NCBI RefSeq assembly: GCF_026004075.1
Contig: NZ_BPIK01000001.1
Location: 407,501-471,500, forward strand
Direction: 5' to 3'
Source: Meiothermus sp.
GTDB taxonomy: Bacteria > Deinococcota > Deinococci > Deinococcales > Thermaceae
Length of the DNA stretch: 64,000 bases
In this document: positions 1-64,000 of the stretch, in pieces
How positions within the stretch are numbered: the stretch's first letter is position 1
Layout: each line of letters begins with the position of its first letter
The notes under the pieces: generated by a model
The model's database searches: none
What the model saw: only the letters and a program-made list of their open reading frames with translations
Told to the model about the DNA's origin: nothing
Translations under genes and position numbers: made by a program

Positions 1-1
1 A

Positions 2-679
2 TTACAGGAGGCCGTCCGGATAGGTTCCTGGCGCAGCTTGCTTACACCAGGCCAGGCCCAACCCGACTGGGCGAGTAAGCCAGTCTGGATTTTTCCTGCG
101 AATAAGCGGGCCCGTCGGCTCGAGGGCCTGAATCCGGTGATAGCTGAAGCATTGATTGGGCGCTATAGCAAGCCGGGGGCGCTGGTGGTTGACCCCATGG
201 CGGGTGCGGGCACGGTGGTGAAAAAAGCCCTGGAGATGGGGCGCCAAGCCTGGGGTAGCGACATTGCCGGAGATGGCCGGCTGGTAAGAAAAATGGATAT
301 TGCCGGCCTGGTAAGCGCCATCGGAGAAGAAGTGGCCGACCTGCTGGTGCTACACCCTCCTACATTTGCCTGGTTTGTTCGCAAGGTGTTTGATCCCAGC
401 GTGCACGATCACCCCGAAACCGACTACACCAACTGGCTTTCCCAGCACCTAGAACGCGCCCTGCCGGTACTCAAGCCGGGTGGCCGACTGATTCTAATCG
501 TGCGACCCGAGCACAAGCCCCGGCGGCTTATCCGGCAGGATGGACTTACACGCTGGGCCTTTGTGGCCCCGCTGGAACTCTTGCTAAGTGAGCACGAACT
601 CGAGCCCCTACACTACCACCTGGCCGTTTCGGAGGACGGAGTGGAGGACTGGAGTATTTTTGTGGGCCAGAAGCCCTGA
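2..679 (+). CDS. DNA methyltransferase-like protein, 5' partial
   Basis: The reading frame is open to the left edge of the window, so the true start is probably outside it; a TTG at 38 is the first possible start inside. The N-terminal half holds a SAM-binding motif of the N4/N6 DNA methylase type (DPMAGAGT, followed by a glycine and an acidic residue in GSDIAG). The substrate motif expected as DPPY or SPPY reads HPPTF. The C-terminal half (ALPVLKPGGRLILIV) matches the later strands of a Rossmann methyltransferase. It may methylate DNA or an RNA base; the target cannot be told from sequence. It is followed by a convergent gene at 796. Confidence 0.6.
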   Translation, partial: LQEAVRIGSWRSLLTPGQAQPDWASKPVWIFPANKRARRLEGLNPVIAEALIGRYSKPGALVVDPMAGAGTVVKKALEMGRQAWGSDIAGDGRLVRKMDIAGLVSAIGEEVADLLVLHPPTFAWFVRKVFDPSVHDHPETDYTNWLSQHLERALPVLKPGGRLILIVRPEHKPRRLIRQDGLTRWAFVAPLELLLSEHELEPLHYHLAVSEDGVEDWSIFVGQKP

Positions 680-795
680 ACTGGATTTCCCACAAATAAA
701 CTGTATTCGATACCGATTTGCTCATACGCCGTTTCAGTACGGTACGCTGTGCCAGGTAACCGTGCAACTGCTCCAATGTCTTGAACAAGGCTGCA

Positions 796-1590
796 CTAGG
801 GCACCCTGCTAGTACGCACCACGAATTTCCACTGAACGGGGTATTCCATGTCGGGGTCGGGATAGGTGGCTTCCACCCATCTGGCCAACTCGGCCACTGA
901 GGGCCTAAAAACATCCTCGGGAACGTTCCAGGTAAAGGAATAGATGCGCTCCAGCAGCATCTCGAGGCTGGTACGGGGGCTGCGCGGTTCGACCCATTCG
1001 GCTACTATTCGAACCCTGGGATCGAGGCCGAGCCGAACCAGCTCCTGTTCTACCTCTGCCAGGCGAGCCTGATGACGACCTCGTATCAGCGGGTAGCCCA
1101 TGCCGGCCAGAATTTCCTTCCACTTTTGCTGGATACGACAGTCCTCGCTTTCGCCGTCGGACTGATCCCAGCCTTCAAACAAGAACCCGCCTTGGCGCAA
1201 CACCCGCAGGCTTTCGTGTAGGGCTTGCTGCCAGTTGTCGACCAGGTGCCAGAAATGCACTGCAATCACCGCGTGGAGGCTACCCCGTTCGAAGGGTAGC
1301 TCACGGGCATCGGCTTCGATCAGGCGGGCTTTGCGGGCTACCCCGGCCACCTTTTGCCGCAAGACCTCGAGCATGGCCGGGTTATTGTCCAGGGCGATAT
1401 AGCGATAGCCCCGCGCGATAATCGGGACTGCGATTCGACCTGTCCCTGCTCCAATTTCCAAAAACAAGGGGTCGCGGAACAGCTTCTCAACGGGCGCGGT
1501 GATGGCGGTAGCGATGCGTCCGGAAACCTCGGGTGGATGATACCGCGTCCGGTCGTAGGTAAAAGCTACCCGACTGAAATGAGAAGTCAT
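796..1590 (-). CDS. class I SAM-dependent methyltransferase
   Basis: This 264-residue protein has the class I methyltransferase order: motif I LEIGAGTGR near residue 44, an acidic residue after beta-2 (ALDNNP), EADARELPF as motif II/III, and a later HFWHLV segment. The family transfers a methyl group from SAM to a small molecule or macromolecule; no substrate is indicated. The frame is open 40 codons further upstream, but the ATG at 1590 is chosen because the methyltransferase fold starts right after it (TSHFSRVAFTYD) and the upstream residues look non-coding. An AT-rich stretch with TATCAT lies about 10 bases upstream and could be its promoter. It faces the partial methylase gene convergently. 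Confidence 0.75.
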   Translation of the reverse strand: MTSHFSRVAFTYDRTRYHPPEVSGRIATAITAPVEKLFRDPLFLEIGAGTGRIAVPIIARGYRYIALDNNPAMLEVLRQKVAGVARKARLIEADARELPFERGSLHAVIAVHFWHLVDNWQQALHESLRVLRQGGFLFEGWDQSDGESEDCRIQQKWKEILAGMGYPLIRGRHQARLAEVEQELVRLGLDPRVRIVAEWVEPRSPRTSLEMLLERIYSFTWNVPEDVFRPSVAELARWVEATYPDPDMEYPVQWKFVVRTSRVP

Positions 1591-1795
1591 GCTCGGCTTT
1601 ATGATAGCAACGAAGTATAAATTTGCAAATTTACCCCGAAAAAGTCGGCTCGAGTGTGGATAGCTCGGTGAGGCGTAAACTTCACTATGGCCAAAGTTTT
1701 TTTGCCCCACGACCTGGCGGGTGCTCTGCGAGACGGCTCCCTGTTATGTGATCAATGCGAACGGCCAGCCCTCATAAAGCCCTCGGCGCGGTTTG

Positions 1796-1801
1796 TATAA
1801 T
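1796..1801 (+). promoter_or_regulatory. -10 hexamer of leaderless PASTA gene
   Basis: A perfect TATAAT ends five bases before the GTG at 1807, so the transcript would begin at or next to the start codon with no room for a Shine-Dalgarno site. No good -35 box is visible. Confidence 0.6.
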
Positions 1802-1806
1802 CGCTT

Positions 1807-3441
1807 GTGGTGTCGCTACTGGACGATAAGTTTACCATTCTGACCGAAGAGCCGGCCCATGGCTTTGTACGCCCTTATTGGGTGCAAACACTGGAGGGGC
1901 TTAAAGGCCAGTTGTATTGGTTTGAAGTGCATAGCCCGGAGGCCCGCACTGCTTTTCACCGCTACAAGAATGCTATTCGCCGACTCGAAGGCCAGGGCTT
2001 TTTGCCCTCAGGGGTACTGGTCTCGGCCAATCCGGGGCGTTACTATGCCTTCTGGCCCGAGCAGCCCAAGATAGCCCTCAAATCTCGGCGGCTCAAGCCG
2101 ATTTTGGAGGCTCTCGAGCCCTTCGGCTACCAGGAAAGCGACCTCGAGGCCACCGAAGTAAATGGACGACCCCTGGTGGGGAAGCTGCGTCCCCAGATCG
2201 CTGGCACAAGCCGCCCCGATCTGGCCTCTGCCCTTCCTCCAACTCCCCAAGCCACTCCCGTCCAAGAGCCCTCGACCAAAGTTGAGATGCCCCGCAAATC
2301 CAGCCCACCCCACCCCACCCACCCGGGAGCCAAAGCTCGTGCCGAGCAGCATGTTCTGCGTGCAAACTGGCTCGGCTGGCTTCCGGGCTTGCTGATGTTG
2401 GCGTTGGGCGGTATGGCGCTCTGGCAAGCTGCCAACCACTACCTGAATCCGCCGCAATACGTGTTGCCCGATCTGGTGGGTAAAACTCCCCGGCAGGCCT
2501 TGGAGGCGGTACGTGCCTATGGCCTCAAGGTGGAGTTTGCCGAGGGTAGCGACGTTTCGCTGCCCAAAGATCAGATTCTGGAGCAGACTCCTGACCCCGG
2601 CACCCGTGTCAAACCGGGCCGACGGCTCGAGCTGGTGATCAACAAACCCCGCTTTGGCAGCGTACCTACCGTAAGCGGGCGCTCGCTCGAGGATGCCCGC
2701 CAGGCCCTCGAGGCCGCCGGCTACCGCGTCGCCGGTATTACCCGCATCGCCTCGGGCGACACCGCCGATACCGTTCTGTCCAGCATTCCCCGCGAGGGCC
2801 AGCCCCTGCGCCCCGGCGAGGGGGTACGGCTTCTGGTCTCCACCGGAACCCGCCCGCCGGTGCGCGAGACCCTGCTGCCCGACCTAACCGGCCTGACCGA
2901 GGAGGAGGCCCGTTACATCCTTACGGTGGCCGAACTCCAGGCCCAGGTGGTGCGGGTAGCCTCGGGCGCACCCGACGGGCTGGTGGTGGGGCAGGAGCCC
3001 GGCCCCGGCGTGGTGCTGCCGCGCGAGACCGTGGTGCGCGTTGTGGTGGCCGCCCAGCCGGTGGCCACCCTCCCCAAAGCCGCCCCCTTCGCCCCCCCGC
3101 GCCTAGAACCACCCCCACCGCCCGAGCCCGCACCAACCCCCATCCCCGAACCAACACCAACCCCCACGCCGGCACCCACCAACCCAGACGTAAACCAGCC
3201 CACCCCGCCCCCGGCTCCTACCGGGCCGCAAGAGCGCCGGGTCAACGTGAGCTACACCCTGCCGGAAGACATCCCCAACGCGGTAGTGGTTATCACCGTG
3301 CAGGACGAGGTACTGGTCAATACGGTGTTTGAGGGGCCGGTGCAGCAGCCCTGGAGCTTTAGCCAGGAGATTGTGGTGCGCGGCAGCGCGGTGCTGCGGG
3401 TGGTGGTCAACGGGCAGCAGGTGCTGGAAAGCCCCTTATGA
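1807..3441 (+). CDS. PASTA-domain membrane protein with kinase-like N-terminus
   Basis: The protein has 544 residues. Residues 1-120 vaguely follow the N-lobe of a PknB-type Ser/Thr kinase (strand-rich, ending in YYAFWP) but lack the ATP-binding glycine loop, the catalytic loop and DFG. A transmembrane helix lies near 187-207. Three PASTA repeats follow at about 217-280, 281-347 and 355-418. A proline-rich spacer (about 419-475) leads to a small C-terminal beta domain. PASTA domains bind peptidoglycan or muropeptides, so the C-terminal part should face the cell envelope. The start GTG sits five bases after a TATAAT, consistent with a leaderless mRNA. The stop overlaps the start of the next gene (ATGA), indicating co-translation with the YraN-family gene. 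Confidence 0.8.
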
Positions 3442-3764
3442 AGGGGGCCTGGGCCGAGGCCCTGGCCTGCCAGCATCTACAGGCCAAGGGCTATGTGTTG
3501 CTGGGGCAGAACAAGCGCACCCCTTTTGGCGAGATTGATCTCTGGATGCAGGACGGCCCCACCTATGTGGCGGTCGAGGTCAAGCAGCGCCGCAGCGAGG
3601 CCTTTGGCACCCCCCTCGAGGCCCTTACCCCCGCCAAGTACCGGCGCATCTACCAGTCGGTGGTTTACCTGCTGGGCCGGGACGACCTACCGGTGCGCCT
3701 CGAGGCCGTCCTGGTCTACGGCACGCCCCGACAGCACCGCCTCGAGCACCTCCGCCTTGATTAA
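3438..3764 (+). CDS. YraN/UPF0102 family endonuclease-like protein
   Basis: The 108-residue product matches the UPF0102 (YraN) family: an N-terminal [16 protein letters not shown] helix, then [10 protein letters not shown] with the E-x-D of the nuclease-like core, and [10 protein letters not shown] carrying the (D/E)-x-K motif. The family has a Holliday-junction-resolvase-like fold, but its cellular role is unsettled. The start ATG overlaps the stop of the PASTA gene, so the two are translationally coupled. Length is typical of the family. Confidence 0.88.
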
Positions 3765-3799
3765 GGCACGGCCGCCCGGCTCGCCCTATACTGGCTTCT

Positions 3800-4324
3800 A
3801 TGCTGGGCAAGTTAATCAAAAAACTGCGGGCGCTTCACCGGGGCCCTGCGCTGCCCGCACCATCGCCTGAACAAACCATCCAAGCCCACCGCATCTGGCT
3901 GTACCTGAACCAGGCCAGCCTTTCGCGTCCCCGGCTCACCCCGCCCGTGCCCCTTTCGGCCCGTACGGCCCTCGAGCTTTTCCTGCAGTGGCAGGGCCGG
4001 AAGCCCGTAGCGCTGCTGGAGGTCGGGTTCATCCGCCTGAAGGATCGCAAAGCCCTGACGCTCTGCCACCCCGGCCCCCTGAAGCCGGGCCGGAGCCTGC
4101 ACCTGCAATACGACGGCCTCGAGCTGGCCGCCCGCCTGGGCTACGGCGAGGCGCTGGCCCCCTACGTGCGCACCGCCGAGGGTCGGCTGTACTACGAGCA
4201 GCCCTTCGTCTTCGAGGCCGAGCTGGCCGCGGTGGCAGTGCCGCTCAAACCCCGGCCCCAAACCCTGCAGGGCCGGGCCCAACCCCTGGGCGAACCTACA
4301 GTCAGCAGGCGCTTCAGGCCGTAA
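3800..4324 (+). CDS. hypothetical protein, 174 aa
   Basis: I do not recognise this protein. It is soluble, basic at the N-terminus (LGKLIKKLRALHRG) and has no signal peptide, membrane segment or catalytic motif that I can identify. Its middle part (residues 50-130) looks like alternating beta strands, and the C-terminal tail is proline- and arginine-rich. A TATACT hexamer ends seven bases before the ATG, so the gene probably has its own promoter and a leaderless mRNA. It lies between the YraN-family gene and a UbiD decarboxylase gene, which begins 11 bases after its stop, so the decarboxylase may be co-transcribed. Confidence 0.6.
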   Translation: MLGKLIKKLRALHRGPALPAPSPEQTIQAHRIWLYLNQASLSRPRLTPPVPLSARTALELFLQWQGRKPVALLEVGFIRLKDRKALTLCHPGPLKPGRSLHLQYDGLELAARLGYGEALAPYVRTAEGRLYYEQPFVFEAELAAVAVPLKPRPQTLQGRAQPLGEPTVSRRFRP

Positions 4325-4334
4325 TCTGGACTGG

Positions 4335-6140
4335 ATGTACAAGAACCTCCAGGCCTTCATTCACGAACTCGAGCGCCGCCAGGAGCTCGTTCGCATCAAG
4401 GAACCGGTCTCCTGCGAGCTGGAAATCACCGAGATTGCCGACCGCATGGTCAAGTCGGGCGGCCCGGCCCTGCTGTTTGAAAATGTAGAGGGGCGCGACT
4501 TCCCGGTTTTCATCGGGGGTTTTGGCACCGCCGAGCGCACCGCGCGGGCCATGGGCGTGAAAAGCCTGGACGACCTGGCGGTGCGGGTAGCCAACCTGAT
4601 GAACCTCAACCCCGGCAAGGGCGGCCTCAAGGCGGCCTTCGCTATGCTGCCCAAGCTGCGGGAACTCAAGGGCTTCTTCCCCAAAAAAGTGCGCGGCGGG
4701 CCGGTGCAGGAGGTGGTCTGGCGGGGCGACCAGGTAGACCTCTTCCGAATTCCCATCCTCAAGTGCTGGCCCCTGGACGGCGGCCCCTATATCACGCTGC
4801 CGCTGGTGATCTCCAAAGACCCGGAAACGGGCGAGCTTAACCTGGGCATGTACCGGATGCAGGTGCTGGACAAGCAGTCCACCGCCATGCACTGGCAACT
4901 GCACAAGGTGGGTCGGCGGCACTACGACAAAGCCAAAAAACTGGGGAAGCGGCTGGAAGTGGCGGTGGCCCTGGGCGGCGACCCCATCCTGACCTACGCT
5001 GCCACCGCCCCTGTGCCCCCCATTCCGGGCGTCAACGAGTTCAACCTGGCGGGGTTCTTGCGGGGCCAGCCGGTCGAGCTGACCCGCGGTGTCACGGTAG
5101 ACCTGCCGGTGCCCGCCGAGGCCGAGTTCGTGCTCGAGGGCTACATCGACCCCGCCGAAGACCTGGTGGTGGAGGGGCCTTTCGGCGACCACACCGGCTT
5201 TTACACCCTGGAAGACCTCTACCCCCGCTTCCACCTCACCGCCATCACCCACCGCAAAAACGCCGTCTACCCGGCCACCATCGTGGGCCGCCCGCCCATG
5301 GAGGACGCCTACCTGATCGAGGCCTCCGAACGGCTCTTTCTGCCCGCGGCCCAGCTCATCCTGCCGGAGATCCACGACTACCACATGCCGCCCGCCGGGG
5401 TGGCCCACAACTGGGTCAACGTGAGCATCGAGAAGCGCTACCCCGGCCAGGCCTACAAGGTGGCCAACGGCCTGTTTGGGCTGGGCCAGATGATGTTTGC
5501 CAAGGTGATCGTGGTGCTGGATGCGGGCGCTCCTTTGAAGGGGCCCGAGGCCCTGCAAAAAGCCCTCGAGCACGCCGTGCCGGGGCGCGACACCCTCATC
5601 TCGCGCGGCCCCATTGACGTGCTCGACCATTCCTCCCGCGCCATGGGCTACGGGGGCAAGCTGATTGTGGACGGTACGGCCAAGCTCGAGGAAGAAGGCG
5701 GCGCCCTGCCCTTTACCCTCCGGGCCCACCCTAGCCTGCCGGGTATTCCGGGGGTGCGGCAGAAGCAACTGCCGGGCATCTGGATGGTCACCTTCGAGAA
5801 AACCCGCCCCCACCAGGCCAAAGAGCTTGCCGAGCGCCTGCTGGTAGCCCCCCACAGCGCGGGCATTCGGCTGATGCTCCTGACCGATGCCGACACCCAC
5901 CTCGAGTTCGACGAGGTGATGTGGGCAGTGCTCAACAACATTGACCCCGAGCGCGACGCCTGGGTGTTGCCGGGGGTGGAGGGCCCGGTGCTGGTGCTGG
6001 ACGGCACCCGCAAGCTGGCCGAGGAGGGCTTTACCCGCCGCTGGCCGCCCAAAATCGTGATGGCGCCCGAGATCGTGCGCCGGGTAGACGAGCGCTGGAA
6101 CCGCCTGGGGCTGCCCCCGTTGCCGCCTAGAGCCTGCTAA
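4335..6140 (+). CDS. UbiD-family decarboxylase, C-terminus altered by IS insertion
   Basis: This 601-residue protein belongs to the UbiD family of prenylated-FMN-dependent (de)carboxylases. Conserved segments include [13 protein letters not shown] and the following [20 protein letters not shown] region, typical of UbiD proteins that act on aromatic acids. In organisms with the futalosine menaquinone pathway, which Thermus has, a long UbiD homologue (MqnL) decarboxylates 1,4-dihydroxy-6-naphthoate; that is a plausible but unproven role here. The last three codons (Arg-Ala-Cys, stop) come from the IS at 6130. Joining the flanks across the IS gives a natural ending of Lys-Asp-Thr-Pro-Val-Gly-Gln-Ser and a stop at 7020-7022, so the insertion only swaps a short tail and the enzyme is probably still active. 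Confidence 0.88.
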
Positions 6141-6994
6141 CTAGCTGTTCGTAAAAGCTCCACAGTTTTCGCTGTCATCAGAATCGAAAAAGCCAACCAG
6201 TGCCAACCTCGCAAGGTCTCAGCCAGCCGCTCATAGTCTCGCGCCAGCCTGCGAAACCGGGATGTCCAGGCAAACGAACGTTCCACCACCCAACGCTTCG
6301 GCAGCAGCACGAATCCTCGTTTGGCCCCTTCCACCTTGACCACACACAGGGCGATGCCTTCCGCCTCTGCCGCTTGTGCCGCTTCCTCCCCAGTGTAACC
6401 CTGATCCACAAAGGCCACTTCCACCTGCTCCCCCGTCACTTCCTGCACCTGTTGACTGAGGGCTCCCACCTGGGCCCGTTCCTGTTCACTGGCCGCCGTT
6501 ACTACCAGGGCCAGCAGATGCCCCAGGGTATCTACCGCCAGGTGAACTTTGCTTCCCTTGCGTCGTTTGTACCCATCGTATCCGGCCCGCTCCCCACTTT
6601 GCGGGGTGGACTGTAGGGTGCGAGCATCGTAGATGGCAGCGCTGGGATGGGCGGCTTTGCCCTGGAGCATTCGCAGGGTCATGCGCAGGTCGTGTACCAG
6701 GTCTTCGAAGACCCCCCGGTTCATCCAGCGGTAGGCTTGCGCCTGAACGATATGGGGGGGTGGGAAGTCGTGGGGCAGGTAGTCCCACTGAGCACCGGTT
6801 CGAACCATCCAGCGCAGGGCGTTGAACACTTCGCGCAGGTCGTACTTGCGCTGGGGTGCTTCCAGCGGGGCGAGGGTCAAATAGGGCAGCACCAGAGCCC
6901 ATTCCTCATCACGGACGTCCGATGGGTAAGCACGGCGGTTCATGCTCTAAACATAACTGCAGTGCCTGATTTGGGTAAGGTGGTTTGTAGATTC
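6130..6994 (-). mobile_element. IS5-family-like insertion sequence, copy 1
   Basis: This 865-bp element is repeated at 23096-23960 in the opposite orientation. Its ends are imperfect inverted repeats (GAATCTACAAACCACC at one end, GAGCCTGCTAACTAGC at the other). A TA dinucleotide flanks it on both sides (6128-6129 and 6995-6996), as expected for IS427-type members of the IS5 family. The bases CT before and GG after are also shared by both copies, so either the target is CTTAGG-like or the element is slightly longer and makes no target duplication. It carries one transposase gene and sits at the very end of the UbiD gene. Confidence 0.9.
6137..6943 (-). CDS. DDE transposase of IS copy 1
   Basis: The 268-residue transposase of the 865-bp IS begins [15 protein letters not shown], the N-terminal signature of small IS5-family transposases. 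The catalytic triad can be placed at D in IYDARTLQ, D in [10 protein letters not shown] and E in [10 protein letters not shown], the last with the family's R(x)nY-type spacing ([10 protein letters not shown]). It is one uninterrupted frame, so the copy is probably able to transpose. The protein is identical to that of copy 2 at 23147-23953. Confidence 0.93.
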
Positions 6995-7067
6995 TAAGGA
7001 TACCCCGGTCGGCCAGTCCTGAGGCAAATAACCCAGCAGCCCCGCTGCTCGCCGATATGCTCGAGGC

Positions 7068-7496
7068 ATGAAGACCCTTTTGCTTGGCTTGCTGCTCCTG
7101 CTGGGCGCTCCGGCCCTGGCCCAGACCCTGGTCGAGGTGACCACGGTGGCGGCCATCGCCTCCAGCCTGGATGCCAGTGTGCGCTTTCCCTCGGGCTCCT
7201 TCAAGGCCGGGCGCGGCAGCGAGGCCATTGTAGCCCGCATCCCCGATGCCAGCCGGTTCAACCTGGAGGTCTACGCGGCCAGGGGCGTGGCGGCCCGGCT
7301 GCAACCCGGTTTCGTTCAGCAGATTCTGACCAGCTTTGCGGCCTCCGGCTACTTCGTGGAGAATCAGCAGGAAACCCAGGTAGCGGGTGAGGTGCGCACC
7401 CGCTACAACCTGCGGGACGAGGCTGGCAGGGCCGCCATTCTGTTTGTGGTACGCAAGGGCGACGAACTGGTCTTTGCCTTTGGCAAGGCGAAATAG
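7068..7496 (+). CDS. small secreted protein, unknown function
   Basis: The 142-residue product starts with a clear signal peptide (KTLLLGLLLLLGAPALAQ, cleavage after ALAQ or ALA) and is otherwise a soluble alpha/beta protein with no cysteines and no motif that I recognise. It is likely periplasmic or secreted. A TATGCT hexamer ends six bases before the ATG, indicating a leaderless promoter. It lies just downstream of IS copy 1; before that insertion it would have followed the UbiD gene by about 45 bases. The next gene begins a few bases after its stop and is probably in the same operon. Confidence 0.65.
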   Translation: MKTLLLGLLLLLGAPALAQTLVEVTTVAAIASSLDASVRFPSGSFKAGRGSEAIVARIPDASRFNLEVYAARGVAARLQPGFVQQILTSFAASGYFVENQQETQVAGEVRTRYNLRDEAGRAAILFVVRKGDELVFAFGKAK

Positions 7497-7505
7497 GGGA
7501 TGGGG

Positions 7506-7763
7506 ATGAGCCGGCGTTGGCGGTGGTCGGCGCTTGAGGCCCAGATACCCCTGCCGGAACTGCCCGCCTTCCACCGGGCTTTTCTCAAGCTGCACCGGCC
7601 CGAACTGGCCGCCGAGACCCTCCCGCTGCGGCGGGTGCAGCAGTACGTAAGCCAGACACTGCACCTGCTGGAGAAAGAAGGCAAGGCCTGGTCCGTGGAA
7701 GGAGATTTCGAGCTCGAGCTGGACTGCATTCCTTTGCCCTACCGCCGACAATTATCCGATTGA
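7506..7763 (+). CDS. hypothetical protein, about 85 aa
   Basis: This small basic protein (SRRWRWSALEAQIPLPELPAF and so on) is not recognised. It appears mostly helical and soluble, with no signal peptide or metal-binding motif. Two in-frame ATGs compete as the start, at 7500 and 7506; the purine-rich GGGGATGGGG just upstream fits the second better. It follows the secreted protein gene with only a few bases between, so the two are probably one transcript. It ends 72 bases before hemC. Confidence 0.5.
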   Translation: MSRRWRWSALEAQIPLPELPAFHRAFLKLHRPELAAETLPLRRVQQYVSQTLHLLEKEGKAWSVEGDFELELDCIPLPYRRQLSD

Positions 7764-7835
7764 ACCTTTAATGTCGAGCCTGGCTCAGGTGCTGCATACC
7801 ACAGCCGGCAATTTCCGGCTAATATATTGGGCGTT

Positions 7836-8729
7836 ATGCGCGTTATCGTAATAGGGGCACGGGCGAGCCTGCTGGCGCAAGCCCAGACCCGCTGGGTGGT
7901 GGAACGCCTCAAAGAGAACTGGCCCGAGACCGAGTTCAAAATACGCACCATACAGTCGAAGCACACTTCGGAGCAAAGCGCAGCCGAAGCCTTGCGACAG
8001 GCACTTGGCAAGCGGGAAGTGGATATTGCCGTGTATTCGCTCAAACACCTGCCCACCCAGGAAGCACCGGGGATTCGCCTGGTGGCCGTGCCCAAGCGCG
8101 TGGAGCCGCGCGAGGCCCTGGTCGGGCGCAGCGCCAAGCGCCTGGAAGATCTGCCCAAGGGGGCTATCGTGGGGGTCAACAGCCTGCGGCGCAAGGCCCA
8201 GTTGCTGGCCTACCGCCCCGACCTGAGCCTGCACGACCTCGAGGGCGACGTAGACGACCGCCTCAGCGCCCTCGGAACCGGCGAGTACGATGCAGTGATT
8301 ATTGGAGCAGCCAGCCTGCTGCGGCTGGACTTGAGAAACCGCATTGACCAGCTCATAGACCCCGAAATTGTGCTGCCCGCACCCGGTCAGGGGGCGCTGG
8401 GCCTCGAGGTGCGCCAGGGCGACGACTGGGCCGAGGAACTGGCCTATAGCCTGAACCACCGGGCCTCTTTCGCGCGGACGGCTGCCGAGCGGGCCTTCTT
8501 GAAGGCCCTGGGCGCGGGCGACGAGTGCGCCGCTGCTGCGCTGGCTACCCTCGAGGGCGACGACACCCTGCTGCTGCAAGGGGTGGTGGCCTCGCCCGAT
8601 GGCCGCGAACTCATCCGGGCCGAGATTGAGGGCGACGCCGAAGAAGCCGCCGAGCTGGGCCACGACCTGGCCCAGGACTTGCTGGCCGAAGGCGGGCGGG
8701 AGTTGCTGGGCACGGTGCAGGCGCGATAA
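7836..8729 (+). CDS. hemC: hydroxymethylbilane synthase (porphobilinogen deaminase)
   Basis: The enzyme joins four porphobilinogen molecules into hydroxymethylbilane in tetrapyrrole (heme/cobalamin) synthesis in the cytoplasm. The 297-residue protein starts [18 protein letters not shown], the usual HemC N-terminus, and carries the conserved stretch [16 protein letters not shown] (the Ser-x-Arg-Arg motif) and [15 protein letters not shown]. The dipyrromethane-cofactor cysteine is most likely the one in AGDECAAAA, although the usual sequence after it is not conserved. The ATG at 7836 is chosen over the TTG at 7827 because a TATATT hexamer ends seven bases before it and would overlap the upstream codon. 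Confidence 0.93.
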
Positions 8730-8827
8730 GCGTGTACTTTGCCCACCACCCCACTTTCCCGCTGTCGTTTTGCGGTAAACTTGAGATAAATAGTCGGGAT
8801 TGCTCCGGCTAAACATGGTTGGCAAAT

Positions 8828-9226
8828 ATGGGAATGAAACGACTCACCAAGCAGCGCAAGGCCGTGCTCGAGGTGGTTCGTAGTGCCAAGGGCCACCACC
8901 CCGACGCTGCTTGGGTCTACGCCGAAGTGCGCAAGCAGGTGCCCAGCATCAGCCTGGGCACGGTGTACCGCACCCTGGACGCCCTCACCGAGGAGGGCTA
9001 TCTGGTGCCCCTGGCCCGACCCGGAGAGGCCCTGCGCTACGAGGCCAACCTGGACGGCCACCTGCACATGGTCTGCCGCAGGTGCAACCGCTTCTTCGAC
9101 ATCGTGCACCCGCTGCCCGACCTGCTGAGCGAGGTCAAGGCCAAGTACCCCGCCTTTGCAATCGAAGACGTGCAGGTGGAGTACCAGGGCCTCTGTCCGG
9201 CCTGCCAGGCTGCTACTGCAAAATAA
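8828..9226 (+). CDS. Fur/PerR-family metalloregulator
   Basis: This protein of about 132 residues has the Fur-family layout: a winged helix (LTKQRKAVLEVV, ISLGTVYRTLDALTEEGY) and a dimerisation domain with the metal-site motif DGHLHMVCRRC. A second CxxC (CPAC) near the C-terminus forms the structural zinc site. Such proteins repress iron-uptake, zinc-uptake or peroxide-defence genes; which applies is not decidable here. ATGs at 8828 and 8834 are both possible starts. It follows hemC by about 100 bases and its last 14 bases overlap the 3' end of the convergent hydrolase gene. Confidence 0.9.
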   Translation: MGMKRLTKQRKAVLEVVRSAKGHHPDAAWVYAEVRKQVPSISLGTVYRTLDALTEEGYLVPLARPGEALRYEANLDGHLHMVCRRCNRFFDIVHPLPDLLSEVKAKYPAFAIEDVQVEYQGLCPACQAATAK

Positions 9227-10073
9227 GCCGGGCCAGCTCGAGGGGTTTTTCCTGCTGGGGCAGGTGCCCGCAGCCGGGAATGACGTGGAGTTTTGCACTG
9301 GGCATAGAGCCCTGCAGGGTTTTGGCGGCCTCGAGGGGAATTACTGCGTCCTGCTCGCCCCAGACCAGCAGCATAGGGGTTTTTATCTGGTCAAAGCGGG
9401 CCGGGCCCAGCAGGCTCTCCAAAGCCATCCAGCGGAAGGTGGAGAAGAAAGCCCGCCGCTGGTCGTCGCTCCAGACCCGATCCCAGACCCGCTCCCGCAA
9501 AAACTGGCGGTCTTCCGGCGGCAGGGCATCCAGGCTGGCATAGTAGGGCCGCAGGCTCTCAAAAGCGGCCTCCTGCGAGCTGCGGAAGCTGTTGTATAGC
9601 TTTTCGCCCTGGCCCGGTATCAAAAACATAAGTTGCACCCGGTTAAGCCGGCCCCGCACCGGCGGGCCATCCACCAGCACCAGCCGCGCTACCAGGTCGG
9701 CCCGCCGCTGGGCCACCCGCAGGGCCACCGCGGCCCCCATCGAGCTGCCCACCAGGACGGCCTGCGGAACCTTAAGGTTCTCCAGCAGGGCGGCCATGGT
9801 GTCGGCAAAAAAGTTGAGGGTGTAGGCCCGCCGGGGGTGCTCCGAACGGCCAAAACCCGGCAGGTCGGGGGCCACCACCCGGCCCCGCCCGGTTAGCAGC
9901 GGAAACACCTTGCGCCAGCTATCGGCCTCGTCGCCCAGGCCATGAATCAGCAAAAAAGTGGGGTCCTGGGCCTGGGCCGGCCCCGAGTCGTAGAGGTGCA
10001 GACCCACCCCGTTGACACGAACCCGGCGTTGGTAGGGCTTCAGATGGTCGGGAACGGTAAATTTGGGTCTCAT
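9213..10073 (-). CDS. alpha/beta-fold hydrolase
   Basis: This 286-residue hydrolase has the oxyanion-hole motif LLIHGLGDEADSW, the nucleophile elbow GSSMGAA (serine near residue 111), the acid in VWGEQDAVIP and the histidine in GCGHLPQ. It therefore has a complete catalytic triad. The substrate, an ester, epoxide or ring-cleavage product, cannot be told. It starts six bases after the stop of the FAD-protein gene and is the last gene of a probable three-gene cluster with the carboxylesterase. Its end overlaps the end of the Fur-family gene. Confidence 0.85.
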   Translation of the reverse strand: MRPKFTVPDHLKPYQRRVRVNGVGLHLYDSGPAQAQDPTFLLIHGLGDEADSWRKVFPLLTGRGRVVAPDLPGFGRSEHPRRAYTLNFFADTMAALLENLKVPQAVLVGSSMGAAVALRVAQRRADLVARLVLVDGPPVRGRLNRVQLMFLIPGQGEKLYNSFRSSQEAAFESLRPYYASLDALPPEDRQFLRERVWDRVWSDDQRRAFFSTFRWMALESLLGPARFDQIKTPMLLVWGEQDAVIPLEAAKTLQGSMPSAKLHVIPGCGHLPQQEKPLELARLILQ

Positions 10074-10079
10074 GGGTTC

Positions 10080-10730
10080 CTAAATCGCCTCCGCTAAGCG
10101 CCGAAAAACCTCGGGCAGCCCGGGCTTGGCTCCGCCGTTGGCCCAGCTAAAGCGCAGATCACTCAGGCTGCCCGGCCCCACCCCCATGCCCTCCGGGAAC
10201 AGCCCGGTGTAGTCCAGCGGCCCCTGTACGGTCTCTCCGCCAAAGGTTTCTGCGAAGCGCTGAACCTCGAGGGGGTGTCCAAAGTGAAAAGCGTAGGTAT
10301 GGGCCAGCGCCTGCCACAAAAAACGAGGCCGGATGGGGAGGGTGGAAAGCTCGCCTGTTCGGCGCAGAAACACCCAGGCCCGCCCGGGCCGCAGGCGCAG
10401 GGTGGCCTCGAGCACATCCCCCAGCGCCCCAAAACTGCCCACAAAAGGGCGCACCAGGTCGTAGCCCTGCACGTTTTTTACGGTGAGGCCCCCCGCCTGA
10501 ATGATGTGTCCCCTGGGCGACCTGAACTTAAGCCCCAGCACCTCGCTGCCCATAAAAAAAGTCTGGGCGAAGCCGCCGCGCTTGAGCAGGCCGTCCAGGC
10601 CCCCCGGCAGTTCGACCGGGGGAAAGGGCGGAAACAGCCCTTGGGGCAGGGCGGCCCAGACCTCGAGCAAGGGCGTGTCGCCGCTGGCGATGAGATACTG
10701 GTCGGCGGCAGAAACCTGAAGTACCGGCAC
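10080..10730 (-). CDS. GlcE-like FAD-binding protein, short form
   Basis: The 216-residue protein contains the FAD-binding PCMH-type signature of glycolate oxidase subunit GlcE ([21 protein letters not shown] and then [15 protein letters not shown]). GlcE proteins are usually about 350 residues. This one lacks the first 50 or so residues of the FAD domain and much of the C-terminal cap, so it may be a partial or specialised subunit. The GTG start is six bases after a TAGCAT hexamer, suggesting its own leaderless promoter, yet it also lies only 23 bases downstream of the carboxylesterase gene. No GlcD or GlcF gene is nearby. Confidence 0.65.
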
Positions 10731-10753
10731 CCTTTTATGCTATTCAGTTGGGC

Positions 10754-12280
10754 CTAGCGAAACAACCCACAGCGTTCGGGGTAGGGGTCGGGGATGCGGC
10801 CCGGCTGGGCAGAAAAGCCCATCGCATAGCCGGCCCTGGTCTCGGGCCAGCCCAGTAAAAAAGGCGCCCCGGTGCGGGCAAAATTGAGCCACTGGGCCTG
10901 CAAGGCCTGGGCCAGGGAGCGGGAGTTCTGCAGGGCCTCCTGAGTTAGAAACAGGGCCAGCGCAGGCCAGCTCGTCTCGGTTCCAAAGAGCAGGGGCAGC
11001 TCGATTCCGTGGAAGCTACCCAGCCCCTCGAGCACCGGTGAGGCCCAGTCCACCAGGTAGCTGTAGGTGGGTGCATGGGCGGCCTGGGCCTGCCCGGCGG
11101 CCAGCGTGGGGCAGAGCAGAATCCGATCGGTCTGGAAGTAGGCCCAGGCCTCGGCAGGGGAAGCAGAACGGGCCCGGTAAAGCTGCTCGGCTCGAGCCCC
11201 CTGCCCCGGCAGCTTTTCCTCTACGCGCTTGGCAAATTCGCCCCAGCTGGACGGCCCTGAAAGACGCTCCCCCCAGGTCTCCTGAGCGGTAGCCCCCACC
11301 ACCAGGGGTATCCCTGTCGCATCGCCCTCGCGCAAGGCCCGAAGGGGCACTTTTTTCAACCAGACCCCGTCCAGGTGGGGCTTCCAGGGCACCTCGGCAA
11401 ACTCCCCGGCCTCGACCCGTTGCAACAGCGCCCCAATGCTACGGTCTTCAGGTGGGAAGAGGCGCTCCAGGGGAATCCGGCGCAAGCAGGCCAGGTCGCC
11501 CGCCCCGCACCCCATCCGCGCGGCCCACTGCTCACCCCAGGCCAGTCCCTGCTCGAGGGTACGCACGTACTCGCACCCCCCCGACTGAATAATGGCCTTG
11601 TGGAAGAGGCCCCTGGCCGCCGGGGTAGCCAGCAGGGTGCAGACCGCCATCCCCCCCGCCGACTGCCCGAAGAGCGTCACGTTGTCGGGGTTGCCCCCGA
11701 AGGCGGCGATGTTGCGCTGTACCCAGCGCAGGGCCTCGAGCATATCCAACAGTCCGTAGTTGCCAGTAGAACCGCGGGGGTCTTCCTGTTGCAGCGCAGG
11801 CAGGGCCAGCCAGCCCAGCGAACCCAGCCGGTAGTTGAACCCCACCACCACCGCGCCCTGCGAGGCCAGGGCCGTGCCGTCGTAGAGGGGCTCGGCCCAG
11901 CTACCGCCGGTGTAGCTGCCCCCATGAATAAAGACCATCACCGGGTAGCCCTCCGGCGGGGGAGCGGCCATGGGCATCCAGACCCCCAGGTTCAGGCAGT
12001 CTTCGCTCTGGGGCGGGAGGTAGCCCCCCAGGCGGGTGGTGAAGACCCCGCGCTGGGGACAGGCCGGGCCTGGCTGGGTGGCCTTGAACACCCCCTCGAG
12101 GCGCAAAACCGGTTGTGGGGCTTTCCAGCGTTCGGCCCTGGCATAGGGGATACCGAGGAAGTAGGCCACCTGAGCTTGTTCGCTGTAGCCCCCCTGAATG
12201 CGTCCCTGAGGGGTGAGCACCACAACCGAGTGCCCGTACACTAGACCCAACCATGCTGCTAGAGCTAAAAACCAGCGCAT
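10754..12280 (-). CDS. secreted type-B carboxylesterase
   Basis: The 508-residue protein belongs to the type-B carboxylesterase/lipase (pNB esterase) family. It has an N-terminal signal peptide ([15 protein letters not shown]), the oxyanion segment [11 protein letters not shown], the nucleophile motif [12 protein letters not shown], an acidic residue further on, and the catalytic His in [11 protein letters not shown]. It hydrolyses carboxylic esters, probably in the periplasm or outside the cell. The motifs [10 protein letters not shown] and CLRRIP fit the family's disulfide-bearing regions. It is the first gene of a cluster with the GlcE-like protein and an alpha/beta hydrolase. Confidence 0.9.
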
Positions 12281-12345
12281 GGCTATATTTTGGTGTAGCT
12301 ACAAGACTTTTCCTGGCCAAAAACTACAGGGCGTTGCAGTAACGC

Positions 12346-14211
12346 CTAGGCCTCGGGATTAAAAGCCACGGACGCTACTTCAGGCTGCTTGCTCTGGGCG
12401 ATGATCTCGCGTACACGCTCGCCTTGGACAATTTCTGTCTCCAGGAGCTCCGCAGCCAGCTGATGCATGGCCTTGGCGTTGCTGGACAGAACTTGCTTGG
12501 CACGCTCGTAGGCCCGATCCAGAATAGCCCGGATGTCCGCATCGATGAGGCGGCTGGTTTCCTCGGAGTGATCCTGCTTCTTGGCAATTTCCTCGCCCAG
12601 GAATATGGGGCCGGTATTGGAGCCCCAGGCTACGTTTTTAAAGTGATCCCCCATGCCCCAGTCGAGCACCATCTGTTTAGCCAGGCTGGTGGCCTGTTTG
12701 AAATCGTTGGCGGCGCCAGTGGTAATGGTGCCCACAAACAACTCTTCGGCCGCCCGACCCGCCAGGGTCATGGCCAGGGTGTCCTCGAGGTGCTCTTTGC
12801 TCATCAGAATTCGCTCCTCGGGCTTGCTCCAGCGCACCCCAAGCGCCATACCCCTGGGCACAATCGAAACCTTTTCGGTTTTGTCGGCATAAGGTAGTTC
12901 CTCGCCCGCAATCGCGTGACCGGCCTCGTGGTATGCCACAGCCCGCTTTTCCTGCTCGCTCAGCTTAAGGGTGCCCCGTTCCAGGCCCAGCATGATTTTG
13001 TCGAGCGCGGCCTGGAAGTGGGCGTTGGAAATTTCGCTTGCATTCTCGCGGGCCGCCTGAAGCGCGGCTTCGTTGACCAGGTTTTTGAGGTCGGCACCGC
13101 TAAACTGCGGGGTCAGGCGGGCTAAGCTGTTAACGTCCACATCGGACGCAAACTTTTTGCCCCGCATGTGCACCTGCAGGATTTCCTTGCGCTCTTCCAG
13201 GGTAGGCAGCCCAATCACTACCTGGCGATCAAAGCGTCCAGGACGCAACAGGGCAGGGTCGAGGATGTCGGGACGGTTGGTCGCGGCCAGCACGATTACG
13301 CTGGTATCTTTCTCGAAGCCATCCATCTCGGAGAGAATTTGGTTGAGGGTCTGCTCGCGTTCGTCGTGACCGCCCCCGATACCGGCCCCGCGCTTGCGGC
13401 CAATAGAGTCCAGCTCGTCAATAAAAATGATGGCCGGGGCATTACGCCGGGCTTCATCAAATAGGGTTCGTACCCGACTGGCCCCCACGCCCACAAACAT
13501 CTCCATAAACTCCGAGGCCGAAACAGAAAAGAATGGTACGCCGGCCTCGCCGGCCACGGCACGGGTCAGAAGGGTCTTGCCAGTACCGGGTGGCCCTACC
13601 AGCAGTACCCCTTTGGGAATCTCGGCCCCGATGGCGATGTATTTTTGTGGGTTTTTGAGGAAGTCCACCACTTCCATCAGCTCGCGCTTGGCCTCGTGAT
13701 GACCGGCCACATCCTTGAAGGTGGTATTAACCCGGCGCTCCTTACCGTACTGACGCGCCCGGCTCTGACCAAACTGCATTACCTGCCCCGCCCCACCCTG
13801 TGAGCGCATGAAGAAGAACCACCAGAAGGCAATCAGCGCAGCGACAGGTACTAGGGTATAGAGAAGTTGGGGCCAGATACTGGGTAAGCGGTTTTCGATA
13901 ACTACGCCGTTCTGGCGGAGCAGGTTGGCAAACTGGGGGTCGCTGTAACCTGCCGGAAGGGCAATGACGGTAAAACGGTCAGTGGTTTCGGTGGTATTGC
14001 CGACTTGAATGCGCTCGGGCGCTTTGAAAAAGCCGTTTATGCGGCCTTCCTGCAAGATGACCCGGGCCACCTTGCCCTGTTCAACATAATTGATGAAATC
14101 GCTATACGGAATACTGGTACGGGTGTTGTTACCACCACCGAATAAGGTAAAGAGCCAGTACGCCAGGATGACGACAAGGATTAAGCTCCAGGGGTTGATA
14201 CGTGTTGGCAA
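12346..14211 (-). CDS. ftsH: ATP-dependent membrane zinc protease FtsH
   Basis: FtsH unfolds and degrades membrane and regulatory proteins. The 621-residue protein has two N-terminal membrane helices (about residues 7-24 and 113-132) around a periplasmic domain, an AAA domain with Walker [10 protein letters not shown] and Walker [12 protein letters not shown], the second region of homology ([18 protein letters not shown]), and the zinc motif HEAGH. The start codon is TTG, supported by GGAGGT six bases upstream. A promoter (TTTAGT, 17 bases, TATAAT) lies about 50 bases upstream. Many bacteria of this group have more than one FtsH; this may be one paralogue. Confidence 0.96.
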
Positions 14212-14261
14212 ACCAGAACCTCCATTGGGCGCCTGCGATACAGGCCATGCCTATTCCGCCG

Positions 14262-14290
14262 ATTATATTACGGCAGGCAGGTGCACTAAA
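14262..14290 (-). promoter_or_regulatory. ftsH promoter
   Basis: On the minus strand a perfect TATAAT (14262-14267) is 17 bases from a weak TTTAGT (14285-14290). Transcription would start near 14255 and give a leader of about 45 bases with a strong Shine-Dalgarno site before the TTG start. Confidence 0.55.
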
Positions 14291-14391
14291 CCATGGTACT
14301 TAATCCTGGCATGAGGAATGGGTGCTAGGGACTAATGCCGCCAAAAAGGTAGCCATGCAAAAGAGCTATCTTTTCTGATAGTTACCAAGTC

Positions 14392-14513
14392 ATACCGGAT
14401 TCAAAAAACAATGGTCAATCAAAAATTCCATGAGGCTGTCTTTTTTAATTGAGCACTCCCTTCGGTCGGGTTGTTTTGTCGCTGCTTGGCAACGAAACAA
14501 CCGAATCTGGTAT
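14392..14513 (-). repeat. hairpin repeat family, copy E (divergent)
   Basis: The element is bounded by near-perfect inverted ends (ATACCGGATTC at 14392-14402, GAATCTGGTAT at 14503-14513; 10 of 11 match). Read on the minus strand it has a hairpin with arms GGTTGTTT and AAACAACC, followed by the linker GACCGAAGGGAGT shared with the other copies. The rest of the interior is unlike the other copies, so this is the most diverged member. Confidence 0.6.
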
Positions 14514-14627
14514 CACACCCTTTGCTTCGCCCGGCGAATAAAGCATATTCCGTTGGTGTACGGCGTGGGCTTGCCCTGACAGGAGATCGCTGCTATATGC
14601 AGGCAACCACAGCGAACCTGGTTCTCA

Positions 14628-14654
14628 TTGGTTTAAGGTTTCGGCCTTATGATG
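14628..14654 (+). promoter_or_regulatory. promoter of the TPR gene
   Basis: TTGGTT (14628-14633) and TATGAT (14649-14654) are 15 bases apart. The -10 hexamer ends seven bases before the ATG at 14662, so the transcript is probably leaderless. Confidence 0.5.
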
Positions 14655-14661
14655 GGAGACG

Positions 14662-16026
14662 ATGCAGGTAGTACTCGAGGCCCTCCACAAAGGCGACTAC
14701 GATACGGCGTTTGAAACGCTGATACGCACGCTGGCGCTGGCGCAAGGGCAGGAAGCAGCCGAGGCAGCCCTATTGCTGGCCGAGGCCTACTCCCTGTACG
14801 GCGAGGGGGGTATTGATGGGGCCAACCGGGCCCTGGAAGAGGGCTTGAGCAGCGTGCCCTTGCTTGGGTCTCATCCCCGCTATCGCTCCATTCTGGGTGA
14901 GATGCGTGCACTGGAGGGCGCTTCGGAGGAAGAAGTACGGCAAATTCTGCCAAAAACAGCCGATCCTCGAGCCCTTTACCACCAGGCCCAGGCGCTGATG
15001 TATCTGGGCTTGCCAGAAGAAGCCCTGGAAATCCTGAACCGCCCCCTCGAGCTGCCCGCTTTTCTGGCCTGGCGCGCCCATACCCTGCGGGGGAAAGCTC
15101 TCGAGCGGCTGGGGCAGGCTGCCGAGGCGGCCGCAGCCTACAAAGAAGCCTCGCGCCTGGCCGTCGGGATGGAGCATTACTGGAACCTGATTGATGCTTC
15201 GGCAATGTTCGTGGAGGCCGGAATGGGCCTCGAGGCCCTGCAAGCCCTGCAGGAAGCCGAAACCGATGTACCCGAGCTGGAAGACCCTGAAGAGGCGGCC
15301 ACCCGCTACTACCTGATTGCGCGCAGCCATCTCCTGCTTGGCAACCCCAACCTGGCCCTCGAGGCCATCCAGCGGGCTTTGGAGATGGAGCGGGCGGGTG
15401 CAGAACCGGCTCACGGTACACCCTTGGTGCACGGGCAGGCCCTTATGCAGCTGGGACAGCCCCGTGAGGCCATTGAGGCTTTCCAGGAGGCTGTACGGCG
15501 GGCCGAAGAGCCAGACAAAAGCTATGCCTTACATGAGCTGGCTGTCGCATACCTGGAAGCCGGGGAGCTGGCCGAGGCCGAGGCTACCCTGCGGGAGGTT
15601 TTGCGTGACCCCGAGTACGGCCATCTGGGCGATGCCTACGGAGATTTGGCCGAGGTACTCTACCGCCTGGGCCGTTACGACGAGGCAGCCCAGGCAGCTC
15701 AAGCGGCAATTCGCCAGGGAAGCCCGAGTGCTGGACACCTGATTTTGGGTAACCTGGCCTACGACCTGCTGCACCTGGAGGAGGCTCTCGAGCATTACAT
15801 CCAGGCCTGCGAAACTGCCCCCGAGGGCAGCCGCGATTGGGTCACAGCCCAACAAATGGTGGTGGATACCCTGGCCCAGCTAGGCTTTCGTCATCCAAAC
15901 GAAATAATTGCACGCAGCGAGGCAGTGCTTCCCTACCTACACCCTGCCGACGAATGGCACCAAGCTCTTAGCAGCTACCTCGAGCGGGCCCGCAACCTGG
16001 TGGATGGCAACCGAACGCTCAACTAG
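14662..16026 (+). CDS. tetratricopeptide-repeat protein
   Basis: The 454-residue protein consists almost entirely of helix pairs of the TPR type, with repeats visible at roughly 4-40, 90-130, 135-170, 210-245, 250-285, 290-320, 325-355 and 360-395 (for example GDAYGDLAEVLYRLGRYDEAAQAAQAAI). There is no signal peptide, membrane helix or enzymatic domain, so it is probably a cytoplasmic scaffold or adaptor. It is transcribed divergently from ftsH with about 450 bases between. The start is supported by a leaderless-type promoter. No partner is identifiable from context. Confidence 0.8.
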   Translation: MQVVLEALHKGDYDTAFETLIRTLALAQGQEAAEAALLLAEAYSLYGEGGIDGANRALEEGLSSVPLLGSHPRYRSILGEMRALEGASEEEVRQILPKTADPRALYHQAQALMYLGLPEEALEILNRPLELPAFLAWRAHTLRGKALERLGQAAEAAAAYKEASRLAVGMEHYWNLIDASAMFVEAGMGLEALQALQEAETDVPELEDPEEAATRYYLIARSHLLLGNPNLALEAIQRALEMERAGAEPAHGTPLVHGQALMQLGQPREAIEAFQEAVRRAEEPDKSYALHELAVAYLEAGELAEAEATLREVLRDPEYGHLGDAYGDLAEVLYRLGRYDEAAQAAQAAIRQGSPSAGHLILGNLAYDLLHLEEALEHYIQACETAPEGSRDWVTAQQMVVDTLAQLGFRHPNEIIARSEAVLPYLHPADEWHQALSSYLERARNLVDGNRTLN

Positions 16027-16213
16027 AGGGGACGACCCCCGCGGAACGAAGCAGGCCCCGTGCGCTAGCGGGACAAACTGCTGATACGATTGTCTCTCAG
16101 CAGGATGAGCTTCTTGGGGGCAGTTCGTGCCACCAACTGACTGTGAAACAAGCCCCTGAGCAGGTGCAATGCAGCCAAGCGTGTTTCACCTCGGCCGCGA
16201 TAACATAGAGCTG

Positions 16214-16615
16214 ATGAAAGCACTGGCCCTCATTGCCCACGATGGCAAGAAAACCGATATGGTATCGTTTGCCAAAGACCACAAAGATCTATTGGTACGC
16301 TTTCCTCTGATAGCTACGGGCACTACCGGGCGGCTGTTAAAGGAGAAGGCCGGTCTGGGTGTGACCTGTATGCTCTCAGGGCCACTTGGGGGCGACCAGC
16401 AGATTGGGGCTATGGTAGCTGAAGACAAAGTACTGGCTGTTATCTTTCTGCGCGACCCACTTCAGGCCCAGCCCCACGAACCCGACGTTCAGGCCCTGAT
16501 GCGGGTCTGTGATGTGCATAACGTACCCCTTGCTACCAACCTGACGGCTGCTGAGGCGATACTGGCCTGGCTGCAAAGTGAGCTATCGGCCAACGAACGG
16601 CAGGTGGGTCGCTAG
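16214..16615 (+). CDS. mgsA: methylglyoxal synthase
   Basis: The enzyme converts dihydroxyacetone phosphate to methylglyoxal and phosphate, bypassing lower glycolysis when phosphate is short. The 133-residue protein begins [20 protein letters not shown], which aligns with the family start, and carries ATGTTGRLL and [16 protein letters not shown] with the catalytic aspartate, and the C-terminal [16 protein letters not shown]. The frame is open to an ATG at 16169, but the start at 16214 matches the family and is seven bases after a TAACAT hexamer. It is monocistronic as far as can be seen. Confidence 0.93.
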
Positions 16616-16686
16616 GCCAATCCGAACACAGATAGTGTCAGAAAACCGAATGTTAGAAAAGTTGAGTGCTATATTAGCAAGTAGAT

Positions 16687-16911
16687 ATGACACCGGTAGA
16701 GTGGATCCAGCAAATGGTAGAAGCCAATCGCGAAGCTCTTCGGCAGATGCCATTTCCACCCGGAATGGCGGAGTACGTGGAGGAGCTGGTACGTGCGGGC
16801 CAAACCGAGCAGATTATCGCCATCATCAAGATGGGTTTCCTGATCGGGGTTCAGCAAGGGGCTCGAGGGGAGCCTGTACCCACCACACCGCCCGCACGCA
16901 TACAGGCCTGA
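16687..16911 (+). CDS. small helical protein, unknown function
   Basis: This 74-residue product (TPVEWIQQMVEANREALRQM and so on) is predicted to be alpha-helical and soluble, with a short proline-rich tail. It has no motif that I recognise. A TATATT hexamer about 11 bases upstream may be its promoter. It is followed 18 bases after its stop by a good intrinsic terminator, which supports it being a real transcription unit. Confidence 0.55.
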   Translation: MTPVEWIQQMVEANREALRQMPFPPGMAEYVEELVRAGQTEQIIAIIKMGFLIGVQQGARGEPVPTTPPARIQA

Positions 16912-16929
16912 GCAAAGCGTCCGACACCC

Positions 16930-16958
16930 AAAAGCACCCTACCGGCTGGGGTGCTTTT
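16930..16958 (+). terminator. intrinsic terminator
   Basis: A perfect 10-bp stem (AAAAGCACCC at 16930-16939 and GGGTGCTTTT at 16949-16958) with a 9-base loop follows the small helical protein gene. The T-run lies in the stem's 3' arm. Confidence 0.85.
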
Positions 16959-16991
16959 AAAACAGACCCCTTTCGAAAAGCCTCAAGCGGC

Positions 16992-17010
16992 GGTGGGTAT
17001 TCTACCCACC
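16992..17010. repeat. 8-bp perfect inverted repeat
   Basis: GGTGGGTA and TACCCACC flank a three-base TTC centre. It lies between the terminator and the promoter region of the acetyltransferase/synthetase gene. There is no T-run after it, so it may be an operator rather than a terminator. Confidence 0.4.
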
Positions 17011-17141
17011 AAGACACGAATTGCCGCTTCAGTACTGAGCTTGAGCAGGCGATCCCTGGGTTCGTGTGTAGGTAGGTGGCTGGGGTTTGCGGGACAGTTT
17101 TCTTAACCGACGGCTACTATGCTGTTAGGGAGGACGGTTCT

Positions 17142-19457
17142 ATGCCACAACGTTACATCCCACCCCCCACCCCACAGTACGCGCTCGAGTCCGGCCCTAT
17201 ACTGCTCAAGGATGGCCGCACCGCAACCCTTCGGCCAGCCCGCCCCGAAGACCGACCCCTGTTTGTGGAGTTTCTCGAGCGCCTATCCCCACAGGCCCGT
17301 ACCTTTCGGTTTTTCTCTGAGGTTAACCCCGAAACCGCCGCCGACCTACTGCTGCGCAAGCCGCCCGACGAAGACAAAGTAACCCTGGTAGTGCTTACCG
17401 GCGACCCCGAACGTATCATCGCTACCGGCGAGTATGTGCAAGAAGGGCCGGGCTCTACCTCGGCCGAGGTGGCTTTTTTGGTAGACGACTGGTATCAGGG
17501 GCGGGGCTTGGGTTCACTGCTGCTCGAGCGACTCGCCCTGATTGGGGTGCAGCGGGGCATACGGCGCTTCCACGCCTTTACCCTGGCCGAGAACAAGCAG
17601 ATGCTGGACGTGTTCAAGGCCAGCGGCTTTAAGGTTGAGTCGCACGCCGAATCCGGGGAAGTAGAGGTCAGCTTCGAAATTGAGCCGAACCCCGAGATGG
17701 TAGCCAAGTTTGAGCTGCGTGAGCGGGTGGCTACGGTGGCCTCCCTCATGCCGGTTTTGCGCCCCAAGGGTGTAGCGGTGGTGGGTGCTTCAAGAGACCC
17801 TGCCAGTGTGGGCTATCAGGTGCTAGAACACCTGGTGCTCAACCGCTTCCAGGGCCCGGTGTACCCGGTTAACACCGCCGCTACCCCTGCCGCAGGCGAG
17901 GTGCCGGTGGTGGGCTCGATGCTGGCCTATACCTCCGTGAAGGCCGTGCCGGGCCCGATTGACCTGGCTATAATCACCACCCCCCGCGATAAGGTGCTGG
18001 AGGCCGCCGAGGCCTGTGGACAGCGGGGCGTAAGGGCCCTGATGGTGATCACTACCGACATGGAGATGCCGCAAATTAAGGCCCTGGTACAAACCTGCCG
18101 CCACTATGGTATGCGGCTGCTGGGGCCGGGCTCGCTGGCCTTAATGAGCACCAGCCCAGATGTGCAGCTTTGTGCTGGCCTGGCCCCTCAACTCCCCTTA
18201 CGCGGTCGCATTGCCATGTCCAGTCAGAGTGGCGCGGTAGGGCTGGCGGTTTTGGAGTACGCCCGAGAGATGGGGATGGGATTCTCTAACTTTGTTTCGC
18301 TGGGCGCAAAAGTAGACATTTCCTCTAACGACCTCATCCAATACTGGGAAGAAGACCCCGAGACCGGGCTCATTCTCCTTTATGTGGAGTCGTTTGGAAA
18401 CCCCAGGCGCTTTGCCCGTTTGGCCCGGCGAGTAGGTCGCAAGAAACCCATTCTGGCTGTGCGGCCGGGGCGCGACCCGGTAGTAGAGGCCCTCTTCAAG
18501 CAGACCGGGGTGGTACTGGCGGAAAACCTGGAAGAGATGTTCGACATCGCAGCAATTCTGGCGCACCAACCCCTACCCGAAGGCCCTAGGGTGGCCCTGC
18601 TCACCAACGCCTCGGGGCCTGCCAACCTAGCCAAGGATGCCCTCGAGGCCGAGGGCTTACAAGCTGAGACCCGTGACCTGGGCTCGAGGGCATCCGCCGA
18701 GGCCTATCTGGAGGCCGCACGAGAACTCCTGTCCGGTGGTTATCATGCCGTCATCGCCCTCTTTGTACCGCTAGGTTACGCAACCCTGGAAGAGGTCACC
18801 AGGGCACTCCAAACCGCCTTTAATGAGGCTCGAGCCCAGAATGTCCAGATTCCGGTGCTTACCTGCTTTATGACTGCCGGACGGCCACGGGTGCGACTGG
18901 GGGCCGAGCTGGTACCCTCGTACCGCTTTCCGGAGTCGGCAGGGTGGGCATTGGCTGCTGCATATGCCTACGCCCAATGGCGCAAAACCCCACCCGGAGA
19001 AATCCCTGATCATGGGGTACAAGAAGACGCTGCTCGAGCCCTGGTAAGCAAAGTCAAGAACCACTTCACCCCTGGGCAAATCCAGGAACTGCTGGGATAT
19101 TTCGGCATCTCACTAAAGCCCGCTACCGGCCAGGGCATCACAATGGTGCTGCGTATCCGACACGACGCCCTTTTCGGCCCGGTGCTGAGCCTATCCCTGA
19201 CCGAACTGCCCCTAGGCGAGCAACTGCTGGGCCTTCGCATTACTCCTCTTACCGACCGGGAAGCCCTGGAAATGCTGCAACCACTGTCCGGTAAAGCCCA
19301 CCTCGCGAGCTTACAAGACCTGCTGCTGCGGGTCTCGCGCCTGGTCGAGGAACTGCCCGAGCTGGAAGGGCTCGAGCTCAAACTGCTAAGCCAGCCCGAG
19401 GAGACGCGGGTTGTCCAGGCCCAGGCATGGCTGCGCGGCCACCCTTCTTCGCCGTAG
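17142..19457 (+). CDS. GNAT / NDP-forming acyl-CoA synthetase-like fusion (Pat-like)
   Basis: The 771-residue protein starts with a GNAT acetyltransferase domain (about 10-185; acetyl-CoA loop YQGRGLGSLLLERL near residue 120). A CoA-binding Rossmann domain follows (GVAVVGASRDPASVGYQVLE, about 205-330), then a succinyl-CoA-ligase-like domain (SSQSGAVGLAVLEYA near 360) and a C-terminal ATP-grasp part. Such proteins are protein lysine acetyltransferases (Pat/PatZ family) that control acetyl-CoA synthetase and other enzymes. Here GNAT is N-terminal, and the ATP-grasp part (about 640-771) lacks roughly 70 residues that normally contain the ATP-binding lysine region, so the synthetase half is probably non-catalytic. 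AGGGAGG nine bases before the ATG at 17142 fixes the start. Confidence 0.85.
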   Translation: MPQRYIPPPTPQYALESGPILLKDGRTATLRPARPEDRPLFVEFLERLSPQARTFRFFSEVNPETAADLLLRKPPDEDKVTLVVLTGDPERIIATGEYVQEGPGSTSAEVAFLVDDWYQGRGLGSLLLERLALIGVQRGIRRFHAFTLAENKQMLDVFKASGFKVESHAESGEVEVSFEIEPNPEMVAKFELRERVATVASLMPVLRPKGVAVVGASRDPASVGYQVLEHLVLNRFQGPVYPVNTAATPAAGEVPVVGSMLAYTSVKAVPGPIDLAIITTPRDKVLEAAEACGQRGVRALMVITTDMEMPQIKALVQTCRHYGMRLLGPGSLALMSTSPDVQLCAGLAPQLPLRGRIAMSSQSGAVGLAVLEYAREMGMGFSNFVSLGAKVDISSNDLIQYWEEDPETGLILLYVESFGNPRRFARLARRVGRKKPILAVRPGRDPVVEALFKQTGVVLAENLEEMFDIAAILAHQPLPEGPRVALLTNASGPANLAKDALEAEGLQAETRDLGSRASAEAYLEAARELLSGGYHAVIALFVPLGYATLEEVTRALQTAFNEARAQNVQIPVLTCFMTAGRPRVRLGAELVPSYRFPESAGWALAAAYAYAQWRKTPPGEIPDHGVQEDAARALVSKVKNHFTPGQIQELLGYFGISLKPATGQGITMVLRIRHDALFGPVLSLSLTELPLGEQLLGLRITPLTDREALEMLQPLSGKAHLASLQDLLLRVSRLVEELPELEGLELKLLSQPEETRVVQAQAWLRGHPSSP

Positions 19458-19522
19458 TGCCAAGCTTGGATGCACTGCTTCGTAGCTTTGGGAGCCGCCA
19501 AAACTCGTGGACATGCTCGGGT

Positions 19523-20476
19523 TTATTTGAGCGTGAAGCCAAACTGCTCGAGACGTCGCTTGATCTCTGCGTCCATGGGTGGGCGGGCCCCAAACCGCCC
19601 AATCACCCAGCCCGCTACCTGCACCGCAAGCTGACCGGCAGCCAGGGTGTCTTTAGAACGCAGGTAATGCCCCAGGAAGGCCCCCCCAAACGAATCCCCG
19701 GCCCCGGTAGCGTCTACCGGCTGGTCGCGGGTGGCCGGGAGTTCGATGAGCCGGCCCCGGTCGAGAATCAGGGCCCCGTCGGCGGCCAGCTTGAGCAGAA
19801 TCATGGCCTCGGGGTAGAGCTTTTGCAGCACCTCGAGGATGTCCTTGGGGTCCCGCGCCCCGGTCAGGGCCTGGCCCTCATCCAGGTTGGGAAAAACAAA
19901 ATCCAGCGAAAGATCGCGGGTCATGCGGCGGAACTCCTCGCGCCCGATCTCCCGGATCATCTGGAACGAGGCCGGGTCAAAAGAGACCGTCACGCCGGCC
20001 TCGCGTGCGACGTGCACGGCCTTGAGGGCGGCCTGGCGCGGCGGGTCGGTAAAGAGCGACCAGGCCGTTATGTGCAGGTGCCCGGCTTGCCGAATCACCT
20101 CTACCGGTACTTCCTCCGGGCGCAGTTCGAAGTCGGCCCCCTGGGAGGTGAGCATGGAGCGCTGTCCGGCGGCGTCAATCAGCACCAGAACCACGCTGGT
20201 AGGAGTGTTGCTGTTCCAGATGATGTGTGGTTCTACACCCTCTTCGGCCAGCTCCTGTACCGCAAACTCGCCGAAGCGGTCGCGCCCAACCTCCCCGATA
20301 AATCCCGCTGGGTAGCCCACCCGGGCCGCCCACACCGCCACGTTGGCCGCACTTCCGCCGCCCATCAGCAAAACCCGTCCGGTGGTATCGCCGCCGGGCA
20401 GGAGCAGGGTATTGGGTTTGGCCAGCACGTCCCAGGTGAGGTCGCCCAGGGCAACGAGGGGTTTGAGGGTAGTCAT
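19523..20476 (-). CDS. PfkB-family carbohydrate kinase
   Basis: This 317-residue kinase has the ribokinase/PfkB layout: an N-terminal GGGSAANVAVWAARVG substrate/dimerisation segment, VGRDRFGEFAVQEL, and the C-terminal signature PVDATGAGDSFGGAF with the anion hole and catalytic aspartate. It phosphorylates a sugar, nucleoside or keto-deoxy acid; the substrate is not obvious. It is convergent with the acetyltransferase/synthetase gene and transcribed away from the tRNA-Trp gene. No sugar-transport or catabolic partner is adjacent. Confidence 0.87.
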   Translation of the reverse strand: MTTLKPLVALGDLTWDVLAKPNTLLLPGGDTTGRVLLMGGGSAANVAVWAARVGYPAGFIGEVGRDRFGEFAVQELAEEGVEPHIIWNSNTPTSVVLVLIDAAGQRSMLTSQGADFELRPEEVPVEVIRQAGHLHITAWSLFTDPPRQAALKAVHVAREAGVTVSFDPASFQMIREIGREEFRRMTRDLSLDFVFPNLDEGQALTGARDPKDILEVLQKLYPEAMILLKLAADGALILDRGRLIELPATRDQPVDATGAGDSFGGAFLGHYLRSKDTLAAGQLAVQVAGWVIGRFGARPPMDAEIKRRLEQFGFTLK

Positions 20477-20549
20477 CGGGCCGATTCTACCCTGGCCTGC
20501 CCCGGTTGTCGGTTCTCTGTCCCTGTGCTACAATCCGATGCGCCAGTGT

Positions 20550-20626
20550 GGGCCGTTAGCTCAGCCCGGTAGAGCACTCGTCTCCAAAACGAGGTGTCGG
20601 AGGTTCGAATCCTTCACGGCCCGCCA
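20550..20626 (+). tRNA. tRNA-Trp (anticodon CCA)
   Basis: A full cloverleaf is present: acceptor arms GGGCCGT and ACGGCCC, a D arm with GCTC/GAGC, an anticodon stem CTCGT/ACGAG around the loop CTCCAAA (anticodon CCA), a T arm GGAGG/CCTTC with TTCGAAT loop, and an encoded 3' CCA at 20624-20626. Confidence 0.95.
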
Positions 20627-20641
20627 GTCCAGGACGCGAAA

Positions 20642-20669
20642 AACCCGAGGGTGCGAATCCTCGGGTTTG
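20642..20669 (+). terminator. terminator of tRNA-Trp
   Basis: A 10-bp perfect stem (AAACCCGAGG at 20642-20651 and CCTCGGGTTT at 20660-20669) with an 8-base loop follows the tRNA by 15 bases and ends in a T-rich stretch. Confidence 0.75.
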
Positions 20670-20717
20670 CGTTTGACCCCACGTTTTGACCCCAATAAAG
20701 TTTGAGGGGTTTATGAG

Positions 20718-20846
20718 TCAGGCTTTGGGGCGGGATTTGAGCAGATCTTCAGGGTCGAGCACCCAACCTTGCCGTTTGTGCTCCAGCAGGTGACGGTAAA
20801 CCGACAGGGTAATGTTGGGGTTCGATTTGATGAGCATGTTGACAAC
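20718..20846 (-). pseudogene. C-terminal remnant of a tyrosine integrase
   Basis: On the minus strand this segment reads KSNPNITLSVYRHLLEHKRQ followed by GWVLDPEDLLKSRPKA and a stop. The pattern N-x-x-x-T-L-x-x-Y-x-H-L is the end of the catalytic domain of tyrosine recombinases, with the nucleophile tyrosine in SVYRHLL. The rest of the gene is missing upstream of about 20846. It points toward the tRNA-Trp gene, the classic place for an integrase of a genomic island, so it probably marks an old integration event. Confidence 0.7.
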
Positions 20847-23095
20847 ACCCGGGAAGCTTCCTGGCAGGCCTATACCCAACTAGGCCCTGACCTGCTGCTT
20901 GACGAATGGTGGAGGGGGTAATGCTGCCAACTGCTCTCTAAGTCAAGCTTTTCTATTCGGTGTGTATAACCTCTGAGTCTATTGCCATGGTCAAATTCGC
21001 TTTCCTGGAAAGCTTCGCATATCTAGGATGAATGCTGTATCTAGAACTTTTCGCTGAGGTGTGCTGTTGAATCCAATATGGTCACTTTCTTACCACCTGT
21101 CTGGGGTAACGCTCCTAGGTGTTACCCCTCAAGAGCCTCTGGGAACACTGCCGATGCCCGTCCGCGGTGCGGTGCTGCTAGCGGCAGCGCGCATTGACCC
21201 AGGTGCCCTCGACCTCGAGGTGCGCAAGGACGATTTGTTATACGGTGAAGGCGAGTATCGGTGGGTGGGTCGCTGGCGTTTCAAAGACCCGGCGCTGGCC
21301 GAGGCTCTCAAAGCATCACGGCCCGGCAAACGGGCTACCTTTTCTTCGCTCGAGGGCTACTACCGCTTCAACAAGCTGCTGCCGCCTAGAGACCCTAAAG
21401 AGCGCGATGAGCACTATGCTGAGCGCGTGTTTATTGAAGAGGCTTTCCTGCCAGTTTTTGGTTTGGAAGGTCTATCCTATCTGCGCTCCCAAGTCGAGTT
21501 TGTGGACTCAAAGAAGCGCAAGCGGCGCATTGACTTCGTGCTCGAGGGGAAGGCGAAGTATGCCATCGAAGTAGAGGGTGCCGCTTACCATGCACATGCC
21601 AGTATCGGTGACGAGAAGTTCAACGATGAGAAGCAGCGCCAGCGTGACTTGGGCCAGGCGGGGTATCGTTACTTCCCCTTTAGCTTCGGCGATATTCGCC
21701 AGAAGCGAGCCCAGGCAGTGCTCACTGAGCTAGCCCTCGAGGATCCCATACTCCACCGTTTGTTTTTGGCTAACCAGCGTTCGGAGCATACCACTGAGCC
21801 TTCTGAGCTAGCACGTCTGGAGCAGCTTCTGCGCTTCCTACCAAAGCGCTTTCCGCTCTACCAGAAGGCTGTCCTGGCGATGCTCGAGAGAGCCAACCGG
21901 GAGGGCAAGAACGAACTCACGCTGGTGGACTACGAGCCTGTCACTCCTGGCTTGACCTTGGCGCTGTTGGACACCTTTGCCTTGGTTGAGCGGGTAGCTG
22001 AGCTCTATGGGCAGCCGGTGGTCTTGCCTAAGGTAAAACTCTACGTGCTCCGCCCTCCCGACCCTGACCTCTTCTTGCAAGTAATGGAGTTTTATCGATG
22101 TCATGGTGGAAGCTCCTTTGTAGACTTGCCCCGAACCCACGTCGAGTACGAACTGGTGAACCGGGTGCCGGACGCCGACTTATTGGACTACATCTTTGCC
22201 GCCGAGGCGGCCTCGAGCCCGCCGTCTGGGTCACTGGACGAGTCTCGCCTTGAGCGCTTTTCTGCGCACTTTGTAAGTGAAGTTGGTCCAAGGCCGCCCT
22301 CGAACACCAACCCGGTTTCGGTCGAGCGCACCCTTCTGGACTTCTTTGCTCGCCGCTACTTTGCTGTGCGTGACCTAAAGCCTGAACAAGTTCAGCTTCT
22401 TCAGCGAGCTCTGCTTGGGCAAAGTGGGCTGGGCATCCTGCCTACGGGCTTTGGTAAGTCACTGGTGTTCCAGCTCTACGGTCTGCTCATACCTCGCACC
22501 ACCCTGGTCATCAGCCCGCTCAAGGCCCTCATCCGTGACCAGGTTCACTCTATGCACCGGCTGGGATTGGTCTGTGTGGACTCTATCAGCAGCTTCGACT
22601 CCTCGGCGGCGAAAGAGCGCAAGCTGGCTGAATTCCGTGGTCATCGCTACCGTCTGCTTTACATATCTCCTGAGCGTCTTCAGATAAAGGGCTTCTATGA
22701 GGAGCTTAGGGCAAGCATGCAGGACACTCCAGTAGGTGCACTGGTCATCGATGAAGCCCACTGTGTTTCAGAGTGGGGGCATGACTTCCGCCCTGCGTAC
22801 TTGCAAATAGGTCGCCTCCGACGCCTCTTAGAAGAGGCGTCGGGGCGATCCATCCCCATCATTGCCCTCACAGCTACTGCTTCCGAGGCGGTGCGTAAAG
22901 ATGTGTGCGATATTCTGGGCCTCGAGCTGCAAAGCGTTGTGCAACTCGCCAGTAGTGACCGGCCTAACCTTAGCCTTTCCGTGCATCCAAGCGGGGCTTA
23001 CGGCCTCGAGGCCAAGGAAGAAGTGCTCGAGCACGTCCTAACCAAGGTAGTGCCTACTGCCCTACGTATGGAGAAGGAAAATCTCATCCCTCTTA

Positions 23096-23960
23096 GAATC
23101 TACAAACCACCTTACCCAAATCAGGCACTGCAGTTATGTTTAGAGCATGAACCGCCGTGCTTACCCATCGGACGTCCGTGATGAGGAATGGGCTCTGGTG
23201 CTGCCCTATTTGACCCTCGCCCCGCTGGAAGCACCCCAGCGCAAGTACGACCTGCGCGAAGTGTTCAACGCCCTGCGCTGGATGGTTCGAACCGGTGCTC
23301 AGTGGGACTACCTGCCCCACGACTTCCCACCCCCCCATATCGTTCAGGCGCAAGCCTACCGCTGGATGAACCGGGGGGTCTTCGAAGACCTGGTACACGA
23401 CCTGCGCATGACCCTGCGAATGCTCCAGGGCAAAGCCGCCCATCCCAGCGCTGCCATCTACGATGCTCGCACCCTACAGTCCACCCCGCAAAGTGGGGAG
23501 CGGGCCGGATACGATGGGTACAAACGACGCAAGGGAAGCAAAGTTCACCTGGCGGTAGATACCCTGGGGCATCTGCTGGCCCTGGTAGTAACGGCGGCCA
23601 GTGAACAGGAACGGGCCCAGGTGGGAGCCCTCAGTCAACAGGTGCAGGAAGTGACGGGGGAGCAGGTGGAAGTGGCCTTTGTGGATCAGGGTTACACTGG
23701 GGAGGAAGCGGCACAAGCGGCAGAGGCGGAAGGCATCGCCCTGTGTGTGGTCAAGGTGGAAGGGGCCAAACGAGGATTCGTGCTGCTGCCGAAGCGTTGG
23801 GTGGTGGAACGTTCGTTTGCCTGGACATCCCGGTTTCGCAGGCTGGCGCGAGACTATGAGCGGCTGGCTGAGACCTTGCGAGGTTGGCACTGGTTGGCTT
23901 TTTCGATTCTGATGACAGCGAAAACTGTGGAGCTTTTACGAACAGCTAGTTAGCAGGCTC
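23096..23960 (+). mobile_element. IS5-family-like insertion sequence, copy 2
   Basis: This copy has the same 865-bp length, ends and TA flanks (23094-23095 and 23961-23962) as copy 1, in the opposite orientation. The two transposase proteins are identical, so transposition is recent. It splits the nuclease-RecQ gene between its two RecA domains. Joining the flanks restores the frame without loss of a base. Confidence 0.93.
23147..23953 (+). CDS. DDE transposase of IS copy 2
   Basis: The 268-residue transposase is identical in translation to that at 6137-6943. It keeps the catalytic residues in [16 protein letters not shown] and VVERSFAW and is uninterrupted, so this copy should be functional. 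It is oriented with the helicase gene that it interrupts, so the 3' half of that gene could be transcribed from within or through the IS. Confidence 0.93.
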
Positions 23961-25813
23961 TAGGGAGGAGCCCCCCTACGAGCACGCTGGAGTAGTCTTT
24001 GGCATTTACGCCAACCCCCATGGTAAGACGACGATAGCGGAGGGGGTTCACCACATCGCCAAAGTTATTCGTGAGCGCGTGTCACCTGACCCTGGGTTCG
24101 TGCAGGTGCATGCCAGCACACCGCCTACCGTTTGCCCAAATTGCGGCTCCCAGCTTTACCTGTCGCTCACGAGCAGGGAGCTGAAGCTTTATGGTATGAC
24201 CCAGGGCTATAGCTGTCTGGAGTGCAAGGAGGTTTTTTCCCGCTACGCCTACGCGAGCGACTGGGAGAACACCATTCTCGAGCGCCAAGATGCTTTCCAG
24301 GACAACCAGTTCCCCATTCTGGTAGCCACCAAGGGTTATGGCATGGGTATTGACAAGCGGAACATACGCTTCATCATTCACCATGCGCTTTCGAGCGGTC
24401 TGGAGGGTTACTACCAGGAAGCCGGGCGTGCTGGGCGCGATGGTAAGCAATCGCATGTGGCCCTCATTTACTCACCACCGACGCGGAAGTGCTACGAAGA
24501 GCACCTGCGTTACCACCAGGAGCCGCCCTGCGTCTCCGGGCCCGGCAACTTTAAGTTCCACAAGTGCCCATACGAGCTGCCAGGCCTTTGCGACTACGGC
24601 AGGCAAGCTTTTTTCGTCAAGGCAAGCTATCCTGGGCTTCAGACAGACCTCGAGCGGGCCTTATCGGTGTACGACCGGCTGGTGGCTGGAGAGGCGCTTA
24701 TCAAGAATAGCTTTGACGATGACGATGAGGAGAGCAAGGGTATCCAACTTGCCCTGTATCGTCTTCAGCAGCTCGGGGTCGTCGAGGGGTATTCGCTCAC
24801 TTACAAGAGTTTACGTGAGGTGGTCTTCGAGGCCGAGTTCAACCCCAACTGGCAACCCGAGGCGGTGCTGCACCACCTGCGGCAGTATCTGCTCCGCACC
24901 GAAGGTGAGGCTTATGTCGAGCAGCGCTTAGCTGAGCTGAGCCAGCGGGTGAATGGCAAGCGCAGGCGCGTGGGCGTGCCCGGTGGGGAGAGGCGGCGGT
25001 TGATAGAGATGGCCCTCGAGGTGCTGCTTGAGCGGGTTTATACCACCATTCGCAAGACCCGCTACTACATGCTCGAGCGTGAGCTCGACTACGCGCAGAG
25101 TCACAACGAGGGTGTCTGCCGCCGGGTGAAAATTCGCAGCTACTTTGACGACGTGGGTTTCTCGGATGACTACCGCTGTGGCTTCTGTGATGTGTGCGTT
25201 CCTGATCTCAACTTCACCCGTGACCAGGCGGAAATACCTGTGCGAGATGCTCAGGTGGACGACTTGGCTCGCATCCTGCCCGAACTGGTTTCTAGCTTTC
25301 AGCCGGACAAGCTCGCTGAGGCGGTTCGGGTCACCGTCGACCGCGGCGCAGTGGTGGGGATGACTTCGCGTATCGCCAACCGCCTGGAGAAGGACATTAC
25401 CAACGTGCCATCGCTTTACCTAGCAGGCGCGCTCTCCCGCAGACGCAAGGGCCGGGAGGAAGAGGCCATGTCTTACCTCAAGAGCGCTTTTGATGAAGGA
25501 ATTCGCCAGGACTTTATCCCCGAGAACCTTGTCTTTATCGCCAAAGAGGCTGCTCAACTCAACCCTGAAAAAGCTTTTGACTGGCTGACTCCAGTGGATG
25601 GGCCCTTCAATACCGATCACGGCCTCAAACTCCTCGAGGAACAGGCCAAGCAGCTATATGGAGATGAGGCACCCGCACCACGGGTCGTACGGGCGCTGCG
25701 GCATACCCGTCGGGTAGCCCGCACCGCAGAGGCTGCTATCCAGCAGCTGAAGCAGCCGGTTGTTGAGCTACTCTCCGGTTTTGATATTTTGCAGACAATG
25801 ATGGGAGAGAACT

Positions 25814-26479
25814 ATGTCCAAAGGTAGTAGACTCACCGATGTCGAGTACTTGGAGTCTCAGCTTCATGAGGTTGAAAATCGCTTGCAGGAAGCTGTTGGG
25901 CTGCTGGACGGCCTCAAGGCTATCCAGGAAAAGTTCAAGCACCTTGCCACCCTTACCCAGCAATTACAGGCTCACGGGGAGGAGGCGCAAGGGCGGCTTC
26001 AAGATGCCCAGTCGCGCTTCAAGTCGTTAGCAGACGATGTAAACAGCACCCTCAGCTACTTGCAGAGGAGCTTCGAGGAGCTTAAGGCTCAAAACGAAGC
26101 GCAGTGGATGGAATTCCGTGGCATCCTAGTTAAGGCACAAGAGGATCTGCACACCGCGCAGCGTAACCTGCGAACCGAGCTTGGGTTACAGGTCAATGAA
26201 CTGCGCGGGGATGTGGAACAGCGCCTCGAGCAGTTCTCCCAGCGCCAGCAGAAGGCGCTCGAGGAAGTTAACCATAAGACCAAGGAAGTGGTTGATGAGG
26301 TTCACCGGCTGCTCGAAGAGCAAAACAGAGAGCTGAAGAACCAGCAGAAATTGCTAGCTCAACTTGCCAGCAACCAGGACATGCTCGAGGGTAAAGTGAG
26401 GCTGGCTAGCAACATTGCTATCGCGGCAGTTGCTATGGCAGTGGTTGCCATCATACTGACTTTCGTGCTAGGTCGTTGA
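25814..26479 (+). CDS. coiled-coil protein with C-terminal membrane anchor
   Basis: The 221-residue protein is a long coiled coil (about residues 10-195, rich in Glu, Gln, Lys and Leu heptads) followed by one transmembrane helix at 199-219 (IAIAAVAMAVVAIILTFVLG) and a two-residue end. It is thus a tail-anchored, cytoplasm-facing rod. Its ATG lies 14 bases upstream of the helicase gene's stop, so the two are translationally coupled and probably form a functional pair. I know no named family for it. It could place the nuclease-helicase at the membrane, or act as sensor or effector of a defence system. Confidence 0.8.
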   Translation: MSKGSRLTDVEYLESQLHEVENRLQEAVGLLDGLKAIQEKFKHLATLTQQLQAHGEEAQGRLQDAQSRFKSLADDVNSTLSYLQRSFEELKAQNEAQWMEFRGILVKAQEDLHTAQRNLRTELGLQVNELRGDVEQRLEQFSQRQQKALEEVNHKTKEVVDEVHRLLEEQNRELKNQQKLLAQLASNQDMLEGKVRLASNIAIAAVAMAVVAIILTFVLGR

Positions 26480-26556
26480 TAGGTACAGCAAAACGCCAGA
26501 CAACGCCAGGTCGCTCCCAGGGAAAATTTTGGAAGGCATTCGCAGGTCGAACCAAG

Positions 26557-26578
26557 CCAGCGGTAGGGGAGCCGCTGG
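26557..26578 (+). terminator. possible terminator hairpin after the coiled-coil gene
   Basis: CCAGCGG (26557-26563) and CCGCTGG (26572-26578) form a 7-bp stem with an 8-base loop, 78 bases after the stop. The following sequence is only mildly T-rich, so termination is uncertain. Confidence 0.35.
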
Positions 26579-26588
26579 GCCTTATGTT

Positions 26589-26704
26589 CTTGTGTTCTTG
26601 CGATACCCAGCAAGGTGTGCAGACAGGTGCCTCCTATCGCAATATTCAAAGGAGTGGCGCCTGTGTTCTGCCGGCCGTCATCTCCTTGCGGGATGTGGCA
26701 CAAG
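26589..26704. repeat. long imperfect inverted repeat, 116 bp
   Basis: Outer arms CTTGTG...CAGCAAGG and CCTTGCGGGAT...CACAAG, and inner arms CAGACAGGTGCCTCC (26620-26634) and GGAGTGGCGCCTGTGTTCTG (26651-26670), fold the whole stretch into one long hairpin with a 16-base loop. It could be a decayed miniature element or a structured RNA. Confidence 0.5.
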
Positions 26705-26720
26705 TATTGCGGTAGGGGTG

Positions 26721-26853
26721 ATACCGGTTTCCCTTCTTCTCCTTTTAGTGCAATCAAATACGAATACGAAGGATTCAAGCTGACGAAAGGGGGTAGGAGT
26801 GCATTCCGATAGCATCGTTAATTTTTGAAAGCTAAACGAGACTGCTGGAATGT
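26721..26853 (+). repeat. hairpin repeat family, copy A
   Basis: It begins ATACCGG, has a degenerate first hairpin ending AAGGATTCAAGC, then the linker TGACGAAAGGGGGTAGGAG, and a second hairpin with arms CATTCC and GGAATG. It is the same length as copy B (133 bp). Confidence 0.7.
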
Positions 26854-26884
26854 GTTCTAGAGGAATAGAACCTCTGGAGTTTTT

Positions 26885-28141
26885 CTATGAGCCCCTCGAG
26901 GCAAACCGCGCCCGCAGGGTTTTGAGCCGCTCGCGCACCCGCTCTTCCCAGCCCTCGCCGGTGGCCTGATAGAGCTCGAGGCCCTCCAACGCCTCGGGCA
27001 GATACCGCTGGGCGAAGCTGCCCTCGGGGTCGTCGTGGTAGTAAGCGTAGCCCCGGCCATAGCCCATCTGTTGCATGAGGGCGGTGGGGGCGTTGCGCAG
27101 GTGCAGGGGAATGGGGGCGGTAGGGTGTTCGCGGGCGGCCTTCTGGGCCTTATGCCAGGCTACATAGACGCTGTTGGACTTGGGGGCCAGGGCCAGGTAG
27201 ACCACCAGCTCGGCCAGGGCCAGCTCGCCCTCGGGGCTACCTAAAAAATCGTAGGCTTCCTTGGCGGCCATGGCCAGGCGCAGGGCGTTGGGGTCGGCCA
27301 GGCCCACGTCCTCCACGGCCATGCGGGCCAGCCGGCGGGCCAGGTAGAGGGGGTCGGCGCCGCCCTCGAGCATGCGGGCCAGGTAGTAGAGTGCGGCGTC
27401 TACATGGTTGCCGCGCACCGACTTGTGCAGGGCCGAGATCAGGTCGTAGAAGTAATCGCCCCCTTTGTCGAAGCCCAGCACACCGCGGCCCAGCGCTTCG
27501 CGGGCTGCTGCCACGCTGACGTGCCCCTCGCCGAGGCTGGCGGCGAGCTCCAGCGCCGACAGGGCCCGCCGGGCGTCCCCCATGGCAGCCTGGGCGATCA
27601 GGTGCAGGGCTTCCGGGTCGGCCTGGGCTTGCAGGCCCTGGGGGTGCTGAAGTGCTCGCTCCAGAAGCCTGCGGGTGGCTGCCTCGTCCAGGGGCTCGAG
27701 CACGTAGACCCGGGCGCGGGAGCGCAGGGCCGGATTCACCTCGAAGGAGGGGTTCTCGGTGGTGGCCCCAATCAGGGTCAGGAGGCCCGACTCCACATGG
27801 GGCAGGAGTGCGTCTTGCTGGGCTTTGTTGAAGCGGTGAATCTCGTCCAGGAAAAGCACCAGGCCGCTCTGTTCCTGGGCCTGGGCCACAATCTCCTTGA
27901 TGTCCTTCACGCCGGCACTGACCGCCGAAAGCGCCACCATCGCCCGCCCCACGCCCTGGGCCATCAGCCGGGCCAGGGTGGTTTTGCCGCTGCCGGGCGG
28001 CCCCCACAAAATGAAGGAGGAAAGCCGCCGGGTCTCCAGCATGCGCCGCAGGGGTTTTCCCGGCCCGGTGAGGTGTTCCTGGCCCACCACCTCGTCTAGG
28101 GTCTGGGGACGTACGCGCTCGGCCAGCGGGGCTATGTTCAC
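26885..28141 (-). CDS. rarA: replication-associated recombination protein RarA (MgsA)
   Basis: RarA is an AAA+ ATPase related to clamp loaders that acts at stalled replication forks. The 418-residue protein starts [20 protein letters not shown], has Walker [11 protein letters not shown], Walker [17 protein letters not shown], sensor 1 [19 protein letters not shown] and the arginine finger region, then the C-terminal tetramerisation part ([31 protein letters not shown]). This is the family's full length. It lies next to the accessory island but belongs to the core genome. Confidence 0.95.
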
Positions 28142-28226
28142 AACAAAATCGTACCAGAGGGCGGGGGTTTGCCACCCCGGTTATTCTTGACGCAGCCTGG
28201 TGAGCTGTGATCGTATGCTAGGAGTT

Positions 28227-28958
28227 ATGTGGTTGTCGCTGCTGCCCTGGGGCTTCGTCCTGTTGGGCCTGTTGCCGCTGTGGCTGTTTCCCCGGCAGGC
28301 GAGCCTTTATCCCGGTCTGGTATTCTTGCTAGCCGCTCTGATGCTGGCCGCCGCGGCCAGCCTGTATGCCCGCGTACCGTTGGGCCCACAGGCGCGTTTT
28401 TTTTGGGTGCTGGGGCTGGCTCTGATGAGCAGCGCTATAGCTGTAGCCGCCAGTCGCGACCTGGCCCAGGTTCCCGACGATGTAGCGGTCATGGCTTCGG
28501 TGGCGAGTTTGATGGGAGCCGGTGCCTTCTTGGTAGGATTGTTTTTCTTGCTTCGGCGCGAGGTGCCAGGTCTGCCACCCCCCACACAGATGGGTTTTCG
28601 CCATGAGGGGGGTGTTCTATCTCATACCGCTTTGCAAGCCCTGGCCCCCAGCCTCGAGACCCTCTCGGCGGTGCGGCCCGTTACGCTTTTGTTGCTGCAC
28701 ACCCGCACCGACCAGCCGGGAACCGAACTGCTGCAATACCTGCGCCAGCCCGACATGGTGTTTCAGCTTGGGCCGGGCCAGTTTCTGATTGTTTTGCAGG
28801 GGAGCAGCCTCGAGGGAGCCCAGGCCGTTTTCCGTCGCATCCGGCAGAACCTGGCGATTCTGGCTTATGGCTTCCTGCCTCTTCAAGGCATCAGCGTCCA
28901 GCAGGCCCTCGTGCAGCTCGAAGGCGAGCTCGAGCACTACTACCTGACCCAGCACTAG
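28227..28958 (+). CDS. membrane protein with GGDEF-like C-terminal domain
   Basis: This protein of about 243 residues has four N-terminal membrane helices (within residues 1-115). A C-terminal cytoplasmic domain (about 135-243) follows the strand/helix order of a diguanylate cyclase domain but lacks GGDEF and other catalytic residues (LLQYLRQPDMVFQLGPGQFL occupies the place of the usual R-x-x-D and G-G-D segments). It may be a degenerate signalling protein. The ATG at 28227 is seven bases after TATGCT; an ATG at 28215 in the same frame overlaps that hexamer. Its end overlaps by four bases the convergent aminotransferase gene. Confidence 0.6.
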   Translation: MWLSLLPWGFVLLGLLPLWLFPRQASLYPGLVFLLAALMLAAAASLYARVPLGPQARFFWVLGLALMSSAIAVAASRDLAQVPDDVAVMASVASLMGAGAFLVGLFFLLRREVPGLPPPTQMGFRHEGGVLSHTALQALAPSLETLSAVRPVTLLLLHTRTDQPGTELLQYLRQPDMVFQLGPGQFLIVLQGSSLEGAQAVFRRIRQNLAILAYGFLPLQGISVQQALVQLEGELEHYYLTQH

Positions 28959-30070
28959 AGGGCCACCAGGCCCAGCCGCTCCTCGAAGGCCCGCTCGAGG
29001 CCGCCCTTGCCCAGCACCTCGCCCAGGGCCTTGAAGAACACCCGGTAGTGCTCGGGCCGCGCACTTTCGCCCATCAGGCCCAGCCGCAGCACCTTACCGG
29101 CAGTGGGGCCGATGCCCCCGGCCACCGAGACCCCCCGCGCATACAGCCCCTTGCGGATCTCGGCCTCGTGCAGGCCCTGGGGCGGGCGCACCACCAGCAC
29201 CGTGGGCAGGCGGGCTCCTTCGGCGGCATAGGCACTAAAGCCCAGCTCTTCCAGGAGCGACAGCACCGTGGCGTATAAGCTTTCGGCGCGCTTCTGGCGG
29301 TTCTCCAGGCCTTCCTCGAGGGCCAGCTTGAGGGCTTCCTCGAGCGCGTAGTGCAGCAGCACCGGCGAGGTGCAGAAGTAGCCTTCCTGCTCCCAGTAGA
29401 CCGCTACCCGCGACAGGTCGGAGTACCAGCCCCGTACCTGCCCCAGGCACTCGCGCCCGCGTTGGGAGAGGGCAAAGGGGGCCAGCCCGGGCGGGGCCGA
29501 AAGGCATTTCTGGCTACCGGTGAAGGCGTAGTCAATGCCCAGCTTCTGCATCGAGAGCGGCATCATGCCGGCGGTGGTCACCGCGTCCAGCATGAACAGC
29601 GCCCCGTGGGCCTGCACCAGCTTGGCAATCTCTTCTACCGGGTTGAGCACGCCGGTGCTGGTCTCGCCGTGCACCAGGGCCACCAGCTTGTAGGGGCGGT
29701 GGTTCAGCTCCTCGGCCACGGCCTGGGGGTCAATGGGATGGCCCGGCTCGGAGCGCAGCACCTTGTAGTCGAACTGGTAGGCGTGGGCAATCTCCACCAT
29801 GCGCTCGCCGAAGGTGCCGCTCACCAGCAGCAGCACCGCGTCGCCCTCGTCGGCCAGGTTGGTGAGGCCGGCCTCCATCCCCAGGCTGCCCGAACCCGGC
29901 ATGGCGGCCAGCAAAGCGCCAGGGCCGGGGTCGAACAGCTTACCGAGGTGCTCGCGAATGCGGCGGTTGGTGGCCAGCACCTCGGGGTCGAGGTGGCCGC
30001 GCATCTCCTTGCCGAGCGCGGTCTGTACCCTGGGGTGGATGGGGGTGGGGCCGGGGGTCAAGAGAACCAT
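28955..30070 (-). CDS. class V aminotransferase (alanine/serine-glyoxylate type)
   Basis: The 371-residue PLP enzyme starts VLLTPGPTPIHPRV, the typical start of alanine-glyoxylate/serine-pyruvate aminotransferases. It has AMPGSGSLGMEA for phosphate binding, FMLDAVTTAG with the PLP-ring aspartate, and TGSQKCLSAPPGLA with the Schiff-base lysine. It probably transfers an amino group to glyoxylate or pyruvate in glycine/serine metabolism. GGAGG lies seven bases before the ATG. The gene has a consensus promoter and a leader of about 100 bases that ends in an intrinsic terminator just ahead of the Shine-Dalgarno site, so expression is probably attenuated. Confidence 0.9.
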   Translation of the reverse strand: MVLLTPGPTPIHPRVQTALGKEMRGHLDPEVLATNRRIREHLGKLFDPGPGALLAAMPGSGSLGMEAGLTNLADEGDAVLLLVSGTFGERMVEIAHAYQFDYKVLRSEPGHPIDPQAVAEELNHRPYKLVALVHGETSTGVLNPVEEIAKLVQAHGALFMLDAVTTAGMMPLSMQKLGIDYAFTGSQKCLSAPPGLAPFALSQRGRECLGQVRGWYSDLSRVAVYWEQEGYFCTSPVLLHYALEEALKLALEEGLENRQKRAESLYATVLSLLEELGFSAYAAEGARLPTVLVVRPPQGLHEAEIRKGLYARGVSVAGGIGPTAGKVLRLGLMGESARPEHYRVFFKALGEVLGKGGLERAFEERLGLVAL

Positions 30071-30171
30071 GCGTTTCCTCCAAACAAAAAGATTCTCCGC
30101 TGGGCAAACCCCTACGGCCTCTTCCGAAGAAGAGCGCCGTTAGAGGATAGCTCGAGCGGAGAATCGCATCT
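30071..30171 (-). promoter_or_regulatory. attenuator-like leader of the class V aminotransferase gene
   Basis: On the minus strand an 11-bp perfect stem (AGCGGAGAATC partner arms at 30155-30165 and 30091-30101) encloses a nested hairpin with a TTCG loop (CTCTTC-TTCG-GAAGAG) and ends in TTTTT at 30086-30090, only a few bases before GGAGG (30077-30081). This is a rho-independent terminator placed in front of the coding region. I do not recognise it as a known riboswitch class. Confidence 0.7.
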
Positions 30172-30177
30172 GGTTTG

Positions 30178-30206
30178 AATATACAGGGGTATATACGTTT
30201 TGTCAA
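30178..30206 (-). promoter_or_regulatory. consensus promoter of the aminotransferase gene
   Basis: On the minus strand TTGACA (30201-30206) and TATATT (30178-30183) are separated by exactly 17 bases. It is the best sigma-70-type promoter in the window. Confidence 0.85.
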
Positions 30207-30284
30207 AAAGCCGATGGGCTGGGCAGTACCGCCTCGTGTTTAAAACCACAAGAAAAATACCTAAGCCTGATAGACTAAACTTCG

Positions 30285-31352
30285 ATGAACGACTACTACG
30301 CAACCCTGGGTGTGGACAGGAATGCCAGTGCCGACGAGATTAAGAGGGCCTACCGCAAACTGGCCCTGCAGTATCACCCCGACAAAAACCCCGGTAACAA
30401 AGAAGCCGAGGAGAAGTTCAAGCAGATCAACGAGGCCTACGCGGTGCTTTCCGACCCCGAAAAAAGGGCCAACTACGACCGCTACGGCACAGCCACGCCG
30501 GGCAGTGCGGGAGGCAATTTTGGCGACATCTTCGACCTGTTCGAGCAGGTGTTTGGCTTCCGTACGCCGGGGGGTGCGGGCCGTGCGCCGCGGGGGGAGG
30601 ACCTCGAGGCCGAGGTCGAACTGGAGCTGGTAGACGTACTGTACGGTGTGCAGAAGGAGTTCGAGTACGACCGCCTGGTTCCCTGCGAAACCTGCCACGG
30701 ACAGGGGGGTAAGCGCCAGACCTGCCGCTCGTGTGGGGGGCGGGGCACGCTCGAGCAAATCCAGCGCACCTTTTTTGGCAACATGGTGGCCCAGGTGCCC
30801 TGTACGGCCTGCCGGGGCCGGGGTTACACCCTTTCCGAGACCTGCTCAACCTGCAAAGGCCAGGGCCGGGTGCGGCGCAGGGAAAAGATACAGGTAAACA
30901 TCCCCGCCGGTATAGACGAAAACCAGCTCCTGCGGGTCTCGGGGATGGGCAACCTGGGGCCGGGGGGGCCGGGCGACCTGTTCGTGCGCCCGCACATTCA
31001 CCCCCACCCCCACCTCAAGCGCGAGGGCTCCAATCTGATTTACGAGCTACGGCTGGGGCTGGCCCAGGCCGCACTGGGGGCCAGGGTGCAGATTCCGGGC
31101 CTGGAGGGCGACCTCGAGCTCAGCATCCCCCCCGGCACCCACGATGGCGAGGTGTTCGAGCTCGAGGGCCAGGGTTTACCCCACCCCGGTAGCCGCAGCC
31201 GGGGTAAGCTGCAGGTGATCACCCAGATCGCCGTGCCGCACAACCTTTCCAAGAAAGCCCGCGAACTCCTGCGCCAGTACGCGCAGGAGGTGGGCGAAGA
31301 AGTTGCACCCGAGGGCTTCTGGGACAAGGTGAAGCGGGTGTTCAGGGGCTAG
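30285..31352 (+). CDS. dnaJ: chaperone protein DnaJ
   Basis: DnaJ stimulates the DnaK ATPase and delivers substrates. The 355-residue protein has the J domain (residues 1-68, with HPDKNP), a short Gly/Phe-rich region (about 72-95), a zinc-binding domain with four CxxCxGxG-type repeats ([32 protein letters not shown]) and the two C-terminal beta domains. It is a full type I DnaJ. It is divergent from the aminotransferase gene and its last four bases overlap the convergent mmsA gene. Confidence 0.95.
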
Positions 31353-32869
31353 CGCACCTGCGGGAAGCCCAGATCCACCTTGCTGGTGCTGGGGTCGGGC
31401 CAGCGGCTGGTGACTACCTTGGCGCGGGTGTAGAACTGCACCCCTTCGGGGCCGTACATGTGCAGGTCGCCGAACAGGCTGGCCTTCCAGCCGCCAAAGC
31501 TGTAGTAGGCCACCGGTACCGGGATGGGTACATTGATGCCCACCATGCCGGCCTCCACGTCGAACTGGAACTGCCGGGCGGCCCCCCCGTCGCGGGTGAA
31601 GATGGCCGTGCCGTTGCCGTAGGGATGCTCGTTGATGAGCTTCAGGGCCTCGTCGTAGGTCTTGACCCGCACCACGCTGAGCACCGGGCCAAAAATCTCG
31701 TCGTCGTAGCACTTCATGCCGGGCTTAACGTGGTCGATCAGGCTGGTGCCCAGGAAAAAGCCCTCGGACTGGGCGATGGGATCCTGCCGGCCATCCACCA
31801 CCACGGTGGCCCCTTCCTTGGGGGCGTTTTCGATGTAGGAGGCCACCTTGTCGCGGTGCTCGCGGGTAATCAGGGGGCCCATCTCCACGCCCTCCTCGAG
31901 GCCCGGCCCCACCTTGATTCTGGGCATCCGCTCCTTGATGGCGGCAATCAGGCTATCGGCTGTCTGATCGCCCACCGCCACCACCACCGAGATGGCCATG
32001 CAGCGCTCGCCCGCCGAACCATAGGCCGCGCTCACGGCGGCGTCGGCGGCCATGCCGATATCGGCGTCGGGCAGCACCACCATGTGGTTTTTGGCCCCGC
32101 CCAGGGCCTGCACCCGCTTGCCGTTTTTGGTGCCGGTCTCGTAGATGTACTTGGCGACCGGGGTAGAGCCCACAAAACTAACGGCCTTGATCTCGGGGTG
32201 CTCGAGAATGCGATCCACCGCCACCTTGTCGCCGTGCACCACGTTGAACACCCCATCGGGGAGCCCGGCTTGCTGCAGGAGCTCGGCCAGGAAGAGGCTG
32301 GGGGAGGGGTCTTTTTCCGAGGGCTTCAGGATGAAGGTGTTGCCGCAGGCGATGGCGTTGGCAAACATCCACATGGGCACCATGGCCGGAAAGTTGAAGG
32401 GGGTGATGCCCGCCACCACGCCCAGCGGCTGGCGAATCTGGTACACGTCCACCCCCCGGCTGGCCTGCTCGGAGAAGCCCCCCTTCAAGAGGTGGGGGAT
32501 GCCGGTGGCGAACTCCACGTTTTCCAGGCCCCGCGCCACCTCGCCCAGGGCATCGGCCAGGGTCTTGCCGTGCTCGATGGTAATCAGCTCGGCAATTTTG
32601 CGGCGGTTCTGGTCTACCAGATCGCGGAACTTGAACATGATCTCGGCCCGGCGCGAGAGGGGGGTCTGCCGCCAGGTTTTGTAGGCTTCCTTGGCTACCG
32701 CCACCGCCGCATCGAGCTCCTCCACCGAGGCGAAGTCCACGGTGGCCTGCGGCTGCCCGGTGGCAGGGTTCCAGACCACGCCGCTCCGCCCAGACCTGCC
32801 CTCGACCGGCTTGCCGCCGATCCAGTGGGAAACGCGCTTCAGGGTGACTTGAGGTTCCTTGACTGCCAT
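31349..32869 (-). CDS. mmsA: methylmalonate-semialdehyde dehydrogenase (acylating)
   Basis: The enzyme oxidises (methyl)malonate semialdehyde to propionyl- or acetyl-CoA with NAD and CoA, in valine and inositol breakdown. The 506-residue protein has the aldehyde dehydrogenase fold, with [33 protein letters not shown] (NAD-binding) and the catalytic cysteine in [11 protein letters not shown]; the GERCMA context is typical of MmsA. GGAGG precedes the ATG. The gene stands alone; other branched-chain catabolic genes are not in the window. Confidence 0.93.
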
Positions 32870-32968
32870 CTGCTACCTCCGTATGGGCTGGGCAATGAAA
32901 CAGGGTTGAGGCCCGATAGGTTCATGGTAGGAGCCTGGGCCCTATAAGGCAATGGACAGTCTGTCTAA

Positions 32969-34744
32969 TTACTTCGCGTACTCCACGGCCCGGCTTTCCC
33001 GCACCACCGTGACCTGCACCTGGCCGGGGTAGTTCATGTCGCGCTCGATGCGCCCGGCAATCTCGCGGGCCAGCAGGGTGGCCTTGGCGTCGGAGATGCG
33101 GTCGGGCTTCACAATCACCCGCACCTCGCGCCCGGCCTGCACCGCGAAGGCGTTGTCCACACCGGGGAACGACAGGGCGATGCGCTCGAGCTGCTCCAAG
33201 CGCTGAATGTACTCTTCCAGGCTCTCGCGGCGGGCGCCGGGACGGGCCGCGCTGATGGCGTCGGCGGCGGCGGCCAGCACCGAGTAGAGGGTCTCGCCGT
33301 TTTCCGGGTCGTGGTGGTGGGCGATGGCGTCAATTACCTCTTTGGGCTCGCCAAAGCGGGTGGCCAGGGTGATGCCAATTTCCACGTGGGTGCCCTCGAT
33401 CTCGCGGTCTACCGACTTGCCCAGGTCGTGCAGCAGCCCGGCCCGGCGGCCCAGGGCGGCGTCCAGGCCCAGCTCGGCGGCCATGATGCCGGTCAGGTGG
33501 GCCACCTGCACCGAGTGCTTGAGCACGTTCTGGCCGTAGGAGGAGCGGAAGTGCAACCGGCCCAGCAACTGCACCAGGCCCGGCTTGAGGCCCACCACGC
33601 CCGCTTCCAGGGCGGCCTCCTCGCCGCGCTCGTAGATGAAGGTTTTCATCTCGTTTTTGGCCTTTTCCACCACCTCCTCGATGCGGCTGGGGTGAATGCG
33701 GCCGTCGGCCACGAGCTGCTCGAGGGCCATTTTGGCGATCTCGCGGCGCATGGGGTTGAAGCTGGAGAGCAGCACCGCCTCGGGGGTGTCGTCGATGATC
33801 AGATCTACCCCGGTAAGGGCCTCGAAGGTGCGGATATTGCGGCCCTCGCGCCCGATGATGCGGCCCTTCATGGCGTCGGAGGGGATGGGCACCACCGAGA
33901 CGGCCAGGGCCGCGGCGGTCTCGGAGGCCTGGCGCTGGGCGGCCTGGGCTAAAAGCTTCTGGGCTTCGCGCTTGACCTCGAGCCGGATGCGCTCGAGGTT
34001 GGCCTTGACCCGCAGGGCTTTTTCTTCCTCCAGCTCGGCGTCCAGGCGCGACAAAAGCAGGCTCTGGGCCTCCTCCCGGCTCATCCCGGCCACCTCCTGG
34101 AGCTTGAGGTCTATCTGCCGTTCGCGCTGGGCCAGCTCGGCCTGGCGGGCCTCGAGGGCTTTCTCCAGGGCGTCCAGCTTTTCCTCCTGCTCGTCGAGCT
34201 TGGCCGCGCGGGCGTCGAGCTGCTCACCCCGCCTTGCCAGGCGCTCGGTCTCGCGCTTGAGCTCCTCCCGCTCGGCCCGGCTGGCCTGCAGGTCGGCCTG
34301 CAAACGTTCGCGCTCGGTCTGGATGGAGGCGCGCTCGCTTATGAGGGCCTCGCGCTCGGCCTGTAGGCTGGCCTGCAGGCGCTCGCGTTCCTCCCGGAGC
34401 TGCTGGCGCAGGCGCTCCTCGCCTTGCTGACGGAGGCGCTCGAGCTCGGCCTGGGCGCTTTGCCGCAGGTTTTGCACCTCGGTCTGGGCGCTCTGGCGCA
34501 GGCTCTGGGCTTCGCTGCGGGCGGCCTCGAGCAACGCCTGGGCCTGGCTCTGGGCCTGCTCGAGGGCGGTCTGGGCCTGGCGGCGGGCGGCTTCCAGGGT
34601 CTGCTGGGCCTCGCGGCGGGCGGCCTCGAGTTCGCTTTTGCTAACTTCGGTCTGGCGGTTGCTGCGCTGCAAAAGCACCACCACCACCACCGCCAGCACA
34701 ATCACGATCAGGGTAAGTATCAAATCTAGGGGAGTAAAGGCCAT
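32969..34744 (-). CDS. rny: ribonuclease Y
   Basis: RNase Y is a membrane-bound endoribonuclease that starts mRNA decay. The 591-residue protein has an N-terminal membrane helix (PLDLILTLIVIVLAVVVVVL), a long coiled coil (about 25-260), a KH domain (GRIIGREGRNIRTFE) and an HD domain (LLHDLGKSVDREIEGTHVEI, IAHHHDPENGE). The start at 34744 is chosen because GGAGGT lies six bases upstream; an open extension of 11 codons has no such site. Confidence 0.95.
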   Translation of the reverse strand: MAFTPLDLILTLIVIVLAVVVVVLLQRSNRQTEVSKSELEAARREAQQTLEAARRQAQTALEQAQSQAQALLEAARSEAQSLRQSAQTEVQNLRQSAQAELERLRQQGEERLRQQLREERERLQASLQAEREALISERASIQTERERLQADLQASRAEREELKRETERLARRGEQLDARAAKLDEQEEKLDALEKALEARQAELAQRERQIDLKLQEVAGMSREEAQSLLLSRLDAELEEEKALRVKANLERIRLEVKREAQKLLAQAAQRQASETAAALAVSVVPIPSDAMKGRIIGREGRNIRTFEALTGVDLIIDDTPEAVLLSSFNPMRREIAKMALEQLVADGRIHPSRIEEVVEKAKNEMKTFIYERGEEAALEAGVVGLKPGLVQLLGRLHFRSSYGQNVLKHSVQVAHLTGIMAAELGLDAALGRRAGLLHDLGKSVDREIEGTHVEIGITLATRFGEPKEVIDAIAHHHDPENGETLYSVLAAAADAISAARPGARRESLEEYIQRLEQLERIALSFPGVDNAFAVQAGREVRVIVKPDRISDAKATLLAREIAGRIERDMNYPGQVQVTVVRESRAVEYAK

Positions 34745-35080
34745 CGGTACCTCCAAGGGTTGCATGGAGGTTCTCACAGTTTCTGATCGGCGTTTGGCTA
34801 AATACGTGTTCCAGTTTTCTCAGGCATACCCCTGCGCTGAACGGCTTTTGAAAACAGCCCGCGCACCCGGCGGGGTTGTTTTGAAAGACCCACCGCGCCC
34901 ATCCTGCGGGGCACAGCGAGAACCGTAATCAGACTGGCCCAAGTCCGACGCCAAACCAGAAGTAGACCATTACCAAGCTCTACTGCGCACCACCCCCTGG
35001 CCCAAAGCGCCATTGGACGGATGCTGAGCATTTGGGTTGCCTGGCCTTTCATCCTGGGAGAACCCCACCTAACAAGCAGT
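34745..35080. other. intergenic region between recA and rny
   Basis: About 340 bases without a credible gene. A hairpin at 34851-34883 (arms AAAACAGCCC and GGGGTTGTTTT, GC-rich centre) may terminate recA-operon transcripts; the rny promoter should also be here but no strong consensus is visible. Confidence 0.5.
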
Positions 35081-36130
35081 CTATACCTCGGCAGCCACAG
35101 CGGAAGACTCTTCGTCCTCTCCGGAGGGTGCCAGTACCGATAGCTTACCAGCTTGGGCCAAAACTTTCTCGCGGATCTCCTGAACCAGCCGCGGCTCGCC
35201 CCTCAGAAACTCGGCGGCTTTCTCCTTGCCCTGGCCCAGCCGGGTGTCGCCATAGGAGAGCCAGGAACCCGATTTATCAATCACCTCGGTGGCGATGGCT
35301 ACCGTCACCAGGTCGGCCAGGGGGTCAATGCCCTTGCCGAAGTACAGCTCAATCTCGTGCTCGCGGAAGGGCGGGGCCAGCTTGTTCTTGGTCACCTTGA
35401 CCCGCACCCGGTTGCCCACTGCGTCGTTGCCCACCTTGATGGGCTGGCCCTGCTTGCGCACATCCAGCCGCACCGAGGCATAAAACTTGAGGGCCCGCCC
35501 GCCGGGGGTGGTCTCGGGGTTGCCGTACATCTGCCCCACCTTTTCCCGGATCTGGTTGATGAAGATGGCGGCGGTGTTGCTCTTGGAAAGCGCTGCCGTG
35601 AGCTTGCGCAGGGCCTGGCTCATCAGGCGGGCCTGAATGCCCACGAAGGCGTCGCCCATCTGCCCCTCGATCTCGGCCTGGGGCACCAGGGCCGCCACCG
35701 AGTCAATCACAATGACGTCTATCGCGCCGCTGCGGGTCAGAAGCTCCACGATTTCCAGGGCCTGTTCGCCGGTGTCGGGCTGGGAGACCAACAGGTCGTC
35801 AATGTTCACCCCCAGGCTTTTGGCGTAGATGGGGTCGAGGGCGTGCTCGGCGTCCACAAAAGCTGCCACCCCCCCGGCCTGCTGGGCCTGGGCGATGATG
35901 GAGAGGGCCAAGGTGGTCTTGCCACCGGACTCAGGCCCATAGATCTCGATGATCCGCCCTTTGGGAATCCCACCGATGCCCAGGGCCATATCCAGGCCCA
36001 GACTGCCGGTGGAGATGACATCTACCTGCTGCCTGGGGGCCTCGCCCAGGCGCATCACGGCCCCTTTGCCGAACTGCTTTTCGATGGACTTTAAGGCCCC
36101 TTCCAACGCTTTTTGCTTTTCTTTATCCAT
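35081..36130 (-). CDS. recA: recombinase RecA
   Basis: RecA forms filaments on single-stranded DNA and promotes homologous recombination; in this phylum it also serves natural transformation. The 349-residue protein has Walker [10 protein letters not shown], the [11 protein letters not shown] segment, [12 protein letters not shown] (Walker B), [22 protein letters not shown] with loop L2, and an acidic C-terminal tail. The ATG at 36130 is preferred over an in-frame GTG two codons earlier because AGGAG sits five bases before it. It is the last gene of a cinA-thpR-recA operon, 15 bases after thpR. Confidence 0.97.
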
Positions 36131-36151
36131 ATACACTCCTGCTGTCAGAGA

Positions 36152-36664
36152 CTATTTCAGAGGAAACTGCTCCAAAACCTGGTACTGCGAACCCGAACGC
36201 GCCAGCTTGGATTCCACCAAGCATACCGCTTTGGCCTGAAACCGGATATTCATCACCAACGGCCCGATGCGAGGGGCCGGGCCTTTTTTGCGGGCCAGGG
36301 TCAGGTGGGGCTTGAAGGGGGCCGCTTCAATGTCCGGCAGGGCTTGCTGCAGTCCCTGGGCGAGGGCCTCGAGCCCCTCCCCGCTGGCCTTGACGAACCA
36401 GACCCGGGGCCCGCCGGTGGGGGGAAAGTAGCCGGTACCGCCCAACGTCACCTCAAAAGCCTTGACGCAAGACGCCACCTCGCGCCCGATGCGGCGAAAC
36501 TGCGGCAGGCGCTCGGGGGGCTGCTCCCCCAAAAAGAGCAGGGTGATGTGGAGCTGGTGGGGGGGGCTGGGCTTCCAGCCCCGGTAGCTGCGCACTCGAG
36601 CCTGGGCCTCGGCGAGGGCGGCCTGCACCTCGCGCGGGGGGAAGATGGCATAAAAAAGCCTCAT
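36152..36664 (-). CDS. thpR: RNA 2',3'-cyclic phosphodiesterase (2H family)
   Basis: The 170-residue protein belongs to the LigT/ThpR 2H phosphoesterases, with the two H-x-T motifs HITLLFLGE (near residue 39) and HLTLARKK (near 120). The family opens 2',3'-cyclic phosphates of RNA in vitro; its role in cells is unclear. It overlaps the end of cinA by four bases and precedes recA, an arrangement conserved in many Deinococcota and other bacteria. Confidence 0.92.
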   Translation of the reverse strand: MRLFYAIFPPREVQAALAEAQARVRSYRGWKPSPPHQLHITLLFLGEQPPERLPQFRRIGREVASCVKAFEVTLGGTGYFPPTGGPRVWFVKASGEGLEALAQGLQQALPDIEAAPFKPHLTLARKKGPAPRIGPLVMNIRFQAKAVCLVESKLARSGSQYQVLEQFPLK

Positions 36665-37863
36665 TGCAGCTCACTCACCAGAAAAGCCAGGGCCGCGTGG
36701 GCTGCCCGCTGGCGTATCATCTCGCGGCTGGCCCCCGGCAGCCGGAAATGCCGGGAGCGAACCCCCCGGGGGCCGGCCAGGCCCACAAAGAGCGTGCCCA
36801 CCGGCTGGCCCTCCAGGGGCTCGGGGCCGGCCACGCCGGTGGTGGCGAGGCCGTAGGTGGCCCCCAGCAGGCTGCGGGCTGCCACGGCCATGGCTTCGAC
36901 AAAGGCCGCCGAGACCACCCCGTGCTGGGCCGCAACCTCGAGGGGGATGGGGAGCTGGGATTTGGCGAGGGGGCTGTAGGAGACCAGGCCCCCCAGGTAG
37001 CTTCTGGAAGCGCCCGGTACCCCCGTCAGGAGCGCGCCCAGCACCCCCCCGGTCATGGACTCGAGGGTAGCCAGGGTGGCTTTCTGGTCGTCCAGTCGCT
37101 GGAGGGCCAGCGCCGGGAGGGTGTCGCCGTCCTGGCCCCAGACCGCCTCGCCCAGCAGGGGCCGGATCTGCGCGGCCAGCGCTTCGACCGGGCCGGGCTC
37201 CCCCCGCACCACCACCGCCACCCCGTCCATCTTGGCGTAGGTGCCCACCTCCACCGCCCCGTTGCGCCGGAACAGATCGCCCAGCAGCTCCACGATGCGC
37301 GACTCGCCCAGGCCAAAGGTTTTGAAGGCCACCTGCCGGTAGGGTTTTGCGGGCAGCCCCAGCCTGGGCAGCAGCTCGGCCCACATCGGGCGCCACTCGG
37401 CGGGCGGGCCGGGCAAAGCGACCAGGTCTTTGTCTCCCCGGTGCACCCACCAGCCGGGCGCGGTGCCGCGGGGGTTGGCGATCCAGGTGGCCGAAGGAAT
37501 CTTGAGGGCCTGTTTGCGGTTGGCCTCGGGCATCTTCCAGCCCCGATCCGCAAAAATGCCCTCCAGCCAGGCCAGCACCTGGGGGTCAATTTCCATGCGC
37601 TCGCCTAGGGCCGCTGCGATGGCCTCGCGGGTGATGTCGTCGGGGGTGGGGCCCAGCCCGCCCGAGAGCACCACCAGCCGGGCCTTCTGCCAGGCCTCGC
37701 GCACGGCCTCGGTCAGGGCCTCGAGGTGGTCGGCCACGCGCAGGGTGCGGCGGATCTCGAGGGCGTAGGGCTGGAGGCTCACGGCAATTTCGGCGGTGTT
37801 GGTATCCACCGTTTCGCCGTACAGCAGCTCATCCCCTACGCCGATTATTTCTGCTAAAAACAT
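36661..37863 (-). CDS. cinA: CinA-family protein (pyrophosphatase / nicotinamide-nucleotide amidase)
   Basis: CinA has an N-terminal molybdopterin-binding-like pyrophosphatase domain (AEIIGVGDELLYGETVDTN, VLSGGLGPTPDDITREAIA) and a C-terminal deamidase domain (about 245-400: ESMTGGVLGALLTGVPGASR, GVVSAAFVEAMA, GLATTGVAGP). It recycles nicotinamide mononucleotide and is co-induced with competence in some bacteria. At 400 residues it is full length. AGGAG lies five bases before the ATG. It heads the cinA-thpR-recA operon. Confidence 0.94.
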   Translation of the reverse strand: MFLAEIIGVGDELLYGETVDTNTAEIAVSLQPYALEIRRTLRVADHLEALTEAVREAWQKARLVVLSGGLGPTPDDITREAIAAALGERMEIDPQVLAWLEGIFADRGWKMPEANRKQALKIPSATWIANPRGTAPGWWVHRGDKDLVALPGPPAEWRPMWAELLPRLGLPAKPYRQVAFKTFGLGESRIVELLGDLFRRNGAVEVGTYAKMDGVAVVVRGEPGPVEALAAQIRPLLGEAVWGQDGDTLPALALQRLDDQKATLATLESMTGGVLGALLTGVPGASRSYLGGLVSYSPLAKSQLPIPLEVAAQHGVVSAAFVEAMAVAARSLLGATYGLATTGVAGPEPLEGQPVGTLFVGLAGPRGVRSRHFRLPGASREMIRQRAAHAALAFLVSELQ

Positions 37864-37952
37864 AATAGCTCCTATACATTACAACAACTTATTAAAAACG
37901 TCAAAGACCCGCACCTCTATCATACGGACTGGTCTCGAGGCCGCGGACGCTT

Positions 37953-38930
37953 TTACGGCATTGGCAGGCCCGAAACGGTGGCCGACCAGCCCTCGATGTG
38001 TACCTGGTCGCCGGGGGCCAGCTCCTTGCGCAGCAGGGCCAGGGCGATGGCCCCAAGCCGGGGCGACTCCACGGCGGTGCCCACCCGGCCGACACGCCTG
38101 CCCTCGCGGAAGATGTCGGCCCCGCTGGGGAGTTCCTTCTGACCCAGCAGGCCCATGAGCTGGTAGCGGGTGTTGCCCCGGGCCTCGAGCCGGGCCATTA
38201 TTTCCTGCCCCAGGTAGCAGCCCTTCTTGTAGCTCACCCGGCCCTCCAGCCCCGCTTCCTGGGGCAGCTCACCCAGGGCCTCGGGCAGGTCGGGGATGCC
38301 GCGCTCGACCCGCCAGATGTGCCAGGCCTGGTGCCCTACCGGGCTGGCCCCGGCCTCCAGTATCGGCTGAACCAGGGTGTGCGCCTGGCTGGAGGGGGTC
38401 AGCAGCCACAGGCCGAATTCGTCGCGCGCCATTACCCATTGCGGGGTCTTCCCCAGGCCCCAGCGCGGGGGGAGGGGGGCCAGCTTTTGCGCCACCGCCT
38501 CGGCCTCCGGGCCGTGCAAGCGCAGCAACGACCAGGGCAGCGCTTCGATCTCGACCTGGTCGAAGACAATAAACTTGCGAAAGCGCTCGGCCAGGGCCCT
38601 GGCGCTGGGGGAGCTAACCCAGAAGGAGTTGCCCAGGTTGAACACCAGGCCCAGGTGCTCGATCTGGCCTCGGGCGTTCAGAAAGAGGGTCTCGAGCCAG
38701 CTATCCGGCAACATTGCGCGGATATTGGAGGTGCACTGGTTGTGCAGGAACTCGGTGCCATCGGGCCCTCTAAGCTCCAACAGACCATGGTTGGAGAAGT
38801 CCAGCAGGGCTGCGCCTTGCTGGAGGGCCTCGAGCTCGGCCTCCACATCACCGTAGTTCCACGGGATGCGAAATTCATCCTGGTCGCGCCAGCTAACCTT
38901 CAACGATTCGTGTAAGTCTTGCAGATGCAC
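37953..38930 (-). CDS. ygfZ: YgfZ-type folate-binding protein (GcvT-like)
   Basis: The 325-residue protein has the folate-binding GcvT fold and the YgfZ signature KGCYLGQEIMARLEARGN with its conserved cysteine. YgfZ helps assemble or repair certain Fe-S clusters in a folate-dependent way. LLDFSNHGLLELRGPDGTEF matches the N-terminal part. The GTG start is six bases after TAGACT (38937-38942 on the minus strand), so the mRNA is likely leaderless. The gene stands between cinA and the surface-protein operon. Confidence 0.88.
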   Translation of the reverse strand: MHLQDLHESLKVSWRDQDEFRIPWNYGDVEAELEALQQGAALLDFSNHGLLELRGPDGTEFLHNQCTSNIRAMLPDSWLETLFLNARGQIEHLGLVFNLGNSFWVSSPSARALAERFRKFIVFDQVEIEALPWSLLRLHGPEAEAVAQKLAPLPPRWGLGKTPQWVMARDEFGLWLLTPSSQAHTLVQPILEAGASPVGHQAWHIWRVERGIPDLPEALGELPQEAGLEGRVSYKKGCYLGQEIMARLEARGNTRYQLMGLLGQKELPSGADIFREGRRVGRVGTAVESPRLGAIALALLRKELAPGDQVHIEGWSATVSGLPMP

Positions 38931-39024
38931 ATTTTTAGTCTAAGGCCAGACCCGCTTGAGTTTCTGGAAGAGGGGTCAGGTTTTGCAACGTGCCAATAAA
39001 GGGGCGTAGCTTTCTGTGGGGTGC

Positions 39025-42000
39025 TCAGTTCACCTGTACCCGGTACACGAAATACCCACCCTGACCGGGCAGCAAGGCCGGGGCGCTGCCGCCACCAGGC
39101 TGTGGGGCGGTGGGTAGGGGGCAGAGCGCGGCCAGGTTCAGGCTGAGGCTGCTGGTGCTGCCCAGGTCGGGCCGTACCACCGCACCACCTGGACAGACCA
39201 GCTCCACCTCGCCGGTGCCGCCGTAGGCGTTCTGTACCAGGGTGCTGAAGAAGGGGATGGGGTCGTAGAGCACCACGTTAAAGATGGGCTGGCTGCCGAT
39301 GTTCTGGTACTGGATGCGGTACTCCAGCACCTCGCCGGGGCGGCCCTGGGCGCTGGCGGCGAAAGCGGTGTTCTGGCTCACGTTGCGTACCTGCTTTTCC
39401 AGCCGCAGCTCCCCACCCCGTATAACAGTGGTGGTATCGGTCAGGCCCCGGGTTTCCTGGACGGCAGGGTTGTTGCCCCAGGCCAGGCCGGCGCTGAGGC
39501 TGGCGATATCCACCTGGCCGGCGCTCACCCCTGCGGGCACCAGTACCTGCACCTCGAGGGCACAGGCCGCCAGGCTGCCGTCCGGCTCCCGCGGCCAGCC
39601 AGAACCCACGCTAAAGCTCTGCGGCAGCCCCTGGAAGCCCTCGCCAGCGTCGTCGAAGTCGCCGTCGCAGTTCACATCGCGGCGGAGCTGGTAGCCGAAC
39701 TGCGGGGTGTTGGCCAGGGCCAGACCAACCGTGCCCAGGGTGCCGGGCTTGAACTGGTGCAGGTAGCGCCCCACCCCGGGGCTGGTGGCCTGGCCCGACT
39801 GGTCGGGCCGGAAGAGCGAGTTGCGCACCACCCCAAAGTTGTGGGTAAGAATCGAGCCGGCCAGGCTGCTGGCCGAACCCAGGCTGACCACGGCGCCTGT
39901 GGAGGTGGGGCCTGTGGCATCGGCCCAGCTTCCCACCAGGGTGGCGGTGCTCCCGTTGTTCCAGCCGGTGGCCGGGCGCAGGGGGTGGGTAAGACTGACG
40001 CTGCCCCAGCCCGCGGGTACATACAGGGAATAAAACCCGCTGCCGTCGGTGCTGGCGCTGCGACTGGAAACGCCATCGCTGGCCGTGACCGTTGCACCGC
40101 CCACGCCGCGCTCCTGGCCGTCCTGCAGGGCGTTGTTGGCCGAGCCGCCGCCCTCGCCATCGTCGTAGAAGACCCGGCCCTCTACCTGTGCGCCGTGGAA
40201 GAGGCCGAAGTCCTGGTTCAGCAGGTTGCTGGCGGCCACGGTGATGGCCCGGCTTCCACCGGTTGGGCTAATAAAAAGCCAGCCAGCGGGGGGGGTTGGG
40301 GTGGTGTCGGCGGTGCTGTTGTTGTTGTCCAGCACCAGGCTGTAGCTGCCGGGGGCCACCCCGCTAAAGCTGTAGGCGCCGGTTCCGGGGCTCACGGTCT
40401 GGACGGCCAGAACCGTGCTGCCCAGCACCAGCTTGACGTAGACCGTCGTCCCGCTGCTCCAGTCCTCGCTGTTCCTGGCCCCGTTGGGCTCCTGGTCGTG
40501 GTAGACCTGGCCGCTCACGTTGACGCCTATCACGTTCAGCGTTGCGCTGGCCGGGCTCTGGTTGCTGCCGTGGTTGGTCTGGAGGGCGCCAGCGGCCAGG
40601 GTGTTGGTGTAGCTGCCCGGTGTGCTGGCGGTGACGCTCGCGCTTACAGTGCAGCTCCCGTTGGCCGGTATCTGGGCCCCGGCGGCCAGGGTTACGCTGC
40701 TGTTACCGGGGGTGGCGCTCACGCTGCCGCCGGTGCAGGTGGTGCTGGCGTTGGCCGGGCTGGCTACCACCACCCCAGCGGGCAGGTTATCCACCAGGGC
40801 CGCGCTCAGGGTGGCGGGGGTGGGGTTGGGGTTGGTAAGGGTGATGCTGAGGGTGCTGGTGCCGCCCGTAGGGATGCTGGCCGGGGAGAAGGCTTTGCTA
40901 AGGGAAGGCGGGCTGGAAACCTGGCTATTGGCCGAGACCTCGGCCGTCTGGCTGAAGCTGGTGCCCAGGGTCTGGCTGTTGTAGTTGATCTGGGCGGTGT
41001 TGATGATGGTTTGCCCGCCGGCGCTGGGCAGCACCTGTACCCGGAAGCGTACGCTGGCACCCTGACTCGGCAGGATGAGCCCGCCGCTCGAGGCGTTGGC
41101 CCCGGTGCCCAGGCGGAAAACCACCCGGTTGTTGGCGCTATCAAACTCGGCGATGTCGTCGCCGGCGGCATCGGTAAAGGTGCCGGTGGGGGCACCGACG
41201 GCGTTGGTGAGCACCTGCAAACTCCCCGGCACGTACTGGGTGCCGGCAGGGATGGGGTCGCGCACGACCACATTGGTGGCCCCATCCCCCCCAGTGTTGG
41301 AAAAACTCAGGGTGTACTCGAGGATATCGCCCGGCAGCAGGTTTCCCCCGTTGATGTCCTGTCCGGTTTTCGTGAAGGTAGTAGTAAGGTCGGGCACGAA
41401 CACGTTGACGGCGAAGCTCAGCACCCCTGGTAGGTAAGCGTCCCCGGTGCTAACAAAACTTACGGTGGCAGAGGTTTGGTTGTTGCCGAGCAGCCCTGTG
41501 CTCTGAGTCCGATCCAGGTCGAAGCCGAGCTGGTCAATGTAGTTGGGGTTTTTCCCGCTAGCGTGAACACCCAGATCGCTGATGGTGGAGTTGAAGAAGT
41601 TGGTTGCAGGATTGTTTGCATCGGAGACATCCGCTCCATTCAAACGCAAACGGTCGCCCGTAATACCCCGGTCGCCCTCGTAAGCCAGAGCACCCAGCCG
41701 TGTGGTCACTGTGCCGATGGCAGGGGTCAAAAAACCGGAAACGGTTATATTGACGGTAGTGGTACCGCTGATGTTTGCAAACCCGTCAAAGACATTTAGG
41801 TGGCGTAGAGGCTCGCTACTGTGTTGGTAAACCACCACCAGACCCCATCCGGCATAGCGGTCGGAGTTGTTGGGGGAGCCCTGGACGTTGGCTACCCAGT
41901 AGGTGCCTGCACCGCCAGCTTGTACGAGTGCGGTCACCTCCACGAACCCTTGGTAGCGTACTCTATTTGGCGCCACGGTGAAGGAGTCGGTCTGGCTGGC

Positions 42001-42402
42001 GGTAAGGGTGGTATAAGTGGGAAGGGCTGGGGTGCGGAAGCGCACGGTGTTGGGGCTAGGTAGGCTGGGTGCTTCGGCGCCCCAGTAAAGGCCCGCCCAG
42101 AGTATGTTTGCCCCGCTGGGCAGCGTTAGATTGGCGCTGGAGGAGTTGAAGGTGCTGGGGTCGCTGTCGGCGTCCACGTAAATCATGGTGAAGTTGTTGT
42201 TGTAAAGCGATCCAGATCCATTTCGTGTGTTGACGCACTGGCTGCCGTTGGTACCGCTGGTGGAGCAGGTCATCAGGGTGTTGCCGATGAGCAGGATGTC
42301 GCCCTGGGTGTTGGTGCTGTAGCGGCTGGTAAAGTTACGCACCACCTGGGCCTGGGCCAGGCTCAGTGAAAGCATCAGGAAAAGGAGCAAAGTGCGTTTC
42401 AT
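39025..42402 (-). CDS. large secreted DUF11-type surface protein, 1125 aa
   Basis: The protein has a signal peptide (KRTLLLFLMLSLSLAQAQ). An N-terminal beta-rich domain (about 20-330; contains ILWAGLYWGAEAP, typical of adhesin-like proteins of this kind) is followed by DUF11-like beta-sandwich domains (about 340-470, 490-620), two SdrD/Cna-B-like domains (VSGQVYHDQEPNGARN and VEGRVFYDDGEGGG starts, about 625-850), and a last DUF11-like domain (about 1000-1125; LRLEKQVRNVSQNTAF). It has no membrane anchor. It is the last gene of the operon; its ATG overlaps the stop of the barrel protein gene (ATGA) and has GGAGG upstream. Probably an outer-surface structural protein; function unknown. Confidence 0.8.
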   Translation of the reverse strand: MKRTLLLFLMLSLSLAQAQVVRNFTSRYSTNTQGDILLIGNTLMTCSTSGTNGSQCVNTRNGSGSLYNNNFTMIYVDADSDPSTFNSSSANLTLPSGANILWAGLYWGAEAPSLPSPNTVRFRTPALPTYTTLTASQTDSFTVAPNRVRYQGFVEVTALVQAGGAGTYWVANVQGSPNNSDRYAGWGLVVVYQHSSEPLRHLNVFDGFANISGTTTVNITVSGFLTPAIGTVTTRLGALAYEGDRGITGDRLRLNGADVSDANNPATNFFNSTISDLGVHASGKNPNYIDQLGFDLDRTQSTGLLGNNQTSATVSFVSTGDAYLPGVLSFAVNVFVPDLTTTFTKTGQDINGGNLLPGDILEYTLSFSNTGGDGATNVVVRDPIPAGTQYVPGSLQVLTNAVGAPTGTFTDAAGDDIAEFDSANNRVVFRLGTGANASSGGLILPSQGASVRFRVQVLPSAGGQTIINTAQINYNSQTLGTSFSQTAEVSANSQVSSPPSLSKAFSPASIPTGGTSTLSITLTNPNPTPATLSAALVDNLPAGVVVASPANASTTCTGGSVSATPGNSSVTLAAGAQIPANGSCTVSASVTASTPGSYTNTLAAGALQTNHGSNQSPASATLNVIGVNVSGQVYHDQEPNGARNSEDWSSGTTVYVKLVLGSTVLAVQTVSPGTGAYSFSGVAPGSYSLVLDNNNSTADTTPTPPAGWLFISPTGGSRAITVAASNLLNQDFGLFHGAQVEGRVFYDDGEGGGSANNALQDGQERGVGGATVTASDGVSSRSASTDGSGFYSLYVPAGWGSVSLTHPLRPATGWNNGSTATLVGSWADATGPTSTGAVVSLGSASSLAGSILTHNFGVVRNSLFRPDQSGQATSPGVGRYLHQFKPGTLGTVGLALANTPQFGYQLRRDVNCDGDFDDAGEGFQGLPQSFSVGSGWPREPDGSLAACALEVQVLVPAGVSAGQVDIASLSAGLAWGNNPAVQETRGLTDTTTVIRGGELRLEKQVRNVSQNTAFAASAQGRPGEVLEYRIQYQNIGSQPIFNVVLYDPIPFFSTLVQNAYGGTGEVELVCPGGAVVRPDLGSTSSLSLNLAALCPLPTAPQPGGGSAPALLPGQGGYFVYRVQVN

Positions 42403-45400
42403 CGGCTACCTCCCAGGAAGTCGAGGCGCAGGTAGAAGCCGGGGGCGGTGTCGGGGGTGAGGCCGGTGAAGCCGCCGAAGGTGTAGCCCGCGTTGAGCCA
42501 CAGGCCCTCTACGACCCGGAAGCTGGCCTCGAGCGAGAAAGCAGTAGCGCTGGTCTGGGTGCCCGGCTGGAACTGGTAGTAGAGAGCGGCCCCCAGGCCC
42601 AGCCAGTCGGTGAAGTAGTGGTTGCCGCCCAGGCCGAGCTGGTAGGTGTGGCCGGCGGGGTCGTCGAGCTTGAGGCGGTAGGCGCTGCTGGGGCGGAGCT
42701 GGAGGCTTGGGCTGGGGTGGTAGCTGGCGGCCAGGGCCCCCTCGAGGACAAGCTCACCCACGTTGCTCAGGCGGTGGTAGGTGAGCAGCGAGGCCTCGCG
42801 CCCGCGCAGGGCGTAGGCCAGGGTAAAGCGGCCCTCCGGGGTGGGTACCACCTGGTAGCTGGCATCCAGCGAGAGGGTCTGCTGCTCGTCGAGCTGCCCG
42901 CTGGCCCCGGCCCGCAACACCACCTTGGGCTGCCCGGCGCTCCAGGCGGTCTCGCCCCCCAGGGTGGCGGTGAAGCCCTGGGCCTGGTAGCGCAAGGCCA
43001 GGCCAAAGGCACTCTGGTCGGCGCCGGTGGCAAGGCTGCGCTCGTAGCCGGCGCTGGCGTTCAGGCTCCAGTTCTCGGACAGGGGGAGCGGGGCTTCCAG
43101 GCCAAAGCGGGCCCGGTTGCCCTCGCCCGCCGCGCCCGGCAGTTGGTAGGCCAGCGAGAGGTTGGCCCCGGCCAGTTTTTGCTTGAGGCCCACCACGCCG
43201 CTGAAGCCCAGGCCCCAGGTCTGCACCAGGTCGGCCTCGGCGGTGAGGTTGGCATCGAAGGCGTAGCTGCTGCGGAGGCGGGTGGAGGCGCTCTGGCTCA
43301 GGCTGAAGGGCTGGGCGTGGGTCAGCTCGGTGTTGAGCGGGCCGCTCCTGAAGCCCAGCCGCCCCAGGCCGGCCCAGGCCGCTTCCTCCCAGGTGTAGCC
43401 CAGCCCACCCCCCACCGAGAAGCTGGGGGAGAGGCGGCGGGTGTAGAGCAGGCCGGTGCGGTTGTTGTTGTCGGTCTGGTGCTCGAGGCTGAGGCGGTCG
43501 GCCTCGCTCAGGCTGTAGGCCACCTGGGCCTGGCCCTGCAGCCTGCCTTCGTAGGCCAGGTTGGCGTTCGACTCGAGGGGGCCGTTTTTGCCAGAGACCT
43601 CGAGGCCGTAGCGCTCGGCGCTGCCCCGGCTGTAGCTCACTTTTACGCCAAAACCGGGTAGCTGGTAGGCGGCCTCGGCCCCGTAGCGCCAGCCCTGGGT
43701 GGGCAGGTAGGCCGCCCCCAGGCCAAGGCTAAAGTCGCCGGCTTTCCAGCGAACCCCGGCCCCGTAACCCAGTGCGCGGTGGCCGCCCTGGGGGGCGTAG
43801 GTGACCTCGAGCAGAACCGGCTGGAAGTCGGGGTCGCTGGGCCAGAGCGGACGGCTCAGGGTGAGGAAGCCGGTATCGGCGTCCAGCACGTAGTCTTTGA
43901 GGCGCTCGAGGCGGCTCTGGCTGGAACCTATCCAGAGCACCACCTGCTCGCTGCCGGGCTCGGCCGGGCTGGACAGCCGGTAGTAGCGGGTGCCATCGGG
44001 TACGATGCGCTCGCTGCGGCTGCCGGCGGGCAGATACCCCACGAAGCCCTGCAGGGCCAGCTCGCCACCCGGTGCACCGGCGGAGCCCGTCCCGAGAGGG
44101 GATTGTCCGCCCGGTGCACTGGCGGAGCCAGTCCCGAGAGGGGATCGTCCGCGGGTTTCCAGGCGCAGAGCGGTGCCCTGGGGCAGCCCGTCCAGGCCAA
44201 ACACCCCCAGCTTGTCGGCATAGTAGCCCAGGCTGAAGGCCTCCTGGTCGTAGCGCAGAGCAAAAGGCTCGTCCGAGCGCAGGGGCAGGCTGGCCTCCTG
44301 GCCGCTGCCGGTGAGGGGGAAGCGCCCGGTGGGGTCGGGCTGGTCGCGCAGGCCGGTTTGCAGCCGGGGCTGGCCCGCCTCAAAGCGCAGCGAGCCGTCC
44401 AGCGCGCCTTGCAGGAGGCCTGGGCCCAGGGGGCTTTCCAGATAGCCCCGGCCCAGTCCGAACACCTCAAGGCTATCCCCAAGGCGCACCCCCAGGCTCC
44501 CCTGAAGCTGCCACAGGGTGTTCTGGCGGCCCAGCACGAAGAACTCGGCCTGTTCTTGCAGCTCCCCGGTCGCCAGCCGCAGGCGCAGGGTGGTGGGGGT
44601 GGCGGTGGGCTTCAGGCGCAGCCGGGCCACCCCGTCCTTTAGCAGCACCTGGTACCCCGAGAGCAGCGGGAAGGCGTCCTCCTCCAGGGGCTCCTGGGAG
44701 GCTTCCACGTTGAGGGGGCCGAAGCCCGAGGCCAGGCCCAGCGCGTCCACGGCCCGCACCTCCAGCTCCAGCGGGGTGCGGCCATCGGCCAGCAGGCGCA
44801 GGGGGCGCACCTCCAGCCGCACGGGGCTACCGGCCAGGAAGACCTCTACCCGATCCGAGCCCAGAGGGGTTTGTACCTCGATCAGGTTGCGGCCCGGCTG
44901 AAGCGGCAGGCCGTAGTACTCCAGGCGCTGGAGGCCGAGGGCGCTGTCGTAGGTGGCCTGGCCCAGGAACTTAGAGTCTATGGGGGTTCCGTTCACGCTC
45001 AGGCGGGTCTCGAGGCCGTTGGGGGTTTGCAGCACCACCCGGGCTTTATCGCTGCGGAACACGCTGCCGGGCAGGGGCTCCTGGATGAAGCCGTCGCGGG
45101 TTTTAACCACGATGGGCTGGGCTTTTTCCAGGTCGGCCAGGCGCTGCTGGCCCTGCAGGTAGACCTCCCGGTCGCCTACCTGCGCGGTCAGGGTGGCTTC
45201 GGGTATGGGGCCCAGGGCCTCGCGGTGGCGGAGCTGGTAGGTGAGCTGGCCCTGGCGCTGGTAGGGCAGCTCGAAGTAGAGGCGGCCCTTCTCGTCCTGG
45301 CGGGGGTCGGGGATGGGGCGGCCGTCCAGCCGGGCCGAACCGGGCTCATAGGCGCTCTGGGCGGGGGGCTGGTGGGTGAGCAGCAGGCGCTCGAAGGGGG

Positions 45401-48044
45401 CGCTGCCCTCCACCTCAAAGTCCAGGGTGACGGTGGAAAGCCGCCGGGGCTCGAGGATGGGCAGGGCCAGCAGGGTGGCCCTGGCCGGGAGGGAGGCCGG
45501 GGTGCTGCCCACAAAGGCCGTGACCTGGTTGTCGAGCGGGCCAACCCGTTCGGCCCGGGCCTCCAGCTCCAGCTCGCGCACCTCGCCGGGCTGTAGGGTA
45601 AATTCCAGGCTTTCCGGCAGGGTCATCCGCAGGCCCTCGGCGGGCGACTCCTGCAGGCGCAGGCTGAGCGGGTGATCGGTGGGGTTGCCGAGCCGGATGG
45701 TGAAGCGAGCCTGGCCGCCCACCAGCGCCCGGCCCGGCTCGACGGTTTTCTCGAGCTGCACCAGCACCCGCTGGAGGGTGTCGGGCGCGCTGGGGTTGCC
45801 GCCGTTGGAGGAAAGTTGCGCCAGGAACGGGCCCTCGGCCGCCGGGCCAAAGCGCACCCGGGCGGTGTAGGAGTGGGTGGCGCTGGCCCCGGGGGCCAGT
45901 TCGCCGCTAAAGACCGGGGTCTGCGCCACCTCCAGCCACTCGGGGTGGCTGTCGCGCAGCTCGTAGTTTAGGGGGGCCTGGCCGGCGTTGCGCACCACCA
46001 GGCGCACCTCCACTTCCTCCCCCGGCACCACCCGGCGCTTGTCCTGCGTGCGCGAGAGCTCGGCTACCGGGCGCAGCACCCGCACCTCGGCCTGGGCTTC
46101 GCGGAGGGGTTGATTGCTTTCGCTGAGCAGGCGGGCGGTATTGACCACCACCGCAGGGGCCTCGGCGGTTACGCGGGCGCGCACCTCGAGCACGCGTTCG
46201 GCCCCGGCTGGAAGCTCGAGCACCTCGTCGAGGTTGGGGCCTTGCAGTCCGCTGGGCAGGCTGTCCTGGAGGCGCACCCGGCCCGCCTCGTCGCCGGTGT
46301 TCTGCACCCGCAGGCGGTACACCACCGTACCGCCCACCGGGGCCGTGGGCGATAGGGCCTCCTTCTGCAGGGTGAAGGTGGCCGGCTGGATGATTCTCAG
46401 TTGGGCGCTGGTTTTCTGCCCCCAGGGGCCCAGGGTGGCGCCAACCTGGGGCTCGCTCTTGCACAGGGCTTTTGCCCGCACCTGCAGCACGGCCTCCCGG
46501 CCCTGGGCGATGGGGGCCACCAGGCGGGGGGCCTCGAGGGCTTCCAGGCAGGGGGGCAGTTCAAGCTCGAGGTCGGCGGGCAGCAGGCGCGGGAAGGCGG
46601 TGCGGGCCCGGGCGGTTAGAAGGGTTTCTTCCCCTACGCGTAGGGTGGTGGGGGTTGCTTCCAGGCTCAGCCGAACCTCCGGATAAACCCGGAAGCGCAC
46701 CTTCTGGGCCTGGCCGCCCTCCAGGGTGACGGCCTGGGGCCCCTCGATCCGGGCCCCGTCCAGTTGGGGCGCGAGGGGGTAGGTGCCCGGCGCCAGGCTC
46801 AGGCGGGCCCGGCCCTGCTCCAGCACCACGGGCTGGCCGTTCACCGCCAGCGGCAGGTCGAAGGGCTGCTCGTCTTCTGGCAGCACCAGTACCGCCTCGA
46901 TTTCCAGGGTGGACGCGGGCGCGGCGGCGGGAATTGTCGCAGCCGGGGCTGGTTTTTCCACCACATAGCGCACCAGGCCACCTGCACAGCCGAAGCGGGC
47001 GGTCTGAGCATCCAGGGCCTCCCCGCCTTCCACCTCCATCCGCACCAGGCGGTAGCCTTCGGGCAGGGCCGGCAGCCGAAGGATGCGAATTTTGTCGCCC
47101 TCCACGGCAGGGGTGATATCGAGCGGCTGGCCGCTGCTGTCCTGCACCAAGGCCTGCACCGGGCGTGGGGGCACCACCCGGAAGGCCGTTGGCTCCACCT
47201 CCATACAGGCGTCCACCCGGAAGCCGATGGTGTTGGAGTACTGGGTGGCGGCCGTGGGCTGGCGGAAGCCGAAGGTAATCAGGCCGGACTGTTGAATCTC
47301 GTAGTAGGCCCAGCTCCGGTCGCCGGAGACGGGGCGGCGCTCCTGGGTTCCGTCGGGCAGGCGCACCCGGCCCTCCATCTCCTTCTCGCCGTCCTCGTCG
47401 TAGAAGCCCACGCGCAAGGGCAGCACCTCGGGGCTCACCTTGAGCACGAAGGGCTCGAGCCAGTCCTGCCCCCGGATGGTGGCCACCGAAAGCGGGTTCA
47501 CTGCCTGAAAAGGCCGCACGTCGTAGAGCTGTAGGGTGGGGTCAATGAGCAGCTCGGCGGCCTCCGGCACGCTGGTCTGGATGCGGTAGCGGAAGGCGTT
47601 TTTGCCCAGCCCGGCCAGGCGGCTCTTGAGCAGGTATACCCCCGGCTCCACCGGTCCCCGGAAGAACAGCACCCAGCGGTGCGGCTCCACGCTAAAGTTC
47701 TCCTGGGCCAGCACTTTTCCATCCCGAATCAGCACAAACTCGGCCAGTATCTGACCTTGTCCTTTGTCATAGCGCTCGTCACCCAGCTCTTCCTGGCCCT
47801 TCAAGGCCCGGCGGTAGTCGGTGGGGTCGAAGCCAGGGGAGTAGATCTGAAGGTTCAGGATGGTGGGTTTGCTGACCACCACGCTGGCCCGCAGCTCCTG
47901 GATTTCCCAGCCCAGCGCGTCCCCCGGCGCGACGCCCTTGAGGTCGGTGCGGGCCTGGCCCAGCGCCACCGAAGCAAACAGAAAGAAAAGCCAGAAAAGC
48001 CCGCGATGGATGCCCGCTAGGGTGTCTTGGGTTCTTCCAAACAT
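42399..48044 (-). CDS. giant DUF11 protein with C-terminal outer-membrane beta-barrel, 1881 aa
   Basis: After a signal peptide (GLFWLFFLFASVALGQA) come several Ig-like domains, three DUF11-like domains at about 551-655, 656-735 and 758-850 (TLQKEALSPTAPVGGTVVYR, VVPGEEVEVRLVVRNAGQAP), further beta domains to about 1170, and from about 1177 a chain of amphipathic beta strands with alternating Tyr/Leu/Gly (for example FSLGLGAAYLP, FSVGGGLGYTW, FYLRLDFLGGSR at the end) that reads as an outer-membrane barrel of about 700 residues. It may anchor or export the other proteins of the operon. The start overlaps the stop of the preceding gene (TGATG) with GGAGGT seven bases upstream. Confidence 0.78.
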   Translation of the reverse strand: MFGRTQDTLAGIHRGLFWLFFLFASVALGQARTDLKGVAPGDALGWEIQELRASVVVSKPTILNLQIYSPGFDPTDYRRALKGQEELGDERYDKGQGQILAEFVLIRDGKVLAQENFSVEPHRWVLFFRGPVEPGVYLLKSRLAGLGKNAFRYRIQTSVPEAAELLIDPTLQLYDVRPFQAVNPLSVATIRGQDWLEPFVLKVSPEVLPLRVGFYDEDGEKEMEGRVRLPDGTQERRPVSGDRSWAYYEIQQSGLITFGFRQPTAATQYSNTIGFRVDACMEVEPTAFRVVPPRPVQALVQDSSGQPLDITPAVEGDKIRILRLPALPEGYRLVRMEVEGGEALDAQTARFGCAGGLVRYVVEKPAPAATIPAAAPASTLEIEAVLVLPEDEQPFDLPLAVNGQPVVLEQGRARLSLAPGTYPLAPQLDGARIEGPQAVTLEGGQAQKVRFRVYPEVRLSLEATPTTLRVGEETLLTARARTAFPRLLPADLELELPPCLEALEAPRLVAPIAQGREAVLQVRAKALCKSEPQVGATLGPWGQKTSAQLRIIQPATFTLQKEALSPTAPVGGTVVYRLRVQNTGDEAGRVRLQDSLPSGLQGPNLDEVLELPAGAERVLEVRARVTAEAPAVVVNTARLLSESNQPLREAQAEVRVLRPVAELSRTQDKRRVVPGEEVEVRLVVRNAGQAPLNYELRDSHPEWLEVAQTPVFSGELAPGASATHSYTARVRFGPAAEGPFLAQLSSNGGNPSAPDTLQRVLVQLEKTVEPGRALVGGQARFTIRLGNPTDHPLSLRLQESPAEGLRMTLPESLEFTLQPGEVRELELEARAERVGPLDNQVTAFVGSTPASLPARATLLALPILEPRRLSTVTLDFEVEGSAPFERLLLTHQPPAQSAYEPGSARLDGRPIPDPRQDEKGRLYFELPYQRQGQLTYQLRHREALGPIPEATLTAQVGDREVYLQGQQRLADLEKAQPIVVKTRDGFIQEPLPGSVFRSDKARVVLQTPNGLETRLSVNGTPIDSKFLGQATYDSALGLQRLEYYGLPLQPGRNLIEVQTPLGSDRVEVFLAGSPVRLEVRPLRLLADGRTPLELEVRAVDALGLASGFGPLNVEASQEPLEEDAFPLLSGYQVLLKDGVARLRLKPTATPTTLRLRLATGELQEQAEFFVLGRQNTLWQLQGSLGVRLGDSLEVFGLGRGYLESPLGPGLLQGALDGSLRFEAGQPRLQTGLRDQPDPTGRFPLTGSGQEASLPLRSDEPFALRYDQEAFSLGYYADKLGVFGLDGLPQGTALRLETRGRSPLGTGSASAPGGQSPLGTGSAGAPGGELALQGFVGYLPAGSRSERIVPDGTRYYRLSSPAEPGSEQVVLWIGSSQSRLERLKDYVLDADTGFLTLSRPLWPSDPDFQPVLLEVTYAPQGGHRALGYGAGVRWKAGDFSLGLGAAYLPTQGWRYGAEAAYQLPGFGVKVSYSRGSAERYGLEVSGKNGPLESNANLAYEGRLQGQAQVAYSLSEADRLSLEHQTDNNNRTGLLYTRRLSPSFSVGGGLGYTWEEAAWAGLGRLGFRSGPLNTELTHAQPFSLSQSASTRLRSSYAFDANLTAEADLVQTWGLGFSGVVGLKQKLAGANLSLAYQLPGAAGEGNRARFGLEAPLPLSENWSLNASAGYERSLATGADQSAFGLALRYQAQGFTATLGGETAWSAGQPKVVLRAGASGQLDEQQTLSLDASYQVVPTPEGRFTLAYALRGREASLLTYHRLSNVGELVLEGALAASYHPSPSLQLRPSSAYRLKLDDPAGHTYQLGLGGNHYFTDWLGLGAALYYQFQPGTQTSATAFSLEASFRVVEGLWLNAGYTFGGFTGLTPDTAPGFYLRLDFLGGSR
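44068..44151. repeat. tandem 2 x 42-bp repeat within the barrel-protein gene
   Basis: Two adjacent 42-bp units (44068-44109 and 44110-44151) differ at few positions and encode two copies of a 14-residue Gly/Pro-rich loop (SPLGTGSA.APGG). Unit number may vary between strains. Confidence 0.85.
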
Positions 48045-50785
48045 CACGGATACCTCCAGCGCACCTGCGGATCGGTCAGGTGAGGGGCTAAGGGGCCGTC
48101 CAGGTCGTAGGTCAGGGTCTGCCGGCCCTGGAATTGGGCAAACTGGAAGACCCGCTCACCGCCGCCGGGGAGGGGGTCGGTGAGGGTCAGGTCGTTGAGG
48201 GACTCGGCGGATTCCAGTACCAGTACCACCCGGAAGCCCTCCGGCAGCGGAAGCAGTTGCTTGCTGAGCCGCAGGGGGCCAAACTCCAGCACGGTCTGGC
48301 GCTGGGCGCGGGCCAGGCCTGCGGGGCGCTCGAGGGGGAAGTCGCTCACGGTCAGGCCCTCCACCCGCACCCGGTGGCGGTAGCCCGCTCCCTGGGCCTC
48401 GGGGTGGGGGAGGGGCGGGAAGGGGGCCGAGGCCGGCTCGAGCATCACCTCCCACACCCCGCCCGTCAGGTTGCGGAAGCTGTAGCGGCCTTCGGCATCG
48501 GTCAGGGCCTGCCAGCCGTTGCCGAGGACGACCCGGGCCCCCGGCAGCGGCACATCCAGGCCGGCGGTGTACAGGCCGTCGCGGTTGGTATCCAGAAAGA
48601 CCCGGCCCAAGAGCAGATGGGGTGCAGCCAGCGCACCCGGCTCGACCTGTACCGCAGCCGAGGCCACCGCGCTGGCTACCGCAGTTCCGCCTGCACTATC
48701 CCCGGTGGCCTGCACGGTGTTTTTCAGCTCACTGCCGGCCCCCGCCAGCACCCGCATGCGGTAGCGAACCTCCACCCGAGCCCCCGGGGCCAGGGTAAGG
48801 TTTTCCCAGACCAGGCGGCCGTTTTGCCGAACGGGTTCTGCGGGGCTGGCGCTACCGGCCTGGTATTGCAGGTGGGGGTCGGGGGTGTCCTCGAGGCGCA
48901 CCGTGAGGGGAACCTGCCCCACATTGACCGCGGTCAGGGTGTAGGTGAGCAGGTCACCCACCCTCACCTTTCTGGGCTCCACCCGCTTTTCCAGAAGCAG
49001 GGCCGCCGCCTGCACCCGCAAGGTGACGCTGTTGGATACCAGGGGGTTGCCAATTTCGGGGGAGCGCAGGCTAAAGCGGTTCACGATGGTCGCATTGTCG
49101 GGCGCAGCGGCGCTGACCCGCACCCGCAGGCGCAGGGTGAGGGTGCTCTGGGCCGCCAGTGTCAGGTTCCAGTGCACGGTGCGGGTTCCGGGGTCGAAGA
49201 CCCCCCCATCGGAGGCCGAGAGGAACTCGAGGTGGCTGTCCAGCACATCTTCAACCTGCACGTTGGGTACTGCGAAAGGCAAGGGATTCTCGACCTGCAG
49301 GCTATATTCCACCCCCTGCCCAGGACTCACGGCGGGCCCGCTTGAGCTGCTTTTGAACAGGACAATCTGAGAGAGATCCCAGACCCGCGCGACGCGATCC
49401 ACGGTGGGGTCGGTGTTGCCGGTGCTTCCGGAGCGGGCCAGCAGCCTGAACTCAAAAGCAGGTGTACCGGCGGGCAGGGCCGATATACAGGCCTGGAAGT
49501 CCAGGGTGTTTCCCGGAGCCAGCGTGATGGGGGTGGACAGGCCGCCTCCGCTCATGGTGCGGTAGGTCAGGTTCACGCCGCTGGGCAGCCCAAGGGCTTC
49601 CAGGGTGTAGGTGTCGGGGGCGTTGCCGCTGTTGAGCAGGGTATGGCGAAAGCAGTAGGGCTGCCCGGCCAGCGCCTCGGCCTCCTGCCGATCGGCGGTG
49701 CCTGCGGCCTGTGGGTTGCCGATGGGCCCCAGGGCGTGGGCGTACTCGGCGGCAACTTGCAACGAAACCTGGGTCTGGGCGCTGCTCTCGCTGGAGGTGG
49801 CACGGGCCAGGTTAATCCGCTCGCCCGGTGCGGCATCGGCTTCCACCTGCATACGGAAGCTAAAGACCGCCTCCTCCCCCACCTCGAGGCCGTCCAGCAC
49901 CAGCCGGAGGCCGCGCACGCTGGCGGGCTCGAGGCTGCTCCAGTTGGCCCCGTCGAAGTACTCCAGGCGGCCTTTGGCTGCACTGGCAGAGCCAGCCAGA
50001 TACACCAGGCCACTCAGCTCGGGTATATCCAGCCGATCCTCTACGTAGATTGACCCGGCGGCCCGCGCACTGCCCAGGTTCTGTACCCGTAGGGTGAAAC
50101 CCACGGCCTGGTTTTGGCGAACCGGGTTCGCATCCACCGACTTAACCAGGCTCAAAGCCGGCCCGGTGCCGATGCGAATCGAGCTAAAGTTGTTCTCATC
50201 GCGGGTACCGTCGGGGCAGGCGGCCACGGGGCTAATCAGCAGCTCATCACTGGCCGAAGGCGGGGTTTGCACGGCCATAATCAGGCGAGCTTCCTGTCCC
50301 ATATCCAGACGGAGGCTGTTCACCTCCGGTTCACCGGGGTCAAGCTGGGCGTTGGCGTTGGCATCCAGATAAAAACGTACGGCGCTGGGCGTCCAGGAAG
50401 CCCCGTTCTGTAGCCAGCTTAGGCTGAACGAAAAACTTTGGTTGCCAAGGTTTTGCAGGCGATAAGCAAAATAGGCGGTTCCGCTGGCCGGGGTGGTGGT
50501 GCGCTGGCCGGGGCTGACAAGGCTCCCATTGGGGGTCATGGCCGGAACGCACACTGCCTGTACCAGGGTTTCTACTTCGTTGGATAAATACACCTGACCG
50601 TTGACAATCGCCGCAGCCTGGTTGCGAATTACCGTTCCGGCGGGCGCGGCCCAGGCTATACTCATCCAAAACAGCACCCATACCAAGCCGACCCATAGGC
50701 TGGCCCTTCCAAAAAACACACAGTTTCGGACGGTATCCAACCCCAGGGTGTAGTGGGCGGCTTGTGCGGATGCAGGTATTTGCAT
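48044..50785 (-). CDS. secreted DUF11-type protein, 913 aa
   Basis: A rather long N-terminus leads into a signal peptide (LWVGLVWVLFWMSIAWAAPAG), so the annotated start may be a little too far upstream. The mature part has a series of DUF11-like domains (LSLVKSVDANPVRQNQAVGF near 225, VLFKSSSSGPAVSPGQGVEY near 490, LLLEKRVEPRKVRVGDLLTY near 610) and one SdrD/Cna-B-like domain with LGRVFLDTNRDGLYTAGLDV near 745, a form that may bind calcium. It is predicted to be exported without an anchor. Its stop TGA overlaps the start of the barrel protein gene, so expression is coupled. Confidence 0.78.
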   Translation of the reverse strand: MQIPASAQAAHYTLGLDTVRNCVFFGRASLWVGLVWVLFWMSIAWAAPAGTVIRNQAAAIVNGQVYLSNEVETLVQAVCVPAMTPNGSLVSPGQRTTTPASGTAYFAYRLQNLGNQSFSFSLSWLQNGASWTPSAVRFYLDANANAQLDPGEPEVNSLRLDMGQEARLIMAVQTPPSASDELLISPVAACPDGTRDENNFSSIRIGTGPALSLVKSVDANPVRQNQAVGFTLRVQNLGSARAAGSIYVEDRLDIPELSGLVYLAGSASAAKGRLEYFDGANWSSLEPASVRGLRLVLDGLEVGEEAVFSFRMQVEADAAPGERINLARATSSESSAQTQVSLQVAAEYAHALGPIGNPQAAGTADRQEAEALAGQPYCFRHTLLNSGNAPDTYTLEALGLPSGVNLTYRTMSGGGLSTPITLAPGNTLDFQACISALPAGTPAFEFRLLARSGSTGNTDPTVDRVARVWDLSQIVLFKSSSSGPAVSPGQGVEYSLQVENPLPFAVPNVQVEDVLDSHLEFLSASDGGVFDPGTRTVHWNLTLAAQSTLTLRLRVRVSAAAPDNATIVNRFSLRSPEIGNPLVSNSVTLRVQAAALLLEKRVEPRKVRVGDLLTYTLTAVNVGQVPLTVRLEDTPDPHLQYQAGSASPAEPVRQNGRLVWENLTLAPGARVEVRYRMRVLAGAGSELKNTVQATGDSAGGTAVASAVASAAVQVEPGALAAPHLLLGRVFLDTNRDGLYTAGLDVPLPGARVVLGNGWQALTDAEGRYSFRNLTGGVWEVMLEPASAPFPPLPHPEAQGAGYRHRVRVEGLTVSDFPLERPAGLARAQRQTVLEFGPLRLSKQLLPLPEGFRVVLVLESAESLNDLTLTDPLPGGGERVFQFAQFQGRQTLTYDLDGPLAPHLTDPQVRWRYP

Positions 50786-50846
50786 AGATTCTTCTTCATT
50801 TGTGCCCTGCGAGGGCGGATAGCCCTCGCAGGGGGGTGGTGAAAAC

Positions 50847-53540
50847 TTACTGCACCTGTACGCGGAAGCTGAGGGTGATGGTGGCCCCTGGTGGCATGGT
50901 GTCGGCGCTGGTAATGGTGTTGTCGCCGTTGGTATCTACGGCCACGTAGATCGACTGACCCGCCGACAGCGTAGTTGGAGCGGTTGCGCTCCAGGTGCTA
51001 CCGTCGGTCGAGTAGAGCACGGTGCCGCTGAAGCCGCTAATGCTGGCACTCACGCTTACGAAGCTGGTGTAGCTGGGCAGCGGATCGCTCACCACCACCT
51101 GGGCCAGGTTGCCCGTACCGATGTTCTGGGCGACCACGGTGTAGAGAATCTGATCGCCGGGCAGGGCGACCGCCGCATTAGCATCCCGGACGGTGGCGCT
51201 GCTGCCCACGTAGCTCACCGCGCTCTTGGTCAGGCGCAGGTCGCCGCCCACCACGGTGGTGGTTTCTGAGGCCGTGGCGGTGGCCGTAGTGCTGGCAACG
51301 GTGCAGCTTGCGGTCAGGGTATTGACGTCAGTTCGTCCGATGGGCTCGCCTGCGGGGGTCAGGATTCGTACATACACGGTCTGGCTACCGCCGTTGGCGG
51401 CTACCGCGACGCCACTCAGGCTGGGTGCCCAGGTGCTGCCATCCAGCGAGTACTGGTAGGTCCAGCCGAAGCTCCCGCCGCTACCGGAGATGCTGCAGGT
51501 CGCACCGCTGTTGGAGTTGTTGGTCAGGGTGTGGGTGTACTGGATGGTGCCGGGGCTGGTGACGGTTCCACTGCGGTCGGGCGTCAGGCTCACCTGGGCT
51601 ACCAGGTTCACATCCACTGCGCCGGCAATGGTGTCGCTTACGCCGGGCAGGGTGGTGCTGGTAATGGTCAACTGCACGTTGTCGCTGCTACCGGCGGTCG
51701 CATCCACTGGAGCTGCGCCGGCGGGCACCTGTACGGCTGCGATGAAGCATGCGGTGGTCCCCGCATTTACCAGGCTGCTGTTGCTGACCGGAGCCGGGGT
51801 AGGGGTGTCCATCACGCCGTCGCAGTTCGTATCGGGATAAAAGACCGCCGTCCAACCCGCAGGCAGGCTGGCCGTGAGGTTATAGGTATCCGGGTTGGCG
51901 CCCGTGTTGCTGACCTCGAAGGGGAAGTAGGCCACGCCACCAGGGTTGACCGCAGGGTTGTAACCGGGGCGGGTGTCGTTGGCGGGGTCGGGACCTTCGC
52001 CGCCGGAAGCCCCGTTGGTGTTATGGGCGACATCCAGGCTGTAGCCCGAGACCACCGTGGTCACGGCCAGGGTGGTTGCATCCACTCCGTCCAGCAGGGC
52101 GCCCACGCTACCGCTGGGGTTGTTCACCGAGGTTGCAGTCAGGGTGACGCTGCCGCCCGTGGTCTGGCTGGCCGGAATGGCGCAGCGCACCACCACGGTG
52201 TAGGTCGCACCGGCCGCCAGCGGGCCCACCGAGCCGGAAAGCGGGGTTACACCGTCGGACTGCAGGATGGTGCAGGCGCCCAGGGTGCTGCTGCCCAGGC
52301 TGAGGGTGAAGCTATCGGGGGCATTGCCGGTGTTTTGCAGGGTGGAGTTGAAGGTCACTGTGCTGCCGGAGTTGGCGCTTGCGATGGTCTGGGTATCGGC
52401 CCCGTCTATAGCGCTGGCCCCGGTGCCGCCGATGGCCACGCTGTAGCGGCTGGCGGCGGTGTTGTTGGTGGTGTTGGAGGTGGTGGTCTGGTTGGCAGTT
52501 CCGTCGTTATAGGCAACGGTGGCGGTGTTGGGATACGCGGTGCCAGCTGGGGCACTGGCGGGTACGGTGGCCTGGAAGCTGAAGGTGTACGAGGCGGTCT
52601 GGGGGAAGAAGGCCCCGCTGCCGCTAATGAACATTCCTACCCGGTTGGAGCCGTTGCCCACGAAGGGGAAGGTGGGGGCGGTGGTGCTCCAGGCGGTGCC
52701 GCCGTCGGTGCTGTAGACGATCTGGACAGTGCCAGCCCCAGCTGTGCCGGTGGGGGCAGCGGGTACGCTCAGGCCGGTGGGGATGGTGTCGGAGATCAGG
52801 ATGCCGGTGCCGGTGAGGCCGCTCACGCTCACGCCGCTGGCGGCACTGCCGCCGGTGTTGGCGCCGGAGATGGTGTAGGTGATGGTGCTGCCGGGGGCGA
52901 CGGGGCCTGCCGGGCTGGCCGACTTGGTGGCGGTGAGGATAGCTGCGGTGGTGGCGACAGCGCGGGCCCAGTTGTTGGTGTCGGTGGTGCTGGGGCTGCC
53001 CGCCGAGGTGCCCTCCAGGTTTAGGTTGCCAAACTGGCCGCTGGTAGCCGAGGCGGGAATAGTGCCAGCCACAATCACGCAGGCGCTGGCGCCCGGGGTG
53101 CCCTGGCGGGTCAGGGTGACGCTGGTGATGGGGGTGGTTTCGCCTGAGTCGAGCGTACCGTTACAGTTGGCGTCCAGGTAGATGTTGGTTCCGCTCAGGT
53201 CGAAGCTGTCGCCCGCGTCTTGCGCCAGGGTCAGGTTGATGGTATCTGTGCCGTTACCAGTATTACTGACCGTGTAGCTAAAGTAAACCGGGGCGCCAGC
53301 CAGGGCGGTGCGGGTCTGACCTGGAGTGGTGGTACTGCCGTCGGGAGTGATGCTAAAGCTGTAAACCTGCTGTACTACCGTGATGACCTGGTTGGAGGTG
53401 GTAGTTCGGGGCTGGCCAGCGGAGTCGATGTAGCTGGCCGAGGCCTGGTTGGAGATGTTGGTGCCAGCAGGCGTCTGCTGGGCCAGGGCCAGGCCCAGCA
53501 GCATCAGCGCTGCAAGCACGATGGGGTAGATTCTCTTCAT
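50847..53540 (-). CDS. secreted DUF11-type protein, 897 aa
   Basis: The protein has a signal peptide (KRIYPIVLAALMLLGLALAQ). The mature chain is very rich in Thr, Ser, Ala, Gly and Asn, low in charge, and made of repeated beta-sandwich modules with DUF11 features (ILTATKSASPAGPVAPGSTI near 195, NTGNAPDSFTLSLGSS near 410, LRLTKSAVSYVGSSATVRDA near 770). It contains Asp-rich loops such as YLDANCNGTLDSGE and DTNGDNTITSADT that may bind calcium. AGGAGG seven bases before the ATG fixes the start. It begins 15 bases after the stop of the small first gene. Confidence 0.78.
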   Translation of the reverse strand: MKRIYPIVLAALMLLGLALAQQTPAGTNISNQASASYIDSAGQPRTTTSNQVITVVQQVYSFSITPDGSTTTPGQTRTALAGAPVYFSYTVSNTGNGTDTINLTLAQDAGDSFDLSGTNIYLDANCNGTLDSGETTPITSVTLTRQGTPGASACVIVAGTIPASATSGQFGNLNLEGTSAGSPSTTDTNNWARAVATTAAILTATKSASPAGPVAPGSTITYTISGANTGGSAASGVSVSGLTGTGILISDTIPTGLSVPAAPTGTAGAGTVQIVYSTDGGTAWSTTAPTFPFVGNGSNRVGMFISGSGAFFPQTASYTFSFQATVPASAPAGTAYPNTATVAYNDGTANQTTTSNTTNNTAASRYSVAIGGTGASAIDGADTQTIASANSGSTVTFNSTLQNTGNAPDSFTLSLGSSTLGACTILQSDGVTPLSGSVGPLAAGATYTVVVRCAIPASQTTGGSVTLTATSVNNPSGSVGALLDGVDATTLAVTTVVSGYSLDVAHNTNGASGGEGPDPANDTRPGYNPAVNPGGVAYFPFEVSNTGANPDTYNLTASLPAGWTAVFYPDTNCDGVMDTPTPAPVSNSSLVNAGTTACFIAAVQVPAGAAPVDATAGSSDNVQLTITSTTLPGVSDTIAGAVDVNLVAQVSLTPDRSGTVTSPGTIQYTHTLTNNSNSGATCSISGSGGSFGWTYQYSLDGSTWAPSLSGVAVAANGGSQTVYVRILTPAGEPIGRTDVNTLTASCTVASTTATATASETTTVVGGDLRLTKSAVSYVGSSATVRDANAAVALPGDQILYTVVAQNIGTGNLAQVVVSDPLPSYTSFVSVSASISGFSGTVLYSTDGSTWSATAPTTLSAGQSIYVAVDTNGDNTITSADTMPPGATITLSFRVQVQ

Positions 53541-53555
53541 GTATTTTCCTCCTAT

Positions 53556-54074
53556 TTATCGCACGACAACGCGAAGCGTAAGGGTAAGGGCTTGTTTAGG
53601 TTCCATCTGTGGTATTACCCAGCGGGCGTGGGTGTATTCTTCGGGCTTAACTTCTACTTCCTTCTCTACCTCCTTGCCGTTCTCCACAACTTTGAGCTTT
53701 CGCTTGAGGGGGGGGCGACCATAGCTTTTCCCTCCGTCAAAGCTAAACTCAGGAACAATCAGGGTATCTCCCAGGCGCAAAGGCAGGGCGCTTTGGGCCT
53801 GGTAGGTGGTGGTGGGGGGGATGGGTATCACCAGGGCTACCTGGCGGAGCGGGCTGGTGAGGGTGTTCAGGGCGGTGAGCTGATACTCGATAACCTGGCC
53901 CGGCTTTGCATCCAGAGCGGGCTCGAGCCGCTCGACGGTACGGTTTTGCTCCTGCACGCTCACGACCCGGAAGGCCTTAAGGTCGAGCCGTACATCGCTT
54001 GCGGCTTGCGCCAGCACCAGACCGACCAGACCTAGCAAGACTGCTCCTAATCGCCACCCGAAGTGTTGAATCAT
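53556..54074 (-). CDS. small exported DUF11-like protein, first gene of surface operon
   Basis: The 172-residue protein has a signal peptide (WRLGAVLLGLVGLVLAQA) and one DUF11-like domain (LDAKPGQVIEYQLTALNTLT, then VALVIPIPPTTTYQAQSALP). The C-terminal part is charged (RKLKVVENGKEVEKEVEVKP). The ATG at 54074 is chosen because GAGGAG lies seven bases before it; the frame is open further upstream, but that stretch is the structured leader. It is the first gene of the five-gene operon and may be an accessory or assembly factor. Confidence 0.75.
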   Translation of the reverse strand: MIQHFGWRLGAVLLGLVGLVLAQAASDVRLDLKAFRVVSVQEQNRTVERLEPALDAKPGQVIEYQLTALNTLTSPLRQVALVIPIPPTTTYQAQSALPLRLGDTLIVPEFSFDGGKSYGRPPLKRKLKVVENGKEVEKEVEVKPEEYTHARWVIPQMEPKQALTLTLRVVVR

Positions 54075-54195
54075 TCCTGTTCTCCTCAAAAAAAACGACG
54101 ACCGACCTATGAGCCGGTCGCGCCACTGGCTCACTCCAGCCCCTGGGCGCCCGTGTGGGGTACTGGAGATCAACGCCTCTCAGAGTTTGATTCTA
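54075..54195 (-). promoter_or_regulatory. leader with terminator/antiterminator hairpins, surface-protein operon
   Basis: Read on the minus strand: a first hairpin (CTCCAG/CTGGAG at 54163-54168 and 54134-54139, extended by CCCC/GGGG), then TGAGCC (54128-54133), which can pair with GGCTCA (54110-54115). The same GGCTCA bases lie in a terminator stem (CGACCGGCT at 54112-54120 with GGTCGGTCG at 54099-54107) followed by eight Ts (54088-54095) and then GAGGAG. The two pairings exclude each other, the pattern of an attenuator or riboswitch. I do not recognise a known ligand class. Confidence 0.65.
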
Positions 54196-54222
54196 AATGT
54201 AGCCTTTGAAAGGCTTGTGCAA
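54196..54222 (-). promoter_or_regulatory. candidate promoter and operator of the surface-protein operon
   Basis: TTGCAC (54217-54222) and TACATT (54196-54201) are 15 bases apart on the minus strand, and between them lies a near-perfect palindrome AGCCTTT-g-AAAGGCT (54201-54215). A TAGAAT at 54190-54195 is an alternative -10. The palindrome is well placed for a repressor or for the nearby response regulator. Confidence 0.45.
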
Positions 54223-54666
54223 AATAAACATAATTTTTTGCTGAGTGGGAGATAAATGTCTGGAACTATTTTTTTGATTGATAAAAGGAAATACCCTACA
54301 CGGGTATCTCAATAAACGCGTAGATATAGATAGCGAAGCAGCACATCATTTCTAGATCAGCTAGGCCAGACTGGGGTATACCTGGTACACCTTGTACGGG
54401 TATTGGTATAACCAGAGCCATGGTAACCGGAGCCGAACCGATATCATACCAGTTTCGCTTGAATCCTTTACCGCCAGGCGCAGTCAGAGTGAAGGATTCA
54501 AGCTGATCGAAGGGAGTAGAAAAGCACTTCGGTATTGTTTAGGCTTGCCAAAGAGAACGATACTACCGAAATGCGCATCAAATCCAGTACCTGCTAGCTG
54601 TTGCTGGCTAGAAGTGAGCTCCCAAAGGCCAGCGCAGTTTGGTGACTTATCAAAAGACAAAATGAG
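54223..54666. other. intergenic region upstream of the surface operon
   Basis: The region is AT-rich near 54230-54360, contains several short GGTA(T/C)-type repeats at 54374-54425 and repeat copy B at 54446-54578. No gene is visible. Confidence 0.5.
54446..54578 (+). repeat. hairpin repeat family, copy B
   Basis: It begins ATACCAG and has a first hairpin with arms GCTTGAATCCTTTAC and GTGAAGGATTCAAGC. The linker TGATCGAAGGGAGTAGAAAA and a second hairpin (GCACTTCGGTATTGTTTAGG...ACGATACTACCGAAATGC) follow. It is very similar to copy D in the opposite orientation. Confidence 0.85.
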
Positions 54667-55350
54667 TCATCTATTTTTTTCTTTGATAACCACACGATAC
54701 CCTTGTCCAAATACCGTTTCGATGTAACGGGGTGTTTTGGGGTCATCGCCCAGCTTGCGCCGCAGCAGCGCCACATAGCTATCAACCACCCGCTCATCTA
54801 CAGTGCTACCACGCTCGGCTCCCCAGACCCTTTGCAAGAGGCGCTCGCGGCTCCAGACCTCGCCGGGGTTCTGGGCCAAGGTTAGTAGCAGATCGAGCTC
54901 GGTTGGAGAGAGCTCGAGTAGTTTTTCGCCCTGGAAAACCTGACGGCGCTTGAGTACGATGCGCAAATCCTGAAGGGTGATTTCTTGTTCGGGTCGGCTG
55001 CGCCGTAGCAAGGCCCTAACCCGGGCCACCATCTCGCGCACGCTCATAGGCTTGGTCAGATAATCGTCGGCGCCGAGCTCGAGCGCACGTATGCGAATTT
55101 CTTCGGTGCCCTGGGCGCTTATAACCAGGATGGGCAGGCTCCAATCGGCCTCGCGCAGCTCGCGGATGACCTCGAGGCCCCCCAGGCCCGGCAAGCCCAG
55201 GTCAAGAATCATCAGGTCGGCTTGCGGCGCTATCTGCACTGCATCCAGCCCGTTGGTTGCCAGCAGGGCAGTGTAACCCTCGTGTTCCAGCGCAGTGATT
55301 ACCAGATGAGCTAGCTGTGGATCATCTTCAACAACCAATACACGTTCCAT
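54667..55350 (-). CDS. OmpR-family response regulator, orphan
   Basis: The 227-residue protein has a receiver domain (VLVVEDDPQLAHLV, phosphorylated Asp in LMILDLGLPGLGG, Lys in DYLTKPMSVREM) and a C-terminal winged helix of the OmpR/PhoB type (LSPTELDLLLTLAQNPGEVW, VDSYVALLRRKLGDD, GQGYRVV). It binds DNA after phosphorylation. No histidine kinase gene is next to it. It lies directly upstream of, and on the same strand as, the surface-protein operon, so regulation of that operon is a reasonable guess. Confidence 0.93.
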   Translation of the reverse strand: MERVLVVEDDPQLAHLVITALEHEGYTALLATNGLDAVQIAPQADLMILDLGLPGLGGLEVIRELREADWSLPILVISAQGTEEIRIRALELGADDYLTKPMSVREMVARVRALLRRSRPEQEITLQDLRIVLKRRQVFQGEKLLELSPTELDLLLTLAQNPGEVWSRERLLQRVWGAERGSTVDERVVDSYVALLRRKLGDDPKTPRYIETVFGQGYRVVIKEKNR

Positions 55351-55530
55351 AAGCCCATTACAAACTATACCGGTACCATGCCAGGTTTTTGGGTCAAAAT
55401 GTCAAGCTCGGTTCAAGCTGCACGATCCCCTACTTCTTGGAGGCTACTGCTCGAGGCTATCAAAACAACTGGAAACAAAAAATGTAGGTGCTTGCAAGCA
55501 CAAGCACCCATGAACCTGATAAGAGGCCTT

Positions 55531-56520
55531 TTACTTGATGAGCCCCAACTGCAGCACCGCGTCGCGCTCGTCGGCCAGCTCCTTGGCGGTAGCATCCATT
55601 TTGCTGCGGCTGAACTCGTTGATCTCCAGGCCCTGCACGATTTCAAAGTCGCCGTCTTTGCAGACGCAGGGGTAGCTGTACACCAGCCCTTCGGGGATGC
55701 CGTAGGAACCGTCGGAGGGAACGGCCATGCTGACCCAGTCGCCGGCCGGGGTGCCCAGGGCCCAGTCGCGCATGTGGTCAATGGCCGCACTGGCCGCCGA
55801 GGCCGCCGAAGAGGCCCCACGGGCCTCGATAATCTCGGCACCGCGCTTGGCTACTTTGGGGATGTAGGTATTGACATACCAGTCGTGGTCGCCCACCAGC
55901 TCGTAGGCGCTTTTGCCGCCCACCTCGCAGTGGAACAGGTCGGGGTATTGGGTGACGGAGTGGTTGCCCCAGATGGTCATTTTCTTGATCTCGGTGACCG
56001 GCACCTTGAGCCGGGCGGCCAACTGTGAGATGGCCCGGTTGTGGTCGAGGCGGGTCATGGCGTGAATCTGACGGGGCGAGAGGTTGGGGGCGTTTTTGTA
56101 GGTGATGAGGGCGTTGGTGTTGGCGGGGTTGCCCACCACCAGCACCTTGACGTGCTTGCGGGCGTTCTCGGAGAGGGCCCGACCCTGGGCGGTGAAGATG
56201 GCGCCGTTGGCCTGGAGCAGGTCGGCGCGCTCCATGCCCTGTTTGCGGGGCATGGCCCCTACCAGCAGGGCATAATCGGCATCGGCAAAAGCGACGTTGG
56301 GGTCGTCGGTGGGGACGATGCCAGCCAGGGTAGGGAAAGCGCAGTCCTCGAGCTCCATAATTACCCCATTGAGGGCCTTGAGGGCCGGGGTAATCTCCAG
56401 CAGTTGCAGAATCACCGGCTGGTCTTTGCCGAGCATCTCACCCGCGGCAATGCGGAACAACAGGCTATAGCCAATCTGACCGGCAGCGCCGGTAACCGCC
56501 ACACGTACAGGGGATTTCAT
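55531..56520 (-). CDS. mdh: malate dehydrogenase
   Basis: The enzyme interconverts malate and oxaloacetate with NAD(P). The 329-residue protein starts [25 protein letters not shown], as in Thermus malate dehydrogenase, and has [15 protein letters not shown] (substrate loop arginines), [22 protein letters not shown] and the catalytic His in [18 protein letters not shown] seven bases before the ATG at 56520 fixes the start; the frame is open 15 codons further. It is divergent from malic enzyme, with about 260 bases between that contain repeat copy C. Confidence 0.96.
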
Positions 56521-56640
56521 CTGAAAACTCCTTTCGTTGGGCCGTAGCCCATCTTTACCGCTCACGATAATAACGCGGCAAAAGCCGAATGTCGAAGGAC
56601 AAAGGTTGGGGGTAGTTACACCGGTTGGGGAAGGGGTTTT

Positions 56641-56726
56641 ATACCGGTTCCGCTCGAACCCTTCACCTTTGGGTGTAATCAGTAGGTAAAGGGCTCGAGC
56701 CGACCGAAGGGAGTAGGAGTGCGTAT
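56641..56726 (+). repeat. hairpin repeat family, copy C (single-hairpin form)
   Basis: It begins ATACCGG and has the first hairpin (GCTCGAACCCTTCACC...GGTAAAGGGCTCGAGC with compensating changes). The linker CGACCGAAGGGAGTAGGA follows, and then it ends GTGCGTAT, exactly where copy D ends after its second hairpin. The second hairpin is absent. Confidence 0.75.
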
Positions 56727-56779
56727 AACCAATACAACGCTCTAGACCACAAATACCCTATGGGCGTAACATTGCCTAC

Positions 56780-58513
56780 ATGACCGTTAGCCGCTACTAC
56801 GACGTGAAACGTGATGAGCGAGGCAAGCGCTACCTGGAGCCTTTTATCGAGGGTTCGCTTCTGTTGGGGCTGCCCCTGCTGAACAAGGGCACCGCTTTCA
56901 CCCACGAAGAACGCAAAGCCCTCAAGCTCGAGGGCCTTTTGCCGCCCCACGTGACCAGCCTCGAGGAGCAGAAGCAGCGCAACTACCGGCGCTACTGCCT
57001 GATTGAAAACGACCTGGAAAAGCACATCTTTTTGCGCAACCTACAAGACCGCAACGAGGTGCTTTTCTTCGCCCTTTTCGCCGACCATATGAGCGAGATG
57101 CTGCCCATCCTCTACACCCCCACGGTGGGCGAGGCGGTCAAGCAGTTCTCGCACATCTACCGTTACCCGCGGGGCTTTACCGCCTCCACCGACAACATCC
57201 ACGAGATCGATCAGGCCCTGGCCAACGTACCCCTCAACGATGTGCGCCTGGCCGTGGCCACCGACTCCTCGGCCATTCTGGGCATTGGCGACCAGGGTTT
57301 TGGGGGCATGGCCATCTCCATCGGCAAGCTCTCCATCTACACCGCTGCGGGCGGCCTGGGCCCCGACAAGGCCCTGCCCATCGAGCTGGACGTGGGCACC
57401 AACCGTGCCGACCTCATCAACGACCCGCTTTACCTGGGAGTGCGCCACCGCCGGCTCTCGGGCGAGGAGTACTACGCCTTTATGGATCGCTTTGTGGAGG
57501 CTTTTTGCAAGCGCTACCCCAACGCGGTCATGCAGTGGGAAGACTTCGGCAAGGACACGGCTTTTGCGGTGCTCGAGCGCTACCGCAAGGTGCTCCCTTC
57601 CTTCAACGACGACATCCAGGGCACCGGGGCGGTCACGCTGGCGGGGGTGCTCTCGGCCTGCCGTATCAAGGGCCAGAACCTTTCCGACCAGCGTATTCTG
57701 GTCTATGGGGCCGGGGCCGGGGGCATCGGGGTGGCCCAGGCCCTGCTCGATGGCCTGATGCGCGAGGGTCTGACCGAGGCCCAGGCCCTGGAACGCCTGT
57801 TTGTGCTGGACTCCAAGGGCTTGCTGCTCAGTAACCGCAGCATGGAAGCCTACAAGCAAAAGTTTGCCAAAGACCCGGCCACAGTCCAGGACTGGCTCAT
57901 TGCGGGCGACGCCCCCAACCTGTACGAGACTGTGGTGCACGCAAAGATTACCGTTTTGCTGGGGCTTTCGGGCCAGGCGGGCTCGTTTACCGAACCCATC
58001 GTGCAGGCGGTACAGGCCAACGCCGAGCGTCCGGTCATCTTCCCACTCTCCAACCCCACCAGCTCTTCAGAGGCGATCCCCGAGGAAATTTTGCGCTGGA
58101 CAGGCGGCAAGGCTCTGGTGGCCGCCGGAAGTCCCTTTGCGCCGGTGGAGCTGGGCGGCCAGGTTTACCCAATCGGCCAGGGGAACAACGCCTTTGTGTT
58201 CCCTGGGCTGGGCTTCGGTACGGTGCTTGCTAAAGCTAAAGAAGTTTCCGATGCCATGGTGCTCGAGGCGGCCTACGCCCTCTACGACTACACCCGCCAG
58301 CACCACCCCGACCGCATATACCCCCCCACCTCGGAACTGCGCGAGGTGAGCCAGTTGGTAGCCTCGAGGGTGATCCGCCAGGCCATGAAGGAGGGTCTGG
58401 CTCGCGAGGAGCGCCTGAAGGGGCTGGGTATGGAGGCCATCCAGGCCTATGTGGCCGAGCGCTTCTGGCAGCCCCGGTATCTGCCCTACAAACCTACTGC
58501 CGACAACATATAA
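56780..58513 (+). CDS. maeA: NAD-dependent malic enzyme
   Basis: The enzyme decarboxylates malate to pyruvate. The 577-residue protein is of the large (eukaryote-like/SfcA) type, with an N-terminal domain ([35 protein letters not shown], DGxR-like [15 protein letters not shown]), the metal-site region [17 protein letters not shown] and [15 protein letters not shown], the NAD-binding [15 protein letters not shown] and [18 protein letters not shown]. The ATG is seven bases after TAACAT (56767-56772), consistent with a leaderless mRNA. It is divergent from mdh, which makes its substrate. Confidence 0.94.
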
Positions 58514-58649
58514 TACGCATTTCGGCAGTATCGTTCACTTTGGCAAGTTTAAACGATACTACCGAAATGCTTTTCTACTCCCTTCGGTCGGCTTGAATCC
58601 TCCACCTCTGACTGCGTCCAACGGTGAAGGATTCAAGCGGAAAGGGTAT
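58513..58649 (-). repeat. hairpin repeat family, copy D
   Basis: Read on the minus strand it has the full two-hairpin form: ATACCC, arms GCTTGAATCCTTCACC and GGTGGAGGATTCAAGC, linker CGACCGAAGGGAGTAGAAAA, then a long second hairpin with arms GCATTTCGGTAGTATCGTTT and GAACGATACTGCCGAAATGC, ending GTAT. The third IS lies three bases beyond its outer end. Confidence 0.88.
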
Positions 58650-58651
58650 TA

Positions 58652-59581
58652 GAGACTGTCTTAATAGCCTCCCTCATGCTATAGTCACGCATGGAACTCA
58701 GACAAAGCCGCTACCCCAGCGATCTGACCGACCAGGAGTGGGCTATTCTGGCACCCCTGATGCCCCAGCCCTCCGCCGCCCCCCATCGCCCCCGGGAGAA
58801 TCCCTGGCGGGAAATCCTGAACGGCATCTTCTACATCACCCGCGCCGGCTGCGCCTGGCGCATGATGCCCTATGACCTGCCCCACTGGAAAACCGTCTAT
58901 CACTACTTCCGTTTGTGGCGCAAATCGGGTTTTCTGGAACAGATACATACCACCCTGCGCGAGAAAACCCGCCGTAAAGCAGGACGCCTGCCCGAACCCA
59001 GCGCGGGGATTCTGGATAGCCAGAGCGTGAAGACCTCGGGAAAAGGGGGGTCAGGGGGTATGACGCGGGCAAGAAGGTAAAGGGGCGCAAACGGCATCTG
59101 CTGGTGGATACACAAGGGCTGGTGTTGGGAGTCAAGGTGCTGCCCGCCCACCTCACGGATGCGGAGGGCGGGCGAGAGGTGCTGGAGGGGGCCAGGGGGC
59201 TGTCGAAGCGGTTGTCGCATCTGTTTGTGGATGGGGGGTACAAGCGCAGGTTTGAGGAATGGGTTCGGCGCACCTTGGGCTGGACGGTGGAGGTGGTGCG
59301 CAGGCCGGATGCCAACTTCCGGGGTATTTGGTGGCCTAAAGACCAGCCTCTTCCGGAGGACTTGGAGGAGGAAGTGCGGAAGAGGACGCGGGGGCATCGG
59401 GGGTTTGTGGTGATTCCCCGCAGATGGGTGGTGGAGCGGACGTTTGCCTGGCTGAGCTTCAATCGGAGGCTGAACCGGGACTATGAGCTTCTACCTGAGA
59501 GCTCAGAGACCTTCATCCACACAGCGATGATTCGGCTTATGGTCAGAAGATTGGCCTCCTAGAAAGTATTAAGACAGTCTC
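58652..59581 (+). mobile_element. IS5-family-like insertion sequence, different type
   Basis: This 930-bp element has perfect 15-bp inverted ends (GAGACTGTCTTAATA at 58652-58666 and its complement at 59567-59581). The flanks are TTA on the left and TCA on the right, a TNA-type target but not an exact duplication. It differs from the 865-bp IS and carries a transposase in two frames. Confidence 0.9.
58691..59562 (+). CDS. transposase in two overlapping frames (-1 shift)
   Basis: The first frame (58691-59080) begins MELRQSRYPSDLTDQEWAIL and contains the first catalytic D in GILDSQSVKT. The second frame, one base back, continues with GYDAGKKVKGRKRHLLVDT, the second D in LFVDGGYKR and the E in RRWVVERTFAW, ending at 59562. 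The shift is around AAAAGGGGGG (about 59040-59049). Many IS427-type elements use a programmed -1 shift, so this may be the normal design rather than damage, though no perfect slippery heptamer is in the reading frame. Confidence 0.8.
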
Positions 59582-59717
59582 TCAGATAGTTTGGCTTTGC
59601 CCTCGAGGTGCGAATGCCAGTGAGTCCCGACAGAGAATTGCCCACTGACGAACAGCCTTGCCAGCTCACCATCCTTGCGATTACCGGGGTGCGGTCGGCC
59701 AAATGCGTATTGGCCTA

Positions 59718-60026
59718 TCATCTTTTTGTTTGGTTTTTTGCCCAGGTGGCTAGGGCCTCGAGGGCCGGTTGCAGCGCTTGGCCCGGGGAAGTAAGAGCAT
59801 ACTCGACACGAGGCGGCACTTCTTGATACTCGCTTCGGCTAATTAGACCCAGCTCCTCCAGCTCTTTTAAACGCAACGACAGGCTTCTTGGCGGTAAAGC
59901 GGTGGTCTGCTGCAACGCACCAAACCGCAATGCGCCTTGCTGTAGCGAACGCAAGATGGTATACACCCCGCGTTGACCCAATACTTCCAGTATTTCCTCG
60001 AGGGTTTGTGCTTGGGCTTTTACCAT
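59718..60026 (-). CDS. HxlR-family regulator 1
   Basis: This 102-residue winged-helix protein is of the HxlR type (LEEILEVLGQRGVYTILRSL, PRSLSLRLKELEELGLISRS, the wing VPPRVEYALTSPGQAL). It lacks the N-terminal cysteine often used for redox sensing in this family. The start at 60026 is preferred because the earlier open codons are unlike the family; a TACGTT hexamer lies six bases upstream. It is tandem with a second HxlR gene. Confidence 0.8.
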   Translation of the reverse strand: MVKAQAQTLEEILEVLGQRGVYTILRSLQQGALRFGALQQTTALPPRSLSLRLKELEELGLISRSEYQEVPPRVEYALTSPGQALQPALEALATWAKNQTKR

Positions 60027-60165
60027 AGTTATAACGTACCCAAAACACTTCCGAGCCAAGTACCCCAGCACTACAAAGCAACTATACGGTCAGTTTGGAA
60101 AAAAATCCAGAAAATGTAAGGGAGAAAAAATCCAACTTGACCGGCATTCCCAACAATGAACCGCC

Positions 60166-60519
60166 TCAATTTCCGGCCGGCTTGGGCAGATACTGCCGCC
60201 CCCAGCGATCTATAGCTTCTATGACGGCCTGCAAGGCCTGCCCGGCTTCTGTCAGGGCATAGCTGGTACGCGGGGGCATGGTGGAGTGAACAGTTTTGGA
60301 GATGATGCCTAGGTGCTCGAGCTTCTCGACGCGCTGGGCCAGAGTTGCTGGATTGCAACCACCGACGGCCCTGGATAATTCGTTAAAACCCTTGGGGCCG
60401 TCCAAGAGGCTGCGAATGATATGCAGCGTCCACTTTTCCTGTAACACGTTGATGGCCTCGTATACAGGGCAAAAGCTGTGATCACCCTCGACAGCCTCTG
60501 GCGCAATAACCTTAGCCAT
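60166..60519 (-). CDS. HxlR-family regulator 2
   Basis: This 117-residue protein has the HxlR fold (CPVYEAINVLQEKWTLHIIR, NELSRAVGGCNPATLAQRVE, wing MPPRTSYALTEAGQAL). It has an N-terminal cysteine (FCPVYEA) at the place used by YodB/HypR-type redox or electrophile sensors. It is divergent from the YceI gene with about 125 bases between, so it probably controls that gene and itself. ATG at 60519 is nine bases from TACTAT (60529-60534). Confidence 0.87.
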   Translation of the reverse strand: MAKVIAPEAVEGDHSFCPVYEAINVLQEKWTLHIIRSLLDGPKGFNELSRAVGGCNPATLAQRVEKLEHLGIISKTVHSTMPPRTSYALTEAGQALQAVIEAIDRWGRQYLPKPAGN

Positions 60520-60563
60520 ACCAAGCTCATAGTAGCACACCTTTGCTTTCTTTGCTCAAATGC

Positions 60564-60593
60564 TTGACAATACAAAACGCTATATAATATTAT
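60564..60593 (+). promoter_or_regulatory. yceI-type gene promoter
   Basis: TTGACA (60564-60569) is followed after 18 bases by TATTAT (60588-60593) within an ATATAATATTAT run; TAATAT or TATAAT in the same run are alternatives with shorter spacers. It overlaps the upstream region of the divergent HxlR gene. Confidence 0.65.
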
Positions 60594-60601
60594 GCGCTTG
60601 C

Positions 60602-60626
60602 TGATCCAAAGTTGATGCTTGGATCA
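60602..60626. promoter_or_regulatory. perfect 8-bp inverted repeat in YceI leader
   Basis: TGATCCAA (60602-60609) and TTGGATCA (60619-60626) flank a 9-base spacer directly downstream of the promoter and before GAGGAG. It is a likely operator for the divergently encoded HxlR regulator, or a leader hairpin. Confidence 0.5.
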
Positions 60627-60643
60627 ACGTAGAGGAGAGCTAT

Positions 60644-61180
60644 ATGAACTGGAATATAGATAGTAGCCACACCACCGTTGCTTTTGCCGTAAAACACATG
60701 GGTTTTTTTACTGTGCGCGGCCAGTTCAAAAAAGTTGCTGGAACCATTTTGACCAACGAACAAGGTGTTCCAAACAAAATTGAAGCCTCAATTGAGGCTG
60801 CCAGCATTGAAACCGGCGACCCCCAGCGCGATGCCCATTTGCGCTCCCCCGATTTTCTAGATGCCGAGCAGTACCCCGAAATACGCTTTTTAAGCGACGC
60901 AATTGAAGCTATTGATGAGAATAAATATAAAATCTACGGCAGTCTCACCATTCGCAACATCAGCAAGCCAGTGGTGCTCGAGGCCGAGGTAAGCCCAGCC
61001 ATCAAAGATCCCTGGGGCCTGACCCGCGCTGGCGCTACTGCAACCGGGGTGCTCAACCGCAAAGACTGGGGGTTGACCTGGAACCAAGTGCTGGAGTTCG
61101 GCGCTTTGCTGGTAGGAGAAGAGGTGAAATTCAATATCGAAGTCGAGGCGATTGCGGCCCAGACAGAAGCCGCAGCCTGA
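60644..61180 (+). CDS. YceI-family polyisoprenoid-binding-like protein
   Basis: The 178-residue protein has the lipocalin-like YceI fold ([75 protein letters not shown]). YceI proteins bind polyisoprenoid quinones or related lipids; the Thermus homologue TTHA0802 binds an isoprenoid, as I recall from its crystal structure. It has no signal peptide, so it is cytoplasmic. GAGGAG six bases before the ATG supports the start. Its promoter is shared with the divergent HxlR regulator, and a strong hairpin follows at 61228. Confidence 0.92.
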
Positions 61181-61227
61181 GCAAAGAAATCAAAGCTTCC
61201 TAAGCACCTGCCAAAGCGATTACCGCG

Positions 61228-61254
61228 CCCAGTACAGCGTTTTGCTGTACTGGG
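61228..61254 (+). terminator. hairpin terminator after YceI gene
   Basis: An 11-bp perfect stem (CCCAGTACAGC at 61228-61238 and GCTGTACTGGG at 61244-61254) with a GTTTT loop. The tail TTAAAT is only weakly T-rich. It may serve both strands. Confidence 0.65.
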
Positions 61255-61316
61255 TTAAATGCGATCGGAATTCACGGGTGCGAGTGGTGCTGGGCTACTC
61301 CTACCGAAGCTATCTG

Positions 61317-62120
61317 CTATAAACCCTTTCGGTGAGCCCCGCTATGCCAGGCTAGGTGCTCGGCGATACGGGGGAATAATCGGGCCAGGAGGTCGAAGGC
61401 ATAGAGCTGCCAGGGCACGAACATCATCCGGGCCTCGCGCTCGATGGCCCGTACAATGCCTAAGGCGGCTTGTCGAGAGGTAATTTCAGGAATAAAACGT
61501 CCTACCTTAGGTATTCGATTTTCGGTGTCGGTGTTGCGGGTGAAGTATTCGCTGTCGCTAATTTTTCCTGGAAAAAAGGCACACACCCGTAGATTGCTAC
61601 GGTATAAGTCAGCTCTCAGGGCCTCAGTCAGGCCGTTCAGGGCCCAGCGGGCGGCGATATAACCGGTTGCGCCCGGCCAGACCAGCCGGCTGGCCGGAGA
61701 GCAGACCGAGAGAATAAAGCCCCGGTTTTGCTCGAGCATCGCAGGTAAAAAAACCCGTGTAAGGTAAGCAGCAGCAAAGTAAGGGGTGTTCATCAGACGC
61801 TGCAAGTCTTCGATTGGGGTTTCGTCCAAAAAGCGCCACTCACCTGCTCCGGCACTGTGAATCAGGATGTCAGGGGGGCCGAGTTGGCCCAGCACCAGCT
61901 CACCCAGGCGAACTGCCTCCTGGGGCTTGCTGAGGTCGGTGGGGAAGGCCCAGGCTTGAGCGCCAGTGGAGCGAATTTGACTGCAGACTTCCTCCAGTGC
62001 CTGTGCGCGTCGGGCTACCAGTACTACCCGGCCCCCACGGGCAGCAAGCTCGAGGGCTGTGGCTTTGCCAATTCCGCTGCTGGCCCCACTGACTACGCAT
62101 AGACTGCCGGCAATCTTCAT
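61317..62120 (-). CDS. short-chain dehydrogenase with altered active site
   Basis: The 267-residue protein has the SDR Rossmann fold with the cofactor loop VSGASSGIGKAT, an Arg pair after beta-2 (LVARRAQ) suggesting NADP(H), and the HSAGAGEW segment (NAG in most members). The catalytic serine (CSPAS) and tyrosine (GATGYIAAR) are present with normal 13-residue spacing, but the lysine of YxxxK is an arginine. This may lower or change activity. A hydrophobic C-terminal segment (LYAFDLLARLFPRIAEHLAW) may touch the membrane. It overlaps the preceding metallophosphoesterase gene by four bases. Confidence 0.85.
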   Translation of the reverse strand: MKIAGSLCVVSGASSGIGKATALELAARGGRVVLVARRAQALEEVCSQIRSTGAQAWAFPTDLSKPQEAVRLGELVLGQLGPPDILIHSAGAGEWRFLDETPIEDLQRLMNTPYFAAAYLTRVFLPAMLEQNRGFILSVCSPASRLVWPGATGYIAARWALNGLTEALRADLYRSNLRVCAFFPGKISDSEYFTRNTDTENRIPKVGRFIPEITSRQAALGIVRAIEREARMMFVPWQLYAFDLLARLFPRIAEHLAWHSGAHRKGL

Positions 62121-62743
62121 AGTTCGATCAGCGTGTACTCGAAGGCATTGATAACCCGGACGCCTTCGGGGCTGGTGTACTCCCGCTTGGGCTGGGCCTC
62201 GTAGAGATGAATATGGCCGTGAACGTGAATCTTGGGCCGGTACAGTCGGTGGAATAGACCCAGTGCTGTGCTACCACGGTGAGCAAAGTCGGTGCCGGCA
62301 TGAGGCCCCGGAGGCGGGGCATGGCTAAGCAGGATGTCTACCCCGTGCCCTGTACGCCATCGGCGCTGCATCAGCACTGGGTACCAGGACAAAAACCGAA
62401 TCGTGGCATCTACTTCGCTGTACTGGCCGATATTACGGTCATTGTAGCGTGGGCATCCCCCCCAGCCTGCAATCCTGATCCCTGCCACACTTACAATGCG
62501 CCCATGGGCCTTGATCGCCCCTCCTGGAGGCGTGAGGTTGCCCAGGTAATCCTGGACATACTCCTCCTTGTGATTCCCGTGCACATATACCACCGGAACC
62601 CTGACCTTGGTCGCGATAAACTCGATATAGCTGCCCGGAAGGTCTCCGGCCAATAGCACCAAATCAAAAGAAGGCAGATTGTGAGGAAAGCGCTCCTGGT
62701 AGATAAAGGGATGAATCTGGTCGGAGAGCGCTAGGATTCGCAT
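62117..62743 (-). CDS. calcineurin-like metallophosphoesterase
   Basis: The 208-residue protein has the metallophosphoesterase motifs VLLAGDLPGSY, YVHGNHKEEY, DILLSHAPPPGP and HVHGHIHLYE. The first motif, normally D-x-H, reads SDQIHP, as in a clade where the first metal-binding histidine is missing or shifted. The substrate (nucleotide, phosphodiester or phosphoprotein) is unknown. Its stop overlaps the start of the dehydrogenase gene (ATGA), so the two are co-translated. Confidence 0.88.
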   Translation of the reverse strand: MRILALSDQIHPFIYQERFPHNLPSFDLVLLAGDLPGSYIEFIATKVRVPVVYVHGNHKEEYVQDYLGNLTPPGGAIKAHGRIVSVAGIRIAGWGGCPRYNDRNIGQYSEVDATIRFLSWYPVLMQRRWRTGHGVDILLSHAPPPGPHAGTDFAHRGSTALGLFHRLYRPKIHVHGHIHLYEAQPKREYTSPEGVRVINAFEYTLIEL

Positions 62744-62985
62744 GACGTACTATTCCAGGGGTGGATGCCCAAATGCAACCCAACTACCCGGCCCAGGTTT
62801 AGTCTAATACCAAAATATGCCTGCAAGGCCGCTGTTAGCGTCGCTCACTGACCACATTCAGGGCTTTGGCAGTGCTGGTGTGGAACCGCGCTCGTAATTT
62901 TGCTTAGTCCACTACCTTATAGTGATTTACCTAGTTGGTGCATTTGGCATGGGGGCTAGGTTTATCGGGTTTTAGTATCGAAGGT

Positions 62986-63957
62986 ATGAAGCAGTCGGTA
63001 TCGGTGGTTGACCTCGAGGCCCAGCCGGTGTCCCGCGTATGGGGCGGGACTCGCATCGCCGAGCGACTTGGCCTGCAAACCGTAGAACCCATTGGAGAAC
63101 TCTGGCTGGCTTATGACCAGAACCGCATTCGCTCAGGGCGGTGGGCAGGCCGAACTCTGGCCGAGGTGTTGCCCCAGCTTGGAGCCGATTTTATCGGCAG
63201 GACGCCTTATAGCAAGTATGGCCTCGAGCTCCCCCTGCTCATCAAATTCCTCGATACGGCCGAGTGGCTCTCGGTGCAGGTACACCCCGACGACACCTAT
63301 GCCCACACCGTGGAGGCGGCCAGTGGTTTTCATGGCAAAACCGAGGCCTGGTACATCCTCGAGGGCGAGGGTGAAATTGTCTATGGCCTGCTCGAGCCGA
63401 TGGCGCGCGAAAGCCTGGCCAAAGCAGCCCAGGAGGGCTCCATCTGGAACTGCCTGCGGCGGGAATGGGTGGTATCGGAGCAGGTGATTCCGGTTCCTGC
63501 AGGCACTATTCATGCCCTGGGGCCCGGACTTCTGCTCTACGAAGTACAGCAGCGCTCCGACCTGACCTACCGCCTCTACGACTACGGACGGCCCCGTGAG
63601 CTGCATCTGGAGAAAGGTCTGGATGTCGCCAGGCTCGAGCCCACCCCACTGCCACACCTTGCCCCGCTGCCGGCCTGCAATAAAGAAATCCTGCTGGCCA
63701 GCGAGGCTTTTGTGCTCGAGCGCCACCACCTGCGGGGTAGGCTGACCCTCCAGGCACCCCAGGACAGTTTCTTGCTCCTGACGCTCGTTGCGGGAGGCGC
63801 GGAATGGCTGGAAGGGTCGCTCTCCTGGGGCGATACCTTGCTGATTGGGGCAGGGGAGGCCATCGAACTCTCGGGTCAGGCCCAGTTTCTGGGTGCGTTT
63901 GTGCCCTCATCGGACTGGCTGGGCTGGTATCCGAACTCGGTTCGGATGATTCCATAA
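62986..63957 (+). CDS. manA: mannose-6-phosphate isomerase, class I
   Basis: The enzyme interconverts mannose-6-phosphate and fructose-6-phosphate for sugar use and surface glycans. The 323-residue protein has the short Firmicutes/Thermus-type form: VWGGTRIAERLG, IGELWLAYD, the zinc ligands in LSVQVHPDD and GKTEAWYIL, and VPAGTIHALGPGLLLYEVQQ with the active-site region RSDLTYRLYDYGR. The ATG at 62986 is seven bases after TAGTAT (62973-62978), so the mRNA is probably leaderless; the frame is open 17 codons further but without signals. Confidence 0.9.
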   Translation: MKQSVSVVDLEAQPVSRVWGGTRIAERLGLQTVEPIGELWLAYDQNRIRSGRWAGRTLAEVLPQLGADFIGRTPYSKYGLELPLLIKFLDTAEWLSVQVHPDDTYAHTVEAASGFHGKTEAWYILEGEGEIVYGLLEPMARESLAKAAQEGSIWNCLRREWVVSEQVIPVPAGTIHALGPGLLLYEVQQRSDLTYRLYDYGRPRELHLEKGLDVARLEPTPLPHLAPLPACNKEILLASEAFVLERHHLRGRLTLQAPQDSFLLLTLVAGGAEWLEGSLSWGDTLLIGAGEAIELSGQAQFLGAFVPSSDWLGWYPNSVRMIP

Positions 63958-64000
63958 GCACCCATTATTTCTCGGGGTACGAAGTCTGCTAGCATTAAAC

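What the first reader, a model, noticed from the sequence alone, without database searches (positions are those of the whole stretch)
54088..54168. Terminator/antiterminator leader ahead of the 15 kb surface-protein operon
GGCTCA (54110-54115) can pair with TGAGCC upstream or take part in the terminator stem CGACCGGCT/GGTCGGTCG, which is followed by eight Ts and then the Shine-Dalgarno GAGGAG. A separate stable hairpin (CTCCAG/CTGGAG) precedes. The arrangement is that of a transcriptional attenuator or riboswitch. It matches no motif class I know.
Basis: partly seen in the sequence, partly recalled or inferred. Interest (0 to 1): 0.7.

Follow-up and report, generated by a model that had tools for sequence, protein, structure and literature searches.

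The report
Variant c-di-GMP riboswitch before surface-protein operon
The leader is a known kind of RNA switch (a variant of the c-di-GMP class II riboswitch) fused to a transcription terminator, and it most likely turns on a five-gene surface-protein operon in a heat-loving Thermaceae bacterium (probably Meiothermus) when a cyclic-dinucleotide signal is high.

Summary
Window 54189-54103 (-) matches Rfam RF03169, c-di-GMP-II-GAG riboswitch aptamer (64.9 bits, cut-off 40, E 1.2e-10 per 64 kb). The "separate stable hairpin" is the aptamer's P3. The terminator (54121-54098, then eight U) begins inside the aptamer, so its 5' arm is the aptamer's conserved core and P1 strand. Aptamer and terminator exclude each other: the layout of a ligand-ON switch. 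Behind it lie a 172-aa gene and four large surface-protein genes (15 kb). Three congeners keep aptamer plus terminator at the same operon; twelve genus orthologues lack the aptamer. The motif is therefore a new member of a known variant family. Among 103 related aptamers two core positions change together (U/A in 58, C/G in 44, one U/G). The own genome carries one variant and one canonical aptamer. The genus lacks diadenylate cyclase, 18 variant-bearing genomes lack SMODS CD-NTases, and 13 of 16 own GGDEF matches keep the guanine-selective N/D pair. c-di-GMP is the likeliest ligand, untested here; I recall no published ligand for this variant.

The parts
54103..54189 (-). c-di-GMP-II-GAG riboswitch aptamer (RF03169), full-length match to model positions 1-86
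   Evidence: cmscan 64.9 bits, gathering 40, E 1.2e-10, 1.1e-12 in 601 bases with alignment
54134..54168 (-).
   Evidence: RF03169 structure line; coordinates
54146..54150 (-). pseudoknot strand GCGCC (P3 loop side)
   Evidence: sequence; complementary to GGCGC 54124-54120; strongly conserved in the alignment of 103 aptamers
54120..54124 (-). pseudoknot strand GGCGC; its last two bases are also the first bases of the terminator stem
   Evidence: sequence
54153..54153 (-). variant position 1 (C; U in canonical class II), 'position 37' in remembered crystal numbering
   Evidence: co-varies with 54119 in 102 of 103 aptamers
54119..54119 (-). variant position 2 (G; A in canonical class II), 'position 69'; the first G of the 'GAG' signature (G69-A70..G73, my decoding of the family name)
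54098..54121 (-). intrinsic terminator stem-loop GCGACCGGCT-CATA-GGTCGGTCGT; 5' arm lies inside the aptamer (54121-54103 shared)
   Evidence: 10 pairs, about -15 kcal/mol; conserved in G010, G016, G008
54088..54095 (-). U8 tract of the terminator
   Evidence: sequence
54082..54087 (-). Shine-Dalgarno GAGGAG, directly after the U tract
   Evidence: sequence; identical in all four leaders
53556..54074 (-). first gene of the operon, 172 aa, N-terminus looks like a signal peptide, no Pfam match; orthologues in 37 of 50 genomes of the family
50847..53540 (-). 897-aa DUF11 protein
48044..50785 (-). 913-aa DUF11 protein
42399..48047 (-). 1882-aa DUF11 protein; a porin-like stretch at the C-terminal side scores just above Pfam's cut-off
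39025..42402 (-). 1125-aa DUF7933/DUF11/SdrD_B protein, last gene of the same-strand run

Best explanation
A single c-di-GMP-II-GAG riboswitch controls transcription of the five-gene DUF11 surface-protein operon on the minus strand. Without ligand, the 3' part of the aptamer (GCGACCGGCU, the pocket strand plus the P1 strand) pairs with the downstream GGTCGGTCGT and RNA polymerase stops at the U8 tract just before the Shine-Dalgarno. When the ligand, most likely c-di-GMP made by the cell's GGDEF enzymes, binds, P1, P2 and the pseudoknot lock that strand into the aptamer, the terminator cannot form and the operon is transcribed (genetic ON). Shown here: the aptamer match, the terminator, their physical overlap, their joint conservation in three relatives, and the downstream genes. 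Inferred: ligand identity, the ON direction, and transcription start upstream of 54189.
For: Aptamer: RF03169 64.9 bits against cut-off 40; the same RNA scores 53.0 on canonical RF01786, just below its cut-off of 53.5. Terminator 54121-54098 plus U8, shuffle fraction 0.0035. Overlap of 19 nt between aptamer and terminator. The leaders of the orthologous operon in G010, G016 and G008 hold aptamer plus terminator although the terminator loops and stems differ (CAUA, U8, U7, UAU loops). The pocket-strand mirror hairpin recurs elsewhere: 9 of 45 variant and 12 of 58 canonical aptamers have a helix against that strand at shuffle p <= 0.05, with terminator-type U tracts in the four leaders of this genus and in L126. 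Ligand: the own genome has 16 GGDEF-domain matches, of which the 13 with a legible motif (L132-L144) keep the Asp that marks GTP-selective cyclases. DAC (c-di-AMP synthase) is absent from all 18 genomes of the genus. SMODS CD-NTases are absent from 18 variant-bearing genomes.
Against: The variant differs from canonical class II aptamers at two covarying core positions, one of which names the family, so c-di-GMP may not be the ligand. No RNA-seq, Term-seq or binding data. The promoter is not identified: the sigma-70 scan finds none on the minus strand. P1 is short (3-4 inner pairs) compared with the terminator (-15.5 to -19.9 kcal/mol), so antitermination must rely on ligand and pseudoknot and on folding before the 3' arm is made.
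Confidence: 0.7

Rival explanations
1. Same riboswitch and same terminator-based ON mechanism, but the GAG variant senses another product (for example 3',3'-cAMP-GMP made by a promiscuous GGDEF enzyme, or an unknown dinucleotide), so that the window's operon and the canonical aptamer's subtilase gene answer to different signals in one cell.
For: Two core positions switch together from U/A to C/G in 44 of 103 aptamers with one U/G intermediate; variant and canonical aptamers coexist in the same genomes, including this one, and sit back to back between divergent genes in family f4, which suggests they are not interchangeable.
Against: No other cyclic-dinucleotide source found: no DAC in the genus, no SMODS CD-NTase, no GGDEF with a Ser-type (Hypr-like) specificity residue among the 13 legible ones. 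Other CD-NTase families were not searched. A C-G pair in place of U-A could hold the same guanine.
Confidence: 0.2
2. Plain attenuator: TGAGCC (54133-54128) pairs with GGCTCA (54115-54110) as antiterminator against the terminator, with no class II aptamer involved.
For: The helix exists, 7 bp in the window.
Against: It is 4 bp in G010 and G016, while the whole aptamer (P1, P2, P3, pseudoknot, core) is conserved and scores E 1e-10. TGAGCC lies in a stretch conserved for the aptamer itself in 103 sequences.
Confidence: 0.04
3. OFF switch, or a switch acting mainly on translation: the ligand-bound form lowers expression.
For: The SD follows the U tract immediately, so folding could also affect ribosome access. 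The canonical copy in this genome probably works on translation.
Against: The terminator uses the aptamer's own strand, so the bound aptamer and the terminator cannot coexist; GAGGAG lies outside both structures.
Confidence: 0.04
4. Decayed riboswitch: only a constitutive terminator or leader remains.
For: The outer P1 of the window copy has three non-pairs.
Against: Core and pseudoknot are intact; the terminator has changed in sequence while staying complementary to the core in four genomes.
Confidence: 0.02

Closest known systems
Rfam RF03169, c-di-GMP-II-GAG riboswitch aptamer (by memory from the variant-riboswitch surveys of Weinberg and colleagues, 2017; those papers are not in the library)
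   Same: full-length covariance-model match above cut-off, GAG signature, position in a leader ahead of exported-protein genes
   Different: nothing structural; the operon and the core-nested terminator are particulars of this member
Rfam RF01786, canonical c-di-GMP-II riboswitch (Lee et al. 2010; about 200 pM affinity, cited in PMC12564702)
   Same: fold, pseudoknot, most core bases; the same genome has a true member at G000:C2:510316-510401 (63.7 bits)
   Different: window copy scores 53.0, just under the cut-off of 53.5; C/G replace U/A at the two covarying core positions
Deinococcota c-di-GMP riboswitches in general (PMC9495176: class II typical of clostridia and Deinococcus; PMC12452182: c-di-GMP riboswitches enriched in Deinococcota)
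   Same: lineage and class
   Different: the passages read in those papers do not treat this operon or its terminator

Membership tests
c-di-GMP-II-GAG riboswitch (RF03169) | covariance-model score above the curated cut-off, full length | tested here: met
   64.9 vs 40 bits, model 1-86
c-di-GMP-II-GAG riboswitch (RF03169) | scores better than the sister families of clan CL00127 | tested here: met
   clan competition in cmscan keeps RF03169; RF01786 gives 53.0
c-di-GMP-II-GAG riboswitch (RF03169) | G-A-(CC)-G at the pocket positions (69, 70, 73; my decoding of the family name, numbering from memory) | tested here: met
   GCGACCG at 54121-54115
c-di-GMP-II-GAG riboswitch (RF03169) | pseudoknot between the P3 loop and the 3' strand | tested here: met
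   GCGCC 54150-54146 / GGCGC 54124-54120 complementary; conserved
c-di-GMP-II-GAG riboswitch (RF03169) | leader position with an expression platform | tested here: met
   terminator overlapping the aptamer, then SD and ATG
c-di-GMP-II-GAG riboswitch (RF03169) | binds its ligand | not testable with these tools
   needs in-line probing or ITC
canonical c-di-GMP-II riboswitch (RF01786) | score above 53.5 bits | tested here: not met
   53.0 bits
canonical c-di-GMP-II riboswitch (RF01786) | U / A at the two covarying core positions | tested here: not met
   C at 54153, G at 54119
intrinsic terminator | GC-rich stem followed by a U tract | tested here: met
   10 pairs, 6 G-C, U8

The most novel reading that the evidence does not exclude
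The GAG variant is a separate sensor: the paired change U/A to C/G in the pocket alters which cyclic dinucleotide is read, so this bacterium runs two class II aptamers with different ligands, one (variant) for the surface-protein operon and one (canonical) for a subtilase lipoprotein. The absence of DAC and SMODS enzymes would then point to a second GGDEF-derived messenger.
Probability: 0.2. Interest if true: 0.75.

Novelty: new member of a known kind. Interest (0 to 1): 0.35.

Why it matters
It explains the orphan motif with an already catalogued RNA family and gives a testable regulator for a five-gene DUF11 surface-protein operon of unknown function in Thermaceae. It also narrows the open ligand question for the GAG variant. 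In a lineage without diadenylate cyclase, and with no SMODS CD-NTase found, the ligand should be a GGDEF product, and the same cell supplies a canonical control aptamer for a side-by-side test.

Tried and rejected
CBASS-type cGAMP: no SMODS domain in 18 variant-bearing genomes (other CD-NTase families not searched). Hypr-type GGDEF: no Ser at the specificity residue among 13 legible GGDEFs; a first motif search missed most of them. Coding role of the open frame 54173-53556 that runs through the aptamer: the frame is shifted in G016 by one-base changes in the terminator region, so it is incidental. sigma-70 promoter scan gave nothing on the minus strand. The two papers that, from memory, define the GAG variant are not held. 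Five apparent exceptions in the covariation table were a regular-expression artefact (corrected). L118 (Gemmatimonadaceae) fits the DNA pattern but lacks the aptamer by eye and was dropped. A name check through the genome length of M. ruber could not be run.

Full report
WHAT WAS CHECKED. The sequence elements in the finding exist at the stated coordinates but on the minus strand. The finding's span (54088-54168) leaves out the 5' quarter of the element. With that included, Rfam recognises one RNA: RF03169, c-di-GMP-II-GAG riboswitch aptamer, window 54189-54103 (-), 64.9 bits against a gathering score of 40, E 1.2e-10 for the window. The alignment shows P1, P2, P3 and the conserved 3' strand GAGCCAGUGGCGCGACCG.

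THE SWITCH. The terminator stem GCGACCGGCU-CAUA-GGUCGGUCGU (54121-54098) is followed by U8 (54095-54088), then GAGGAG and, seven bases after it, the ATG at 54074. Its 5' arm is the aptamer's own pocket strand and P1 3' strand; 19 bases (54121-54103) belong to both. The bound aptamer and the terminator therefore cannot coexist, which predicts antitermination by ligand. The terminator hairpin is about -15 kcal/mol, and 0.35% of shuffles of its core are as stable.

CONSERVATION. The first gene of the operon (172 aa) has orthologues in 37 of 50 genomes of the family. Four genomes of the genus carry the aptamer ahead of it: G000 (own), G010, G016, G008. The leaders of the other twelve genus orthologues examined (L076-L081, L083-L088) have none, even at a permissive threshold. 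The four are compatible with one gain (one change on the protein tree, but the grouping is weakly supported, 55/77). In all four, the terminator pairs with the aptamer core although stem and loop sequence differ (CAUA, U8, U7 and UAU loops), and a U tract and GAGGAG follow. A mirror helix against the same strand is found at shuffle p <= 0.05 in 9 of 45 variant and 12 of 58 canonical aptamers, with terminator-like U tracts in the four genus leaders and L126.

VARIANT VERSUS CANONICAL. Aptamers from the genomes with hits plus named contigs, aligned, fall into two types. The base before GGGC and the base in GC[A/G]ACCG are U/A in 58, C/G in 44 and U/G in one (L097, Rubrobacteraceae) of 103 distinct sequences. 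On a tree built without these two columns each position changes 12-13 times and they change together, but only four independent contrasts sit on well-supported branches (nearly all in the same direction, sign test p 0.125), so the counts must not be read as 102 independent events. In the eight loci scanned, C/G types score best on RF03169 and U/A types on RF01786. From memory, these are positions 37 and 69 of the class II crystal structure, and 'GAG' reads as G69-A70-G73. I could not check this in a paper. The own genome has one of each type: the window copy, and a canonical copy at G000:C2:510316-510401 (63.7 bits on RF01786) ahead of an S8 subtilase lipoprotein.

LIGAND. c-di-AMP is unlikely: the DAC domain is absent from all 18 genomes of the genus while present in the other 43 genomes searched. 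SMODS-type CD-NTases are absent from 18 variant-bearing genomes. GGDEF is present in all 61 genomes, with 16 matches in the own genome. The 13 with a legible motif keep N..D at the guanine-contacting positions (N335/D344 in PleD, from memory), and none shows the Ser that marks cAMP-GMP-making Hypr enzymes (from memory); three degenerate or truncated matches were not scored. This leaves c-di-GMP as the likeliest ligand, without proof.

GENES CONTROLLED. The run 54074-39025 holds the 172-aa apparently exported protein and four large DUF11-type proteins of 897, 913, 1882 and 1125 aa; gaps of 15, 61, -4 and -4 bases fit one operon. Elsewhere variant aptamers precede other apparently exported proteins and DUF4388-like proteins.

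HOST. The genome G000 (3.25 Mb in two contigs, no DAC) belongs to a Thermaceae genus. The name could not be confirmed in the library.

SIDE OBSERVATION. In the canonical copy ahead of the subtilase, the only in-frame SD-led start is a GUG inside the aptamer. In 11 genomes the frame from that GUG runs without a stop through the rest of the aptamer and a 29-40 codon linker into the lipoprotein signal peptide. A UGA lies just upstream in frame in all 11, and in four closely related genomes no ATG, GTG or TTG lies between the aptamer and the lipobox cysteine. The nine genus genomes with a close subtilase orthologue (58% identity or more) are the same nine that have this aptamer. If translation starts there, ligand folding would hide the start site directly (an OFF switch). 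This needs a toeprint or a mapped N-terminus.

VERDICT. New member of a known variant family; c-di-GMP is the favoured but untested ligand.

Noticed in passing
G000:C2:510316-510401 (-), L003 1501-1586, L070 about 4317-4402: Canonical c-di-GMP-II aptamer whose own 5' side (GGAGGUGAU) and an internal GUG look like the Shine-Dalgarno and start codon of the subtilase lipoprotein gene; frame open in 11 of 11 genomes, no other in-frame start before the lipobox in four.
   Followed up: partly
G039:C1:142566-142999, G043:C2:47329-47716, G047:C2:232069-232455, G051:C51:9155-9517, G056:C9:2017-2322, G058:C91:5392-5717, G060:C137:38387-38771: Variant and canonical aptamers back to back, each facing outward to a divergent, apparently exported-protein gene, in seven genomes of one family.
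   Followed up: partly
G000-G017 (own genus): The whole genus lacks the DAC domain (c-di-AMP synthase) that all 43 other genomes searched have.
   Followed up: no
L097 (Rubrobacteraceae), L108/L114/L124 (Actinomycetota), L110 (Clostridiales): GAG-type aptamers outside Deinococcota, found by sequence pattern only; L097 has a U/G intermediate at the two covarying positions.
   Followed up: partly
L003 2013-3083 (+): Response regulator with HD-GYP-like domain (c-di-GMP phosphodiesterase type) diverging from the aptamer-controlled subtilase gene, with a GGDEF gene about 3 kb away.
   Followed up: no
window 54667-55350 (-): OmpR-type response regulator gene on the same strand upstream of the leader, separated by about 480 bp.
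   Followed up: no
window about 54240-54205 (-), L085, L087: TGT...CACA-like (Crp/Fnr-type) motif upstream of the operon leader in several genus members, e.g. ATGTGCATATATCACA in L085 and L087; seen by eye only.
   Followed up: no
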